From: Asparagopsis taxiformis
Lineage: Eukaryota; Rhodophyta; Florideophyceae; Bonnemaisoniales; Bonnemaisoniaceae
Assembly (NCBI GenBank): GCA_030407315.1
Contig: JALQPE010002793.1
Location: forward strand, 84,501 to 148,500
Reading direction: 5' to 3'
Length of the DNA stretch: 64,000 nucleotides
Each line of letters begins with the position of its first letter. Position 1 is the stretch's first letter. The position numbers and the translations under genes are program-made. The notes beneath the pieces were generated by a model, which saw nothing but the letters and a program-made list of their open reading frames with translations, was not told the origin of the DNA and ran no database searches. Below, piece after piece: positions 1-64,000 of this stretch.

Positions 1-3000
1 AGAGATGGACAACTAGAACATACCGTCGCAGGGAATGATGAAGCGAACGGTGACCGAAATGAAGAAGATGAGATCGTACCAACAGAACGAACTGCTATGG
101 ACGAGCGGACCGCTCGTGCGAGACGTCGTAGTGCCGTGCGACGTCGGCAGGTTGCACAAACCGAGGATGGTCCTGTCGAAGAAGACTCGCAGCGCGGTGG
201 AGAAGAAGGCCCAGAAACCAGTGGTGCAGGAAGCGTGCAACCTGCTGTGGAGCCCGGACAGGATCGTGCGTCGAAGAAACCTCGGCATGCGGAAGTATGT
301 CCTACATGCGAACAACCATGGCCGCAGACAGTGGAATCACCGAACACTGCAAATACCACACCGGAAAAAAATCTGGGTCAGAAATTGACCAACTCGTCAC
401 AGGTTGTTCGACCGGAGCACACTTCTATTTCAGTGGATTTACCACCAGTATCGTCACATGTTTTGCGACCAGAGCGAAATTCAATTGCAGTGGATGTACC
501 ACCACTGGTGGCACTATCGTCACAACGGCCCAAGCCAAAATCTTCTTCGTTGTCGATAACTGCTGGACCCGCACTATCAGTGGATGTGCAGCCAGCACCA
601 CCACCCTCACCCGTCTGGGATCCACCACCAATACCGCAGGAGGCAGTCCAGCAACAGGCAGTCCAGCAACAGCGCCATAAACCGCGGGTACCTGTACAGC
701 GAGCTGCACGCAAAGGGTATCACTACGACGATGTCCCGATACAAATAGAAGGTATATCCTTGAACACAAATCTCTCACCCAATGCAATACTGGCGAACTG
801 GTCTTCGAATGCCTCTTTCTCGTTTCCGCGACGGGGATTCGAGAGTAGCTGGGTACGAAATCGTGTCATATTTCGTGGTCAGAATCCTCGTCTGGCTCCG
901 AACTTCATGTACTTCTCGTGGTATGACTTCTTGTCAACCAGTTTCACACTTTGTATTTACAAGATGGTTTTGGAACTAGCGGAAGTTGCACAGAAGCATG
1001 AGACCTGGTATCCAGCTACACAAAGAGACCCATTGCTCGATAACGATTACGACCTCTATAGGCTAGATTCCGACGCATCAGGCAACGGGAATAGTAGGAG
1101 GTTCGAAGCTTCACGAACTGCACCGTCGACCCGAGACAGCGTATCATTCAGAAGCTGGGATGTCGTCACCGTCGATGTCATAGACCGCAGCCGACAGACG
1201 GAACCACTGGAATGTTGCTTAGGTGTTGTTGAAGATTTCACTACGAACAAAACCCGTGCCCAAACCCGCCTCTCTTTGACAATTATCGCCTTGGGTTCTG
1301 TGCGACATGCGCGATATTCGCAGGGTACGGAGGGGCTTGCAATAGTCGTTCGCAGATCAGGCTATCTCGGAACAGAAGGTATGCAATGTGAAGCAATACG
1401 AAACCTTCCTGCGATACATCCTGGATGGCATGAGCTGTTCCTAGGCACTTCAAGGGCGGCCACATCTAACCAGCGATGGCTACAGCAGGATGGTTCCTTA
1501 GTTCGAGAAGAATACGAAAAGCTTCTCGCGCACTGTTTGCCCGGTGCTGTTCTAGTACCATCTGGAAGCACTAACACTCAGAAATACATGCTTGAGATGA
1601 CAGACCTAAACGGAGCAGATGTGCATCACGATGGTCCGCCGAAAATGAATAGATCTCAAGCAGCTGCAGTGTTGGAATGTCTGATATCGTCGGAGCTGTC
1701 AGAACGAAAGCCAAGGGGGCTTCTTGATCGAGTATGCTGTGTGGTCGGTCCAGCAGCAACTGGGAAGACGAGTACAATTATGCATTACATTTCTGCTCTT
1801 CTGAACAAGGTGGCCTACGACATGGTAGAAGCTGAGGCGGCACGAGTCAGAGTGGCTGGTGGTAGCGTGCACGCGACAGCTATTTCTGCTCTTAACAGAC
1901 CTGGGACAAAGGTACGCATTCTAGTCGTGTCTGTATCGAATACCGCCGTGGATGTCATCGAATCCAAACTTCTTGACGGTATTTTCATGGTCCAGTCGCG
2001 TTCTACAGTTCCCACACTTGTGCGACCTCCTTTCGAGCGGAAAACAGCTCGAGATACAAGCGGCGGTAGTGAACGTGCAGTCACGAACAGGGGAAGGAAG
2101 CGCATATTATTTGGTGCAGCCAGTGGGGAACTGTCATCTCCATGCATTGTATTGAGCACTTTCGGTTCGTTGTGGCGGTTATTTAGAGACAATCCAACGG
2201 CAAAGTTCGATGCAATCGTTGTTGATGAGGCTTCTCAAGCTGCCGACGTTGATTACCTTCCCCTCGTACAATTTCTGGCTGAAAATTTTAAGGTTGAGGA
2301 CGCGCCTCCTTTGTCTCTCTTCGGAGATCCCATGCAACAGAGCCCTGTCCTGCGTGGACCGCGAAACATCATGTCCTCTATCTATACAATGTCTTGGCTG
2401 GATAGGCTTGCTCGTAACGAATCATCGCATCTTCGTCACTCAAATATAGTACGCTGCGTCTGTCTTCAAGAGCAATATCGCATGCATCCGGAGATTAACA
2501 GAGTTTCCAATGTCATAGCGCACAGGAATGTGGCCGACCATCACTCTTGTGTTCCAACCAGTGATACTTATACCAAGTGGTTGATCCCTTACGTTTATGG
2601 GAACGGTGCTCGTGTCCCGATCTACACGAGTGAGGCGAAGGATATCAGCCTTACCGACCTGTCCCATCCCGTCCGCCTCTTCGATCCTTATTTCAGGCGA
2701 AGGAACAATCATTTTCCATATGGGGAAATATCAATGCAAACAAGCTATGACACGAGCGTTCCGGAGGCGATATTAATATCCGAATTGGTCCGAATCCTCC
2801 TCACCGTTCCAAATATGCGCCAGGAAGATATTCTCATCTTGACTGTATACAACAAGCAACGGTCCTGTATCCTTGCACATCTTGCTGCGATGTTCGCGAA
2901 CGTCTACGAACATGAGCCCTGCACCATAACTGTTTCTACTATTGCCGCTGCGCAGGGTAGCGAAAGTCCAGTAGTGATATACAGTGCGACAAGAAATGGG

Positions 3001-3174
3001 AGAAGAACGTCTAGCAGCAGTACTCATGACAGCCTCGGTTTAGTTGATGACGTTCGCGGTATTTATGTGATGGTCACACGGGCTATGCGTCATCTATACA
3101 TAGTGGGGGAATTCGATTTCTTGGTATCAAAGAGTGCTGACTGGACGAGGGTTGTGAAAGAAACTTCACCATAG
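1..3174 (+). CDS. Superfamily 1 RNA/DNA helicase (UPF1/DNA2-like), 5' end outside window
   Basis: The frame is open from base 1, so the gene probably starts to the left. The first in-frame ATG is at 97 (1025 aa from there). Residues 1-230 from that ATG are low-complexity, rich in S, T, P and Q, and probably disordered. The helicase core fills the C-terminal half: Walker A GPAATGKTS near residue 551, DEASQ (motif II) near 709, FGDPMQQSP (motif III) near 743, QEQYRMHP (motif IV) near 790, STIAAAQGSE (motif V) near 947 and VTRAMRHLYIVG (motif VI) near 993. This set is typical of UPF1/DNA2/MOV10-like SF1B helicases, which unwind nucleic acid 5'-3'. No CH/zinc domain is visible. An AATAAA at 3221 lies 47 bases past the stop. 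Whether it is a host gene or cargo of a neighbouring transposon is undecided; a transposon repeat array begins directly after it. Confidence 0.85.
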   Translation, partial: RDGQLEHTVAGNDEANGDRNEEDEIVPTERTAMDERTARARRRSAVRRRQVAQTEDGPVEEDSQRGGEEGPETSGAGSVQPAVEPGQDRASKKPRHAEVCPTCEQPWPQTVESPNTANTTPEKNLGQKLTNSSQVVRPEHTSISVDLPPVSSHVLRPERNSIAVDVPPLVALSSQRPKPKSSSLSITAGPALSVDVQPAPPPSPVWDPPPIPQEAVQQQAVQQQRHKPRVPVQRAARKGYHYDDVPIQIEGISLNTNLSPNAILANWSSNASFSFPRRGFESSWVRNRVIFRGQNPRLAPNFMYFSWYDFLSTSFTLCIYKMVLELAEVAQKHETWYPATQRDPLLDNDYDLYRLDSDASGNGNSRRFEASRTAPSTRDSVSFRSWDVVTVDVIDRSRQTEPLECCLGVVEDFTTNKTRAQTRLSLTIIALGSVRHARYSQGTEGLAIVVRRSGYLGTEGMQCEAIRNLPAIHPGWHELFLGTSRAATSNQRWLQQDGSLVREEYEKLLAHCLPGAVLVPSGSTNTQKYMLEMTDLNGADVHHDGPPKMNRSQAAAVLECLISSELSERKPRGLLDRVCCVVGPAATGKTSTIMHYISALLNKVAYDMVEAEAARVRVAGGSVHATAISALNRPGTKVRILVVSVSNTAVDVIESKLLDGIFMVQSRSTVPTLVRPPFERKTARDTSGGSERAVTNRGRKRILFGAASGELSSPCIVLSTFGSLWRLFRDNPTAKFDAIVVDEASQAADVDYLPLVQFLAENFKVEDAPPLSLFGDPMQQSPVLRGPRNIMSSIYTMSWLDRLARNESSHLRHSNIVRCVCLQEQYRMHPEINRVSNVIAHRNVADHHSCVPTSDTYTKWLIPYVYGNGARVPIYTSEAKDISLTDLSHPVRLFDPYFRRRNNHFPYGEISMQTSYDTSVPEAILISELVRILLTVPNMRQEDILILTVYNKQRSCILAHLAAMFANVYEHEPCTITVSTIAAAQGSESPVVIYSATRNGRRTSSSSTHDSLGLVDDVRGIYVMVTRAMRHLYIVGEFDFLVSKSADWTRVVKETSP

Positions 3175-3231
3175 CTTCCTACAACTCCCTTTCCTTTCAA
3201 CTATAGTTGGCCTCCCTTCCAATAAACTTGA

Positions 3232-3830
3232 TTTTTTCAAATACCAACGTTCTGGTCAGCAGTTGTGCAGCCAGGGACATGGATTTTTTCAAATACCAAC
3301 GTTCTGGTCAGCGGTTGTGCAACCACGGACATGGATGGCTCACTGAGGAACCAAAATGGGGGTGTTCAGCAGAGGTCGTGCGGCCGATGACCACACGTGT
3401 AGCCTGGATACGTTGTGCTACACGTGTTCTGGTCAGCGGTTGTGCAACCAGGGACATGGATGGCTCACTGAGGAACCAAAATGGGGGTGTTCGGCAGAGG
3501 TCGTGCGGCCGATGACCACACGTGTAGCCTGGATACGTTGTGCTACACGTGTTCTGGTCAGCGGTTGTGCAACCACGGACATGGATGGCTCACTGAGGAA
3601 CCAAAATGGGGGTGTTCAGCAGAGGTCGTGCGGCCGATGACCACACGTGTAGCCTGGATTTGTTGTGCTACACGTGTTCTGGTCAGCGGTTGTGCAACCA
3701 CGGACATGGATGGCTCACTGAGGAACCAAAATGGGGGTGTTCGGCAGAGGTCGTGCGGCCGATGACCACACGTGTAGCCAGGACACATCACGCTACACTT
3801 CTGCTGGTCAGGGGTAGTGAAACCAGTGAC
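3232..3830. repeat. 125-bp tandem repeat array, left subterminal cluster of transposon A
   Basis: About four copies of a 125-bp unit; the word GGACATGGATGGCTC recurs at 3327, 3452, 3577 and 3702. Each unit carries the 12-bp palindrome GGTTGTGCAACC (3313, 3438, 3563, 3688) and ACACGTGT-type words. The same palindrome recurs beyond the transposase at 8302, 9222 and 9271. That fits subterminal binding sites at both ends of one element. The open frames across the array are simple by-products of the repeat. Confidence 0.85.
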
Positions 3831-4325
3831 ACAAACGCACTCATTGATTGTGCAATGTGGTCTGGAATACTTATGCGGGGTGGCGTGAACTGTGGCGAGT
3901 ATGTTCACTACGTTGTTGAAACGTGATATCGCTAACCCCTGCCACTGCGAATTGAGATGTTGATTAATCAACATTTCAAAACAAAACAATTGTTTTGTTC
4001 TCGTCCGTGGCAGAGATGCAAGTGACACGTTCATGCATGATACTGTCATCGTCGTATCAACGATGATAACTCGTATGGTCCTGGCTCTGCGGATGGGTAA
4101 CATATCTCAATTGCGCCGTAACCTCGAGGTTCTGGATCCGGTGTGTTTTAAGGGCCATTTTTGATCTGTACATAGGTGATAAATAAAAGTACATTGGGAA
4201 TATCAAATTTCGCCTAGTTCTATTACCGAGGTCAACTGGTTCGTTCTCTGCACCTCGCAGTTCATTGTACCACTGCTCGTCTGGTATCGTGGTATTGATC
4301 TCTCTCGTTGGTAACCAGCCTGGAG

Positions 4326-7300
4326 ATGGTTCGGCGCAGACTTCTACGTTCTGGAACACATTACAGGCTGCGAAAAGATCGATTCAGATCTTGGTCAACC
4401 CTTGGAAACGCAACTGCAATAGCATGTGTTCCACGTACGACGGAAAGTCTTCCCAACCGGACTAGCTTCACGGACGGTGTTCTGGATGAAGATGTTGATG
4501 CTGTAATCGACAGGATACTCAGCAACCTCGAAGAGGATGACGAGTCCGATACCGAAAACGGCGAGGAATACTCTTTCCACTTTACATGGCAATCTCTGAT
4601 CGCTGTTATGTCCGTGACTGGATCAGTGCGTTTCTCAGTCGATCAGTACACATTTTTTGTTACCTGTGTGAACTGGCTTGTCGAGTACTCCAACTGCGGA
4701 TTATCTCCGTTCCCATCTTATTCCACTCTGCAAAGATACATTCTCCCTCATGTCGTCAGTTCTTCACTCCCCAGGTCAAAACAGGTCCTGCTTCCCCTCG
4801 ACATCTCCAAGTCCGGTGCATCTGTGCATCAAAGTATCCAATCACGGAAATCGAGAAACATAGGCCCTATCACAGGGGGGCCTACGATACCAGTTTCAAT
4901 CGTCCTGCCCTCATCATGGGCGAGACATGATGTTTCTTTCAAGCCTTTATGGGAACAGATGAAAACTACCTCCACAGGTGCCGTAAGTAATACACCGGGA
5001 GCGACTATTCATGAGACCATAGAGGATATCCCTATGATTACTGATAGAGACCATATCCTCGATCCAATCTGTACTGCTCCACGGCCCTCCCATTCCCAGG
5101 GTGTGCCTCCAATTCAGGAAGACATTCGTCTATACCATGGTATGAATCTCAAATTGACTTTGCGCGCTCCTTCCAAGAACATCATGGACCTACTGAGTTC
5201 ATTTCGGTTTGAGCACAGCCCTTCGGGCTCTACCGTATTGTACGCTAAAGGAACGCAGTCTTTCCTTGTCCGGAGGCCACCGCCAGATATCAACTTCTCT
5301 ACTAATGAAACTGCATGGTTTGCATACGAGTCGGTGGCGTCGAAACTGAAGAACCTCTGGAGAGCTGGTGATATTTGCACACTTCTGAAAACTACAAAAC
5401 TGTCTTCTTCAGTTCCAGCGTCTTCTGGCTTTGCACACCTCATTGTTCACCGTCATCTCCGCTTACGAAACAGTTATTCCCCTTATCTATTAGCGATTGT
5501 TCCAGAAACCTCTGCTGCAGATCTCTCTGCTGCTTATCGTTCCTTCTCTGCTACAGTTCTTTCTGTTGAGGCATCTCCACCGCAACATACAATGCGTTCG
5601 AACCCCAGATCCACGAACGCCACCAAGTCCTTCGGCACTCTACATGATGGTACCCCGTACTTCATTTACAGAATCCTGTTGTACTGCGACGGGTTCTCCC
5701 AGTACAACGAAAGGAAGGGGTCAGCCGGTGGCGTGTACATGATTCCTTTGAATCTGCCATGTCATGTTCGATCTTCCAGGCGAGGTGTCAGAACTATTTC
5801 TCTTGCACCGCCAGGTGTTTCTACTAATGCAATCCTCCACGAAATCATCGGAGACATCGTACATCATTCTACACATGGCCTGAGTATGCTCGACGCCGAC
5901 GGTAATCACATCCGAGTTTTTTTAGATCTTGTCGCCTTCATTGGAGATTATCCAGAAATCACGAACGTTCTAGATTTATTGGGACACAACTCCGCCTGTC
6001 CCTGTCATCTTTGTTCCTTCAAACGAATTCCAAATCATATGACTGAGGCAAGTAGATACTGTTCTACCATTGCAGTGCATAGCCTCGACCCTGCGTTCAT
6101 GCGAACTGCGGACAGGACCTTGGTCATCCGTGACTCAAATATTTCCTCAGAAGAGTCCAAATCAATTGGAATGAAAGATGCATCCACTGACACAAAGAAA
6201 AGCCCCTTGTTTTCCCTTCATTCCGCCCTCAACGAGGCGTTCAGAACTACTCCACGACCGTTCTTTTCAGACGGCTCAATTCTTCCCTACCCCCATTTTG
6301 ATCCCTACCGTTCCTGCCTCGTTGCTCCCGATCATCTCCTATCCGGAATTGCGAAGAATGTACTTAACATGGCGTTCGTTCTTTTGCCGAGAGAATATCA
6401 AGTACTTGCTGATATTCACATCTGCAATGCTCTCCGAACAAACGGTCTCGTGGCACAACATCGTATCTTCTCTCCTGCAGCATGCAGTATGTATAGTATG
6501 AGCATATCAGGATTATTTTCCACACTATCAATTGCTCCAGAGGTGTTCACTGATCTTTGCTATACAATCCGTGCAAATACAAATTCGAATTCTTCTGATG
6601 CTCATCCTACCACAGCTTTATCGTTCGACAGTGCTGCCATCCACGAGAAAGGAACTGCTGTTTTATCGACCTACCGCCAGCTTGTGGCAAACACTTACTG
6701 GTATCCCTCCCTACAAACCGATGGTGTTGGCTGTGTTCAAATGTACAATGAAAACGCTGGCGAGTATTGGCAACATGCTCTGCTGCGTACCGCGGAAGAC
6801 TTCTTGACAAAATCGGACATGCTATGCCGCCTTTCACCACTCTGTCGTCAGCATTTGGATAAGCCAAACTCCCACAGACTAATAGAGTTATATAGGCACA
6901 CCATACCTGCTATGGGACATGTACGCCATTTTGGCGAGCTTGTCTTTGAAAGTGCACATCAGCCATTGAAGAGAATTATATCGAAGTCTAACCATCAGCA
7001 CCCACACCTACAAGCAGTTTCCCATGCCCTCTTCGACGATTGGAAGCATAGAATATCAACAGTTATGAAATATGGTGACGGACATGAACAATTGCCCTTG
7101 TCCGGAAGATCTCCACTTTTGCCCGCACTGAATGATACTGTAAACGCCTCGCATGAAACCATAGGAGAAGTCGGAAGTGACAGGCGTTCAACAGAGCCCC
7201 AAATCAAGCTTGTCACGAACTTACTTTCTCATACTCCTACATTAACGCTTCCAACCATCTATTCTACCCATTGGGTTTTGAAAGACAAGTGGGTATCTCA

Positions 7301-7910
7301 TTCCACCGATCAGGAGATTCCTCTAAATGATAGATATTCCATTGAAAAGCTGCTGCTCTCTGCCTTCGCGGAAGAGCCCCGGGAGGGAAAACTTTTTTCA
7401 TATTACAAATCCGCCATCCGCGGGAAGACAACTGGTAACCTTCCCCCTTATTCAGTATTTCAACAAAGCTCAGTTCACATCCTGAGAAGGGGTACTGCAC
7501 TCCAATCACTGATTTTCGGGGACGTGTCGGCGCCCTTGCTGTGCCAGCCGTACGTGGAATCCGACCGACACTTCTTCTTCGACATAAGCAAGGCATACAC
7601 CTTCCTGGTCTGCGCAATTTTGAGTGTTCACGTAGAGGGTGGAACTGCTGAGCCGTTCGCAGCTGTGTGGCCCTTACCCCGCATCCTTTCCAAAGGTTCC
7701 ATGGTTATACATGCTAGGAAATCTGGCTTACAGCTTTTACGCCTCACTTCTTCCGTGATTCGAGTTGCAACTATACATGCATGTTCCACAGAACACAAAT
7801 GCTCTGCAAACACTACCCTCCACCAGGTCAGCCACTCTTCGGCACTCCTGGATGGCGGTTCACATTACGTCGTCGATAGATCCCTGGGTTACCCTCCTAG
7901 AACGGCATAA
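4326..7910 (+). CDS. Putative Tnp2/Plavaka-like transposase (copy 1, intact ORF)
   Basis: Intact ORF of about 1194 aa. I chose ATG 4326; the open frame also extends to a TTG at 4308. After an acidic stretch near residues 55-80 comes a long region shared with the gene at 18772-22145. Landmarks: a segment ending LPLDISKSG, the block FIYRILLYCDGF, then FLDLVAFIGDYPE near residue 535, CPCHLCSF near 558 (a Cys pair as in Tnp2/Plavaka proteins), DPYRSCLVAPDHLLSG, and SAHQPLKRIISKSNHQ near 878. Proteins with this IGDYP...PC..C...HQPLKR order resemble transposases of CACTA-like elements (Tnp2, Plavaka). The catalytic acidic residues cannot be assigned by eye. It sits between GGTTGTGCAACC clusters (3.2-3.8 kb and 8.3-9.3 kb), so it is probably the transposase of that element. 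The uninterrupted frame suggests it may still be functional. Confidence 0.6.
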   Translation: MVRRRLLRSGTHYRLRKDRFRSWSTLGNATAIACVPRTTESLPNRTSFTDGVLDEDVDAVIDRILSNLEEDDESDTENGEEYSFHFTWQSLIAVMSVTGSVRFSVDQYTFFVTCVNWLVEYSNCGLSPFPSYSTLQRYILPHVVSSSLPRSKQVLLPLDISKSGASVHQSIQSRKSRNIGPITGGPTIPVSIVLPSSWARHDVSFKPLWEQMKTTSTGAVSNTPGATIHETIEDIPMITDRDHILDPICTAPRPSHSQGVPPIQEDIRLYHGMNLKLTLRAPSKNIMDLLSSFRFEHSPSGSTVLYAKGTQSFLVRRPPPDINFSTNETAWFAYESVASKLKNLWRAGDICTLLKTTKLSSSVPASSGFAHLIVHRHLRLRNSYSPYLLAIVPETSAADLSAAYRSFSATVLSVEASPPQHTMRSNPRSTNATKSFGTLHDGTPYFIYRILLYCDGFSQYNERKGSAGGVYMIPLNLPCHVRSSRRGVRTISLAPPGVSTNAILHEIIGDIVHHSTHGLSMLDADGNHIRVFLDLVAFIGDYPEITNVLDLLGHNSACPCHLCSFKRIPNHMTEASRYCSTIAVHSLDPAFMRTADRTLVIRDSNISSEESKSIGMKDASTDTKKSPLFSLHSALNEAFRTTPRPFFSDGSILPYPHFDPYRSCLVAPDHLLSGIAKNVLNMAFVLLPREYQVLADIHICNALRTNGLVAQHRIFSPAACSMYSMSISGLFSTLSIAPEVFTDLCYTIRANTNSNSSDAHPTTALSFDSAAIHEKGTAVLSTYRQLVANTYWYPSLQTDGVGCVQMYNENAGEYWQHALLRTAEDFLTKSDMLCRLSPLCRQHLDKPNSHRLIELYRHTIPAMGHVRHFGELVFESAHQPLKRIISKSNHQHPHLQAVSHALFDDWKHRISTVMKYGDGHEQLPLSGRSPLLPALNDTVNASHETIGEVGSDRRSTEPQIKLVTNLLSHTPTLTLPTIYSTHWVLKDKWVSHSTDQEIPLNDRYSIEKLLLSAFAEEPREGKLFSYYKSAIRGKTTGNLPPYSVFQQSSVHILRRGTALQSLIFGDVSAPLLCQPYVESDRHFFFDISKAYTFLVCAILSVHVEGGTAEPFAAVWPLPRILSKGSMVIHARKSGLQLLRLTSSVIRVATIHACSTEHKCSANTTLHQVSHSSALLDGGSHYVVDRSLGYPPRTA

Positions 7911-7952
7911 ACTGTACTGATCCACAACCCGAAATATACAATTCCTTTCGGC

Positions 7953-8072
7953 AGTCACCGGTTTCGAAACCTGTTTCATTGTCACCGGTTTCGAAACCTG
8001 TTTCTCCTTCACTGTCACCGGTTTCAAAACCTGTTTCTGCTTGTGTGTGTTCGTCACTGTTTTCGAAACAAC
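7953..8072 (+). repeat. Short direct repeats after transposase copy 1
   Basis: Three close copies plus one degenerate copy of a 22-24 bp word containing CACCGGTTTCGAAACCTG, which is itself nearly palindromic (GGTTTCGAAACC). They begin 43 bases after the transposase stop. They are likely subterminal protein-binding sites or 3' UTR repeats of the same element. Confidence 0.6.
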
Positions 8073-9560
8073 TGCCATTGTTCTATTACAATAATTTGGT
8101 TACATTAGGCAGTCCTTCCACATTTTGCCGCTCTTCTATTCTCGCGTGAAAGCTGCAGCTTTCTGCTGCATGCAGCTTTCTTCCTTTCATGCATTTCATG
8201 AAATGCAAGTGCACTTCAGAAGGACAGCCTCCGACGTCTGCGGCTTTCCCTCTCCAGTTCAATGCTACATTTCCGCTAAATCACTGCCCTCGGCTGTCAG
8301 TGGTTGTGCAACCCATGGTCTCTTCAACACCTGCTGCCCTCCATCTCATGTTCCACTACTGTGCATACCCATCATTATACCGACAAACACACATGCCTGT
8401 CAGAGGTTCTCCAACCGATGACATCCTCCGTCCTGGGTTTTCACACAATACCTCTTACGGGCCACATCACACCTCCCAAGGCGTATCTCTAGCCGTCATC
8501 ACAAACTTCTAAATCACTTGGCATTAATGTTCCCAGACTGTGCCAGGTCATTGCTTCAACAGGGCGTCAGAGTGGTTATTTCGTCCTTTCTACGATGATT
8601 CTATTTTTAATATTCAACCATGATTGTATTGCCAGGCCAGTCTGCTCAAATACATTGACATATGATTGATTTCCGCCGTTCACAGCTGTGACTTGGCAAG
8701 CGATACTATCCGCTGGCAAGTAGTACGTCGCAATTCACATTGTGTCTTCCGGGCCAGTGACCAACAAGCTTGCCAAATCACTCAGCCCACGAACCTAGGT
8801 TTTTCTCTACTCCTGACACCAGCCGCAAGTTGCCAATTATGCTCCTAGACGATCTCCCACTCCTTGCCTCATATAAATACAGAGAGAACTCAATAACATC
8901 TCTCCAGGAAAATCTCGCTCATGCAATTTTCTCACACTATCGTTCCGAACACCTCATCCCTGTTGCACGCTTCTTCACTATCGTTCCGAACACCTCATAC
9001 CTTTTCCACGCTTCTTGGAAGGTTCATTTTGCTCATCTATTGTCTACTTCACGTATCATCTTCGTCATTGTATGATTTTGCCGACTCACATTTATCCCAA
9101 CTCCGAATGGCCTTCTTCGACAATGGAGACAGCACTACTTTCAAACTATCTCGCACCCTTCAAGTCACCATGTTTCGTTGGTTTGTACTCACCATTTTCA
9201 ACCGCTCATAATCCTGCCAGTGGTTGTGCAACCGGTGTTTCCTGAAATCACTCTCCGTTATCATTACCCAGGTTGTGCAACCGGTGTTTTCTGATATCAC
9301 TCTACACTATCATTGCCCGGGCTTACCACTTCTTTTTCTTTCCTTGTACATTTCTTCTTTCTTTGCACAGTCTGTACATCAATCACACTCCTCCATCTCA
9401 AAATTCAAATACCACGAGCCGGATACTGTTTTGGTGATGCATCTATCAATCTTCATTATCGTTAATATAGCTCTGTCCTTTCCTTCCAAATAAATATTGC
9501 TTCAGAGCATCTGTTGCCTTCACACCTACACTACTTTACCATATCTGTCTTCAATACATC
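8073..9560. other. Non-coding right flank of transposon A
   Basis: No ORF here has recognisable content. The stretch holds three further GGTTGTGCAACC palindromes (8302-8313, 9222-9233, 9271-9282) and a self-complementary stretch around 8150-8215 built from GCAGCTTTC and ATGCATTTCATG words. I read it as the right subterminal region of element A. I could not find clear terminal inverted repeats. Confidence 0.5.
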
Positions 9561-9569
9561 CCAAAATCT

Positions 9570-10510
9570 AGTGTTCCCGGAGCACATTATGGCATTTCTG
9601 GTTTGAAAATTAGGTTTCAATTTACACCGTTATGGTATTTCTGGTTCGGTAATTTAGAGCTCCTAGAACGGTGTACAGCATCCATGTCTTTTAGTTATAG
9701 TGATCCCAGAACAATTTATGACGTTCCTGTTTTCGAATCGCATTGTTCCTAGAACGGTATATACTGTTCATGAATTGAACTTTCACTATTCGCAGAACGC
9801 TCTCTACTGTTCCCCGTTTCGATGTTCACTGTTCCTGGAACATCCCTCATCGTCTCCATGTTCCTACTTTAGTATTCCAAGAACAGGCTGTGATGATCCA
9901 GGCCGCCTTTTTTGCTCTTCCCAGGACAGTACATGGTGTCCTTGTTCGTTGGATTCATTGTTCCCAGGACTTCCAACAGTGTTCCTGGTTTCTATGCATA
10001 CTGGCTCCGGATCAATCTTCGGTGATCCCAGTCTCCATCTATATCACTTCAGGGACTGTCTTTACTGTTTTGTCGCGTTCCATGTCTGTACTCCTAGAAC
10101 AGTCCTTGTCGTTCCTGCTTCCAAATTCACTGTTCAGCGAACGCTATGTTCCGTTTTCCTCCTCTCACTACATTGCTCCAAAGAACGGTTTGTATTGTTT
10201 GCAGTTCCGATATTATGTCAGTCTACACCGTTCATTTGGTGTTGTTTGTATAGTTCCTGGAGTATTCGAAGCTGTTCTGGGTACTCCACCACGCTGTTCC
10301 CAGAACAATGATTACTGTCCCAGAATGTCAACATAGTGTTCCCAGAACAGTAAGATTGCTTCCTGGAAGTCTAATACAGTGTTCTCAGGAACGTTCTTCA
10401 TCGTTCTCATGTTTGAAATACCGTTCTATGAATTGTCCATACTGTTCTCGGTTTTAAATATACTGTTCTCCGGACAGTACTCTTCTTGTTCCATGAACAG
10501 TGTTTGGTGA
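9570..10510. repeat. Cluster of GTTCCNNGAAC-type interspersed short repeats
   Basis: Many variants of a GTTC(C/T)(N)2GAAC(A/G)GT word occur at irregular spacing, for example GTTCCTAGAACGGTAT near 9747, TTCCCAGAACA near 10299 and 10330, GTTCTCAGGAACG near 10380, and GTTCTCGG near 10443. The core is an inverted repeat GTTCC..GAAC. It looks like a subterminal binding-site cluster of a third element, different in sequence from the clusters at 3.2, 16.2 and 44.5 kb. It ends beside, and slightly overlaps, the 3' end of the next gene. Confidence 0.7.
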
Positions 10511-12118
10511 CACAATAAAACACTGTTTCACTGTTCTCAGTGCATTTCGTGCCTTCCTAGTGTGGTTATCGCCGCTTGCGTAATCGGGACGTATAACCCG
10601 GTACTCCGGCCCCAACGCAAGGGCGCCGCGAACCTCAGCCAACGCGCTGGTGACGGAGACAAACGTGTCGGAACCGTCAACCGGGATTGCACGAAGCATC
10701 TCGTAATCGGCCAGGAAGTCCAACGTGGACTCCGGCAGTAGGCACGCGCGCCCGAACACACGACGTTCCACGAACAGCGAGCACGCGAGCATCGCTGCGT
10801 GTTCGATGTCTACGGCCATAAGGAAACGTTCCTTCACGGGGGCAGGCGCGTCCTTCACGGCATCGGTGAAATAATGTACCACGCGTGGTAATAACGTGGA
10901 CGACCCACGGGGGTACGGAAACTCCTCGACTACTTCCGGCAACGGCGGGAAGTAGAGCTCGCTCGGGACGACCCACGGAGCTGACGCGTGCGACACGCGG
11001 TAGTCGTCCGCGTTCACGTGGCGGAGAGCGAAGTGGTCATCGTACGACACGACGCTTTTGGAGATGACGCTCAACGAAAGAGCAGTCTTCCATTCGGCAC
11101 GTTGCCTTTCGGAAAGTGTCCGCGGACATACGAATACGGACGCCACCGAGATGAACGGCGGTTCCTCGGGCGTACCCTTCCATAGGAAGGCGTCCATACG
11201 ATCGACGTAGATCGCGTCGTTGACGTCACGCAACCACGAGCGGTCGCAACGTATCGACGCCGGGATCTGGTAACGTTCCGATCCCGGCGGCCCGTTGGCG
11301 AAACGACGCCCGGCTGCCCGCCCCCACGTATCCTCGGCGGAACGCATGTAGTCGACGACCGCGCGGGCGTCCAGACGATCTCTGGCCAACGTGGCGAGAT
11401 CGTCATCCGTGATACCCACGCGGGGCAACGCAGCCCACGCGTGGGCCAGGACGCCTACGTTTAGCGCCGCACCGCCACGTGAGGCGGTGCCGACCGTCCC
11501 AACGGGGTCACCACCCTCCGGCGAGGGGTCCTGGCGAGGAGAACGCGGCGAGCCATCACGACGAGGCACGCCCGTGCGGGCCGCCGCCACAGCACGACGC
11601 GAACGAGCGGCCGCTGCCATCGCGGCTACACCCGTCGACGGGGCCGCGGCATCCGGAATGACGGGTGACGAATTCCCCGAGTCGGACGCCGTTGCGTCAT
11701 CATCACGTGGGGCGACGGCCCTAGCAGCCTCGGCAGGCGTCACGGAAGCCACCAGGCGAGACGGAGCCATGGGACGAGACGAAGAGGCGACGGCCTGGGG
11801 AGCAACGGCTTCTCCCGCCCTAACGGATGGGGCGGCAGCGACGGACGCTTCCGTCGCTGGCGGCGCACCGGCTCCGACGAGGGAGGGAGCGCCCTGCGAA
11901 GGGTTCCTCGCTCCACCTCCAGCAGAGCCGGCGGGCCGCGGAGTGTGGGTATCGGTGCTACGTGTAGTGACCATCGTGGTCAGTTCGTACGCAACGAAGA
12001 CGAATAGTGCAACGAGCACGAGAACGAAAGCCACGCGGGCGAAACGGAACAAGAGAACGAAAGGAACGGAGGTAGTAGTACCCAGCGGGGGAAGAGGATA
12101 AGGAAGAACGAAAGGCAA
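10454..12118 (-). CDS. Unrecognised GC-rich gene, possible transposon ORF
   Basis: A 554-aa frame with much higher GC than the surroundings. From the first ATG the product has a hydrophobic run (residues 20-45, FVLVLVALFVFVAYEL) that could be a membrane anchor. An alternative start at 11974 (MVTTRSTDTH) would remove it. Next comes an Ala/Pro/Arg-rich low-complexity region to about residue 210. The remainder is a better-structured domain containing RCDRSWLRDVNDAIYVDRMD, SVASVFVCPRTLSERQRAEW and a C-terminal block with DIEHAAMLACSLFVERRVFG. I do not recognise the family. The last codons run into the GTTCCNNGAAC repeat cluster. That ties the gene to a mobile element, or means its 3' end was truncated by one. 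Confidence 0.45.
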   Translation of the reverse strand: MPFVLPYPLPPLGTTTSVPFVLLFRFARVAFVLVLVALFVFVAYELTTMVTTRSTDTHTPRPAGSAGGGARNPSQGAPSLVGAGAPPATEASVAAAPSVRAGEAVAPQAVASSSRPMAPSRLVASVTPAEAARAVAPRDDDATASDSGNSSPVIPDAAAPSTGVAAMAAAARSRRAVAAARTGVPRRDGSPRSPRQDPSPEGGDPVGTVGTASRGGAALNVGVLAHAWAALPRVGITDDDLATLARDRLDARAVVDYMRSAEDTWGRAAGRRFANGPPGSERYQIPASIRCDRSWLRDVNDAIYVDRMDAFLWKGTPEEPPFISVASVFVCPRTLSERQRAEWKTALSLSVISKSVVSYDDHFALRHVNADDYRVSHASAPWVVPSELYFPPLPEVVEEFPYPRGSSTLLPRVVHYFTDAVKDAPAPVKERFLMAVDIEHAAMLACSLFVERRVFGRACLLPESTLDFLADYEMLRAIPVDGSDTFVSVTSALAEVRGALALGPEYRVIRPDYASGDNHTRKARNALRTVKQCFIVSPNTVHGTRRVLSGEQYI

Positions 12119-13846
12119 CGGCCTGGATGACGATGGTGAGAGGAAGGGTGAGCGACGATCGCTATCACGTTAAGCCGCGGCTTAAATATCCTTCGGACGA
12201 CCGTTGTCGAAATGCCCGCTGGCAGATTCACGAAAAGGCCGCGGCCTGCGCTCGTATCGCGCTGAATTGAAGCACACCCGCGTGGTGGAATTGGACACTG
12301 CATCCGTTGCAGGAAAACGCCTAAGCGAGGCATTGACGTAAGACGCCAACGGGCGGGCCGCGATGATTACGAAAGAGCCGGAGCGCACGCGCGCGCTCCG
12401 GCGCCGTGGCGATTCGATCAGCCAACCGGGCCATGTACGTTTCAACGAGATTTTTCGGGACAACTGCCACGTCCGCAGTTGTACCCGAAAAGGCGCCACG
12501 GCCCCGTGTCTCAGGCGCGTCCTGACGGGCCTCGCGTGGCCGGGACGTCCACGTGTGGGGGTGGGGCTGTGTAGTATACGTGGCAATTCCGAAATTGCAA
12601 ATATTTACGTTTTCCGCGGAATTCGAATTTCGGCGGACACCACCGGCGACAGCAATGGACGAACATTGCTGGCGCATGCGCGCGCGCAACCGGCACACGT
12701 GTGCAACGAACGTATTGGCAACGGCCAACGGACCAACGGGTCCCTACGTGTGACCCACAAGGTCCTTTCCCATTCGGGGACGTTACGAGCAGTGTTTACA
12801 CTGTAAAGCGATGCCATCGTGGCTATATAGGTATTGGCACCGTGCCGGGAGGGAAAGGGGACAAGACAACGATCGAGCAACGGCTCTAGTCTACGACTGA
12901 CTTCTACGTTTACGTTTACGTTTTGCCTAGCGAGGCTTCGTCTCCGTCGAGCTGCGTACTCCCTACCCATCGCCGCACGTAAGGCTGATTGCGTGTAGTT
13001 CCTCCGGGCTTGGTCGAGAGCGCCTCCGGTGACGTACCACCTCGTGTGCTAACGTAATCCTCGCGTGGATTGTTGCGTCGTGACGCTCGTGTCTACTCGC
13101 TAACCTATCTCTACCGTTCTACCTAACATACAGTCGAAACACCAGCGGGTGGACTGCTCGTTTCGTTTCGTAAGGACAGCGTGTCCGTGGCTCGTACCAG
13201 CTACTTCTAGAACTAACGTTGTTCCACATCTGGGTAAATCTGTAGACAGTAGTGTAGATAGTAAATTGTATTGTCTGCGGGTAGTACCGTGCATTGGTTC
13301 ACAACACTGTCTGGTGGAGTGGACTTGACAGGAAATGTGGTGCATAGTGTTGGTGTGAAGGTAAATACTGGAATGGTGTGTAGTATACGACTATAGTAAT
13401 TCTGATGGTGCTTTACAGATAGTTTGGGTGCAGGGAAGCTAGATGTTGAATAGGACGTAGAATGAAAGATTGGGAGATTGAACATATCTCGTTTGTCTCA
13501 CCGTAAGGAGAGAATGTACAGAGTAGCTATATTATGTTGAGTTTAGCATTTCAAATTATACTTATCTATCTTTGCATTGAAAGTGTCGAGTAGGAGACGT
13601 CAGTCTGGTAGCGAGGTGTGGTATGCACAGGACGTGGGTAGTGGCAAAGGAAAGAATACGCACCATCCACCACTAAATTATGAAAAATAACCGTTACGGA
13701 GCACTAGGAAGCATTATTGTAATGTAGAGTAGAACAGGATGGATGCATCCACTGGAATGATATTTGCTACAACACTGCTGTACTAAGCGTGACATCCTTC
13801 CTTCAAAGCACTTCTCCTTTTAGCAAACTCCAATTGCAAGTTTAAC
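12119..13846. other. Gene-free stretch, GC-rich then AT-rich
   Basis: 12119-13080 is GC-rich and free of convincing ORFs. It may be the 5' flank of the gene at 10454-12118. 13213-13345 is an inverted copy of part of the region near 44525-44640, both being fragments of the CAGTA-type element ends. No RNA gene is seen. Confidence 0.5.
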
Positions 13847-15371
13847 ATGAATCCCGAAACCTCCGTAAGCATCGCCGCATTTTCCGAAATAACGCGTGAG
13901 GGCTTTTCGAACATCACTGCAGAGCTGAAAGCCCTAAGTGATAAAATGGATGCCGTCGAGAAGAGCACCATTCAATTACGCGAGACTCTCGGAAATGTCG
14001 CCAAGACTGTCTCCATGCTAAACACCGATATGCAGGAGGTCAAGAGCATCGTCGATGGGCTTCTGAGCCAGGGACAAGGACATCCGAAGAAGATCGCCTC
14101 CGAGAAGGACAGGGAACGTCTCCGCATTGCGCAGGATGCGGAGAAATCGTTCACGTTCGAAATGGTGTGTGCTGTGTGCTGTTGTTCCAACGTACACGAA
14201 GGCAATGGTGGATAAGAGGGATAGGCATTTCAACGGATACCAGCTAATCAATACGCTGATGTTCGCCAGGCAGAGCAATGAGCGAAAGGATGTGTTCAAT
14301 AGGACGCTTGCCGGCCGGAACCACATTGAATTGCGCTGCCAAGTTGTGACCTCTTTAATCAAGAATACGTGTCAAAACAATTCTTTCAGAGAGGGAGGAG
14401 ACCGTTCCAGCTCCAATGGAACGTCGGAAGGTATCGAACGGTGGAGGGCGCGGGGGTATGTGACTACCGGGACCATTGAGGAGACAATTCGCGGAACGGA
14501 CTCTGCTCGCATGGATGGAATGCATGGGACGTCCGAGGGAAGTGATGGGGCCGCTCGAAAGCAGAAGCGAAGAAAGGTTGGTGACAATGGGCCGTTGCAC
14601 AGAAAGGAGGTAGGCATCACTGTGACGAAATCGGCACTCACGGCAGTGACCGGGTTTATGAACAAGTCCAGAGATCATGTGCGAAACCGGTTCATCCGAG
14701 ATCTTGGATTCGTTCTATACAGTGGGTTTCAAGGTTCAGTCCGAATGGAGCATCATTTGCACGACGGTGGGCTGGACATTGAGTCAGTTCCAAGTCTGTA
14801 CTCGGCGCAGAGGAAAATGAATGCAGCGGAGCGTGCAGCAATGGATGACAAGAATATGAAGATTCTTCGCGACTTCATTGCGTTGCGAAAAGAAATGCTA
14901 TTCAAAGTCGAGTACGAAGTTCAAATAATTGGAGAACCGGACAAGAGGTTTTTGACTAGGAGGATCAATTTAGTAGAGGTTGCACTGAACTTTGCAGTCG
15001 CCTACACGCAATGTTCTGATAAGAACATGTTCCTGCGACGTTCAGAATACTCCTTGCAATTCATCTACATACTTGCATACGGGTTCCGAACGATTTTGAA
15101 ATTTCAAAGTGGAACAGAGGTGGAAGGAGCGCAAATCCGGGAAATCAATGAAGCAGTGAAACTGCTTCTTCCCGGGGAGCGGGTGAGTAGTCGGTTCATG
15201 AATGAGGAGGTTTTGACTATATCGCGTGATAGATATGAAGAACTGAAATGTAGACGATGGGGGGGGGAATCAGTGCTGGAGGAGAGCTTCAGGTCTATAG
15301 AAGAGGACAGAGGAGATGCAGAATATGTGAAGGTATTCGTCGATGATGAAATCGAGAATGAAGGGGAGTAG
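13847..15371 (+). CDS. Unrecognised protein with N-terminal coiled coil, two frames joined near 14165-14201
   Basis: The first frame starts at ATG 13847. It encodes a hydrophilic heptad-rich segment (FSNITAELKALSDKMDAVEK), probably a coiled coil. It loses coding character near 14165, where a second frame takes over and runs to 15371. A 37-nt intron from GT at 14165 to AG at 14201 would join the two frames exactly (FEM to AMVDKRDR). A one-base indel is the alternative. The second part has a basic, low-complexity stretch (RKQKRRKVG, a possible nuclear localisation signal). It is followed by a probable globular C-terminal domain containing SRDHVRNRFIRDLGFVLYSG and NLVEVALNFAVAYTQCS. I do not recognise the family. 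It lies just left of a CACTA end (16163), so it could be host or transposon cargo. Confidence 0.5.
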
Positions 15372-16162
15372 TATCGGATGAAACCAGTTTCGGTGTAGTA
15401 GACGAAGAATGAAGAAGTACAATTTCTGTTGAGTTGAATTTTGTAATAGATGGAAGTAGATAGATGCGAGACATCAGGAAACCAGTCAGACGATAGTGTC
15501 AAGTCGAAGGAAAAGCGCAGAGACAGGTAGTGGAATAGTCGAAGTAAGAAGGAGCGAGGGTATCCGTCTTTACTAGAAATTGATGGCCACAGGAGCTCTA
15601 GAATGGAATACCCAGGAACAGGATAACTACGGATAGGTGTGCTTTATCATTTTTGCTCCGGACTGCAGGTGGCAGGTGGAGGAGAGGGTGGGTGGGTAGT
15701 GTCTGAATCCGCATTGAAGCCAAGACGAGAGATAGCCTCATAGCCAATGTCTTCAAGCTCCTGGCATATAGTAGTACCACTGAAAATACAGCAAGGTAAG
15801 CGTAGATGTAGTGTACCAAACGTCTCTGCGGTTGATAGAGGCTGGAAAGTGCTGTAACAAGCTCGGCGCTGAATACGTCTCCACAGTAACGAAAACGTTG
15901 CTCCATAAGTAACAGTAGCCTTATCACGTAGGTGGAAAGAGTCCACGATGCTAGACTGGGATAGTTGGCTAAGACATAGGGGATGTAAAAATGTATTGTT
16001 GACATGGTCAAACTCGTAGGAGTCTCTGCAAAGAACTTTCATACGTTAGTCTGGGCTGGACAGGACGTAAGCAGATGAGCCGACGAGAAATGCGGAAGAA
16101 GGAGCATCATGAGAGCAATCAACGTCGACTAGATTTCCTAAAATTCGGACAATCGATGAGCT
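15372..16162. other. No gene seen
   Basis: Short spurious frames only. Nothing recognised up to the CACTA end at 16163. Confidence 0.5.
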
Positions 16163-17390
16163 CACTACTGTGTCTGAAATCGGGCCTGGGGCAGTACTGT
16201 ACGGCAGTAAAATTTACTGCCTGAGGCAGTAAAATTTAGTACTGTAAAAATATAAATTAATGCCCTACTTGCCGGCAGTACAGTGCACTGCCCGGAGGCA
16301 GTGGCCATGTGCTGCCGACGGCAGTAGAAAGTACTGCCTGGATGTATGACGTGAGGCAGTGGTGGGAGGCAGTGATAGTTGCTGGATTTAGATTGCCTTT
16401 CTGGCAGTGATTTGTGCTACATTGGCCTGTAAAATAAAGTAGTATATTGTGCTGACTTGGGCAGCACGGGGAGGGAGTAAAATATGCTGTCCAGGAATAT
16501 GGCCCACGGCAGTACTATTTGGTGGCGTGGGATGCACCGTGTGGCAGTAGAAGCTAGTGTTTCCGGCAGCGTGCTGTGCTGGCTGCAGGCCCTAATGACG
16601 GCAGCACATTTTGCTATATTTAGGTAGTGCCCCGATGTACTGTATGATACTGCCTGCAGGTCATGGCAGAGGCAGAGAAATGTACTGTATTCTATTATTG
16701 GACAAAGCAGTAATTTCTGCTGCTGTGTGGTGCTGCTTTGTTTTGTACTTACAGGTAGTGACAAGTCTATGTTCTGGCAGTAGAGTAATGCAGTGGAATA
16801 TGATGACAGCAGACATGCTTCGAGGCTGTGTATTCTACTGCCTGTGGAAGCGAGTGGGGACAGTAAATTATGATGTCTGACGAAATGTGTGAAAGCAATG
16901 CAATGAGGTGCTGATAGTCTCTGGGAAAAGCTGCCTGATAGTACTGCTTTATGATACGAAAAGTGCTACCGTACCGTGCTACTTGCCGTGGTGGAAAGTG
17001 CTGCCGTGCTCTACTACTTGCGTATGTGTAAATCACTGTCACGCTGTACTGCTCCAGGATATGTGAATTGCTGCCCCACAGCACTACAAAAAGTAGTAGA
17101 TTTTGATGTATTATAGAGCTGTCCAGATCAGCGTAAAGTACTGTCTGATAGTGTTGTACTCGACAGGGGCATAGGACAGTACCAGTTACTGCCTGTGGCA
17201 ATGCAGTGTACTACCTGGAAGTGCTACCTGTGGCAGTACATTTCACTACCTGGAACTAGTGCTTGAGACAGTACAATTTACTGCCGGGAAGTCTACACTG
17301 AACCAGTAAATTGTAGTGCCTGGCGGTACTGACTCGGACAGAACGGGAAAGTAGTAGAATATGATGCCTAGGGTAATACTTTCTAGTGCC
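16163..17390 (+). repeat. Left end of CACTA-type element B with GGCAGTA subterminal cluster
   Basis: CACTACTGTGTCTGAAA at 16163 closely resembles the CACTACGGTGTTGAAAA ends at 22106 and 26835. Immediately inside begins a dense cluster of GGCAGTA / TACTGCC words in both orientations (for example 16188-16330 and 17175-17345), spread over 1.2 kb. Subterminal short repeats behind CACTA ends are the hallmark of En/Spm-like elements. Transposase copy 2 lies 1.4 kb inside. Confidence 0.7.
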
Positions 17391-18771
17391 TACAATTGAT
17401 GTTCAGGACGATAGAATGAGGTGGAAATGACATTCCAGCCGCATGTTCAGGCATCTGGCTACGAAATGTCGGGCAGAATGGAGTATCTCTCTCGGTGGTC
17501 TTCATAGAAGTGTATAGGGATAACCAAGTGTGATCTAAAAGGATGTCAGAATTTTTATGTAGGAAGGACAACGATGCCTGAAGGATTGTTTCAGTTCTAT
17601 CATTAGACTAGACTACTCATAAAATCGAACTATCGTATCTAAAATCTTACTATCTCTACAACCAGGACTATTGTGCAAGCAAATCGAGTTCCTTGCTGTT
17701 TCAAAACTACATGTGATGTTCAGACAGGAGGGAAATAAACACCATTACAGATGATTTGCAACAGGTTAGAAATCGGATATAGAAAAGTATTGTAAAGGAT
17801 GAGAAGAACATGAGTATGAATGGAATGAACAAACTTACCATCATTGAACTATTTTTGCGTGCAAAGGTATTGGTTGTAGGTTGGAATGACGAAAGCTTGC
17901 AAGCTTTCGTCATTCCAACCTATAACCAATACCTATGCCAGAATCATTTGCAATCAATAGACTAGAATAGGATCAGCGAAGAACGATATTTATGGTTAGT
18001 GCACTATCTTTCATGGAAAGCATGTGGAAAGAAATGAGAGAGGGGAAAGATAACTACTCGACAACGTACCAGCCTTACCTGTCATCTTCATGATAACCGG
18101 ATGATGAAATGGTCCTATACGTCGCGCATCAACAGCCTTAAATAGACAGCTCATCCACTCATAATGACCTCGTCGTAACTGGAAGGCAGATGATTTGGCA
18201 GACGATGATGTGGCAGATGATTTGGCAGCGGATGATCTGTCAAATTTTCTGGACGTGATAAATTAGCAGAAATAGAAATCATGCCCCTACGCAATGTCAA
18301 ACCAACCTAAAAGTCTTGGTATTAATGTTTAGCTGCATACTGAAGGAGAAACATCGAATAAATGCTGTAAATTAGAGTAGTAGACAATCCGAAAGAGAAT
18401 TGCAACCGTGTTCTCATCTATATATAGTTTATTACCATAAAAATATTACTATTGAGGCCTATTATACCATGTACTGAAGCTAAATTGTAAATGATTCGTG
18501 TATTTCATTCAGAAAAGGAAGCAGGAATCCTTGGAGGCATTAAAGATCGCTGAAGAACCCAACATGGGAAATCAAGTCACCTGTTCCTTGAGTTAGGTAG
18601 GACACTAGTCAGTGTGAAGTTTTCGATAAGATGTAACGGTAAGAAAATATAGGTACTATAAACTATTACAGTGGCATGGTTAAAAAGAGACGGATACCAT
18701 CTTATTAGTTGCCTACTAGTTGACATTAATCCACAATTTGTGCAAGGTTCTCTCGAATCCAAAGAGAAGAG
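17391..18771. other. Non-coding spacer within element B
   Basis: No gene recognised. It contains the hairpin at 17865-17934. It is the 5' flank of transposase copy 2. Confidence 0.45.
17865..17934. repeat. Perfect-type hairpin, 35-bp arms, no loop
   Basis: The sequence is self-complementary around the junction 17899/17900 (centre AGCTTGCAAGCT). Each arm is 35 bases with a single mismatch. It could be a tiny foldback element or a cruciform or dsRNA source. Confidence 0.9.
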
Positions 18772-21700
18772 ATGAAACGAACAGCTGTTCGGAAGAAAGG
18801 TACACCTCGAAGAACCCGGAGAAGGTTTGAATCATTGCCAATCCCATACGAAAGTGGGACAAGGCACGAAAATGGGGAAACCCCGCTAGTTTCGAACGAA
18901 ACATTCGAGGTTCACGCCGATATACCGGACGAAAACGTCGGAAAAGCATCTGCTGAAGACGAGAATATTTCTAGTGGCAATGGAGAAGAGCACATTGGCT
19001 TTTTTGAGGCTGGAAAAGTTGCCAGAGAAGAAGAAACGATAGGCTCTGAGGAAAGCTCGGCCGAGAGCTGCGATGACCACGACGGAGAAGAGGCAGCGGA
19101 AGATGACCGCGGACTTGTGGATAAACTGCTGACCTGGCCAGTATTCTCTGCAATAATATTGCTTAGTGGAACGCTACGGATGAAACGCAAGGACTATGAA
19201 GGTATGCGTGAGATGTCTAATTTCAAGCGGGACATTTCGGATCAAGCACCCAGCGACTCGTACATGAGGAAAGTCATTTTACCGTTCATTCTGAAAACAT
19301 GTTTCCCACAAAGCATGGATACAACGTGTGAAATAGATGTAACAAAAAGCGGCTCTAGGCTTGGAAAGATGTCTCCAGGACTGTCTAGTAGCCGTAGAGC
19401 TCATTGTACTACATCGGTACGAGTCGTGCTACCGAGCACATGGGCGGAAAGGGATATACAGACCGGACCCATTCTGGACTGCATAAAGTCTAGTAAAAGG
19501 GATAGTAGTGATGAAAGAGAAGATGAAGCATATCAAATTGCTTCAGAAAGTATTGAAAACTCTTTCATTGTCAAATGCCGTTCAGCTGTTCTGAATGACC
19601 CATTCCATCGCATTTCGGTAAGTGCATCAGATCATGACGGTCACAAGATGCACAGAAAGGTATACGCCCGACATGGAGACGAGTTGAGGATCATATGTAT
19701 GCCGACGACAAATCAAGAGGCCCTGGTGGCTAAGCTGGGAGGAGCCAGAACGAAACAGGGAAAGAACATCGAAACTGGAAAGAATTCTAGGAGCAGAAGA
19801 AGTTTTACAGCAAGGAGTGACTGGAGAATTGAAGCTATCATCATTGCAAGTTATCTTGCAACCGGAGAAGAACAACAAGAATCAAATATGGAAGATGTGA
19901 TAGACCCGCAAATCGATGCAATGGAAGAAACTGAGAAAAGAAATGCGAGGCGTGTCGTCTCCACCACAACGCTCGACGGCCGCCGTTCTCCGGAGAACAT
20001 TGCAAAAATGATATTCGGGCAGGTGACGCTATCACTCTGTTTCGGCCAAAAAGTAAGTCTGATGGGAGCACATTTGAAGAGTTACTACTCGTGAACAGAA
20101 ATCTGAAAAAGGGACGCTCTGAACATGCGACTTTTCTCATTTGCTCCACAAGGGGAGCAACTGGGCAGCTACATCGCGAACAAACTCGGGTGAAAGACGT
20201 CCAGCTCATAGGAGCTCCAGACAAGAGGTCTAGATGGCACCCCGGCTCTAAACGTATGGATGCCTGCAGTGAGGGGAATCTTTCAGATGGCAGGAAATAT
20301 ATCGTATACCGATTTCTGCTATATGCTGATGAATTCCAGCCGTTCACAAGCCGGAAAGGAAGTTTTGGTGGCTGCTATATGCTTCCATTAGGCATACAGC
20401 CAAGCAAGAGAGCAAGCTTCCACGCAGTCCGCGTTCTTGGATTCGTTCCCCCGGGAGTTTCAACAAATGTTGTAATTGAGAGAGTTGTACCCGACATTGT
20501 GAAGGGAAGTACAGACGGTTTTCCAGCGAAAGATGCAAATGGAGAAGATGTGGTCATATTCCTGGATCCTGTTGGATTTATCGGAGATTACCCAGCTGTT
20601 TCGCATACTCTGGATGTCCGTGGTCACACCAGTAATACACCATGCCATAGCTGCATTTTCGAAAAGCAAGATATGAGCAGCAGTGGAGGTTCACGAAATG
20701 CATACACAGCATTGCTAAACAGTCAGATGAGTACGCATGCCCGAGGAATGCACCGAAACAAGCTTGTGAGGGAAGTCGCATCGCAAGATCAGCTCAAAGT
20801 TCTTGGACTAAGCCTAGATCCGATTGAGAATAAGGCACTCCATAATTTGAGTGAATCCCTTAATCGTGTGCGGAGAGGAGTTCCTACAAACGAAGAAGGA
20901 GTTCCAGTTGTTCCTTGTCAATTCGATCCATATCGCTCTGCTGTAGTTGCCCCAGACCATCTGCTCTCCGGACTGGCTCAAGATGTGATGAATGCGACAA
21001 TCAGCGCAGCAACACCTGTACTTCGAAATGTTGCGGAAACAGTTCTACTGAATACCCTCCGAATGTTCTGTTTGAGTAGTCAGAGTCAGGTATTCGGGCA
21101 GAACTACCTATTATCGATGAACATGAGCGATATATTCGCTGTTCTCGTTGTAGCTCCCCAAGCATTTTATTCGGCATTTCGTATCGTCATCGGGAACTCT
21201 TGGGACGGGTATGAAAAACTTGAACGTATTCTTCGTTTGCTGAAAAAGTTTCAAATGGTTGTTGCCAGCATTCGATTCATCCCAACATGGTGGATAGATG
21301 GACTTGAGTCAACCAGGAGGTTCGAGGCCGAGAATGGCGGACGTCATGACCACATTCTAGCTCTTGTTTCAGACTATATGAAAGAACTGCATGAGGTATG
21401 CAACAAGGATCCTATTGCAATGAAACATCTGGACAAACCGAACTTGCATCGGTTGATAGAATTTTGCGTACATACATTACCAGCTTTTGGAGCTGCGAAA
21501 CATGTGGAAGAGCTTTTATTCGAGAGAATGCACCAGCCTCTTAAAAGAGGGGTTCGAAACTCGAACCATAAGAATGAACATCTGTCATCAATGGAGCTCA
21601 TCATGGCCGATGACTGGCTCGCACGAATAGCCATCACGCTGGGTGCGGTAGGTCACAATACAAAACAATGGACGTCTGCCGATTGCAGACGCGTGTATTT

Positions 21701-22145
21701 TGCACTAGGAAAAGGAATTTCGGAGAGTCCACATGCGACAGAAGAGGCAGCAAAAAGATGCTTCTTAAGTCCTGTATTCCATCTCATATCAGAGAGGAGC
21801 AGTACTATGGTGAGCACCCACTGTCCAATCACGCGGTGGCGAGGGGAATCTGTTGAAGACGCGAAAAATGTTCCGGCAGAAGAAACCGTCATGATGGCAA
21901 GGATACGTAAAGCTTCTGAAACTTTTCTCAGAACCAGACAGGTAAACGGGTCTCAACATGGTGAACGACTATGGTGGCTCACTGCTGCACAAAGAGTGCG
22001 CACTAGTCATGAGGGATCTGAGAGCGAATCGAGGTTAGGGCGTGCTGAACCTGGAAGCATCATTCAAGCAGTGTGCAAAGATGGATGGTATGATGCTGGT
22101 ATAGTCACTACGGTGTTGAAAAGGGGGCCTCAGACAGTACGGTGA
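18772..22145 (+). pseudogene. Tnp2/Plavaka-like transposase copy 2, frameshifted and 3'-truncated
   Basis: It starts at ATG 18772 with an acidic low-complexity N-terminus. It parallels copy 1 throughout: EIDVTKSGS (copy 1 LPLDISKSG), VRVVLPSTWAERD, then YIVYRFLLYADEF, FLDPVGFIGDYPAV, TPCHSCIF, DPYRSAVVAPDHLLSG and MHQPLKRGVRNSNHKN. The frame changes near 20015. Upstream ENIAKMI belongs to frame 1, while RAGDAITLF in another frame matches copy 1 WRAGDICTLL. A one-base deletion therefore explains the break better than an intron, despite a GTAAGT at 20053. The 3' end runs into another CACTA end at 22106, so its last ~13 codons are foreign. Copy 1 continues about 140 residues further. Probably inactive unless frameshifting occurs. 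Confidence 0.65.
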
Positions 22146-22162
22146 GACAGTGATTTTTACTG
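22106..22162 (+). repeat. CACTA terminal repeat (left-end orientation)
   Basis: Begins CACTACGGTGTTGAAAAG. About 57 bases are repeated in reverse complement at 26779-26835, and the first 13 bases again in reverse at 44899-44911. Subterminal GACAGTA repeats start directly inside. No matching 3-bp target duplication was found between 22106 and 26835. Confidence 0.7.
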
Positions 22163-22870
22163 TCTGAGACAGTAAAAAACACTATGCGGCAAATGAAAAT
22201 TAATGCCACACTTGGAGACAGTGATTTGCACTGTCCGGCAGACAGTACGGAACACTGTCTGCAGACAGTAAAAAACAATGTCTCACCGTACTGTCAGAGG
22301 CAGTGATTGGAGACAGTAAAAATTAATGATTTAGTCAATAGTTGGATATGATGTAATCTACTGTACTGGGCAGTGTTGGCGGATAGTGTTTTGTATTGGC
22401 CAAGGCAACATGGCCGGATAGTGAAATACGCTGCCTGGGACAACAGATGGAACCAACACGGTGCACTGTCCTGGGCAGTACCTGGAGACAGTGATTTTCA
22501 TTGTCCTGGGCAGTACCTGGAGACAGTGATTTTCACTGTCCTGGACAGTACCTGTAGACAGTACTTTGTGCTGCCCTGGGCAGTACCTGTAGACAGTACT
22601 TTGTGCTGCCCTGGGCAGCAGCTGTAGACAGTAATTTGTGCTGCCCTGGGCAGCAGCTGTAGACAGTACTTTGTGCTGCCCTGGGCAGTACCTGGAGACA
22701 GTACTTTGTGCTGCCCTGGGCAGTACCTGGAGACAGTGTTTCGTGCTGCCCTGGGCAGCACCTGGAGACATTGTTTCGTGCTGCCCTGGGCAGCACTTGT
22801 AGACAGTATTTTGTGCTCCCTTGGGCAGCACCTGGAGACAGTAAAAGTAGTGTCCTGATATAGTAAAATT
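22140..22870 (+). repeat. GACAGTA subterminal cluster and 35-bp tandem array
   Basis: 22140-22335 holds GACAGTA / TACTGTC words in both orientations. 22440-22850 is a tandem array of about eleven 35-bp units. Each unit has CTGCCCTGGGCAG (a palindrome) and AGACAGTA-type words. The long reverse-strand frames here are repeat artefacts. Confidence 0.85.
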
Positions 22871-25540
22871 CAGTGTCTGGGAGTGGTGGATGAGATGGAG
22901 CGTCACGCTGTCGTGGGCATCTTTTTGGGGTAGAGGGAGGCAGTTCTAGTGCTACGAGGATGGGTAATGGATGGTATCTACGTGGGAATGGTCACAATTG
23001 TACGGCTAAGAATTTTTATTTAGTAGTGACTATGAGCTAGAGAGAAGTACAAGCGGTAGGATAGGTAGCAATCTAAGAGGGTGCAATATGGGAAGCTTCA
23101 CTCTGGATTTGTTTATTTGCGCAGGCTACATTGAGAGTAAAATATCCCTATGTTAGAACTGCTACTACAACCAACACTATTCTGAAGAGTAAAACTAAAA
23201 GTACCAGAAAGTCTACAAATCTATCAACTGATTGCGCTGCATGAATAAGCTAGGAAATGAAGAGAAGAAGAAAAAGATGTAGTGAAAGGAAACAAGTTAG
23301 TGACGTTGAATTGGAGTGGGAAACTGATGGTGACCAGGAGACTAACGTACCTTAACGAATACCATTGCATCCCAAATCGAAATCTGTACTCACAGGCAGA
23401 GCAACAAAAATGGAGGAGTGAGAGAGAAAGATGAACGAAAGGAGAATTGGAAAACTCACCGACTGGAAACTTGAGAAAACGAATAGAATACTGGGTTAGT
23501 GGCGTGAAATGTGGTGACGTACCATGTACACTGCTCCGGAAGCGTAATTACTGATGCTTTGTTTTCCGACGGATATGGAGATGGAAACAGGGATTTCCAG
23601 AATCTGTCGTTTAAGTAGCACTCTGCGGGCGGAAAAGACGTGTAGGAGAACAATAGAGGGATAATTTTGAAACAGAGCGGTGCGATGGGAGGCCCAGAAA
23701 AACGATGCGTAGGCTGCGAATTACGCTTGGAAGCACATGATCTGGCAAAGGAGGCGCACATTATCGTATCTTCTACCGCGTTTTATGGTCTAGAATGACG
23801 TCATCACTACAGAAATATAGGAAAAACACTAGCATATGGGGCCTACATGACAGGGGGAGGTGAAGAGTAAGAAAAATGGCGCACTTTCCTGGACGAGGAG
23901 TCCGCGCTTCCAGTGATGATGTGGATGGTATATATCGATAACGTCATTGTATGCTCCGAGTACACTTGGCAGGCAGTCAAAGCGGGCCACGTGGATGGTG
24001 GTGGTTAGGAAACAGCAGTGTGGAAGAATTTTTATAATTTTCATGTTGCAAGCGAGCAGTGAGTCTGCATTGCAATATACAAATGTATGCTAATTTAAGA
24101 TATCACACCGAGTACGATTCAACGAGACATCGTGTTTTCACCTTGTGAACAGGGCCGAGAATATGGTAGAGTATACGAGTAGGAACTACGTGCATGAGAA
24201 AATAAGATTCAGTATTAGTGCTTAGAGCATCACTGCGTAACAAACGGAAGTGGATACGTCTTGGCCAGGCTGGTGTTTAGGGAATGCGATACAAGATAGC
24301 AAAACGATATTGAGTAGGTCGAGCCCGGATGAAATAGCAATCATTATGCATAAAGTAATGAGCATAGGACAAATCATTGTGGTGAACCAGTTCATTGGAT
24401 CGAATGAAAGCCAGAAAGGTTTCGTAATGGTTGAATTTAATGGCGGAGAAATATACTTCTGCACTATAGCGGAGAAGTAGCGGAAAAGAGTAAATCTCCT
24501 TCAGCAAGCGAGACATGCATCAATATTGCCCAGTATAGTTCGTCTGAAGTTCAAGTTGAACCTCGCAAAGTGAATATCAGAGGTCGTTCTCTAGTGGTTG
24601 AAGAAGTCTGCAACGATGGAGTAATTCTTGAAAACGGATTTGGTTGCAGAAAACTATTCCGAACAGGACAGAGTTCGTGCAGTTCTCTTCGACGGAGAAT
24701 CTGGCTGGGTGTACGGTGAAATTGTTGTTCAACGGATCGTTTAGGGGTGCTCCGGACGTCCAAAATTGTGTCAACCTCGAGATGACGGCGTACTACACTT
24801 GTAGCCGTGGTGGGCCGGGCTGAAACCGAACTCGGTTGGTACCATTGGGCAGGAATGGATTCCTGGTTTGTTGGAAATCTTCGGGTACGTGAAGGAGGTG
24901 GCCGAGTATTGGAACGTTTCGGATGTGTTGAGGATGCTGGATGGCTCCATTCCCAGCGTGGGTGACCCGAGCAAGAGCTTCGACATTCACTCACGCGTTG
25001 TCGAAGTTTTTGCGCCGATGGTGCCCAAGAAGGGGTTCTGAGCGGACTTACATCCCAAGGAAGGCCCTCCCAATGGCTCCAAGTTTGAGAACATCTTTCC
25101 CAAACGGAAGTCTGTGTTTTGAAAGGACGCCAGGAAAATGCTCCTGCGCGTAACTGGCTACCGCGACATGTAAATGCGGAAACAATTTTACGCGGTGGAA
25201 CCACACATCCCACATGCTGCGCTCCCAGTCACATGTGGTGATGATTCCGCCATCCCTTCATCCTCCATTCCTTTGCCTTTGAGAATCCAATTGAGGTAGT
25301 ACCACCTCAATTAGATTCTTCCAGCTATTCCGAGGCTGCCTCTGTTTCTGCCACTACCCCTGTCGTGTCTGCATCGTCCGGAGTGGAAACTTCTGGGAAA
25401 GTGATGCCCAGAAGGAGTACCTGCCTGCAAGAGATTCGTTCCGGTCGTGGTGGAACGCGACGGCGGGTGGTGCGAGCCCTCTTCAGGTCGTCGAACTGGA
25501 GAGCGCACCCAAGGATGCGGATAAAAGCTCCATCCTCGGG
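22871..25540. other. Mostly non-coding, possible decayed coding sequence after 24250
   Basis: 22871-24240 shows no gene. A short frame at 24250-24480 (75 codons, no ATG) and frames around 24880-25200 have some coding look. They may be remnants of the 5' part of the dioxygenase pseudogene that becomes recognisable at 25560. No identification is possible by eye. Confidence 0.35.
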
Positions 25541-25559
25541 AAGCGCAACTAGGAAACCG

Positions 25560-26020
25560 CTTCTGCGACGCCCGAGCCCTCTACCAAAAAGAGGAAGCTC
25601 AGTGAGACTTCATCAAAGTCGTCGTCAAAGAAATCCAAGTCGGCTTCCAGAGGACGTTCTCGGGAGCCGATTCTCCAGTTCGACGACGCCCATGAAAATC
25701 CTATTCCCGACAGTATCGTCGATGAGAATGTGGCCGCCGTTCTCCCCAGCGCAATTGCGTCTGGTAGCCCGATGAAGTACTACATGGAAATTACGACGGT
25801 AGAGACGGTGCGGGCGGAAATAAAGGCGGCAGAATTCCTGGCAGCTGCATCGCCAGTTGCTGAGGACTCGGTGGTGGAATAGTACTTTGCGGTGAAGCGG
25901 CGTTGCTGGACAACATGGGGGTGGTTGTTGTGGAAGGCCTCTTGCAGTCGTCCACGGCTGGTAGTGCGACGCATGACCTCTTCAGTCACTTTTCTCGGCA
26001 GTTCCCGCTGGTTGAGGAGG
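25560..26020 (+). pseudogene. N-terminal/middle part of a dead ParB-associated-type 2OG dioxygenase gene
   Basis: A frame with a Lys/Ser-rich nuclear-localisation-like stretch (KKRKLSETSSKSSSKKSK) leads into SPMKYYMEITTVETVRAEI. This matches SRMKYYVNGKLVDTLRAEV of the gene at 47091-49550. After an in-frame TAG and a frame change, DNMGVVVVEGLLQSSTAG matches IDLVGFTILDGIFKSSTTA of the same gene. Similarity stops exactly at 26020, where a solo LTR begins. The rest of the gene lies inverted at 28296-29025. Confidence 0.75.
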
Positions 26021-26679
26021 TGTCATACCACGGAGTGGTCTGCCCTGGTGGGGTCGTGTCGACATCCTATTGGACGACCCCGGTTCGGGAATAACCAATG
26101 GAAACAGCCTCGCTGTACCTCAGACCAGTGAGGGAGAGGGACCCATTGGGACAACTAAAGACCCCACAAGGGGCAAATTTTAACTAAGCTGACTCAGCTA
26201 ACTTTACACTGTAACACTAACAGTCGGTGATCTCGCGGGCTCCCGCAGTCGCCATAATCAGGGATCTGATTGGTGCACATAAGGATATTTATTCCTAACT
26301 GTCTACCTACCCTAACTGTTTACAGTAACTTAGACTAGTATAAAACGCCTCTGGATTAGCCAGAGTGCTTAACCTTTTAGAGGTAACGTAAACTCACGTG
26401 GAATTTACGACTCCACTGAACAGTGTTTGCATCGCTCTTTTCTATCCTTCTAGGACGAATTAGCTTTAGCTATACAGCTCGACGGGTTACGTCTTTCGCT
26501 CCATCAATACGCACTTCGTGCGTGAGCACCCCCAACCTTCACCCGGTATTACCGGCAGACCTTTCGGGGTATACTCGCTATTGGCGGTTGACGCAAGATT
26601 CGCTTGCTCTACCACACTACCGAGGCTCGGGACACCTGTAGGGTGGTTTTGCCGCTTCGCGGATTTTCTACCTACTACA
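26021..26679 (+). mobile_element. Solo LTR 1 (659 bp), inserted in the dioxygenase pseudogene
   Basis: Begins TGTCATACCACGG and ends CCTACTACA (TG...CA). It contains a TATAAAA box at 26338. It is 658/659 identical to the inverted copy at 29026-29684 (single difference at 26658). The 5' flank is GGAGG and the 3' flank is CTATT. They do not match each other, but each matches, in reverse complement, a flank of the second LTR. No internal retrotransposon sequence is attached. Confidence 0.85.
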
Positions 26680-26778
26680 CTATTGCCTCTATACTTCTGC
26701 ATGCCTACGCTTCCATCTTTCTCTCCCGTGCTAGGCTTAGAGAATGTCCTACTTCCTGAAGATCATTGTACAGTGAGG

Positions 26779-26835
26779 CAGTAAAAATCACTGTCTCACC
26801 GTACTGTCTGAGGCCCCCTTTTCAACACCGTAGTG
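26779..26835 (-). repeat. CACTA terminal repeat copy, reverse orientation
   Basis: Reverse complement of 22106-22162 (CACTACGGTGTTGAAAAG...). It lies inside the 26680-29025 inverted segment, so its original orientation was the opposite. Confidence 0.75.
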
Positions 26836-28295
26836 TATAAGGGCTGGAGTGGCTCTGGGGATTACAGAAAGGTGTTTTATCTGTCCGTAAAGCTTCTGGC
26901 TTGCGCATTAGGGCTGACAGAATGCATCGATTTTTGGTCATCAGATTCTCAGAACTGCAGATGTGATAAATTTCGGCCACGGCCAAAATTCAACTTTGTC
27001 GGAACGACGTAGATTTGGACTGGATGCCTCCAAGTGCATGCACTTGAAAGTGCACTTAGTCCAAAAAATTGTCCAGAGTACGCTCCCAGGCGATGGCCTG
27101 GAAGTGTACTCTGGACAAGTTTTTGGACCTGGAAGAGGTTGAATTGCACAATGCTTGTGTTGAAATGAAACATTTATATGGCCCATTCTTTACTTGGACT
27201 GCTAAAATCCTATCTACTCGAGAGTAAAGTATAAGAAAACTGGAAACAGACGGTTTTGTATAGTCAATGTGCCACACGGCACCAAGAGTAGATTTTGCCC
27301 TCCGATAATCTATGGTTGATTTCAGAGAGGATAACCGCGTGCAGTCACAGGACATGTGTTACCAGAACCTTCCCAGAGGTCCTGGAGGTGTTCACACCAA
27401 CTCCAGTCCACTTTAACGAGTTTGAATTTCGAAAGTCAGAATCTCTGTCGTGAGAAAATTGAACCATTTCCGACCACGTGGTCGAAATTTCGTGCACTCC
27501 TCCAACCATACTAGACACAAAACCCAGCTCAAACCGGGTGTAAACAACACAATGTGTTACCAAATGCCGCCTACAGCCGTCCATACCATTCCTATACCCT
27601 GTTTCCTGACTTTATAATTCCTTCCTCACCCTTCCCAAGGTCGGAGAAGGACGGAAGTCCCTGCCGCTTACAGCGGAAGCAATTTACCAGGGAGGCTTAC
27701 AGCAAAGTCATCGTTACGATGACTTTGCTGTAAGAAAATAAATCATTACAGCAGCCATGATTTTTTACCCGGAAAAAAATTCTTGGCCACTGTAATTGAA
27801 ACGCTTTCTTACAGCAAAGTCATCGTAACGATGACTTTGCTGTAAGAATCCCCGGTAAACGGCTTCCGCTGTAAGGGGCTGAGAGTTTCGTCCCCCTCCC
27901 ACCTAGGGAAGGGTGAGGTAGGAATTGGGAAGTCAGGAACATGGCTCAGCAAAACGTTTGTACGGCTGTGAGTGGCTTCCAGGAGCATTCTGTGTCATGT
28001 GTTATCTCAGTATCGTCTCTTATAGTCGAACCTCACGGGTTTTCAAGGTCTAAAACTAGTCTCCCCCTACGGTCTAGCTAGTGAAATCATGTAAAGTTGT
28101 AGACTAATACAAAAAAGTAGCAATCAATAGGCTTAGTAGCACTAAACTATGACATGAAGGTCAGATGTATAGATGAAAATAGAAAGGTGGGCTAAGCGAA
28201 TAATGTTGAGATGAGAAAGACAGAACTTCATAGCAGGGAGCAATAGCATATGTTTTAATACTTCTCGTATGCTATCTACTGCTCCTGTCATACTT
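26836..28295. repeat. Inverted block of higher-order repeats with paired 39-bp palindromes
   Basis: No gene. 26836-27060 is a reverse-oriented relative of the 172-bp unit at 31683-32370. 27060-27600 is a reverse-oriented relative of 30980-31160 and 31600-31680. Two 39-bp palindromes (27696-27734, 27808-27846) sit inside a larger hairpin, about 27657-27880, whose outer arms carry CGCTTACAGCGGAAGC and its complement. The reversed orientation agrees with the LTR-mediated inversion. Confidence 0.7.
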
Positions 28296-29025
28296 TTAAT
28301 ATTCGACGGTGTGGATGTGGTCCGTGAGGACGTCCTTCTCCGTCTTCAAGTAGATGTGGCAGCGCGTGGGCAGGCCATAGACTAAATTCTGCTCCCACAG
28401 GAAGATCTCCTCACCTGAAGCCGACCCCGTAATGGTAAAGGTCACCGCGATCAACGAAGACGGAATAGGGTGGCACATAAAAGTGGTTAACGGGAACCTT
28501 CCACATGTCGGCGTCCGTATGGACCAGGCATACATGACTATAAGGTGCAGCTACTATAAAGAACCCATCGGCTCCGCTCGACATCATGAAATAGGATGGG
28601 GATTGGGTAGGTCCGACTCCTCAAAATTGGGATACTCAGAAGTCCGTGTGCCCATCCTGGTCCGCAGCCCCATCTGTTTTAAGAAGCAGCCGTAATCCTG
28701 TCTTCGGGAAAAAGACAGGATCCTCACCCTCCATTCCCAACTTCAAGAAATCCGCACAAACACCAAGAGCAAGCTCTGCCACCAACTTGTTCCTGTATAT
28801 ATCCAAATCCCCTCCTCCAGCTTGTCGCACAATTCACACCGCGGCAGGGGGAGTCGCCCACGACCACCATCTATGCGGTCCTTCGCAGCACCCACGTTGA
28901 GGATGAAATGCCACGGCGAAGGATCAAAACCGGGCTTGGCGAAATCTGGCGGCTCGTCCTGTGGTTTCCTGTCTTCATCATCAGAATCATACTGCTGGGA
29001 GGGTTTCTGTGGCTTTTCAACCTCC
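28296..29025 (-). pseudogene. C-terminal part of the dead 2OG-Fe(II) dioxygenase gene, inverted
   Basis: Read on the minus strand from 29025, EVEKPQKPSQQYDSDDEDRK continues exactly where the plus-strand half stopped. Then DIYRNKLVAELALGVCADFL matches LYRKKMIVELGLGICAEGL of the gene at 47091-49550. DGHTDF keeps the HxD iron motif, and SYFMMSSGADGF, PYSHVCLVH, PPYSVFVDRGDLYHYG (distal His) and TRCHIYLKTE (2OG-binding Arg) follow. There are frameshifts and stops after GHTDF and after the distal His. It is dead, but it fixes which residues the family conserves. The catalytic H, D, H and R are all still visible. Confidence 0.8.
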
Positions 29026-29684
29026 TGTAGTAGGTAGAAAATCCGCAAAGCGGCAAAACCACCCTACAGGTGTCCCGAGCCTCGGTAGTGTGGTAGAGCA
29101 AGCGAATCTTGCGTCAACCGCCAATAGCGAGTATACCCCGAAAGGTCTGCCGGTAATACCGGGTGAAGGTTGGGGGTGCTCACGCACGAAGTGCGTATTG
29201 ATGGAGCGAAAGACGTAACCCGTCGAGCTGTATAGCTAAAGCTAATTCGTCCTAGAAGGATAGAAAAGAGCGATGCAAACACTGTTCAGTGGAGTCGTAA
29301 ATTCCACGTGAGTTTACGTTACCTCTAAAAGGTTAAGCACTCTGGCTAATCCAGAGGCGTTTTATACTAGTCTAAGTTACTGTAAACAGTTAGGGTAGGT
29401 AGACAGTTAGGAATAAATATCCTTATGTGCACCAATCAGATCCCTGATTATGGCGACTGCGGGAGCCCGCGAGATCACCGACTGTTAGTGTTACAGTGTA
29501 AAGTTAGCTGAGTCAGCTTAGTTAAAATTTGCCCCTTGTGGGGTCTTTAGTTGTCCCAATGGGTCCCTCTCCCTCACTGGTCTGAGGTACAGCGAGGCTG
29601 TTTCCATTGGTTATTCCCGAACCGGGGTCGTCCAATAGGATGTCGACACGACCCCACCAGGGCAGACCACTCCGTGGTATGACA
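29026..29684 (-). mobile_element. Solo LTR 2 (659 bp), inverted copy
   Basis: Reverse complement of 26021-26679 with one mismatch (29047). The left flank CCTCC is the reverse complement of GGAGG left of LTR 1. The right flank AATAG is the reverse complement of CTATT right of LTR 1. Un-inverting the segment between the LTRs restores perfect 5-bp target duplications around both (GGAGG and AATAG). Confidence 0.85.
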
Positions 29685-31500
29685 AATAGTATGTGTAGAC
29701 TATGGCAGTGGTAGAAAAGTATTTCATGCACGAAAAGGACTGGTAGAGTGACACTAGAGAAGTGATGCTTAGCAGGAAGGGAGGTGGAGATGATGAAGGA
29801 GAACAACAGACATGAGATCGAGGGTTGAGACCAACGGCTTACAGACGGAGCAGTTTACCAGGGATGTTTACAGCAAAGTCATCGTTACGATGACTTTGCT
29901 GTAAGCATCCTTGGGAAGGGTGAGCAAGGAATTGTGAAGCCGTAAAACATGGCAGAGGGATGGTTTGGACGGCTGTTAGCGGTGTTGGGGAGCACTCTGC
30001 GTCGTGCTAACCCAGTCTGGGCTGGGTGCCCTGCCTGGTACGGCGGGAGGAGTGCACAAAATTTCAAACACAATTTCCTCAAGAGTGAAATTCTGATTGT
30101 CGAAACTCAACCTCCCTAAAATGAACTAGAGCTGGCATGAGCACCTCCACGACGTCTGGAAAGGTACTGACAGCACGTTTTCGGAGCATTGGCGCAGCTG
30201 TTCTCTCTGAGATCAAGCATAGAGTATCCGTGGCCAGATTCTATTCCTGGTGCCGTGTGGCACAGTGACCACACCAAATCGCCCTTTTTAGCAGACTATA
30301 GATTTGAGTTACTAGGAATCTAGCTGCCTTCAATACCAACATAGTTGGTAAGTAGGCTAGCCTAGGATTGTAGGAAAATCATGAAGGATGGGAGGGTAGG
30401 TATGCAGCAACATGAAGGGGATAGTATGAGTAGATTATGGCGGTGGTAGAGAAGGATTGCACTCACTGAAGGGTCGGCTGGAGTGACACCGGAGTCGACA
30501 TAGAAGGGAGGTTGGGATAGGCTGGGATGAAGAAAGACAAGAGACATGAGAGAGAGAGGGTGAAGCCAGACCGCTTACAGCTGAGGCAGTTTACCGCGGG
30601 TGCGGACAGCAAAGTCATCGTTACGATGACTTTGCTGTAAGAAAACGTTTCATTACAGTAGCCACGATTTTTTACCCGGTAAAAAAATTCTTGGTGATTT
30701 TTTCACCCGGTAAAATCCTTCGCCCACTGTAATGTTTTCTTTTCTTACAGCAAAGTCATCGTAACGATGAATTTGCTGTAAGCATCCCTGGTAAACTGCC
30801 TCAGCTGTAAGCGTCTGGTACCTTGGTCCCTCTCTCACTTTGGGAAGGGTGAGATAGGAATTTTGAAGTCGGGAACATTGTGGAAGGATGGTTTCGACGG
30901 CTTCGGGCGGCTTTGAAGAGCAATCTGTGTCTTGTTCACCCGGGCTGAACTACCTAAAAAGTTCAGTATTGGGAGAGCAGCACGGTAAATTTCGACCACC
31001 ATTTTCTCACGACAGAGATTCTGGCGGTCGAAATTCAAACTCGTTAAAATGGACTAGAGTTGGTGTGAACACCTCCAGGACCTCTGGAAAGGTACTACCT
31101 GCACATTTTCAGAGGCTACAAGAAGCCGGTCTCTCCAATATCAAGCATAGATTATCGGTGCGCAAAATCTACTCCTGGTGCTGTGTAGCACATTGACTAT
31201 ACAAAACCGTCCGTTTCCCGTTATTATAAACTATACTCTCAAGTAGGTAGGAATCTAGATATTCACCTTACATCGATGGTTATGAAGTAGGTTAGCCTAG
31301 GACTGAAGGTAAAGGATAGGATGGTAGGCATGGGGTAAAATGAAGGTGGTGGTATGAGTAGAATACGGAAGTGGTAGACAGGTATTTAATGCACAGGAGG
31401 GGCGTTTGAAGTGACACCAGAGGCGCGGTGCGTCACAGGAAGGGAGACTGGAATGATGAAGGAGAACTAGAGGCATGAGAGCTAGGTTGTTGAGGCATGC
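29685..31500 (+). repeat. Higher-order tandem repeat, about three units of 0.73-0.93 kb, with 39-bp palindromes
   Basis: Related stretches begin near 29688, 30420 and 31350 (TATG..TAGA.TA.GG..GTGGTAGA, then GTGACACCAGAG..., then GAAGGGAGG..GGGAT). Palindromes of the TTACAGCAAAGTCATCG type lie at 29867-29905, 30604-30642 and 30744-30783. No coding sequence seen. It is satellite-like. Confidence 0.65.
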
Positions 31501-31682
31501 TTCTAGCTCTATTATATAACTACATTGCTCCTCTATAGGCTACGCAATCCATTCCAGCAGTTCTAGTTAAAAATGGACTATATGAATGTTTCATTTCAAT
31601 ATCAGCATTGTGCAGTTGAGCCTCTTCAAGGTCCGAAAACTTGTCCAGAGTACGCTTCCAGGCCACTTGAAGGCATCCAGAA

Positions 31683-32370
31683 CACTTGCACTTCGTTCTT
31701 CCAAAGTTCAATTTTGGCTATCACATCTCCAGTTGTGGGAGTCTGGTGACCAAAAGTCGATGCATTCTGGAATCCCTACCACGCAATTCAGCAGCTTTAC
31801 GGACACATAAAACACTTTTCCGTACTCCCTAGAGCCACTCCAGCCCTTACGGATCACTTACACTTCGTTCCGACAAAGTTCAATTTTGGCCATCACATCT
31901 CCAGTTGTGAGAATCTGGTGACCAAAAATTAGTGAACTCCGGAAGCTCTACCTCGCAAGCCACCAGCTTTCAGGGCGAATAAAACTCGTTACAGTACTCC
32001 CCAGACCCACCCCAACCTTCCCAGACCACTTGCACTTCGTTCCGACAAAGTTCAATTTTGGCCATCACATCTCCAGTTGTGGGAATCTGGTGACCAAAAC
32101 TCGATGCATTCTGTCAGCCCTAATGCGCAAGCCAGCAGCTTTACGAACTCATAGAACACTTTTCCGTACTCCCTAGACCCACTCCAACCCTTACAGACCA
32201 CTTGCACATCATTCGGACAAAGTTCCATTTTGACCATCACAACTCCAGTTGTGAGAATCTGATGACCAAAAATCGATGAATTATACCAGCCCTTCCACGC
32301 AAGCGAGAAAGCTTGAGTGCAATTAAAACAAGTTTTAGTGCTCCCTAGAACCACCCCAACCCTTTCAGAC
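31683..32370 (+). repeat. 172-bp tandem repeat, four units
   Basis: CACTTGCACTTCGTT-type unit starts recur at 31683, 31855, 32027, 32199 and 32371, exactly 172 bases apart. Each unit includes AAAGTTCAATTTTGGCCATC and CTCCAGTTGTG words. No ORF of interest. Confidence 0.9.
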
Positions 32371-32478
32371 CACTTTGCAGCCTTTTTCGCGAGGTCCGAA
32401 ATCGTCTCCTTCTTCTTCCCGAGTGAGAAACATCAGTCCCTCTCATATGCTTACAGAGAAGTTGGTTTACCATGGTTT

Positions 32479-32567
32479 CTTACGGCAAAGTCATCGTTAC
32501 GATGACTTTGCTGTAATGTTTTGTTTTCTTACAGCAAAGTCATCGTTAAGATGACTTTGCTGTAAGA
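32479..32567. repeat. Paired 39-bp palindromes
   Basis: Two copies of the palindrome (arms CTTACAGCAAAGTCATCGT, one-base centre), at about 32479-32515 (one arm slightly changed) and 32529-32567. They belong to the same family as those at 27.7, 29.9 and 30.6 kb. Confidence 0.85.
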
Positions 32568-33809
32568 AAACAGAGAAATTACAGTTCCGACAGCTTGTCC
32601 TGGAAACCCCTCCTCCCGGATCAGTTTATATTCTGTTACCTACCCTAGAGCTCTAATGACGTGCCCAGTCCCAAGTTTCGCATCTGGTGCTAGGCAGAAA
32701 GGCTGATTAGCGAACTTCATTCGAAGGATGAAGTCGACATTCTGTCCCGTCTGCAGCCATTACATGCCGTTGGCGCCGGTTACAGCGGTGATTACACCGT
32801 TTGTGACGTAGCCATCGGCGCCGATGATTTATGCGCCGTAACACTTGAACGCGCCCATCGCACACGCAATTGCGTGTACATTAATGTACTGCCATATTAG
32901 GTTTTCCCAAATCCTCGTCCGCCCACACGCTCAATTCATGCATGCATTCCCTCACCGCCTTCCACTCCCGTCATACGCACCCTTTCGCCCGTCTCAATGC
33001 CCCCTTGCCTTGACATCCCTCCTATATCAACTAGTTCGATTCGCACCGCGTTGGTCCACTTAGGATGACCATAGTCTCCGCGCCCATTTTTCGACCACAT
33101 TCGCCGTCCAGTCGCGCACAATTCCAACTGCCGCACACATACATAAACGAGCTCCCCATGATCACTTTCGCCCGGGCTGTCCCAACGGGCATACGATTCC
33201 ATCCATACCCTGTCCGCAGATGAGCTCAACTCCCTCGTACCACTCCCTTGACGCCATTCGCACCTTCCAAACACCCACCTCGCTGTTTCTTACTACCCTC
33301 CACACACACCTCGCAGCTGCCCAATCACATCTTCCAGTCAGTCACACTCGGTGATCCATTATCGATTCTCACTAGAATAGATACACCACTGCTAACCTGA
33401 TAACACGAACATTTCGTGTACTCTCATTGCTGCGCCAAGCGACGCTATCCTTCAAACCTAGATTCGGACCTCTCCAGTCAATCCCACTTATCTAGCAACC
33501 ACGTCTCAGTCGCCTTCGTTGCGAGCACACCCATTGAAACAGCGGCATTCATGCATTCACTGCCCCTCTTGGCACCGACGATCACTGTTTAGAGAAGATA
33601 AGCGCCGCCCCGTTCCGTACTGCAGCCCACCGTAGCGCCGCACCGGGCTGCGCAATATACCATGTACAAAGTCGCGCAAATCTCTCTTCAGATATCTGAG
33701 TTAGAATTGTGACCGCCAGACTATCCAGCGCGCTACCAACAAACATGTACACTGCGTCGCACAAACAATTGCAGTATGCGTGCTCGGCAACCAATGGAGC
33801 ACTCGCACC
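32568..33809. other. No gene recognised
   Basis: GC-neutral, stop-rich sequence. It may include decayed 3' parts of the pseudogene at 33810-34257. Confidence 0.4.
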
Positions 33810-34257
33810 TGCACCCACAATCATCCACGAAATAATTCGACACAAAATCCACCCGACGAAGTCTCTCTTAATTTTGAATCCACCCACCAATACCAATATG
33901 ACATCGACATTGCGCACTATCGCTAACACGTCCATCCAACGTACATTGCTCCATCTCATAAATGAACTCCTGATTCCCCGCATCCGACGCGTTGAACAAC
34001 CGCAAAGACGCGCACGTAAACCCCAAAGCGTCCTCCAACAACTTGAGATAACTAATCCCCAGCCCGGAAAACTCATAGCGATCCGTCTTCGACCGCTCCT
34101 GATACACAATCGGGCTCTCCAGCAACGTGCAACAGCACAACTGCAAGCCGTCCAACGGGCGTGCACGCGGGGTCTGCGCCAGCACAACGGCAAGTATCGC
34201 CTGAACAACGAGCAATTTCCGCCAGATCATCACTGCCAACTGCCAACCATCCTCCAT
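33810..34257 (-). pseudogene. Decayed glutamate-receptor / solute-binding-protein-like gene (ligand-binding lobe)
   Basis: Minus-strand frame from ATG 34257 (or 34230). MIWRKLLVVQAILAVVLAQ looks like a signal peptide. LLESPIVY and YEFSGLGISYLKLLEDALGF follow, resembling the first lobe of type-3 solute-binding and ionotropic glutamate receptor ligand-binding domains. Then comes CHIGIGGWIQN, an in-frame TAA, and ERLRRVDFVSNYFVDD, matching the usual 'GG..iT.eR...vdFs.py....' block. After that the frame is lost. It would have been an extracellular ligand-binding receptor or channel. The family call rests on motif look-alikes only. Confidence 0.45.
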
Positions 34258-35860
34258 CGCGTCTGTTGGCACGCCTTTTATGCGCCCCAGTACATGAGCC
34301 ATGTGAAACCGTGTCCTCGTCCCGATTTTCCATCTTACTATGACAAGTCGTCCACCCGTAAACGCGGAATCAAGACCGAGCGCGAAGACATGTAACCTAT
34401 CCACTGTTCGCGCATTGTGTAACCGAGCGGGCGTTTGTGTATGCCGCATGCGTATCGGACGTGGAATGAGCACACAGAGATACGTCGCGTTTCGTTTTCC
34501 GGTTTGTTTCGATCCCATCCGGCGTGAAGCAGCGCGGCGGTTTACATTCGTGAAACAAGGATGTATCTGCGTATTGCGTGATGACGCTTGCAACTTAAGT
34601 TGCAAGCGGCATCACGCTATGATAATTATGCTACGTGTACGACATACACGCACGCACCCGTGCCAACGCGCTGTCATTCGCGTTTGGTTGCCCCTGTTTT
34701 CGTACGGCGTTTCCGCACATCTGAGATCGCTGCACACATCCGTACATTGTCCGAAACATGCCCTTTGCACAAACGCTTCCACACCGTCCAAATGCACCCG
34801 CTTCCTGCGCAGGATACTTGCACGGCACCCGTTTCGTTCTCCGGACAGCGCGCGTCATAACTAGAATGCACATCGGTACGTACAGCAACCATGGTTGGTG
34901 ACTGTTAGGCTGCTATACGACGTCGTCCACGCACGCAATTAGTTACCCCCATCGCGATGCTTTTTGCCGTGTGATTGCCGCTGCTACGCTCGCTGCCCAC
35001 CGCTCGCTTTCGCGCTTGCTTCCTCTGCCCACAGCATGCACAAAGAATAGCAAAAGCAGTAGTACAAGTTAGTTGACTTTTGTGCAAACCTAATCGTGCA
35101 CGCAGCGGCCGTAATCTTGTGGATAATTGTGGTGATCGTAAATTCGCAAGCTTCGAAGGTACAAATACACAAATTGTTGTTATTTAGGCTTGCAATCTGG
35201 CTGACTGGCATTGCATGAAGTGAAAGGCGGTGAACTCTGTGAATGTGCTGTCACCGAGAATATTCGTCGTGTAATGGGCAATTTCGCCTGGCTCCTGCCG
35301 AATAACCCAGGAATATAAGCATATCTAGCGTGCAGTACATTTGGTCAAACTCGCCGTTACTGAAAACAAGCCGATGCTAATGTTCAATCCAGCCTTGGTC
35401 GTCGCAATGAGGCAGGGTCCAGAAGAGGGTGACTGTGTAGTTGTAAATGAGAAGTAAAAACGAGGCATCACTCCAGACAATGAGCTGCGCGTCCATGGCA
35501 CGTGCACCGCCCGTACATGTGCTGAATGTTCAACAATAGATGCGTATTGCGCAGGTGAGAATCCTTGACGGCGTGGAAGTAACGAAAGAGCGTGTGGGTG
35601 CTTTGCATGCAGAAAGGTGCAATGTATTCGTGTTCAAGTGAAGCGGAGAGAGGGATTGAAAGTGAATTTGAGTTTCAGATCTCGTGGGGATTAGATCTAG
35701 TACGAATCGGGCGTGCACTTGCTGTGTGGTAATAGCTCCCCGGGTGTGTGACCAATCCATTTACACATGAAATATGTGCTCACGTGCTGGTCATTGGCAT
35801 TGGGTAGAGTAAGAGCCGTGCGCTTAGAGGTAGATCTGGCGATAATGCCGGACATATTAC
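34258..35860. other. No gene recognised
   Basis: Stop-rich. It contains a 42-bp hairpin at 34576-34617 (21-bp arms, one mismatch, centre CTTAAG). Confidence 0.45.
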
Positions 35861-36262
35861 ATGCCATCTCGACTCGATGTTTGGTTATGGGAGTATTCAA
35901 ATAGTAGCTACAAAATTCTAAAGTATTCTTGCATTTTAGATGCGCACGCAGAACCGTCAGAAAATGGAGATGATATCGAGCTCCTGGCGGTTCACGACAG
36001 GTGGGGGGTGTTGACACCACGCTCAGTGGACAAGGTATACAACGCTGCATATGCGCCTAAAATAGTAGTGAATAACTGGAACAATACGAAACTGTTTCTC
36101 CAGCGTGACAGTTTCAAAACCTACTTGGAGAGGGACAAGGTGAACTTGCGCGGCGGGGATAACGAGGGGCGGACGGAGGTGATTTCGACTATGCAGAAGG
36201 GTCCGACCAAGGTGTTTTTCTCACATGCATCGATGAGACTTTGGATGCTTGTAGGAGACTGA
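35861..36262 (+). CDS. Unrecognised 133-aa ORF
   Basis: ATG 35861 to TGA 36262. The product is hydrophilic with EYSNSSYKILKYSCILDAHA and KLFLQRDSFKTYLERDKVNL. No known motif, signal or membrane segment. It is preceded and followed by non-coding DNA, so it may be an isolated exon or a remnant. Codon pattern alone is the support. Confidence 0.3.
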   Translation: MPSRLDVWLWEYSNSSYKILKYSCILDAHAEPSENGDDIELLAVHDRWGVLTPRSVDKVYNAAYAPKIVVNNWNNTKLFLQRDSFKTYLERDKVNLRGGDNEGRTEVISTMQKGPTKVFFSHASMRLWMLVGD

Positions 36263-37285
36263 GTGAATCATAACCCAGGGCGACCCAATTCTCCTTCACA
36301 AATCCGGTGCCGAATGATAACCTGCCTTCGTTCGAAATCACGTTGATCGATAGATACTAGGAAGTGAGAGGGCTATCCAGCTCGCGAATTGCAGCTTGGT
36401 CGCGGACAGCGGTTGCGCGTGTGTTTACGCTTGGCGGACTTCTAGTTCCAAAGTGGAACCTTTGGTATGCGAATCCATCATCTCACGCGTCTTACACGTT
36501 TCAAAACTCTGTACATACGGCTGTTCCGGCAGTGTCGGCAGATTCATCTGTTCAAATAAATTGAGAACCGTGGGATATCACGCACTCTTTTCAAACTCTA
36601 AATAGGAAATAATTATTGAATTCATCAAAACCTCTACTCAAGCTCTTTCCTGATCCAAGCATAGAACTTTGAACTCTACAATATACCTATAGTACCCCAT
36701 TTTCCTATACGCTCACTACACTGTCTCTTTCCGGCCACACAAATTCTACTAGGGCATCCTGAGATGTGTTGCACACTTGCACAGCAGTCGCCCATCCCTG
36801 GACAGCGAGCCAGTCGCTGCACTCGCGTGCCAATCAAGTAAATTCAGTGTGTCAACGTGCCTTGTGCAAACACTTGGGCCAGCTCTTGCGTCCCTGCCAC
36901 TGCTCAAGCGTATCCAGATACTTGAATGTGCCAGTCCAGAGCCTTGATATTCAGGTTGATGCATGTGAGTTGCCGAAATAGTCCAAATGGAACATACTAT
37001 GTTATAGTATGACGATTTACGCGGAACAAACATGTTTTCCTGCACAGCGTTGTTCTCTAGTGTTGCACACTGTACCATCTATGCCTTACTATCTATAAAA
37101 ACAGCTGAAAACAACGCTACATCTACAAGCACCAGTGGTGGACTGGGCTCGTCTGTCTTCCAAGTCTTTCCAAAATGGGAAGTGGATATGGTTATGACTT
37201 CAACGACGACAGCGTGAGGTGAACGATGAGCGAAAAGTTTGTTTACTCGTTACTTTCACTCGCAGTCTGCCCGGCGCCATGGTGC
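36263..37285. other. No gene recognised
   Basis: Low-complexity-free intergenic sequence up to the AATGC target duplication of the retrotransposon. Confidence 0.4.
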
Positions 37286-37290
37286 AATGC

Positions 37291-37651
37291 TGTAACGAAC
37301 TGAAGCTGATGCCAGCAATGGCCGGCATAAACTAGTGTATTCTAGACACTACAAGTTACACTAAGTTTACTCATATACTATACGCTGCTAGAAAGTAACT
37401 TGCTGTTACGCCTAGAAGTATCTAGTTGGCTATGTCATCGAGTGATGTCATGATGGCATCATGTTAGATTTATTTTGATGACATAATTTTATTTTGATTA
37501 GTATTTTCTAGAATTAGTTCGACATCGAACTACAATTCTATGGTGGGTATAAAAAGGCATGGTCAACTCCGTTCTTGGGGGATCGGAGGCATCATCGATC
37601 ATTCAACGAAAACAACTACCACTCAGCTATCCCGTATACACTTTCGTTTCA
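37291..37651 (+). repeat. 5' LTR
   Basis: TGTAACGAAC ... CGTTTCA. TATA box TATAAAAAGG at 37548-37557, so transcription probably starts about 25-30 bases later. Confidence 0.95.
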
Positions 37652-37652
37652 C

Positions 37653-37664
37653 TGGTAGCATCGC
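37653..37664 (+). other. Primer binding site, initiator-tRNA-Met like
   Basis: TGGTAGCATCGC starts one base after the LTR. TGGTAGC is complementary to the 3' end (GCTACCA) of typical initiator tRNA-Met acceptor stems. Confidence 0.65.
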
Positions 37665-38453
37665 TTTCTACGGGCGCACTGAGTGAGCAGTTCGGCAAAC
37701 GCCGGCCGACTGCAAGCTCTTGGCTGAAAAGCCATCGTTGGGAGTTATTGAACACCTGAGGGAAGGAGTGCCAGGTGTAAGAACTGTAGTGTCTGCTACC
37801 CCTTGAGCAAGGGTAAGTTACCTGAGGGCTGGAAGGCCAGGTAACTAAGGGCCTACAGGAGGGACTGTAAGTGGTCAACCCGAGGGCAGGAGAGCCGGGT
37901 TGTACCTGAGGGCAGGAGGGCCAGGTGGTGTCTGAGGGCTGTAGAGCCAGACATCCCACTTACAGAACCTAGATCGGAAGTCTAGCTTCCTGGAGGGATT
38001 CTTGATTCTCAAGACTATCCTCTGACCAGTCCTGTGCTGTCGCCAATTGTATTCCCTATACATCCTATTCCACTTGTTGGCTGTTAGCTAGGTGGACCGA
38101 CAGGGTCACGGATACGGGTAACGCAGGCTTGATAGGGGTAAGGAATTGGACTAAGAGGGGTGGAGAGGAGATAGGAAAACTCGAGGAAAGTTGGGTACGG
38201 TCGACTCGAGAAACTTTCTTATAGGGTAAGGACACCGAAGGGTTTATATCGTAAACTGGTGGGGATATCCCGAACGGATCGTTGAACCACATTCCCTGGG
38301 GTGGGTGTGATCAGAGTGCTGAAATTTCTCTCTCCGCGGGTAGAGGACCCGTCGTCAAAGGACGAATCCTTTCAAAAATTGGAAACTGGAAATTTGTTGT
38401 TGAAGAAGAAAGAAGTTTTTTAAGGTTTTAAGTTTGGGAAGAACACTGTCATT

Positions 38454-39221
38454 ATGTCGTTATTGAAGCCCAATAAGCCCCCGACATTCGATGGAACGCG
38501 TGAGGGGTTTACTGTTCGGACGTGGCTACACTCTGTTGGAAGGTACATTTCTCTCATTCAGGTAGGCTCGGATACAGAAATATCCGATAAACAAGCTATT
38601 GATTTCGCTTCGACGTTCATGACAGGGGTGGCTGCCAACTGGTGGTTTACCGTTGTCAACGGAGCGAAAATGCCTGATTCTTGGGAGGCCTTCTCAAACC
38701 TGGTTATTCAAGAGTTCGTTCCTCAAGATAGTGCTGTTAGAGCTCGCGATAAGCTCAGCAAGTTGAAACAGAAAACAAGCGTTTCTGCCTATCTTTCCGA
38801 GTTTAGGAACATCGTAATCAATATCCAGGATATGAGTGAGGGTGAGAAGTTGGCACGTTTCTGTGAAGGTCTCAAGTCTCATATTCTTCTAGATGTTCGC
38901 AAGAACAATCCATCGGACCTTGATGCCGCTGCAAACATTGCTCTTAGCGTTGATGGTGCTTATTACGGAGCTGGGTTCTATACATGAAAAGTTGTTCCTT
39001 CAAGTTATTCTGGGTACGCTCCCATGGAAATCGGCAACTTCGAGAAAAGCCATTCCATGAATGCCCAGAAGAGGAAGGATATTCGTGAGAACCTATGCTT
39101 TGTATGTCACAAGCCCGGTTGCAGAGCGTATAGGCACAAAGGGGAAGTCAAGAAGAGGCTTAACACGAACAAAACTCAGGTTCATTGGGGAGCACCAAGT
39201 TCCTTTCCACAGGAAAACTAG
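38454..39221 (+). CDS. gag: gag of the chromovirus, interrupted by one in-frame TGA
   Basis: ATG 38454. Residues 1-177 form the usual Ty3/gypsy capsid core (FDGTREGFTVRTWLHSVGRY, WWFTVV, FVPQDSAVRARDKLSKLKQ, YLSEFRNIVINI). A TGA at 38985-38987 interrupts the frame, which then stays open to 39221. The second part has a zinc-knuckle-like CFVCHKPGCRAYRH whose ligand order (C..C...GC....H) departs from CCHC. The TGA may be a CGA-to-TGA change; the rest of the element looks fresh. Pol lies in the -1 frame and overlaps the gag end (pol frame open from 39164). GGAAAAC directly before the gag TAG could be a slippery site, but it is not a canonical one. Confidence 0.85.
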
Positions 39222-42200
39222 TCGGTCCTCCTAAAAACAAGTTATACGCTCAGGATGGACCTGAAAAGAGTGTGAATGTTCGATGCGCTGATGCGCAAGT
39301 TAAGAGACCAGAAAAGCCAGGAAGGGCTGTTCCAAGGCAGGAGAAGGGCCGTGTAGAGCCGAGAGTCTTGGAAGCTGAATCAAATACTACTGTTGGGAAA
39401 GAAAGCATCACTACTGATGACCCTATACCAGTAGATCCATTATTGGTTTTCCATGGAAAGTTGAACGGATTACCAGTCAAAGTATTGAAAGATGATGGAT
39501 GCAATACCAACGTAGTAGGGGCCGAGTTTCTGAGGAAGCAGAAGTCTCGAGGAAATTTCATGATTCAGAAAGAGAAAATACAAGTCTCACACTCTCGAAA
39601 AGGTTCCACGGAAGAAGCATCTGAAGTAATCATCAAAGGAACATTGAATATGGGTTCACATACCTATACATCAAATTGGGTTGTTGCCAATTGTAGGTAT
39701 GATGTTCTTTTGGGGATGCCATGGCATGTCGCCCACAATCCAGTTATCGATTACAAAAAAAGGATTGTGAAATGTGGCCATCAGTTGCTTCACGCCTGTA
39801 AAGATCCTGATGATCCAAGGATTCATGTGACGAATCTTGGAGTGAGAAAATTCAGAAAAATGTTACGGAACAGGAAGAACAGTAATGACTTTGAAGTGTA
39901 TCAAGTGTTCGAAAAGGAAAATATTCAGGGAATGAAAGGTTCCAAACACAGTGAGAGGTTGGGGAAGTTACTGACAAAGTACCAGGAAGTGTTCAGAAGT
40001 GATCTTCCAGATGGACTTCCTCCCAAGCGAACAGTAGATCACGCGATCGATGTTCAGAAAGATGCTAAACCTCCACTGAGACCTCTATTTCAGCTGTCTC
40101 CCGCGGAACTAAGAGCAGCTAAGGAATATGTCGAGGAACTGCTGAAGAAAGGAAAAATAAGATCAAGTAAGTCACCTTATGGAGCTCCTCTGTTCTTTGT
40201 CAAAGAGAAAGAAAAACTTCGTGGAGTAGTCTATTATCGAGCTTTGAATCGAATCACGAAGAGGAACAATGCTCCATTGCCGAGATCTGATGAAATGTTT
40301 GATCGCCTTGGGGGATCAAAATATTTTTCAAAACTAGACCTCAAGACGGGGTTCCATCAGATCAGGGTGAAGCCGGAAGACATCGAGAAAACAGCGTTTA
40401 ATACAAAATATGGGCAGTTCGAATATCTTGTCATGCCTATGGGTTTGTGTAACGCTCCTGCATCGTTTCAGACCTTGATGAACCAGATTTTCTATGATTG
40501 CATTGATGTTTTCTTGGTTGTTTACATGGATGATCTACTAGTATTCAGCAAGACGGAAGAGGAACATTTTCGGAATTTGGAAACTGTATTGGAACGTCTG
40601 AAGAGAAATGAATTGTACGTTTCTCCAAAGAAATGTGAATTCTTTCAGACAGAGATCGACTTCTTGGGATTTTTGGTTGGTAGAGACGGCATCAGGGTTA
40701 ATCCTGAAAAGGTTGACGTCCTTAAAACCTGGCCAAAACCAAAATCATTGACAGAGTTGAGAAGTTTCCTTGGTCTCTTACAGTTTTTCCGAAGGTTCAT
40801 TCCGAAATTCTCTGGGATTGCGGCTCCATTGACGGATCTGACGAAGAAAGAAAAGGGTATTGGACATTGGGATGAAATCTGTGATGAAGCTTTCCAAAAG
40901 TTGAAAGATGCAATGATTCAGGCTCCAATATTAGTTGCACCTGATTGGAGAAAGGCCTTCCGAGGTCATGTTGATGCATCTCAGCTCGCTGTTGGTGGTA
41001 CTCTAACTCAGCTGGACAAGAATGGGAAGGATCGTGTTATTGCCTTCTACTCGAAGAAGTTATCATCCACTGAGGCAGATTATACAGCGAATGACCGGGA
41101 ACTTTTGGCTTTGATTTGTTTCTTGGAAAGATTTCGATGTTACCTCGAAGGAGTTGAATTTGAAATATTCACAGACAACCAAGTGCTAAAGAGTTTCTTT
41201 TCGAAAGCCAAGTTGAGTCGAAAAGAAGCAAGATGGTTGGAAACTCTAGGTAACTTTGGTATATTCCCGATAACCCTCAAACCTGGCAAGATTCATGTAT
41301 TGGGTGATGTTTTATCAAGGGCTCCTCACGTTATAAATGGGCGAAATGCTTCATTTAGCAATATTGAAGTACCTGAAATCAATTTTGAGGATATTGTAAC
41401 CCGATATGATGATGACCAGTTCTTCGGACCAGTGGTAAGAGCCATGGAAGGAGATTTTCCTGAAGATGAGATTCAGAAACGGAAACTGGAAAAGATCATA
41501 CCATTGTTTTGTCGTGAACGGGCGAGGCTATTTTACAATGGAAAGTTGTGTGTACCGAGAAGGTCTGTGTCCAGTATTTTGCAAATGGCACATGACTCTA
41601 GGATAAGCGGTCATTTCAAGTTCTTGAAGACGCTAGCAAGACTTGAAAAATTCCATTGGAGACACAAAGCCCGGGATGTCCGGAAGTATGTGGAGGGATG
41701 CATGAAGTGTCAGCAATACAAAGACTCTAATCAGAAGAAGTTGACTTATCCAACTTCTTTAGAGATTCCTGAGAGAAGATGGGGATCTCTAGCAACCGAC
41801 TTTATCGTAAGTCTACCCAAGACAAAAGACGGTTATGATGCCATAACTACCTGGGTAGACCGGTTGACGAGAAGAGTTCATTTTATCAAGTCAAGAGGTA
41901 CTGACACTGCTGAGGATGTTGCGAATGCATTCTTCTCCAACATATTCAAGCTTCATGGACTTCCTGACAATGTGGTATCGGATCGAGATAGAAAGTTTAC
42001 ATCCAAGTTTTGGGATTGTTTGATGGAACTATGTGGCGTTAAGCTCAAGATGTCTACGAGCAGGCACCCACAGACGGATGGCACGTCCGAAATCATGAAT
42101 CGGATGATTGAGAACTATCTTCGGTGCTATTGTTCCTATAACCAAGACAATTGGGATGAACTTCTACCATCTGCAGAGTTTTCCTACAATTCTGCTGTTT

Positions 42201-42889
42201 CTGAAGATCTAGGTATGTCCCCTTTTGAGCTGGACCTGGGATGGATTCCAAAGTCTCCTTTGGACTTTGTGTCTGGAAATGAGATACCTGTGCAAAGTGT
42301 TGAGGAATTCAAGAAACGGTTTACAGCTTCTCTTGAAGATGCTAAGTACTCTTACAACATTGCGAAAGCAGCACAGAGTGCGTATGCCTCCAGAAAGTTC
42401 AAGGATCCAGACTATAGGGTGGGATCCAAGTTATGGATCAACAGGTCTTTGTTCAGGGATGCATACTCCCAGTCTCAGGAAAAGGAGAAGTTGACAGCAA
42501 GACGTTTTGGACCGTTTGTTGTGAAGGAATTGATTGGCAAAAATGCAGTTAGGTTGGATCTTCCTGATCATATCAAGATTCATCCTGTTGTTAATGTCAG
42601 CCACACAATTCCTCATATAGAACAACCGAGTGATATTGCTGCTCCAATACCTCCTGTACCGGCCCCTGTCCCTGCTATTGAAGGTGACGAAATCGAGGTT
42701 GAAGCGATCTTGAATCATAGAAAAAGAGGACGAGGATATCAGTTCCTAACCTTGATGAAAGGTAGTCCTACGCATGATGCTTCATGGCAACCTACGAGGG
42801 ATTTCATAGACAGAGATGGCACGAAGACTGGAATATGGTTAGAATACATCCGGAAGAAGAATATTCTACCGGAATATCATGATGAATAA
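39185..42889 (+). CDS. pol: pol polyprotein: protease, reverse transcriptase, RNase H, integrase, chromodomain
   Basis: About 1234 aa, no ATG at the front (TTG at 39185; frame open from 39164), so expression by -1 frameshifting from gag is expected. In order: an aspartic protease region with LKDDGCNTNVVGAEFL (DDG instead of the usual DSG/DTG); RT with KYFSKLDLKTGFHQIRV, MPMGLCNAPASFQ and VVYMDDLLVFSK (catalytic DD near residue 450); RNase H with HVDASQLAVGGTL and FTDNQVLKSFF; integrase HHCC zinc finger (HDSRISGH...CMKCQQYK) and DDE core (WVDRLTRRVHF, SDRDRKFTSKFW, HPQTDGTSEIMNR); and a C-terminal chromodomain (VEAILNHRKRGRGYQFLTLM...ASWQPTRDF). The chromodomain places it among chromoviruses, which target chromatin marks. 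The frame is unbroken. Confidence 0.95.
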   Translation: MGSTKFLSTGKLVGPPKNKLYAQDGPEKSVNVRCADAQVKRPEKPGRAVPRQEKGRVEPRVLEAESNTTVGKESITTDDPIPVDPLLVFHGKLNGLPVKVLKDDGCNTNVVGAEFLRKQKSRGNFMIQKEKIQVSHSRKGSTEEASEVIIKGTLNMGSHTYTSNWVVANCRYDVLLGMPWHVAHNPVIDYKKRIVKCGHQLLHACKDPDDPRIHVTNLGVRKFRKMLRNRKNSNDFEVYQVFEKENIQGMKGSKHSERLGKLLTKYQEVFRSDLPDGLPPKRTVDHAIDVQKDAKPPLRPLFQLSPAELRAAKEYVEELLKKGKIRSSKSPYGAPLFFVKEKEKLRGVVYYRALNRITKRNNAPLPRSDEMFDRLGGSKYFSKLDLKTGFHQIRVKPEDIEKTAFNTKYGQFEYLVMPMGLCNAPASFQTLMNQIFYDCIDVFLVVYMDDLLVFSKTEEEHFRNLETVLERLKRNELYVSPKKCEFFQTEIDFLGFLVGRDGIRVNPEKVDVLKTWPKPKSLTELRSFLGLLQFFRRFIPKFSGIAAPLTDLTKKEKGIGHWDEICDEAFQKLKDAMIQAPILVAPDWRKAFRGHVDASQLAVGGTLTQLDKNGKDRVIAFYSKKLSSTEADYTANDRELLALICFLERFRCYLEGVEFEIFTDNQVLKSFFSKAKLSRKEARWLETLGNFGIFPITLKPGKIHVLGDVLSRAPHVINGRNASFSNIEVPEINFEDIVTRYDDDQFFGPVVRAMEGDFPEDEIQKRKLEKIIPLFCRERARLFYNGKLCVPRRSVSSILQMAHDSRISGHFKFLKTLARLEKFHWRHKARDVRKYVEGCMKCQQYKDSNQKKLTYPTSLEIPERRWGSLATDFIVSLPKTKDGYDAITTWVDRLTRRVHFIKSRGTDTAEDVANAFFSNIFKLHGLPDNVVSDRDRKFTSKFWDCLMELCGVKLKMSTSRHPQTDGTSEIMNRMIENYLRCYCSYNQDNWDELLPSAEFSYNSAVSEDLGMSPFELDLGWIPKSPLDFVSGNEIPVQSVEEFKKRFTASLEDAKYSYNIAKAAQSAYASRKFKDPDYRVGSKLWINRSLFRDAYSQSQEKEKLTARRFGPFVVKELIGKNAVRLDLPDHIKIHPVVNVSHTIPHIEQPSDIAAPIPPVPAPVPAIEGDEIEVEAILNHRKRGRGYQFLTLMKGSPTHDASWQPTRDFIDRDGTKTGIWLEYIRKKNILPEYHDE

Positions 42890-42914
42890 CTAAGTTGATG
42901 AGGACATCAACTGT

Positions 42915-42930
42915 GTGAGGGGGGGAATAG
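42915..42930 (+). other. Polypurine tract
   Basis: GTGAGGGGGGGAATAG lies immediately before the 3' LTR, in the expected place for plus-strand priming. Confidence 0.8.
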
Positions 42931-43291
42931 TGTAACGAACTGAAGCTGATGCCAGCAATGGCCGGCATAAACTAGTGTATTCTAGACACTACAAGTTACA
43001 CTAAGTTTACTCATATACTATACGCTGCTAGAAAGTAACTTGCTGTTACGCCTAGAAGTATCTAGTTGGCTATGTCATCGAGTGATGTCATGATGGCATC
43101 ATGTTAGATTTATTTTGATGACATAATTTTATTTTGATTAGTATTTTCTAGAATTAGTTCGACATCGAACTACAATTCTATGGTGGGTATAAAAAGGCAT
43201 GGTCAACTCCGTTCTTGGGGGATCGGAGGCATCATCGATCATTCAACGAAAACAACTACCACTCAGCTATCCCGTATACACATTCGTTTCA
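42931..43291 (+). repeat. 3' LTR
   Basis: Identical to the 5' LTR except at 43282. Confidence 0.95.
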
Positions 43292-43296
43292 AATGC

Positions 43297-44505
43297 GATA
43301 CAAATTGCTACTGGGAAAGAAGCTTTACAGAGTGAGGCAATGGTAAGGTGTCGGATACATTTCGATGCTTCTCATACAAAGCTATATATGTACAAGTCAG
43401 TATTATAAAGTGCACGTGAGCATTGCGTTGCATCGCATCTAGTAAGCGCGCACACGAACGCACGAATACACATGCACGCACTGCCGATTGATTCACAACG
43501 AGCGCAACTAGTCCACACGAACCATTGGATTCAAGCTCTTCAAGTGATTCGAGCAGCATCGCATCTGCAATGGTTAAGACACTGAGCTGTTGGAAAGGAC
43601 CTGCAAGCAAGTTTCAAACACAAGGCCACAACAGCAGCAGAAAGAAGAAGTACATGTGTAATGAAATGTCACCGATATCTTATATCCGTCTTGGATACAG
43701 TGCTAGTTTGTGTAGAGCTGCCGCTATGGTGAATAAGAGCGTGCAGTGTGGCAACAAGCGTATCAAGAAATACATATGTGACTTCGAGCGACATGCGGTG
43801 GCATGTTGGTGCGTTACAGACGGTTAGATGATGATATGGGAGAAGCAGCGATGCACTCTGTGCATTTCTTGCATGCAACGATACATTGAATATATCCGAC
43901 GTCAACGAAGCACCCATCGTCTTCCTTCGGCGCGCAGTGGACCTACAGGTACACCATTTCCCTTTGCTTCACCCCATTTCCAGATGTGTGCTAGACGTCC
44001 TAGATTTCTTGACGTTAATTTGCATTGTTCTATCCGTCATCACTTTATTTTGCATTGCCTTTGATACTCTGACGTCTCGGCACAATTTTCACAATACGGA
44101 CAGATTGTAATATTATCCCGTGGTCTACATGGCCTCCATTGACGATTCATTCTCTCTATAACGTTCCGCTCCAACCAATTGCTTACAATCCCTGTAGTTC
44201 CATTCCTTATTTCCCGTCTCAACCTTTCACTGGTCAATAACCCATCAAACTCATACAATTCTCAGCACTTTCTATAGTTTCATCTCCTATCCCAACTGAA
44301 ATAAACATGATTCTATTCTCTATTGGCAGAATAGGCTTCACTGAGACTAGAAAACTCATTCCCATTCTAGCTCGGTCGATCTGCTATCCTCCTGTATTTA
44401 TCCTCCCTGGTACTAACTTCGCTAACTACAAATATCTGTAAAGCTCGACCACAATTACGATGGTCGTATACCACACACCGTTCCAAAATTTACTTACGCA
44501 CTAGC
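43297..44505. other. No gene recognised
   Basis: Stop-rich intergenic DNA right of the retrotransposon; short frames only. Confidence 0.4.
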
Positions 44506-44524
44506 CATATGCTCTTTATTTCCT

Positions 44525-44911
44525 CTATAGTACACTCCACCAGACAGTGTTTTCAACCAATGCACGGTGCTACCCGAAGACAGTACAATTTGCTATCTAC
44601 ACCACTGTATCCAGATTTCCCAAGACAGTGCGGTAATACAGTACAACGTATTGTCTCAGACAGTAAAATGTACTGTCTGCACATACTGTCCGGCGACAAC
44701 ACTTCCGGACAGTAAAATTTACTGTTCTAGACAGTAAATTTTACTATTTTTGGTACTGTCCAGATTTCGTGCCAGTTTATTGCTGCAGCAGTATTCTGAA
44801 ATTTCCAGACAGTAAATTTTACTGTCTCCGCGCACTGTCTTGGCCAGACAGTAATTTTTACTGTCTCAGACAGTAAATTTACTGTCTTTTTCCATTCCCA
44901 ACACCGTAGTG
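44525..44911 (-). repeat. CACTA-type right end with GACAGTA/TACTGTC subterminal cluster
   Basis: CCAACACCGTAGTG ends at 44911 and is the reverse complement of the CACTACGGTGTTG ends at 22106 and 26835. Inside it (44575-44890) are about ten GACAGTA / TACTGTC words, several paired as near-palindromes (GACAGTAAATTTACTGTC near 44870). 44525-44640 is related in reverse to 13213-13345. Confidence 0.7.
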
Positions 44912-45295
44912 GTAGTACCCGCCCATAGCAGGACGAGCATGGAGGAATTCACATGTTCCAGACGTGTCCTTTTCGTCACATTGTCCTTTTTTATTGTGGT
45001 AGGGCAAGGAGAGGAGAAGAAGGCAAAGAAATGGAAGCAGAAAACTCCATATGCTGTCTGCATTCCCTTGACATGCACTGGAGACGGTATGTACCGGAAA
45101 GGTGGGAATGATACTATAGTTCACGTTGAAATGAACGACGGGGTCCGAGAAGTTTTGCACGTACATAACTGCGAGTCAGGAGTTTCTTCATACGATAGAC
45201 AAAGTGGCATTGTAGAGCACAATAGTGATATTCTTTCTGGTGGTGAAGTGAGCGTCTTAACTAGAGAAGATGGATACCCACCACGTTCAGCATAG
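44909..45295 (+). pseudogene. Remnant of a Tnp2/Plavaka-like transposase C-terminus
   Basis: The last ~50 codons (REVLHVHNCESGVS... to EDGYPPRSA) align with the last ~50 residues of transposase copy 1 (SVIRVATIHACSTEH... to LGYPPRTA), including the very end. The upstream part is not convincing. No transposase core precedes it, so it is a 3' fragment of a third family member. Confidence 0.5.
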
Positions 45296-45554
45296 AGTGT
45301 TCCAGCACAGTGTTTAATACATCAGTAAACTTTCGTAATTCATTTAGCAGCAGTCCTGATCAAGTCTTCCAACAAATGCTATACAAAATTTGTACATGTC
45401 GTTTGAAGAATAGAGTGGGATTTTGTTCCATGCGCACAAATAAAGTGTGTTTTGCGAAGAGCGTACGCACTTACGTACGTATGACGCCATTGGTACTAGA
45501 GATGGAGCCGCGAGTTGCAGGACTCCTAGTTCCACAAAGTTGAGTTCGCATAAT

Positions 45555-45775
45555 CCAATGGAGAGCTGGCACCTGGCCAATGAAGTGGAAAATAATACCC
45601 GGTATAGTTTTCTGGCTCCAGTGACAAGTGGAGTATTGTGACTGATGGCTGTCTGCTGGCCAATGGGGAGCCGGCACCTGGCCAATGCAGTGGAAAATAA
45701 TATTATTTTTACCGGGTATATACCCGGTATAGTTTTCTGGCTCCAGTGACAAGTGGAGTACTATGATTCATGGCA
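45555..45775 (+). repeat. 105-bp direct repeat, left flank of the ParB-dioxygenase gene
   Basis: Two copies starting at 45555 and 45660 (CCAATGG.GAGC.GGCACCTGG...). They share the words CCAATGG, GGCACCTGGC and AAAATAATA(N)CCGGTAT with the array at 49802-50273 on the other side of the gene. The second copy carries an extra palindrome, ACCGGGTATATACCCGGTAT. Confidence 0.7.
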
Positions 45776-46022
45776 ATGGGATGGTTTTGGGAACGAAGGA
45801 ATTGTGTGTGGGAAGTCCTTCGTCGAGGAATGACAGATGGCCGAATACAATTGGAGCGCGTGGAAGGTGAATCAATAACTGATATTTCACGTTTAAACGT
45901 GTAGGGAGATCGTTTCCCGCCAAATACCACCTTGAAAGAGGAATATCTCTTGATCGTGTAGTCGGAGAGAAAAGGTGTCTTTGTCATCCTGAACGGCTTC
46001 TCTACGCGTCCAAATCTTTGCA

Positions 46023-47081
46023 ATGGCCGGAAGCGACACTGAGCGCGCTGCGGAACCAAAGGATACCGTCGAAAGCGTTGCAGAGAGACTTGCAACGACG
46101 GTAGGCGGTGATAAAACACCCTCCAGAGGTTCTTCTGATGGAGGGGCTCCGTCTGCAGCGGGAAGGGAGACGGCAGATAGCCAGACACCCATTCAGGGAG
46201 CAGACGCTGCCATGATAGAGGCAGCAAAAACCCTTGGTGATATATCACCATCTAGGAAAAACACTCTACGCTTTCCATCTACTCCTGGGACGGTGAAATC
46301 GAAAAACAGGGAGAGGTCTAACGTCCGTGAAGGCGAGGGGAGTCCTGCTGGCATGGAAGCATCAGAAGAGTCTGTGATGGGGATTGACATCAACATTGTC
46401 GAATGCAGGACTGAACCTAAAATGATCAATCCGCTAGATGTTGCCAAACCGGAATCAACTTCTCGTCTTGTGCAGGAGGCCAGAGTGCGCGATCTGGTCA
46501 GCAAAATATCTACCGAGGGGTTTCTGGAAACTGGCACCCGAATGACCATCTGTGAAACAGTGGGGTCAGACGGACGGAAGAAACTGCAGTGCATTGATGG
46601 AGGTCATCGTATCAGCGCTTTGCAGTCGATTATGGAAAACAAACCGACAGTTGCTGATCGATGGAGACTGAGGAGCATTAGCGTTGACTTCATCCGACCA
46701 CCTGGAACCCGTGAAATGTTTCATCCTCTTGAAGTGATGCGAATATCGCAGAAGCTGAACAAAAAGACTCATGACGTGATAGAAGTTTCTATTGCTGACC
46801 ACGTCTGTACGGTCATGAAGTTCATGATGATGAAGGGCTTGATGAAGGCGAAGGTAAATGTGTGCACAAAAGTTGTAGTCGAGAACAAGGTCATTCCAGG
46901 TTGTCAGGAAGGAATCATGATGAAGTACGTTTCGATTGCGCAGGGCTTCGGAGACGTAAATAACCCGGCGTTCGAACATTGGTCAGCTATCCCAAGTCGA
47001 TTTGCAACTGAAACTAGTCCGCCAGACTCGAAGAATATGCAGGGATGCACTGTGGACGTCCTATTCGCTTCTGCGTTTTGA
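46023..47081 (+). CDS. ParB-like domain protein, N-terminal half of a probable ParB-dioxygenase fusion
   Basis: ATG 46023, 352 aa to a TGA at 47079-47081. Residues 1-120 are hydrophilic and low-complexity. From about 150 a ParB/Srx-like domain follows: EARVRDLVSKISTEGF, then CIDGGHRISALQSIM near residues 190-203 (the (D/G)GxHR motif of ParB N-terminal domains). Next comes a helical block, MRISQKLNKKTHDVIEVSIA. Both blocks are matched in the ParB-methyltransferase gene at 53138-56170 (VVDGMHRLTAIQELM; LGRHQNRKHDATLYVE), so the two share a module. The next ORF is in the same frame, only this one TGA apart. I infer a single ancestral gene of about 1175 codons. ParB N-terminal domains bind CTP and DNA in bacterial partition proteins; the role here is unknown. 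Confidence 0.65.
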   Translation: MAGSDTERAAEPKDTVESVAERLATTVGGDKTPSRGSSDGGAPSAAGRETADSQTPIQGADAAMIEAAKTLGDISPSRKNTLRFPSTPGTVKSKNRERSNVREGEGSPAGMEASEESVMGIDINIVECRTEPKMINPLDVAKPESTSRLVQEARVRDLVSKISTEGFLETGTRMTICETVGSDGRKKLQCIDGGHRISALQSIMENKPTVADRWRLRSISVDFIRPPGTREMFHPLEVMRISQKLNKKTHDVIEVSIADHVCTVMKFMMMKGLMKAKVNVCTKVVVENKVIPGCQEGIMMKYVSIAQGFGDVNNPAFEHWSAIPSRFATETSPPDSKNMQGCTVDVLFASAF

Positions 47082-47090
47082 AAAGCTTCG

Positions 47091-49550
47091 GTGGACACCA
47101 AACTTGTCATTCTAGAGCTCACTGCAATGTGGACGATGTGGAAACGTAGGAAAGGAGATGGTGGTATAAGTCTAAAGACATGCGCGCAAAAGTGGTGCTA
47201 CAGCATTTGTGAAATATATGACATACTTGAGAAAGCTGTACGGAAAGAAAACTCCTGGCATTCCTCACCTCATCCATGTTTCAGGAAGTTACATGAAGTA
47301 CCGGAGCCAGGTGGACGAACACGAAAAACCATACGATATCGCATTTTGACTGTCCTCAAAGATTTCTATCCTTCCGACGCACCAACTGGGAGAGGTATAC
47401 GTGCAGCATTGACGCGGTCTATGATGAAAGAAATCCGTTATGTGGTTTTCAACGGCCCAATTCTATTGGATGACTCTCTCGACCATTCCGTCGCGCCTGA
47501 AATAGGTGTGCAGGAAAGGCGGACTAGGCGAAAATCCTTGGAAGGGAATACTGCACCTCAACCACGACAACAATCCGCATCGTATGGTGATACTTCAAAT
47601 GCTGCCATTGATCGCTCGGACGTGGTACAGAGTCCAAATGTACTTACCCAACCGCAGACACAGGGCAGTCTGGAAATATCGGATCGTGTTAACGCTGAGG
47701 TCGGTGCTGCAACACAGGTTGGTGAAGAGGCGACAGGGAAAGCGGCAGATTCCGAAAGCGCAAAGCAGGTTACAACGGACCGCGCAGTGCCTACTGTGCC
47801 AACCGAGAACAATTCTTCGAAACCTGGAGATTGTGAAGTTGGGGATGTGTTGCAGAAGAACGTAGGAACTCAAGAGCTTGAAACAACTGGTGCAAATCGA
47901 GGAAGAAATGACCACGGTGATGAAAATGACCTGCAACACTCACCTAGCCCAGTGGCAGCCGGAAGTGCCACGCTCAGACCAGAGCAGGGTGGAAAGTCGC
48001 CGGCGAATATGTCAGTTGGTCATCCAAGAACTGGTCGAGATGGTGAAGGAGGTCCTGAATCTAGGAAGAGCGATGGGTCTGGAACGAAAGATGTCCTCGA
48101 AGAAAAATGTCCCGAACATTCTTCTGGAAGGACAACGGAGGACCCGATGAAAGGTGTACGAAATCAGGGTGATGGCACTGGAGACGCTATGTTATCTACA
48201 GCGGATGTCGGCCTACCTGTTTTACCTGAGCTGGAGGACACGGAAACACCTGTTACCAGTTCTACGCCTAGGAAGTTGATGAAAGCCAAGCACAGCAGTG
48301 GTTTCGTGCCCTTAAAGGCAAAGCCGAGGAATACGGAGACGCCGTCAATGATTCTACGATCCAAACGGAAATTGGTGGATGTCACCCCTCAAGAGGTTAT
48401 TGACCTAGTGGGAGATGATACCAGCAGGCCGCGGCAGAAGAAGAAGCAAAAGATGCGTGAAGACGCAAATTTACAATCCGGCAAAGACGCTGCAGTCCAC
48501 GCGGTTCAAGGAGGTCAGTATTCGGACAGGCAACAAAATGATGTCCCTGACAAAGATGTGGAGGAAGGTATAGAAGCGAAACTGCCTGTTATCATTCATC
48601 CCGACAGTCGAATGAAATACTATGTGAATGGGAAACTGGTCGATACGCTTCGAGCCGAGGTCGCTGAAGCAGCAGCGAGTGCCTATTCGGCACAAAATGT
48701 TTCCGCTGAGTTTCTCTCGAGGGCTTATTTCCGAGAGAAACGAAATGAAATAGACTTGGTTGGGTTTACAATTCTGGACGGAATATTCAAGTCTTCTACT
48801 ACTGCAGATGCGATCCACGAACTGCTCCTTCATTTTTCTGCGTTGTTTGAGGAACGTCTCGAGGATGCCAAGAAGAACTCTGAATCCGGTGACACCCGCA
48901 GAGATCCGGACTGGACACCGTGGTGCATGGCTATGATGGATGGGAAAAACTCTGATGAAGAAGGTGAGAAGGGCAGAGGAATCTTTATAACAAAGCGGAA
49001 GAGCTTATGTGATGACCTCGAGGATAACAATAATAATCTCTATCGGAAGAAGATGATTGTTGAGCTCGGTCTAGGTATTTGTGCGGAAGGTTTGGAATTG
49101 AGGACTAGTGGGAAGGACCCGATGGCCTTCCCCAGCACTGGAACTACTTTAGTGCTAACTGGAGAGCGGACTAAACCTCGTGCTGGACATACAGACTATG
49201 AAGTGGGAATCGATGAAGTTAACAGTCCCCCTTCTCCGCCATCCTACTTCATGATGTCAAGCGGCGCAGATGGATTCGGCCTCGTGCTTGCACCCTACAG
49301 TCATGTCTGTTTATCTCATCCCAACAGAGAGTTATACAGAGTTCCAATGAAGAGGTGTGAAGTACCACCATATTCTGTTCTTGTCTGCCGAGGGGATGTT
49401 TATCACCACGAGGAAGGATTTGAGAGCAATAAGGGTCTTCAATACAAGTTCCCGATCCGATCTCACATATTCCTCAAAACTGAGCAGCATCAAAGTGAAG
49501 AAGGAGAATATGTCGTTGGACATTGGGAGGGCAATTCGAAATTGAAGTGA
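47091..49550 (+). CDS. 2OG-Fe(II) dioxygenase-like protein, C-terminal half of the ParB fusion
   Basis: In frame with the ParB ORF, entered 9 bases after its TGA; the first possible start is a GTG, so it is probably not a separate gene. Residues 1-115 are helical. 130-480 are low-complexity and charged, ending in a basic nuclear-localisation-like RPRQKKKQKMRED. The C-terminal domain (about 490-819) includes GHTDYE (H700, D702), SYFMMSSGADGF, PPYSVLVCRGDVYHHEEG (distal His 772 or 773) and FPIRSHIFLKTE (R790). The HxD...H...R order and spacing fit the double-stranded beta-helix of 2-oxoglutarate/Fe(II) dioxygenases, the superfamily of TET/JBP and AlkB. A dead paralogue at 25560-29025 conserves the same residues. 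Substrate is unknown; a DNA base is a guess prompted by the ParB module. Confidence 0.65.
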   Translation: MDTKLVILELTAMWTMWKRRKGDGGISLKTCAQKWCYSICEIYDILEKAVRKENSWHSSPHPCFRKLHEVPEPGGRTRKTIRYRILTVLKDFYPSDAPTGRGIRAALTRSMMKEIRYVVFNGPILLDDSLDHSVAPEIGVQERRTRRKSLEGNTAPQPRQQSASYGDTSNAAIDRSDVVQSPNVLTQPQTQGSLEISDRVNAEVGAATQVGEEATGKAADSESAKQVTTDRAVPTVPTENNSSKPGDCEVGDVLQKNVGTQELETTGANRGRNDHGDENDLQHSPSPVAAGSATLRPEQGGKSPANMSVGHPRTGRDGEGGPESRKSDGSGTKDVLEEKCPEHSSGRTTEDPMKGVRNQGDGTGDAMLSTADVGLPVLPELEDTETPVTSSTPRKLMKAKHSSGFVPLKAKPRNTETPSMILRSKRKLVDVTPQEVIDLVGDDTSRPRQKKKQKMREDANLQSGKDAAVHAVQGGQYSDRQQNDVPDKDVEEGIEAKLPVIIHPDSRMKYYVNGKLVDTLRAEVAEAAASAYSAQNVSAEFLSRAYFREKRNEIDLVGFTILDGIFKSSTTADAIHELLLHFSALFEERLEDAKKNSESGDTRRDPDWTPWCMAMMDGKNSDEEGEKGRGIFITKRKSLCDDLEDNNNNLYRKKMIVELGLGICAEGLELRTSGKDPMAFPSTGTTLVLTGERTKPRAGHTDYEVGIDEVNSPPSPPSYFMMSSGADGFGLVLAPYSHVCLSHPNRELYRVPMKRCEVPPYSVLVCRGDVYHHEEGFESNKGLQYKFPIRSHIFLKTEQHQSEEGEYVVGHWEGNSKLK

Positions 49551-49801
49551 TGAAGGGCATCTGTCCAGCCGTGTTGAAGCCTTAGTTGGGTATGAATCCG
49601 TAGAGTAATAAACACAATTCCAATAGAACATGATAAAAGAGATACTGCATGGATTCTTTATATAGTCAGATCAACTTCACAAATGTAACAAACACCACAT
49701 GCAGAAAGCTATTCTCCACAGAAAGCTCTACCTACAGGAGCTGCAAATTCTAAACCTCTTCAGTAGATGCAAGAAACGATAGCAGATAGTAAAACCTGGT
49801 A

Positions 49802-50273
49802 TTATATTACATCGTTCACTATCCCCGGTAAAATTTTCAGTTCCTGAGAACAGGAGTCTGGCCGGGTATAAAGTTGGGTGGGTGTAGACCAAGTGCACCA
49901 ACCCCATTGCCTGGGGGTACTCCGGATAACCTCAGCCAATGGCGTTGGTGCACCTGGCTTTTGGGAGGCCAAAATAATACCGGGTATTATTTTGGGTCGG
50001 TATAGACCAAGTGCACCAACGCCATTGGCCGAGGTTGTCCAAACTACCACCGGCCAATGGCGTTGGTGCACCTGACTTTTGGGAGGCCAAAATAATACCG
50101 GGTATTATTTTGGGTCGGTATAGACCAAGTGCACCAACCCCATTGGCCGGTGGTAGCCGGATACCCTCGGCCAATGGCGTTGGTGCACCTGGCTTTTGGG
50201 AGGCCAAAATAATACCGGGTATTATTTTGGGTCGGTATAGACCAAGTGCACCAACCCCATTGGCCGGTGGTAG
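49802..50273 (+). repeat. 118-bp tandem array of palindromes, right flank of the ParB-dioxygenase gene
   Basis: GGGTCGG recurs at 49994, 50112 and 50229 (period 117-118), with a diverged copy before. Each unit holds GTGCACCAAC(G/C)CCATTGGCC and its near reverse complement. It also holds a 23-bp palindrome with arms AAAATAATACC around one G. The array stops abruptly at 50273, where the next element starts. Confidence 0.85.
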
Positions 50274-50318
50274 AACACTGATTTCGCTATGAACAGAACG
50301 TACTTTCCAAACCAGAAT
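50274..50318 (+). repeat. Left terminal inverted repeat of element F
   Basis: 45 bp, pairs with 63918-63962; the three differences are isolated substitutions. Confidence 0.85.
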
Positions 50319-50422
50319 CCAACTTTCTGAAGTTGATTGAACATGAGAGATGTTTTTTCATATTGATTGAATAGGATAACAAAGTTGATTGAACTACTCG
50401 TGTCGTCGAAGACGAGGCGTTT

Positions 50423-52936
50423 TTACTTCGGAATAGACGCCAGGCCTGACCTGATCTCTTTCTCTACCCCAGCTCTTATCATCTTGTTTGTTAGTGAAGG
50501 GAACTCTGCAATGACGGTGTCAACCGAAATATGTCCTTTCCAAGCCACTGTTGTTCTCCCCTTGCGAAGCATGGCAGGCCTATACTTACCTGACCATGCG
50601 TCTCTTCCATCGTAGACCTCGTACCACCGAACACACAGCTGACAAATAACCCCTTCGTTGTTTTTCTTACAACTCATAATTTGTCCTAGCCAGAACGGCA
50701 TCTCAGTAGTACAGTCTTCTCCATTTACAGCCACGAAGCGATTCACCGAGTAGGACAAGTCTGATAGTGGTATGCAATCTGCAGTCGACATGAGTTCCTC
50801 CTCCATCGGGACGACGTTCCGATTCCCTTTTCGATACATGCCATTCATCTCGAAACATTCGGTGAGGTTCCAATGAAAAGAATCTTCCCTTTCCTCATAA
50901 ACCTGTCGTAGAAGCTCATGTAGCTGATCCATTTTAGAATTGTTATTGACCCTGCTCTCTTCCGAACGAAAACGGAGCAGGATCTCATGTCGATCTGGAG
51001 GAGAACGTATGATATTACTCGGTGTTCGTTTCAGTTCAGGAGGCTTAACCAGGAAACCATTCAGCCCCGGAGTGAGAACTGGGAGAGGCTTCTAGTTGTC
51101 TTCACAAAATATCTTAACATCGCATGCAGTTCTGTAGAAGTCATAACTTTTTCCTGTATCTTGGGATCGGTGAAACCTGAAGTATCTGAATTTTGAGAAA
51201 GCATGCACTTTTCCAACCGAATTCTCACTCCGGCAGAGACCGGAGAAGTTTGCCACGTGCAACATACGAGAGACAGAGGGTTCCGGAGTATAGGACACTC
51301 TGAGTTGTTCAACTAAATCTTCCATAGTGACGGCGTTGTGGGAACGTAGCCTGCGAGAGGTACAGCTAAAGGCCTGGTCGATGTCTGCATGGGTGTGGCC
51401 GATGGGTAGGAAAGAAGCGTGTACTTCTTCAAACACACCCCAAGCAACGAGACATTCTAGATAGCAAAACAGAAACGTGTTCTTGTTCTCTCTTGTGCAA
51501 TTGTCTACCTGCAAGTACAGTGTTCCCTGAAGACTCGAACCCATAGCCTTTTTGGTAAGAGTCCTGTGAATTGCCTCGATGATATGATTTGCCCCAGTTT
51601 CGAATTCAGCAGTAAGTGTGTACAACGAAAGATGCTTTCGGACACCATGTTCGAGAACACCTATGAGTCTCACCTTCAAACTATGACCAACAGTCGCTTT
51701 TGTACATACCGTGAAATGGGGAAGACCGTATCCTGATTGATCAGCCCCGTCTACGATCAGAGACGTGAACCTGGAGGGATATAGTGACGCTTCTTCACAC
51801 TTCTTTTGATACTCCCTGCGTTCCCGTGCCACCATCTCGATATGACGCTGGCGACGTTCCAGAAGCGGAGCAGTGCGTTGAATATCTGTCCCGATGGCTT
51901 CCAGTTTATCACGTATGTACTCACATTCCGAACATTTCGTGAACCTCTGGACACGCCGAACCTTGATATTCGCGCAAAACGTGTTCCAGGTGTTGTAGAA
52001 GTAGCTCAAAGTTGGTGGGTTCCGGTTCGAGTATAATAACGTAAATTGGTCGCAGAACATCTCGTACACAGCCTTCTTCTCGAAAAGAGGCAGATGCTTC
52101 TCTCCACTGTCTGGCATCATATCAGCAGTCGAGGCAGACAAGCGTTCAAGGAAGCAGATCACTGCATCTCTATGTGGAGAGCCAGAAATTCGTTTCGGAG
52201 AAGCCATAAATGGAAGACTCCCATTCTGGCAAGCTTTCTTTACCGAGGTCTGGAGGTGTCGTGAAAACTTGAAGCTGTACTCTAGGAATTCGCAACACAC
52301 AGGCTTCCCAGAGAAGTAGAACCGGTTACTGTTTGGTTCCAGTAGAGCGTGCAGATACCTGCGGCGATCGTCCCTGTTGTACAACAAAACTCGTTCTGCT
52401 TCATTCCGAAGGAAAACATGGTCGGTTTTTCTGAAGCATCCCTTATTGCAGCATGGTATTCTTCTTATATCTGTTTTGGGCAGTGACAAACTGAACTTCA
52501 CCCGCCTCTCTAGCATGCTGCTCTTTCGACGAACTGAACTGGACCTCGTCACACTTTCATAATTCTTCCTGTGTTGTAGTCGTGAAAATGGTTTATACAT
52601 CGAAGCCGTGGATCGGAAAGAGTCGGAAGAAGTACCCACTATTCCATGCATCACTTCATCGTGGCTACGCGGCACAGATATGGTTTCAACAGAAGGAGCG
52701 TGTTCTGATTCGGAGTCCCTAGAAAGAGATTTCATGTATGATTCGGCTTTCTCCAGTGCGTCATTCCTAGCTTCGGCGAGATGAAAACGCGGAGCCATCT
52801 GCTGTGGGAGCAGAACGAATGATCTCTGAACGGTAGTTAGATTTGCAGGTAGCGTGGAAAAGAGATGGCTGCAAGACGAGTATATCGGTTGATCAAGATG
52901 CATGGTGAGTAGGAATGACACCGGTGAGACGTTCAT
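50423..52936 (-). CDS. Putative RNase-H-fold transposase of the DUF7869-like type, one in-frame TAG
   Basis: One frame of 838 codons from ATG 52936 to 50423, broken only by a TAG at 51092-51094 (codon 615). N-terminus: Cys-rich CCNKGCFRK and a block ending PVCCEFLEYSFKFSRHLQ, shared with the gene at 57487. Then KCSECEYIRDKLEAIG, a Glu/Arg-rich coiled coil, and a core with IVDGADQSGYGLPHF (near 391), LYLQVDNCTRENKNTFLF (near 476) and FLPIGHTHADIDQAFS (near 515). Proteins with this D..DN..ENKN..GHTH.DIDQ order occur in eukaryotic mobile elements (family I know as DUF7869). The spaced acidic residues suggest an RNase-H-like nuclease or transposase. After the TAG comes a C-terminal domain (NRFVAVNGEDCTTEMPFWLG, VRWYE, YRP) also shared with 57487. 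It is the best candidate for the mobilising enzyme of element F. The TAG may disable this copy or mark it as recently dead. Confidence 0.6.
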
Positions 52937-53137
52937 CTAATATGGATGCAGAGTGGCCTCCTCGACGGCGATAGTTGGCCCAGGATACAGCGCCAAATAC
53001 CTATGTCAAATCAATCTCTGTTGTGAATGGAGTACGGCTGATTGGTTGATTTGTGCTCTTCATGCGCCCATGATTACGGGGAAAAATGACAACAATCTTT
53101 CCTCTCTGAAGGCCGAGCGAAACTATACGTAATAAGA

Positions 53138-56100
53138 CTAAGACAACGGCCTCATCTTGTTCAAGTCCCATGCGAATATCCCGTTCAGCCCTTTCAAAGT
53201 TCCAGGAGGAGGTTCAATACCACCGTATTTGTACGGGTAAGGACAATCCAAACAACATTCGTTCGGTTCGAACATATAACAAGATACAAGTTTCTGATCC
53301 TCACCTTGAAAGTTCGCTAGAGGTACATTGTGTATTGTAGTTTGGAACCTCTCATCACTAGTTCCTGCACAAAGGAGAGACGCTTTTCCGACGACCTGAT
53401 CCAAAATGTATAGTTCAACAGAATCTCCTCCTTTCAGTACTCTCTCTATTCCTTCGATAGTGGATTTACCGGCATTTGTATTATCATCTTTTCCCTTTTT
53501 CTGTAGCGAACAGATTTTCGGTTGGCTTAGCAGAACGCCATCCTCTGCATGATTCCCTGTTCTCCTCTTCTTCGATCCGATACGTGATCTCAGATCATTA
53601 TGATACAAAGCATCGGCAATAGAACGAAGTCTTTCATGAGCGAGACGGAAAATCTTGGTACTAGCTTCCACAACCACACATGAACGGGCTGTCTTCATCG
53701 CTGCGATCGCAGTAGTAAGTGTTCCTCCGTAAACATCAATAACTGAACCCCTCTCAGGACAAAACGTGTTGATTATCTCGGATAACATTCCAATATGTTT
53801 CTCTTCTGTTAGAACAGGAGATTTTGTTCCTGGAGTGAGAAGTTTGTCTTTCGAAACGGGAATTCTGGACATTGCAGCGAATTTCCGTTTCGTTTCTGTT
53901 GGGACGAGGTGATATTGGCTTCGAAGGTCTGGCTTGAAACCGTCCTTACGATGTCCGGGAGCCCTGGCAACAACTGCAAACTCGCACGCGTTTTGTGGGA
54001 ACATATCTCCGCGATGTGCTTGTACAGTGTTCGTGTCTTTCATGAATACGAAAGGGTATTCCGGACCGTCGAAACCGACGTTTCTCAGCTCATGCAGGAA
54101 TGCTGGAAAGTTTCGGAATGATACAAAACAGAAAAACCAGCCACCTGGCTTCAAGGTTCTCCTTGCAAACTGGCATAATGCATTGATTTCCTTATCACTT
54201 ATGAAATTGTTATATGCGGTATTACGAAGGGATTTAGAATTCGGAGTTCCATACGGAGGGTCGGTAAGAACTAAATCCTGAAGAGGGTACTCATCTGTCC
54301 ATATTTCCTTGTCGAAGTCCTGCCATTTCATCTGATAGCATGTAATTCCCATTTCAAGAACGTAGTCTTTTCTTTCTGGCTCATTCGTACCAGATGAACC
54401 GCGTTTAGAATGAAGGTTGAGGCGGTCTGAGTTGATACTAGGTGAAGCAGAGACATCGTTCTCTGTTATCATTCGGTCGACTGGAATAGAAGTTTTCGGT
54501 CCGGTGATAACCTTTTCAGAAGCGTCAACTTCATCTTGTACAGATTCTTGCGTTATCTGGCTCATCTTCGGTACCGAGACTATATCCTCATCACATATTT
54601 CGGAGCCTAGTTGAGGAACACTATCTTCCTTCGAGACATCTTTTTGTTTCTCTTCTTTCGCGTCCCTTGTATCTGCATTTTCGTTATCGGCTGCCGTCTT
54701 GCCAATTTCCTGACAGAAAGAATCGGGATCTGGGTCTTTTCGATGGCTTTCCCGATACTTCTTTTCCTTCATGGGAGCAATTTGAGGGCAAACTTTCCGG
54801 TACTGCTTCAAAAGAGCACCCAGAATATTATAATCGTTTCCCATGTTCTCCATAACATCAGTATCGAACTTTGATGAGCGAAGTAGATTCTGCTTGATTG
54901 ATTCCATGCCCTTTGGCCATACCTGTCCTTCATGAAGAACCTCGAACTTACGCGCTTCTTTCATCGCTGCGCATGTGTATTCGTATTGCTGGAGGGTATC
55001 TTTGTATGATACTGGTTTGAATTTATTCAATCTGGAGATTCCCCGAAGCCTGTAAAGAGTATGAACTTGAACTTCTTCAGCATCAGTACCCGAAGCATTC
55101 ATGAACTTGGTTGCAGATTTCAAAGATGTTAAATTCACAAATTTGCGATACACGCGACAGTCAACGCTTGTCATTGGGGTATTAGTACCCTTTCTCCGAG
55201 TTTTCAATGCCATACTGTTGCTAGAAGGAGGTTCTGCCAAGTCTGGATGCTCCGAATTCATAATTGTTCCAATCTCTTCGATCACTCGCACAGGAAGGCG
55301 CAATGCCGTCGCAGCAGTCTGTCTCACGGTGTTATCCTTGAGGTGGGAGCAACCATCATATGCGGCAGCAACTTGTTTGGCTGTAGGTGGCTTTGAGGTC
55401 ATGCTCTGCATCCGGTGGGCTTCTTCTTTCATTCCGCTCAGGATATCATAGAACGTGGTTTCGACATATAATGTTGCATCATGCTTACGGTTCTGATGTC
55501 TGCCTAGTTGTTTCAGAACTTGGATAGAATGACCTCCTTTCAGTATCGTGACAGGCCACATAAAAGAGTCCCACCTCTCCGGGTTCTCATCCATTAACTC
55601 CTGGATTGCAGTCAGTCTGTGCATACCGTCAACAACTCCGTACCAAACGGAACGGCATTCGGACTTCTCTTTCGCCTCACTGTCAGAAAGAAAATCACCC
55701 TGAGGACCGCGTATCGTTTTGAAAAAGTCAATAATGTGGCGCTGGAACGACCCGGTCAACTCGACTACGATCGCATTGTCGGAGCCCGAAATGAATCCAT
55801 CAATTCCGTTTGTTTCATCTTGTTCTCGACATTGTGCTGACTTTATGTTTCCAGAAAATATCGACTTCAATCGCAACACACCAGAGCGCACTACTTGTCG
55901 AACAGCAGTGAGTGGGATGCATGCCCGCGGATCAACACGTGTGTTCGTAGACCCTTCCATGACGTCTGCAAATAAGGCGGTATTAGTGTGCTTCATGGTG
56001 GAAGTACCCGGTTCCTCTTCTGGAGGACCTGATTTGGAACTGAGTCTGGACCCACTCCTCTTGAAGAATCTCGTCATGTCATCCAGTTCTGAAATAATGA

Positions 56101-56170
56101 AGTGCCGGGTAAGAAATGAAGGGGAAACAGAAGCTATAAAACTCTGTATCAATTTCTCGCACTTTCGCAT
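53138..56170 (-). CDS. ParB-like domain fused to a DNA (adenine-N6 or cytosine-N4) methyltransferase
   Basis: ATG 56170, 1010 aa, uninterrupted. Residues 70-190: ParB-like domain with ACIPLTAVRQVVRSG, IVVELTGSFQRHIIDFF and VVDGMHRLTAIQELM. 190-500: helical linker shared in part with the ParB-dioxygenase gene. 480-600: charged low-complexity. 605-850: methyltransferase with LVLTDPPYGTPNSKSLRN (catalytic motif IV DPPY near 637), FARRTLKPGGWFFCFVSF, and SVIDVYGGTLTTAIAAM (the AdoMet-binding FxGxG-type motif I near 810). DPPY before the AdoMet motif is the beta-class order of bacterial and phage amino-methyltransferases. The C-terminal tail has Cys clusters (CCLDCPYPYKYGG). ParB-methylase fusions are common in phages and bacterial mobile DNA and unusual in eukaryotes. 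A 104-bp hairpin sits 50 bases upstream. Likely role: methylating element or host DNA at sites chosen by the ParB module; target base unproven. Confidence 0.8.
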   Translation of the reverse strand: MRKCEKLIQSFIASVSPSFLTRHFIISELDDMTRFFKRSGSRLSSKSGPPEEEPGTSTMKHTNTALFADVMEGSTNTRVDPRACIPLTAVRQVVRSGVLRLKSIFSGNIKSAQCREQDETNGIDGFISGSDNAIVVELTGSFQRHIIDFFKTIRGPQGDFLSDSEAKEKSECRSVWYGVVDGMHRLTAIQELMDENPERWDSFMWPVTILKGGHSIQVLKQLGRHQNRKHDATLYVETTFYDILSGMKEEAHRMQSMTSKPPTAKQVAAAYDGCSHLKDNTVRQTAATALRLPVRVIEEIGTIMNSEHPDLAEPPSSNSMALKTRRKGTNTPMTSVDCRVYRKFVNLTSLKSATKFMNASGTDAEEVQVHTLYRLRGISRLNKFKPVSYKDTLQQYEYTCAAMKEARKFEVLHEGQVWPKGMESIKQNLLRSSKFDTDVMENMGNDYNILGALLKQYRKVCPQIAPMKEKKYRESHRKDPDPDSFCQEIGKTAADNENADTRDAKEEKQKDVSKEDSVPQLGSEICDEDIVSVPKMSQITQESVQDEVDASEKVITGPKTSIPVDRMITENDVSASPSINSDRLNLHSKRGSSGTNEPERKDYVLEMGITCYQMKWQDFDKEIWTDEYPLQDLVLTDPPYGTPNSKSLRNTAYNNFISDKEINALCQFARRTLKPGGWFFCFVSFRNFPAFLHELRNVGFDGPEYPFVFMKDTNTVQAHRGDMFPQNACEFAVVARAPGHRKDGFKPDLRSQYHLVPTETKRKFAAMSRIPVSKDKLLTPGTKSPVLTEEKHIGMLSEIINTFCPERGSVIDVYGGTLTTAIAAMKTARSCVVVEASTKIFRLAHERLRSIADALYHNDLRSRIGSKKRRTGNHAEDGVLLSQPKICSLQKKGKDDNTNAGKSTIEGIERVLKGGDSVELYILDQVVGKASLLCAGTSDERFQTTIHNVPLANFQGEDQKLVSCYMFEPNECCLDCPYPYKYGGIEPPPGTLKGLNGIFAWDLNKMRPLS

Positions 56171-56220
56171 GAAGGACTTGAAATGATTGTCATGAACGCC
56201 ATACTCAAGTACAGTGTATT

Positions 56221-56324
56221 TTCACCATGCATAGTACACTGGCCCAAACCCGAAATGACCGTTCACATTGGATCCAATGTGAACGGTCATTTCGGTTTTG
56301 AGCCAGTGTACTATGCATGGTGAA
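56221..56324. repeat. 104-bp loopless hairpin upstream of the ParB-methyltransferase gene
   Basis: Two 52-base arms complementary at 50 positions, centred on GGATCC. It lies 50 bases from the methyltransferase ATG. It could be a foldback micro-element, a binding site for the encoded protein, or a dsRNA/cruciform-forming control element. ACCGTTCACAT of the arm recurs near 58581, just after the gene at 57487-58569. Confidence 0.95.
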
Positions 56325-56675
56325 GTATCTTGGCCATGCAGGACACGACACGGCTCAAACCGGATTACGACGGCGGTGGTGGCCCGAGTATCGTGGTTAC
56401 CATTGCTTGGAAGACAATTGAAGTGGATAGGAGACGCAAGCACTCTCCCAATGATTACCAGTCAGAAATATAGTAGCGGGGTATTCTAAAAATTATATTG
56501 CGCCGGGCCGTGTCCATCCAGATGATGGAATGATTTGGCAATCTGATTTGCTATGTTGCTCACAACACTTGGCATATTTTTTTTCATATTTCCCAGGAAT
56601 GGCCCATCTCACCAGGACTATTTCCTATACAGGAAATGGGCCGTACACATCATCTTTTCGCTGCTAATAGCAGGA

Positions 56676-57104
56676 ATGTCTGAACAGGTTTCGCCACCTT
56701 CCCCTCCGATACCAATATTACCGAACAGGTCTGAGTATCTTGCACACCGAAAACCCATTCTCATTTCCCCATTGCAATGCCATTTTTCAGTAAACAGCGC
56801 AGCTACCAGGTTTCTTTCATCCCTTAATACATTCCATATCCTACATTACACCTTAGAGTACATTCCTACCCACTGCAACTTAGACGATAAACAATGCATA
56901 TTAGAAATAGAAACTCAGACCGAAAGAACATTATTATTGCTTGAACGGTGCACAAAGCAGGCCTGCCAAAAAGTAGTACGTTGTACTGTTCTCAAACTAC
57001 AGAAGCTTGATTCGATTTTTGTACAACTAAAATGGTGTTTACAAGGTTCAGGTGCAATAGCATGCAACTTGATACATATAAATGGTAGAACATTTACATT
57101 ATGA
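56676..57104 (+). CDS. Unrecognised 142-aa ORF
   Basis: I chose ATG 56676 (MSEQVSPPSPPIPILP); the frame opens at ATG 56553. It has a Pro-rich start and then a mixed, fairly Cys-containing body (LERCTKQACQKVVRCTVLKL). No recognised domain. It overlaps by ATGA the next frame (57101-57397), which is also unrecognised. It lies between the divergent ParB-methyltransferase and the gene at 57487. Coding status uncertain. Confidence 0.35.
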   Translation: MSEQVSPPSPPIPILPNRSEYLAHRKPILISPLQCHFSVNSAATRFLSSLNTFHILHYTLEYIPTHCNLDDKQCILEIETQTERTLLLLERCTKQACQKVVRCTVLKLQKLDSIFVQLKWCLQGSGAIACNLIHINGRTFTL

Positions 57105-57397
57105 CTCCATTCAATGAAAAGAATATTGTTCTACGAACATGTGGAATAATAACGGGAGCAGATAATGAATCGTTCCCACCAAGAGTATTCGGATTAGAGA
57201 TCAGACAGATAACATGTCTTTCCACAGTCATTGCTGGTTTAACTACGACTGGCACGCTGGAATCCTTCAATTCAAGAGAGTTCCGGGCGTCCAATGAGAT
57301 CGATGGATTCAAGGCTCATAATTCAAGAAGTACATCTCGTTCCGAAAAGTACAGAAAGCGCTCATTTGTGACATATTTACATCCTGAGCGTTTATAA
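57101..57397 (+). CDS. Unrecognised 98-aa ORF
   Basis: ATG 57101 to TAA 57397. Hydrophilic, ending in a Ser/Arg-rich basic tail (NSRSTSRSEKYRKRSF). No known motif; could be spurious. Confidence 0.25.
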   Translation: MTPFNEKNIVLRTCGIITGADNESFPPRVFGLEIRQITCLSTVIAGLTTTGTLESFNSREFRASNEIDGFKAHNSRSTSRSEKYRKRSFVTYLHPERL

Positions 57398-57486
57398 CTG
57401 ATTAGAAGCTGGTTCCCGTTCTGGTATAAAGCAGGACATGTGCTGCAAGTCCCCGACACTTTCGCCCCATACCACCTCCATCAACA

Positions 57487-58569
57487 ATGACCGAATCATC
57501 AGGATCTAAAATAGACCGACTGTCTTTCGCGATGAAAGGACAGGTGTCCTCTATCAGGAAGAGAAATCTGGACAGGGCAAAAATCATAGCGAAAAAGTTC
57601 GAAGATGGAGAATTGCACAAGGTACAATGCTGTTCCCGGCGCTGCTTCGAAATTGCTGCCAGCGAAGATCTAGTAAGGGACTCATTTCGAGTCGTTGAGT
57701 ATGACCGTACGAGACGACAGCGCTACTTAGTATCGTTATATGAGCCGGTGTCGGAAATGTACGCATATCGCGGGAGTGCCGTCTGCTATCAATTCTTAAC
57801 GCAGGTATTCGGCTTCTCCCGCGAGATGCAGTGGTCAAACAAAAAACCACTGAAAAAAGCTGCGCAACTGGCGATCGAGAAAAAAAGGGGGGGAGAGTGT
57901 GAACGTTGTGAGCGCTGTATGCGACTCCGCTCTCCATCTCCGCACCATCGAGTACGCTTGCCGGCAGACAAAGCGCATCAATCCGCGCCGAAAAATTCGC
58001 ACATTGACACGTTCAGTGCACAGAAATCTGATATGGACAAACATCTAGCGACGCAAACACAGCCGCAATCTCCTACGGACAAAAATGAAGTGTCGCGTGC
58101 TGAGCCTACGGACAAAAATGAAGTATCGCGTGCTGAGCAGCAGTTTCAACCCTCCAAAGCTACTGAAAAGCCCATCGTGCAACAGTCCGAAAATTCGGAG
58201 ACGCTTTCGATTCACGAAGAAACGGCGCCGCCGAGTCTTCTGAGTGCTACACAATCGGGAAAGAAGTTGTTTCTGGTGGTCAAAGGGGATCAGTGTACGG
58301 ATGAGGAGCCGTTCTGGGTGGCGAGAACACATAGAATTACGCGCAAGGGAAACCGTATCGCAAAATTGATGGTTCATTGGTACACCAAAACGGACGCTGA
58401 CTCCTACCGGAGTAGGTACAAACCGTGCTTTGTGCTCGGCACTCCTACACCCTGGATTGACACAATTGCGCTTACTTCGGTGATTACAACGTTTGACTCG
58501 CTAGTGGACGGAAAGTTAGATGGTGCAACCTGTGATCGAGTACGAGAGCAGTTGCCATCGTTTAAATAA
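57487..58569 (+). CDS. Core-less relative of the DUF7869-like transposase (N- and C-terminal domains only)
   Basis: ATG 57487, 360 aa. Residues 35-120 (VQCCSRRCFEIA, RRQRYLVSLYEPVSE, SAVCYQFLTQVFGFSREMQ) match the Cys-rich N-terminal domain of the gene at 50423-52936 (IPCCNKGCFRK, RRRYLHALLEPNSN, PVCCEFLEYSFKFSRHLQ). Residues 255-355 (KKLFLVVKGDQCTDEEPFWV, VHWYTKTDADSYRSRYKP, SVITTFDSLVDGKL) match its C-terminal domain (NRFVAVNGEDCTTEMPFWLG, VRWYE...YRP, TVIAEFPSLTNKM). The whole catalytic core is missing. A charged linker with a duplicated 11-residue PTDKNEVSRAE takes its place. The frame is clean, so this looks like a maintained gene. A DNA-binding or competitor role, as in truncated transposase repressors, is inference. 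Confidence 0.65.
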   Translation: MTESSGSKIDRLSFAMKGQVSSIRKRNLDRAKIIAKKFEDGELHKVQCCSRRCFEIAASEDLVRDSFRVVEYDRTRRQRYLVSLYEPVSEMYAYRGSAVCYQFLTQVFGFSREMQWSNKKPLKKAAQLAIEKKRGGECERCERCMRLRSPSPHHRVRLPADKAHQSAPKNSHIDTFSAQKSDMDKHLATQTQPQSPTDKNEVSRAEPTDKNEVSRAEQQFQPSKATEKPIVQQSENSETLSIHEETAPPSLLSATQSGKKLFLVVKGDQCTDEEPFWVARTHRITRKGNRIAKLMVHWYTKTDADSYRSRYKPCFVLGTPTPWIDTIALTSVITTFDSLVDGKLDGATCDRVREQLPSFK

Positions 58570-59714
58570 GTTGGTAAGACCGTTCACATAAATGTATGTC
58601 GTTCAGAATCTCTTTAATGCCACTCACTCATTCATAATAATTCATATTGCAAAGTGCTGTGACGTGCATGCACTGTTGCACTGATTGCTTCACTGCCGCC
58701 ACACAGACATGCACACTTATTTGTACACCCTTCCGTGCAATCCATGCACGCCACAGACTCATGCACACTTCTTTGTACACCCATCCATGCACGCCACAGA
58801 CTCATGCAAACATATGTGTAAATCCATCCATGCTATCATGCATGATGCATGCTCCACGCTCCTATACCCCTGTACAATCATACACGCCGTATTGCAAAGT
58901 GCCGACGACCATACACTGCTCCACTTATTGATTCTCGAACGCCACACACTTATGTGTACAACCATCCGTGTCATACATGCTCCACACTCCTATACCCCTT
59001 TACAGTCATATGCTCCAGGCATGGACTGCTATAAGATCCTATTTGCACGTTGAGTGTGTGATGCAGTCCATGCATGGACGTATCACATGCTCCGTCGTGT
59101 GCTGATGTCCGCGTCGGCATGCACGCACTGTTGAGCGTGAATTACAATGAGCACCGCCAAGACATCCATGCCATGGCGTCTCGAGTACACACATGTACAC
59201 AATCATTGTGCACATTGTGCACATTATGCTCAAAGTATGCAACCGAAACACTGCCACTTATTGGCGGGAGCGGGAGGTACAACATGTCATGGAGGGGTGT
59301 GCTTGAAATTTGAGCACAACAGGCCGGTACAAAATTTTGAGTCACAATTTTGAATTGTGACATCTGATCAAATTTGTACCCGCGGCCGGCGGCTTTCCAC
59401 TGGAAGCACGCCGTCCATTTCACTGCCAGATAGTATGTTCTGTAAGCCGTGCATGCATGCATGACCACCAAGACCATCAAATCGTTCCCTCTCCCTTCCG
59501 TCTCCCATATCCTCTGTGTCTAACACCAAGTATGTGATGAAGACATGGTTGCCATCTCCTCCCGGACATTTTGTACTACCTGCATCTGTGCATCTCCCTT
59601 TCCGATTTCGTCGCGAGGGCGGTTGAGGTTACTATCATCAGGTTGGGCATTGTTTTCAATTTTCAGACTACAGGAACAATTGTTCTTTCCTTTTTTTGGG
59701 ACTAGCTCCAGCCA
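58570..59714. other. Non-coding, with short tandem-like repeats
   Basis: 58720-59000 is built from loosely repeated words (CATGCACGCCACAGACTCATG, TTGTACACCCATCCATGC). 59200-59225 repeats GTGCACATT. No gene recognised. Pyrimidine-rich tracts and AG before 59715 could mark a 3' splice site. Confidence 0.45.
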
Positions 59715-60122
59715 GTGCAACGAGCACCGAGTTTACCAGCGGGTCGAGCTGTGAAGCGCGACGAGCAGGGACGCCCGTTTCGACATAAGCGACTCCTATC
59801 GCTACCGCCTGCAAGTTCTGATCCGAGTCCGTCTACAACTACTGAACAAAGTCAAGAAGGGTCTGAGAATCATAGTGCGAAGCGACGCCGGATGGATCAC
59901 GTGCCTCACTTTGAACATGACGTAGCAATTGCGATACGCAAGTCTCTGATTCCGCCTGAGATGTTGCCGAATTGGGCTATGGTTCGAATCTTGAAATCGG
60001 CACCGCCTTCGAAAGAGCAGCTTACTTGTGATATTCTTCCGCAGCTGCAGGCGGAAGTAACGACAACAGTGCGATCGCTGATATCGTCTGCATCTGCAGT
60101 TTCGCAGACACTGGACGTCTAA
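59715..60122 (+). CDS. Unrecognised ORF or exon, 135 codons
   Basis: Open frame without a leading ATG (GTG at 59715), preceded by a pyrimidine tract ending in TAG/CAG, so it may be an internal exon. Ser/Thr/Pro-rich, with a basic NHSAKRRRMDH (possible nuclear signal) and a helical C-terminus (EQLTCDILPQLQAEVTTTVR). No family recognised. Confidence 0.3.
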   Translation: MQRAPSLPAGRAVKRDEQGRPFRHKRLLSLPPASSDPSPSTTTEQSQEGSENHSAKRRRMDHVPHFEHDVAIAIRKSLIPPEMLPNWAMVRILKSAPPSKEQLTCDILPQLQAEVTTTVRSLISSASAVSQTLDV

Positions 60123-61332
60123 CGGGAAGAACCGTCCGTCCTCGCACTCAATGCGCCACTTCATCGATAGTGAATGGACGTGGCGCCATACTAACCTTGG
60201 CATCACCCGATCATTTATCGGATTGCGTCTTTACCATCGTGCATGCGTCGCATAATCTCACTGACGACACTATCTTTTAGACTTCATGCATGCTGTCATG
60301 TAAACCGCGTGCTGGGCGCGGATATGTGGCATGCAACCAACTGATGATTTTACATTGCATGGCGAGCGTGACGCAACGGTGCAGAGTATCGCAGCTATAG
60401 TAGCACATGTCGTACGGCATCTAGATGATCGCGAGTATCGTGCGGAATTTTCAATCTTAGCACGCTGTTCATAACGTTCTATGACGAGAGCCTTGCGATC
60501 CGAGAAGGTACAGTTAAACGACATGGGCGTTTGTGTGTACACAGTCCTGTGCATGTGTTGCCTGCTCATCGACTGCACTTCATGCATCTCCTGACAATTT
60601 TATGATGTGATTGGGAGTTATTTGCTCGAAACAGAAGAGAAGTGGCGGATCTTATTTACACCCTTACTGACCATTCCGAAAATCTACTGGAACCCTACAC
60701 TGACTCTTCAGTCGAAGCACTTCTCATTCGTCTACAGGAAGCGAAACAAAACAATGACGCTGCATGTGTTCCTCGTCCTCCACCACGACCACGCGCATGA
60801 CGTCAACCTTTCGCGCATTCCGCGTAGATTCAGCGCCAAGCCCGGTCAGCCCGACATGCTCGTCACCCTCTTCAAGCGCGAACTCGAACATCTCCCACAT
60901 CCGCCACTTTGTCCTAAAAGCCCCGCCGCGCTACCATCTTTTCCGCTTGTCCATAACTAAGTATTCCATTCCCTCTGTTTCAAACTCCCGCCTTCATGAA
61001 ACTTCCCCAGAGCGCATCTTCGGGTCATGCGCTACAGATTGAAAACAAGACGTTTATGAGCTCAGACCCACAAGAAGGTTGAAGGGCAACGCGCCGACGA
61101 AGGAGAGGCGCTTCACTTAGAGGTGACGTCGATCATGCAAATCGCCAAAGCAACCCTCGCCACACTGCCAATCAACAGCAACTCACTTCCGAAACACACC
61201 GCCCGCAAACTCCCCAATCTACTCCTGAAAGGCCTCCAATAACCGAGTCCGAAGTTAATACGATGCACCCATTTTAATTACCCTGAATACGTGCGTTATT
61301 GCTTGTTCTCCCCGCGTCGTTTGGTTCTCGCG
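60123..61332. other. No gene recognised
   Basis: Contains a frame at 60607-60960 without recognisable content. Nothing else supported. Confidence 0.35.
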
Positions 61333-62510
61333 ATGTGGACAACTGTTATGAGCCTCGGAGAAATGAAATGCTTTGCAGCAGCGGCGGATATTGCGAGTTT
61401 GACTAGTCTCGTAGCTTCATCTTTTGGGTATGAAGATGCCAACAACGCAGCGTCAAATGTTCGCTCGAGAATCAAGGAAATAGCGGCAGATCTGCGTCAG
61501 CAATATGATGAGATATCACAGAATATTCTTCAGAATGACGGAGATGAATCAGAAATCACTGAAAGTGTACAGAAGGTAACCGGGGCTTCCACATCTGGAT
61601 TCACCTATAATGTCGGGGATTTCGGTGACGTCGGAGAAGAAGTTGAAGAAGATTGGGATGCTGAATTGGAAAAGGAACAGAATATCGTTATCGAAAGGGT
61701 TGTGATGTAGACAAATCCAACGATGCAGCAATGCTAGGTACGGGGGTACCAACAGATACATCATTGAATATCGATGCTTCGATTGATCATGAATTTCCGA
61801 TAGTCACCAAGGCCGCTGAGCAAAGGAAGTTGTTTCATGGTATTGATGGAGGAAAGAAAGGAATTGGCAAAGGGACGGCACATTTCTCACGTTGGGCAAT
61901 CGGCCCTCAGCCGCGGCATTTATTGAAGCTGAACTCAGGCAGTATCTAGGTCAAATTGGGGGAACATGCTGCAGCAAGTACATTCTCGTCTCAACAAATG
62001 TTCCCGAAACCAACCCAACCATTTGACGGACAACTGATGGGTCCTCGAGAGCATGACAGCTTTTTGAGGCGATACGTTCGAAGCAGGGATCCTGGATTGT
62101 CGAAAAAACTCTTCAATGGCGTTCACACAACATCATTATGGAATCCGTCTGAAGTCTGTAAACTTAACTCCAATATACACCTAATTGATGACACTGATTC
62201 GTTCCCTTCTGACAGCACTATCCTCACTCCGGACTTTGGACTGCGACTCTTGATTTTGGTTTGGAAAGTGGTGCGTTCCCAAGCCCCGCTGGAGACAAAG
62301 CAGTCACATGTACGACGATTGATACTGAACTCGTTTTCCAAGGTTTCAACTGCTGCAAAGATGACGCCTGCACAAGACAAGGTTGACCGTCAGAAAAGAC
62401 TTGGCATGCTTGCCGGGCTGCTTCAGTCGATTCGTTTAGCGAGGGAAATCGTCACGGATACAGGGGAGCAAGCAGTATGGTTTTCTCGTGCATGTATGTC
62501 TTGGGAATAA
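61333..62510 (+). CDS. Unrecognised cargo gene of element F, broken or spliced
   Basis: ATG 61333 opens a frame to 61710 with coiled-coil-like (ASNVRSRIKEIAADLRQQYD) and acidic (DVGEEVEEDWDAELEKEQ) segments. A second frame then runs 61731-62510, interrupted once by an in-frame TAG at 61947-61949. Its better-conserved-looking part is REHDSFLRRYVRSRDPGLSK ... LILVWKVVRSQAPLETKQ. Either short introns or mutations separate the parts. Further coding-like fragments follow to 63511 with possible GGTAAG donors near 62974 and 63336. Family not recognised. Confidence 0.4.
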
Positions 62511-63511
62511 CCGCAGCTACTGTTACCCCTGCAGCTAAAGCGGCCGTGGAACTATTTCAAGCTGAAAGTACGGCACATTGTGGATTGAAGCTGTCGTATC
62601 TGTTGTTCTGCATGATCGATGTGTAGCCAGTGAAAGACAACGTGGAGATGAAAGCGATATAATGACAGAGAATACTGCAAGGGACGCATCTCACCGAAAT
62701 ACTGTGCCACCGGAGCTAAGACAATCCGTAGTGGATGTCCTGCATGCTTTGTACTGGCGAACAAAAGCTGGCTTTGACGAATCTTCCGATAGTAACTCTC
62801 TTGAAAGATTACTGCATGCCGAAGTCACTTCTAGCCTTTCCTGACCGGATGGTGTTATCTCACCTGTTGATGGGTAACCACTTGATTTTTCGAAAGAAGT
62901 TACCCTCTTGTGCATTCCAAAGACGCGACAAACGAAATCAATAGACTCGAATACTTTGGTCGATGAAACGAGGCGGGTAAGCTCACCTGAACTAATTGGA
63001 GAACTTCAATCTCTATGGCTATCTCTATCGTCCTCCGCAGGTGTAGTTTGTTCGAAGGTTTCATTTGCCCTCGCACACATAGCAAAGTTTATCAACGTGA
63101 TTATGTTCGGGCTGAGAGGTTCTCTTTGACGGGCTGCGGTCAGTTCATACGGCTTCAACGCCCCAGGGCTATCCAGATTCTTTCTTTTCAAGCCTGCTGC
63201 ATATCTCACCGATTGCTATTGTGTCTTCACCTCTCGGAGAACCAATCCTGACATCGTACGGCCAACTAGCTCTATCCCATTCGAAATATCGCTACGGTAT
63301 AGCTGCTTTGGAAGCCGCCACGGATAGTCGACGGGTAAGTAGTTTGAACAAAGACGAGTATCGTTCTGAAATAGCTAAACTAATCGAGGCGGCTGAAAGG
63401 AATAGTGATTGCAGAAGATCTTTGCCTCTACTCTATAATCTCCGAACTATTGTTCACCCGAAAGACGGTCTGCGGAATGAGGCTCTACATCAAAATTTAT
63501 CGGAACGTTGA
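62511..63511 (+). other. Coding-like fragments, possibly further exons
   Basis: Open stretches at about 62490-62625 (YVLGITAATVTPAAKAAVEL), 62665-62844 (SHRNTVPPELRQSVVDVLHA), 62940-63129 and 63221-63511 (DEYRSEIAKLIEAAERN) lie on the same strand in changing frames. They could be exons of, or decay from, the preceding gene. No domain recognised. Confidence 0.3.
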
Positions 63512-63917
63512 AGGCTTGTCGTGGACAGAATTATGACGATGCCAATTACTTTCTTGGGAAAAGCATACTCCGCCAGCCCTATTTCAACATTGCTGTACGA
63601 TTAATAAAACCACGGTGCACAAAAAAATTTTTGTAAAAACTGAAGTAAACCACGAGCTCAGATATGATATGATTTTCTTAGAACTACCAATAGGGTTGCA
63701 GCAGTGCTGGACGGCAGAATCTCAATGGGTAGGAACAGGCTGTCCGTACAACAGACCAGAAAGGTTGCGACAGGCTGTCAGACAACGTATTTGAGCAGGG
63801 CTACAAGCTGAAACATGTGTGGAATTCCAATGTAATTCCAGTCAATCATTATTTTCTACTCATTGGCTACAATTCAATCAACATTATATGGGTCAATCAA
63901 CATCTCAAAATTTGCCA
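63512..63917. other. Right subterminal region of element F
   Basis: No gene. Contains TCAATCAA words (63842, 63873, 63892), the reverse complement of the left-end TTGATTGA repeats. Confidence 0.5.
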
Positions 63918-63962
63918 ATTCTGGTTTCGAAAGTAGGTTCTGTTCATATCGAAATCAGTGTT
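63918..63962 (-). repeat. Right terminal inverted repeat of element F
   Basis: Reverse complement of 50274-50318 at 42 of 45 positions; ends ...AAATCAGTGTT. Confidence 0.85.
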
Positions 63963-64000
63963 GTCCGCAAACAAGAATTGACACGACGCCGCGCTTGAGT

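Follow-up and report, generated by a model that had tools for sequence, protein, structure and literature searches.

Two elements meet in the window

The window, by which we mean the whole 64-kb stretch of DNA that was analysed, carries a gene joining a ParB-like DGxHR motif to a DNA methyltransferase domain (53138-56170, minus strand) and another joining such a motif to a putative 2OG-Fe(II) dioxygenase domain (46023-49550, plus strand). Comparison with other genomic copies shows that 45555-56170 consists of parts of two unrelated elements meeting at 50273/50274, the methyltransferase gene lying in the other element than the dioxygenase gene. The dioxygenase element, named here for its cargo, is present as a left part (16163-22105, plus strand) and a right part (44912-50273, plus strand) that ends abruptly at 50273, the two being split by an inserted block of 22.8 kb (22106-44911). 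The methyltransferase element (50274-63962) is bounded by 45-nt terminal inverted repeats (TIRs; AACACTG..CAGTGTT) at 50274-50318 and 63918-63962. A simple insertion of the latter into the former was rejected, as the ~1.36 kb of right flank holds no dioxygenase-element sequence and the flanks are unmatched; hence the two may have been brought together by a rearrangement or by an assembly join. Scans for tRNA genes and Rfam families found nothing in the 64-kb window.

The putative dioxygenase gene and its element

The sequence-only reading had described CIDGGHRISALQSIM followed by an HxD..H..R motif in the ORFs 45993-47081 and 47082-49550, in a single frame save for a TGA at 47079-47081, and both are indeed there. 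The TGA stands where the family member P0010 has R and, as 38 of the 39 scored genomic matches contain no stop (all 39 are full-length and 27 share the same score), we regard 46023-49550 as one gene, broken in the window copy by a premature TGA. Its reading as two genes or as a recoded gene was dismissed, since the TGA is missing from other copies. The DGGHR motif (residues 192-196; 46596-46610, plus strand) is the putative ParB-like core. Further along the same strand, in P0009 numbering, stand H-T-D with the putative iron ligands H1056 and D1058 (49188-49196), the conserved H1128 as putative third ligand (49404-49406) and the conserved R1146 as putative 2-oxoglutarate contact (49458-49460). 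All four residues are invariant across P0010, P0011 and the second dioxygenase gene described below (L043:1192-2355), whose C-terminal domains are 38-46% identical with 85 of 279 alignment columns invariant; the check covered these three sequences, the fourth row of alignment A4 (L043:3-1259) being left out, and P0011, like P0002-P0008, may come from the same species as the window or from others. The spacing of HxD..H..R alone arises in 1533 of 5000 shuffles. Neither Pfam nor the PDB gave a sequence match to the domain, and the TET/JBP model, which Pfam includes, was matched by none of the four members of alignment A4 scanned, with E values as high as 10 considered. We presume that PPYS....RxDxYH and P[IV]RSH of this domain resemble distal strands of the DSBH fold. 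To judge from its sequence, the C-terminal domain is likely a 2OG-Fe(II) dioxygenase.

Repeats with the half-palindrome AAAATAATACCCGGTATA lie upstream of the gene (45555-45774), and a 118-bp tandem array of 3.5 copies (49862-50273) contains three AAAATAATACCGGGTATTATTTT palindromes at 49971, 50089 and 50206. The palindrome occurs once each in L033, L043, L046 and L047 and is absent from L042 and L048. The palindromes of the array are candidate parS-like sites; standing behind genes, they could alternatively be 3'-end hairpins.

The left boundary of the element was set at 16163, for the copies on C1931 and C1838 (L040, L042) match the window at 98.6-99.2% from 16162/16163 onward and are divergent before. 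The left part begins with the 5'-CACTA terminus CACTACTGTGTCTG, found in the C1931 and C1838 copies as well, carries subterminal CAGTAAA/TTTACTG repeats and has as its final two bases the GT duplicated by the insertion. The element, which by its sequence is a CACTA-like transposon with a 5'-CACTAC end, measures at least 20.9 kb, a lower bound, as the C1838 and C2634 copies, along which it was followed rightward, still match each other at the end of the stretch compared. A gene presumed to encode its transposase starts at 18772-22105 (plus strand) and resumes at 44912-45295; in L042 it is a single ORF, 1088 aa or longer, in the window two overlapping ORFs, and the 1088-aa ORF has no match in Pfam, the EnSpm/CMC transposase included. 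Intact copies of the element encode two DGxHR-dioxygenase genes and one DGxHR-methyltransferase-SET gene, a combined cargo read in the intact copy on C1838, to which C2634 is 99.7% alike there over 5832 bases. The second dioxygenase gene has a DGGHR motif too, and the SET domain of the L043 gene matched PF00856 at 26.5 bits (cut-off 22.4) and KMT2C/D chains at E 0.055-0.29.

The junctions of the inserted block and its GT target duplication were defined against uninterrupted copies such as L033. With the ends CACTACGGTGTTG/CAACACCGTAGTG and the GT duplication, the block has the CA..TG termini and 2-5 bp target-site duplication (TSD) by which CACTA/EnSpm elements are recognised in the available part of PMC12730594. 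An inverted second copy of its left end lies at 26776-26835 (60 bp, 98%), and the block is thus possibly composite rather than one element. Within it are dioxygenase-like exons at 25553-26091 (plus strand; phmmer 9.7e-14 and 1.8e-5 against the second dioxygenase gene) and a second such set at 28299-28833 (minus strand; 5.6e-24 and 4.8e-12 against P0010), in which alignment reveals HTD and RGDxYH motifs in exons 28414-28833. Decay was considered for exons 28414-28620 and set aside, at least 150 near-identical genomic copies (97-100%) speaking against it; their broken-up reading is more likely due to introns.

The methyltransferase gene and its element

The minus-strand ORF 53138-56170 (1010 aa) contains VVDGMHRLTAIQELM followed by DPPYGT, as the sequence-only reading had it, and the methyltransferase identity that it proposed is borne out by PF01555 (E 1.1e-11, 45.6 bits, cut-off 26.7), which matches seven of the eight family members, as does PHROG 67, a phage methyltransferase family. 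The DGMHR motif (residues 181-185) is at 55616-55630 and the catalytic DPPY (residues 637-640) at 54251-54262, both on the minus strand; DPPYGT stands ahead of DxYGGT, that is, DPPY before the AdoMet motif. Foldseek of the predicted model matched the N6-adenine methyltransferases M.BceJIV (1.3e-10) and CcrM (3.7e-10) and the rotifer N4CMT (8s9m, 1.3e-8). By its predicted sequence and structure, the gene encodes a beta-class N6/N4 DNA methyltransferase.

A genome search with this protein gave 47 match rows, which fall at 45 places; 24 of the rows are full-length without a stop. Among the best-scoring 20 of the 47 rows pN/pS was 0.59, and among the best-scoring 11 of the 39 dioxygenase matches two synonymous and no nonsynonymous single-base codon changes were counted (pN/pS 0 on just two changes), values that leave out codons changed at two or three bases and under-count nonsynonymous changes, because the loci chosen are the best-scoring protein matches.

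The element is ~14 kb long (14,181 bp on C94) and present in at least 45 near-identical copies. Its left end is exactly common to three copies and the TIR partner was located; the two non-window copies with both ends read have the 4-bp TSDs TTGT and AACC. The window copy has unmatched flanks, GTAG/GTCC, and diverges from three others at 59514. A DUF7869 protein (51092-52936, minus strand; PF25273, 1.6e-49) is presumably the transposase of this element, and a further ORF (57487-58569, plus strand) has no Pfam match above cut-off.

What the two genes share

The DGxHR motif is present in both families. A shared region extending past the ParB motif had also been claimed, and this the sequences do not support: once the 14-residue DGxHR core was masked, none of 12 cross-family pairs stood out (57-485 of 500 shuffles reached the score; two dioxygenases against six methyltransferases, P0007 and P0008, whose motif is not intact, being omitted), and a long shared module was rejected on this test. 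BLASTP of the two window proteins gave 32 bits (E 2e-4, 24% over 88 residues), and their HMM-HMM comparison, at E 0.004 and a probability of 8.4%, lent the claim no support. The likeness of the two genes, as far as it can be read in their residues, is thus the DGxHR core of ~14 residues only. DndB belongs to the ParB superfamily (PMC10853773, available part); the Pfam DndB model matched two of the eight methyltransferase-family members (best E 0.0084) and a ParB-like PHROG one of the eight (0.13). In the methyltransferase model the ParB-like part has pLDDT values of 50-79 by block, and the 50 Foldseek matches listed for this model include no ParB structure.

The genome (141 Mb), probably that of a red alga as it carries phycobilisome genes, contains at least 150 N6/N4 DNA methylase domains, and an exon-by-exon search of it, with prokaryotic genomes as positive controls, gave no match to a C5-methylase. 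Together with a CpG observed/expected ratio of 0.91 in the window, this favours N-methyl substrates.

Discussion

We propose that the window holds members of two recently active families of large DNA transposons with DNA-modifying cargo, a putative writer and a putative eraser targeted by ParB-like parts, a reading to which we give a probability of about 0.55. The sequence-only reading had seen a targeting module swapped between a writer in one element and an eraser in the other. What survives is that both genes are transposon cargo, that one encodes a base methyltransferase and that both carry DGxHR; the simple swap between two elements has to be corrected, since intact copies of the dioxygenase element have a DGxHR-methyltransferase-SET gene of their own. 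With both gene types within one element, the writer moves along with the putative eraser.

In the mechanism that we envisage, the ParB-like part, with the AAAATAATACC/GGTATTATTTT palindromes as possible loading sites, would bring the enzyme to the DNA of the element. There the methyltransferase would leave its mark, most likely 6mA and possibly 4mC, and the SET domain may contribute a chromatin mark, while the dioxygenases would oxidise or take off N-methyl marks. The elements could in this way switch between marked and unmarked states, for example keeping their own genes expressed or telling element from host DNA.

The ParB-like part might, instead of targeting the enzyme, be a nickase or an NTPase for transposition or replication of the element; we hold this doubtful, though in the available part of PMC5512222 a ParB-methylase fusion, Bce_0392, is reported to nick and ParB-like domains to have NTPase/DNase activity. 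It is improbable, in our view, that the dioxygenase is a hypermodifier rather than an eraser, leaving a hydroxylated base, perhaps pre-methylated by the element's methyltransferase, as a protective or instructive mark in the manner of JBP or CMD1. Enzymes of the 2OG class that hypermodify instead of demethylating are reviewed in PMC12730594 (available part), and the writer and putative oxidase within one element would suit such a sequence of steps, but Pfam detected no glycosyltransferase or further modification gene in the eight element ORFs scanned, most of which had no match at all. We would be similarly surprised if the C-terminal domain were no dioxygenase and its HxD..H..R a chance pattern within a conserved domain of another kind. 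The want of a family or structure match and the frequency of the pattern in shuffles would fit this, but invariance of all four residues in three sequences so far diverged, and the presumed resemblance to distal DSBH strands, argue against it. Many 2OG enzymes demethylate histones and a SET domain is found in the same element, but that the cargo is a chromatin kit, with the SET writer and a DSBH demethylase acting on histone or other protein beside the DNA methyltransferase, is the least probable of these alternatives, for the domain is joined to DGxHR as in the DNA methyltransferases, suggesting a DNA-associated task.

Targeted writing and erasing by transposon cargo could be taken further. 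In its widest form, a red alga without C5-cytosine methylation would harbour giant transposons with their own full cycle of DNA marks, in which a ParB-loaded N6-adenine (or N4-cytosine) writer-SET fusion is paired with dioxygenases, likewise ParB-loaded and forming a new DSBH family, by which the mark is erased or converted; with hundreds of copies in several families, the elements would act upon one another as well as upon the host. We consider this wider version speculative and, taken as a whole, rather unlikely.

It had been thought that no eukaryotic element with this pair was described. ParB-methyltransferase genes are in fact reported in transposons of brown, green and red algae (PMC12477816, available part) and transposon-borne TET/JBP dioxygenases in those of fungi (PMC12730594, available part). 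What stands of the claim is that the ParB-dioxygenase and the combined cargo were not found in the literature and seem new, the earlier red-algal report (Petroll 2025) lying outside the comparison; ParB is absent from the text of PMC12730594, and the available part of PMC12695648, on 6mA across eukaryotes, mentions neither ParB nor a red alga. If our proposal is true, native long reads could put to the test the role of transposon-borne ParB-methyltransferases, which the available part of PMC12477816 offers as a suggestion. Should the domain prove to be a dioxygenase that works on N-methylated DNA, we would have transposons of a eukaryote with both halves of a methylation cycle other than that of 5mC, in a genome in which a C5 system was not found. 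It would also be a further family of 2OG dioxygenases, one with no sequence match in the libraries searched here.

Among known systems, N4CMT of bdelloid rotifers is likewise a DNA methyltransferase of bacterial type that occurs in a eukaryote (8s9m, Foldseek E 1.3e-8); it is a host gene, whereas here the enzyme is high-copy transposon cargo. Bacterial and phage ParB-methylase fusions such as Bce_0392, and polyvalent proteins, combine, as the ParB-like methyltransferases here may, a ParB-superfamily domain with an adenine methylase (PMC5512222, available part); in contrast, the proteins described here are longer and reside in eukaryotic transposons, and no phage context was seen around them. 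In the fungal TET+ DNA transposons (Kyakuja, Zisupton, EnSpm, Plavaka and others), which belong to several superfamilies and have mostly undisrupted coding regions, the cargo is a 2OG dioxygenase with modified DNA as its supposed substrate. A putative enzyme of this kind is carried here too; unlike the TET/JBP enzymes there (PMC12730594, available part), it has no Pfam family match, is joined to DGxHR and occurs in a host without a C5-methylase match. Sola1-1_Ec32 of Ectocarpus (PMC12477816, available part) resembles the elements of the window in its ParB-like part with an N4/N6 methyltransferase, its large size (21.5 kb there), its algal host and its transposase neighbour (presumed here), but the elements here are different ones, one of which has two DGxHR-dioxygenase genes besides and a methyltransferase that bears a SET domain.

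Results

The dioxygenase element is far larger than the region first considered. Upstream of the dioxygenase gene, its copies on contigs C1931 and C1838 run into sequence that matches window 16163–22009, and as window 22103 joins directly to 44912 in L033, a copy lacking the intervening sequence, the window copy is split by the block 22106–44911. The split element begins CACTACTGTGTCTG in the window, while the block starts CACTACGGTGTTG and ends CAACACCGTAGTG, its insertion having duplicated GT. On C1838 the element covers at least 20.9 kb (24753–45631; the right end lies further).

Within this element, 46023–49550 reads as a single protein except for a TGA at 47079–47081, just as the sequence-only reading had it, and a relative of 99% identity (P0010) carries R at that position. 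Of the 39 genomic matches scored, a lower bound on the copy number, 38 are open and 27 have equal scores; 11 copies compared gave two single-base codon differences, both synonymous. The C-terminal domain, a putative 2OG-Fe(II) dioxygenase, has no sequence match in Pfam or PDB. A second relative, P0011 (1086 aa), is 40% identical over this domain, and 85 of 279 columns are invariant across P0010, P0011 and the element's second dioxygenase gene, including H1055, D1057, H1127 and R1145 (P0010 numbering). These are the residues proposed earlier from the window protein (H700, D702, H772 and R790); their invariance in three sequences favours the assignment, whereas the bare HxD..H..R spacing is common by chance, arising in 1533 of 5000 shuffles. 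The putative iron and 2OG ligands lie 72 residues apart from H to H and 18–19 from H to R, a spacing in keeping with a DSBH.

The second dioxygenase gene lies downstream on C1838, where an ORF with IDGGHRVAALQ crosses from L033 into the stretch L043 and continues at L043:3–2358 in two frames, matching the first gene in its N-terminal (1.1e-13) and C-terminal (1.9e-66) parts. On the opposite strand is a gene with VLDGAHRSKA (L047:3–455), which also bears DPPFNT (PF01555, 3.6e-14) and a SET domain (PF00856, 9.3e-6). As the frame changes inside both genes, introns or frameshifts are assumed, and we infer that the pieces of each form one protein. At L043:2936–5050 (reverse strand) the DNA methyltransferase and SET domain share one reading frame. 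Contig C2634 is 99.7% identical to C1838 over 5832 bases of this downstream gene region and 96.4% over the 2849 before it.

The inserted block is related to the element that it splits and holds two more sets of dioxygenase exons, one exon having at least 150 genomic matches at 97–100%. A 60-bp inverted copy (98%) of its left end at 26776–26835 suggests a nested or composite structure; the block may therefore consist of more than one element, with its exon sets perhaps coming from separate ones. Also inside it is a Ty3/gypsy-type ORF (39185–42889, forward; RVT_1, 3.1e-38) with a weak chromodomain match below cut-off (Chromo, 0.0098). Elsewhere in the window, forward-strand ORFs resemble superfamily-1 helicases (97–3174; AAA_12, 2.5e-23; AAA_11, 2.6e-14) and, weakly and below the curated cut-off, a Plavaka transposase (4308–7910; 5.2e-4).

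The methyltransferase gene (53138–56170, reverse strand) combines, as had been read from the sequence, a ParB-like DGxHR motif (VVDGMHRL, residues 179–186) with an N6/N4 DNA methyltransferase (DPPYGT; PF01555, 1.1e-11). Seven relatives (P0002–P0008) are 37–56% identical to its protein; in their alignment DGMHR is complete in five, reads DGTYR in P0008 and falls in a region absent from P0007, and DPPYG is kept in all except P0008. An AlphaFold2 model from these relatives and the window protein (eight rows) has a mean pLDDT of 51.5, with block means of mostly 63–87 in the methyltransferase core (loops 36–55) and 50–79 over residues 131–190. Every one of the 50 Foldseek rows shown is a methyltransferase, with M.BceJIV (1.3e-10) and CcrM (3.7e-10) at the head. 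The C-terminus, residues 902–1010 (53138–53465, reverse strand), is beta-rich, with block pLDDT of 69–90 from residue 911 on. The genome holds at least 47 match rows at 45 places, a lower bound from 45 scored candidates: 24 full length without a stop, 10 with stops and 13 partial without a stop.

Three other copies of the methyltransferase element begin matching the window at exactly 50274, not earlier, and a 45-nt inverted partner of this end lies at 63918–63962. The copy on C94, 14,181 bp long, and the one on C2332 are flanked at both ends by matching 4-bp duplications, TTGT and AACC. The window copy cannot be counted as a clean insertion, since it parts from these three at 59514 and its flanks (GTAG and GTCC) are unlike. 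The adjoining DUF7869 protein (51092–52936, reverse strand; 1.6e-49) is likely the element's transposase. Upstream of the methyltransferase gene lies a 104-bp near-perfect palindrome (56221–56324), about 85 bp of which is absent from copies L004, L016 and L019.

Across the 141.5-Mb assembly (3156 contigs), in which the window is C2664:84501–148500, the N6/N4 DNA methylase model PF01555 gave at least 150 matches, all above cut-off (2605 candidates), whose clustering by score and frame length suggests several families; the 150 listed do not include the window's own methyltransferase gene (45.6 bits). The C5 DNA methylase model PF00145, which matched 10 of 14 control genomes (all 10 prokaryotes), found no match in this genome. 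Given this and a CpG observed/expected ratio of 0.91 in the window, 5mC is an unlikely substrate, these observations falling short of proving its absence. Eleven of 13 matches to phycobilisome genes lie on C469, a pattern that a plastid contig would show, and the host is probably a red alga.

Discussion

For both elements we infer the functional steps beyond domain identity. The ParB-like parts would bring the writer, a DNA methyltransferase, and the putative eraser to element DNA. Three copies of the palindrome AAAATAATACCsGGTATTATTTT stand in an array behind the window's first dioxygenase gene, and L033, L043, L046 and L047 have one each; every copy is close to a gene's 3' side. As ParB proteins load at short palindromes, these are candidate loading sites; a plain alternative is that they are 3'-end hairpins.

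The methyltransferase half of this arrangement, ParB with a methyltransferase in algal transposons, is already known. Among the papers listed on ParB in connection with dioxygenases, 2-oxoglutarate, transposons and algae, none reports a ParB-dioxygenase fusion, as judged by titles and abstract openings and with the red-algal report outside that coverage; as far as could be seen, then, the dioxygenase half is new, and so is its combination with the methyltransferase in one cargo.
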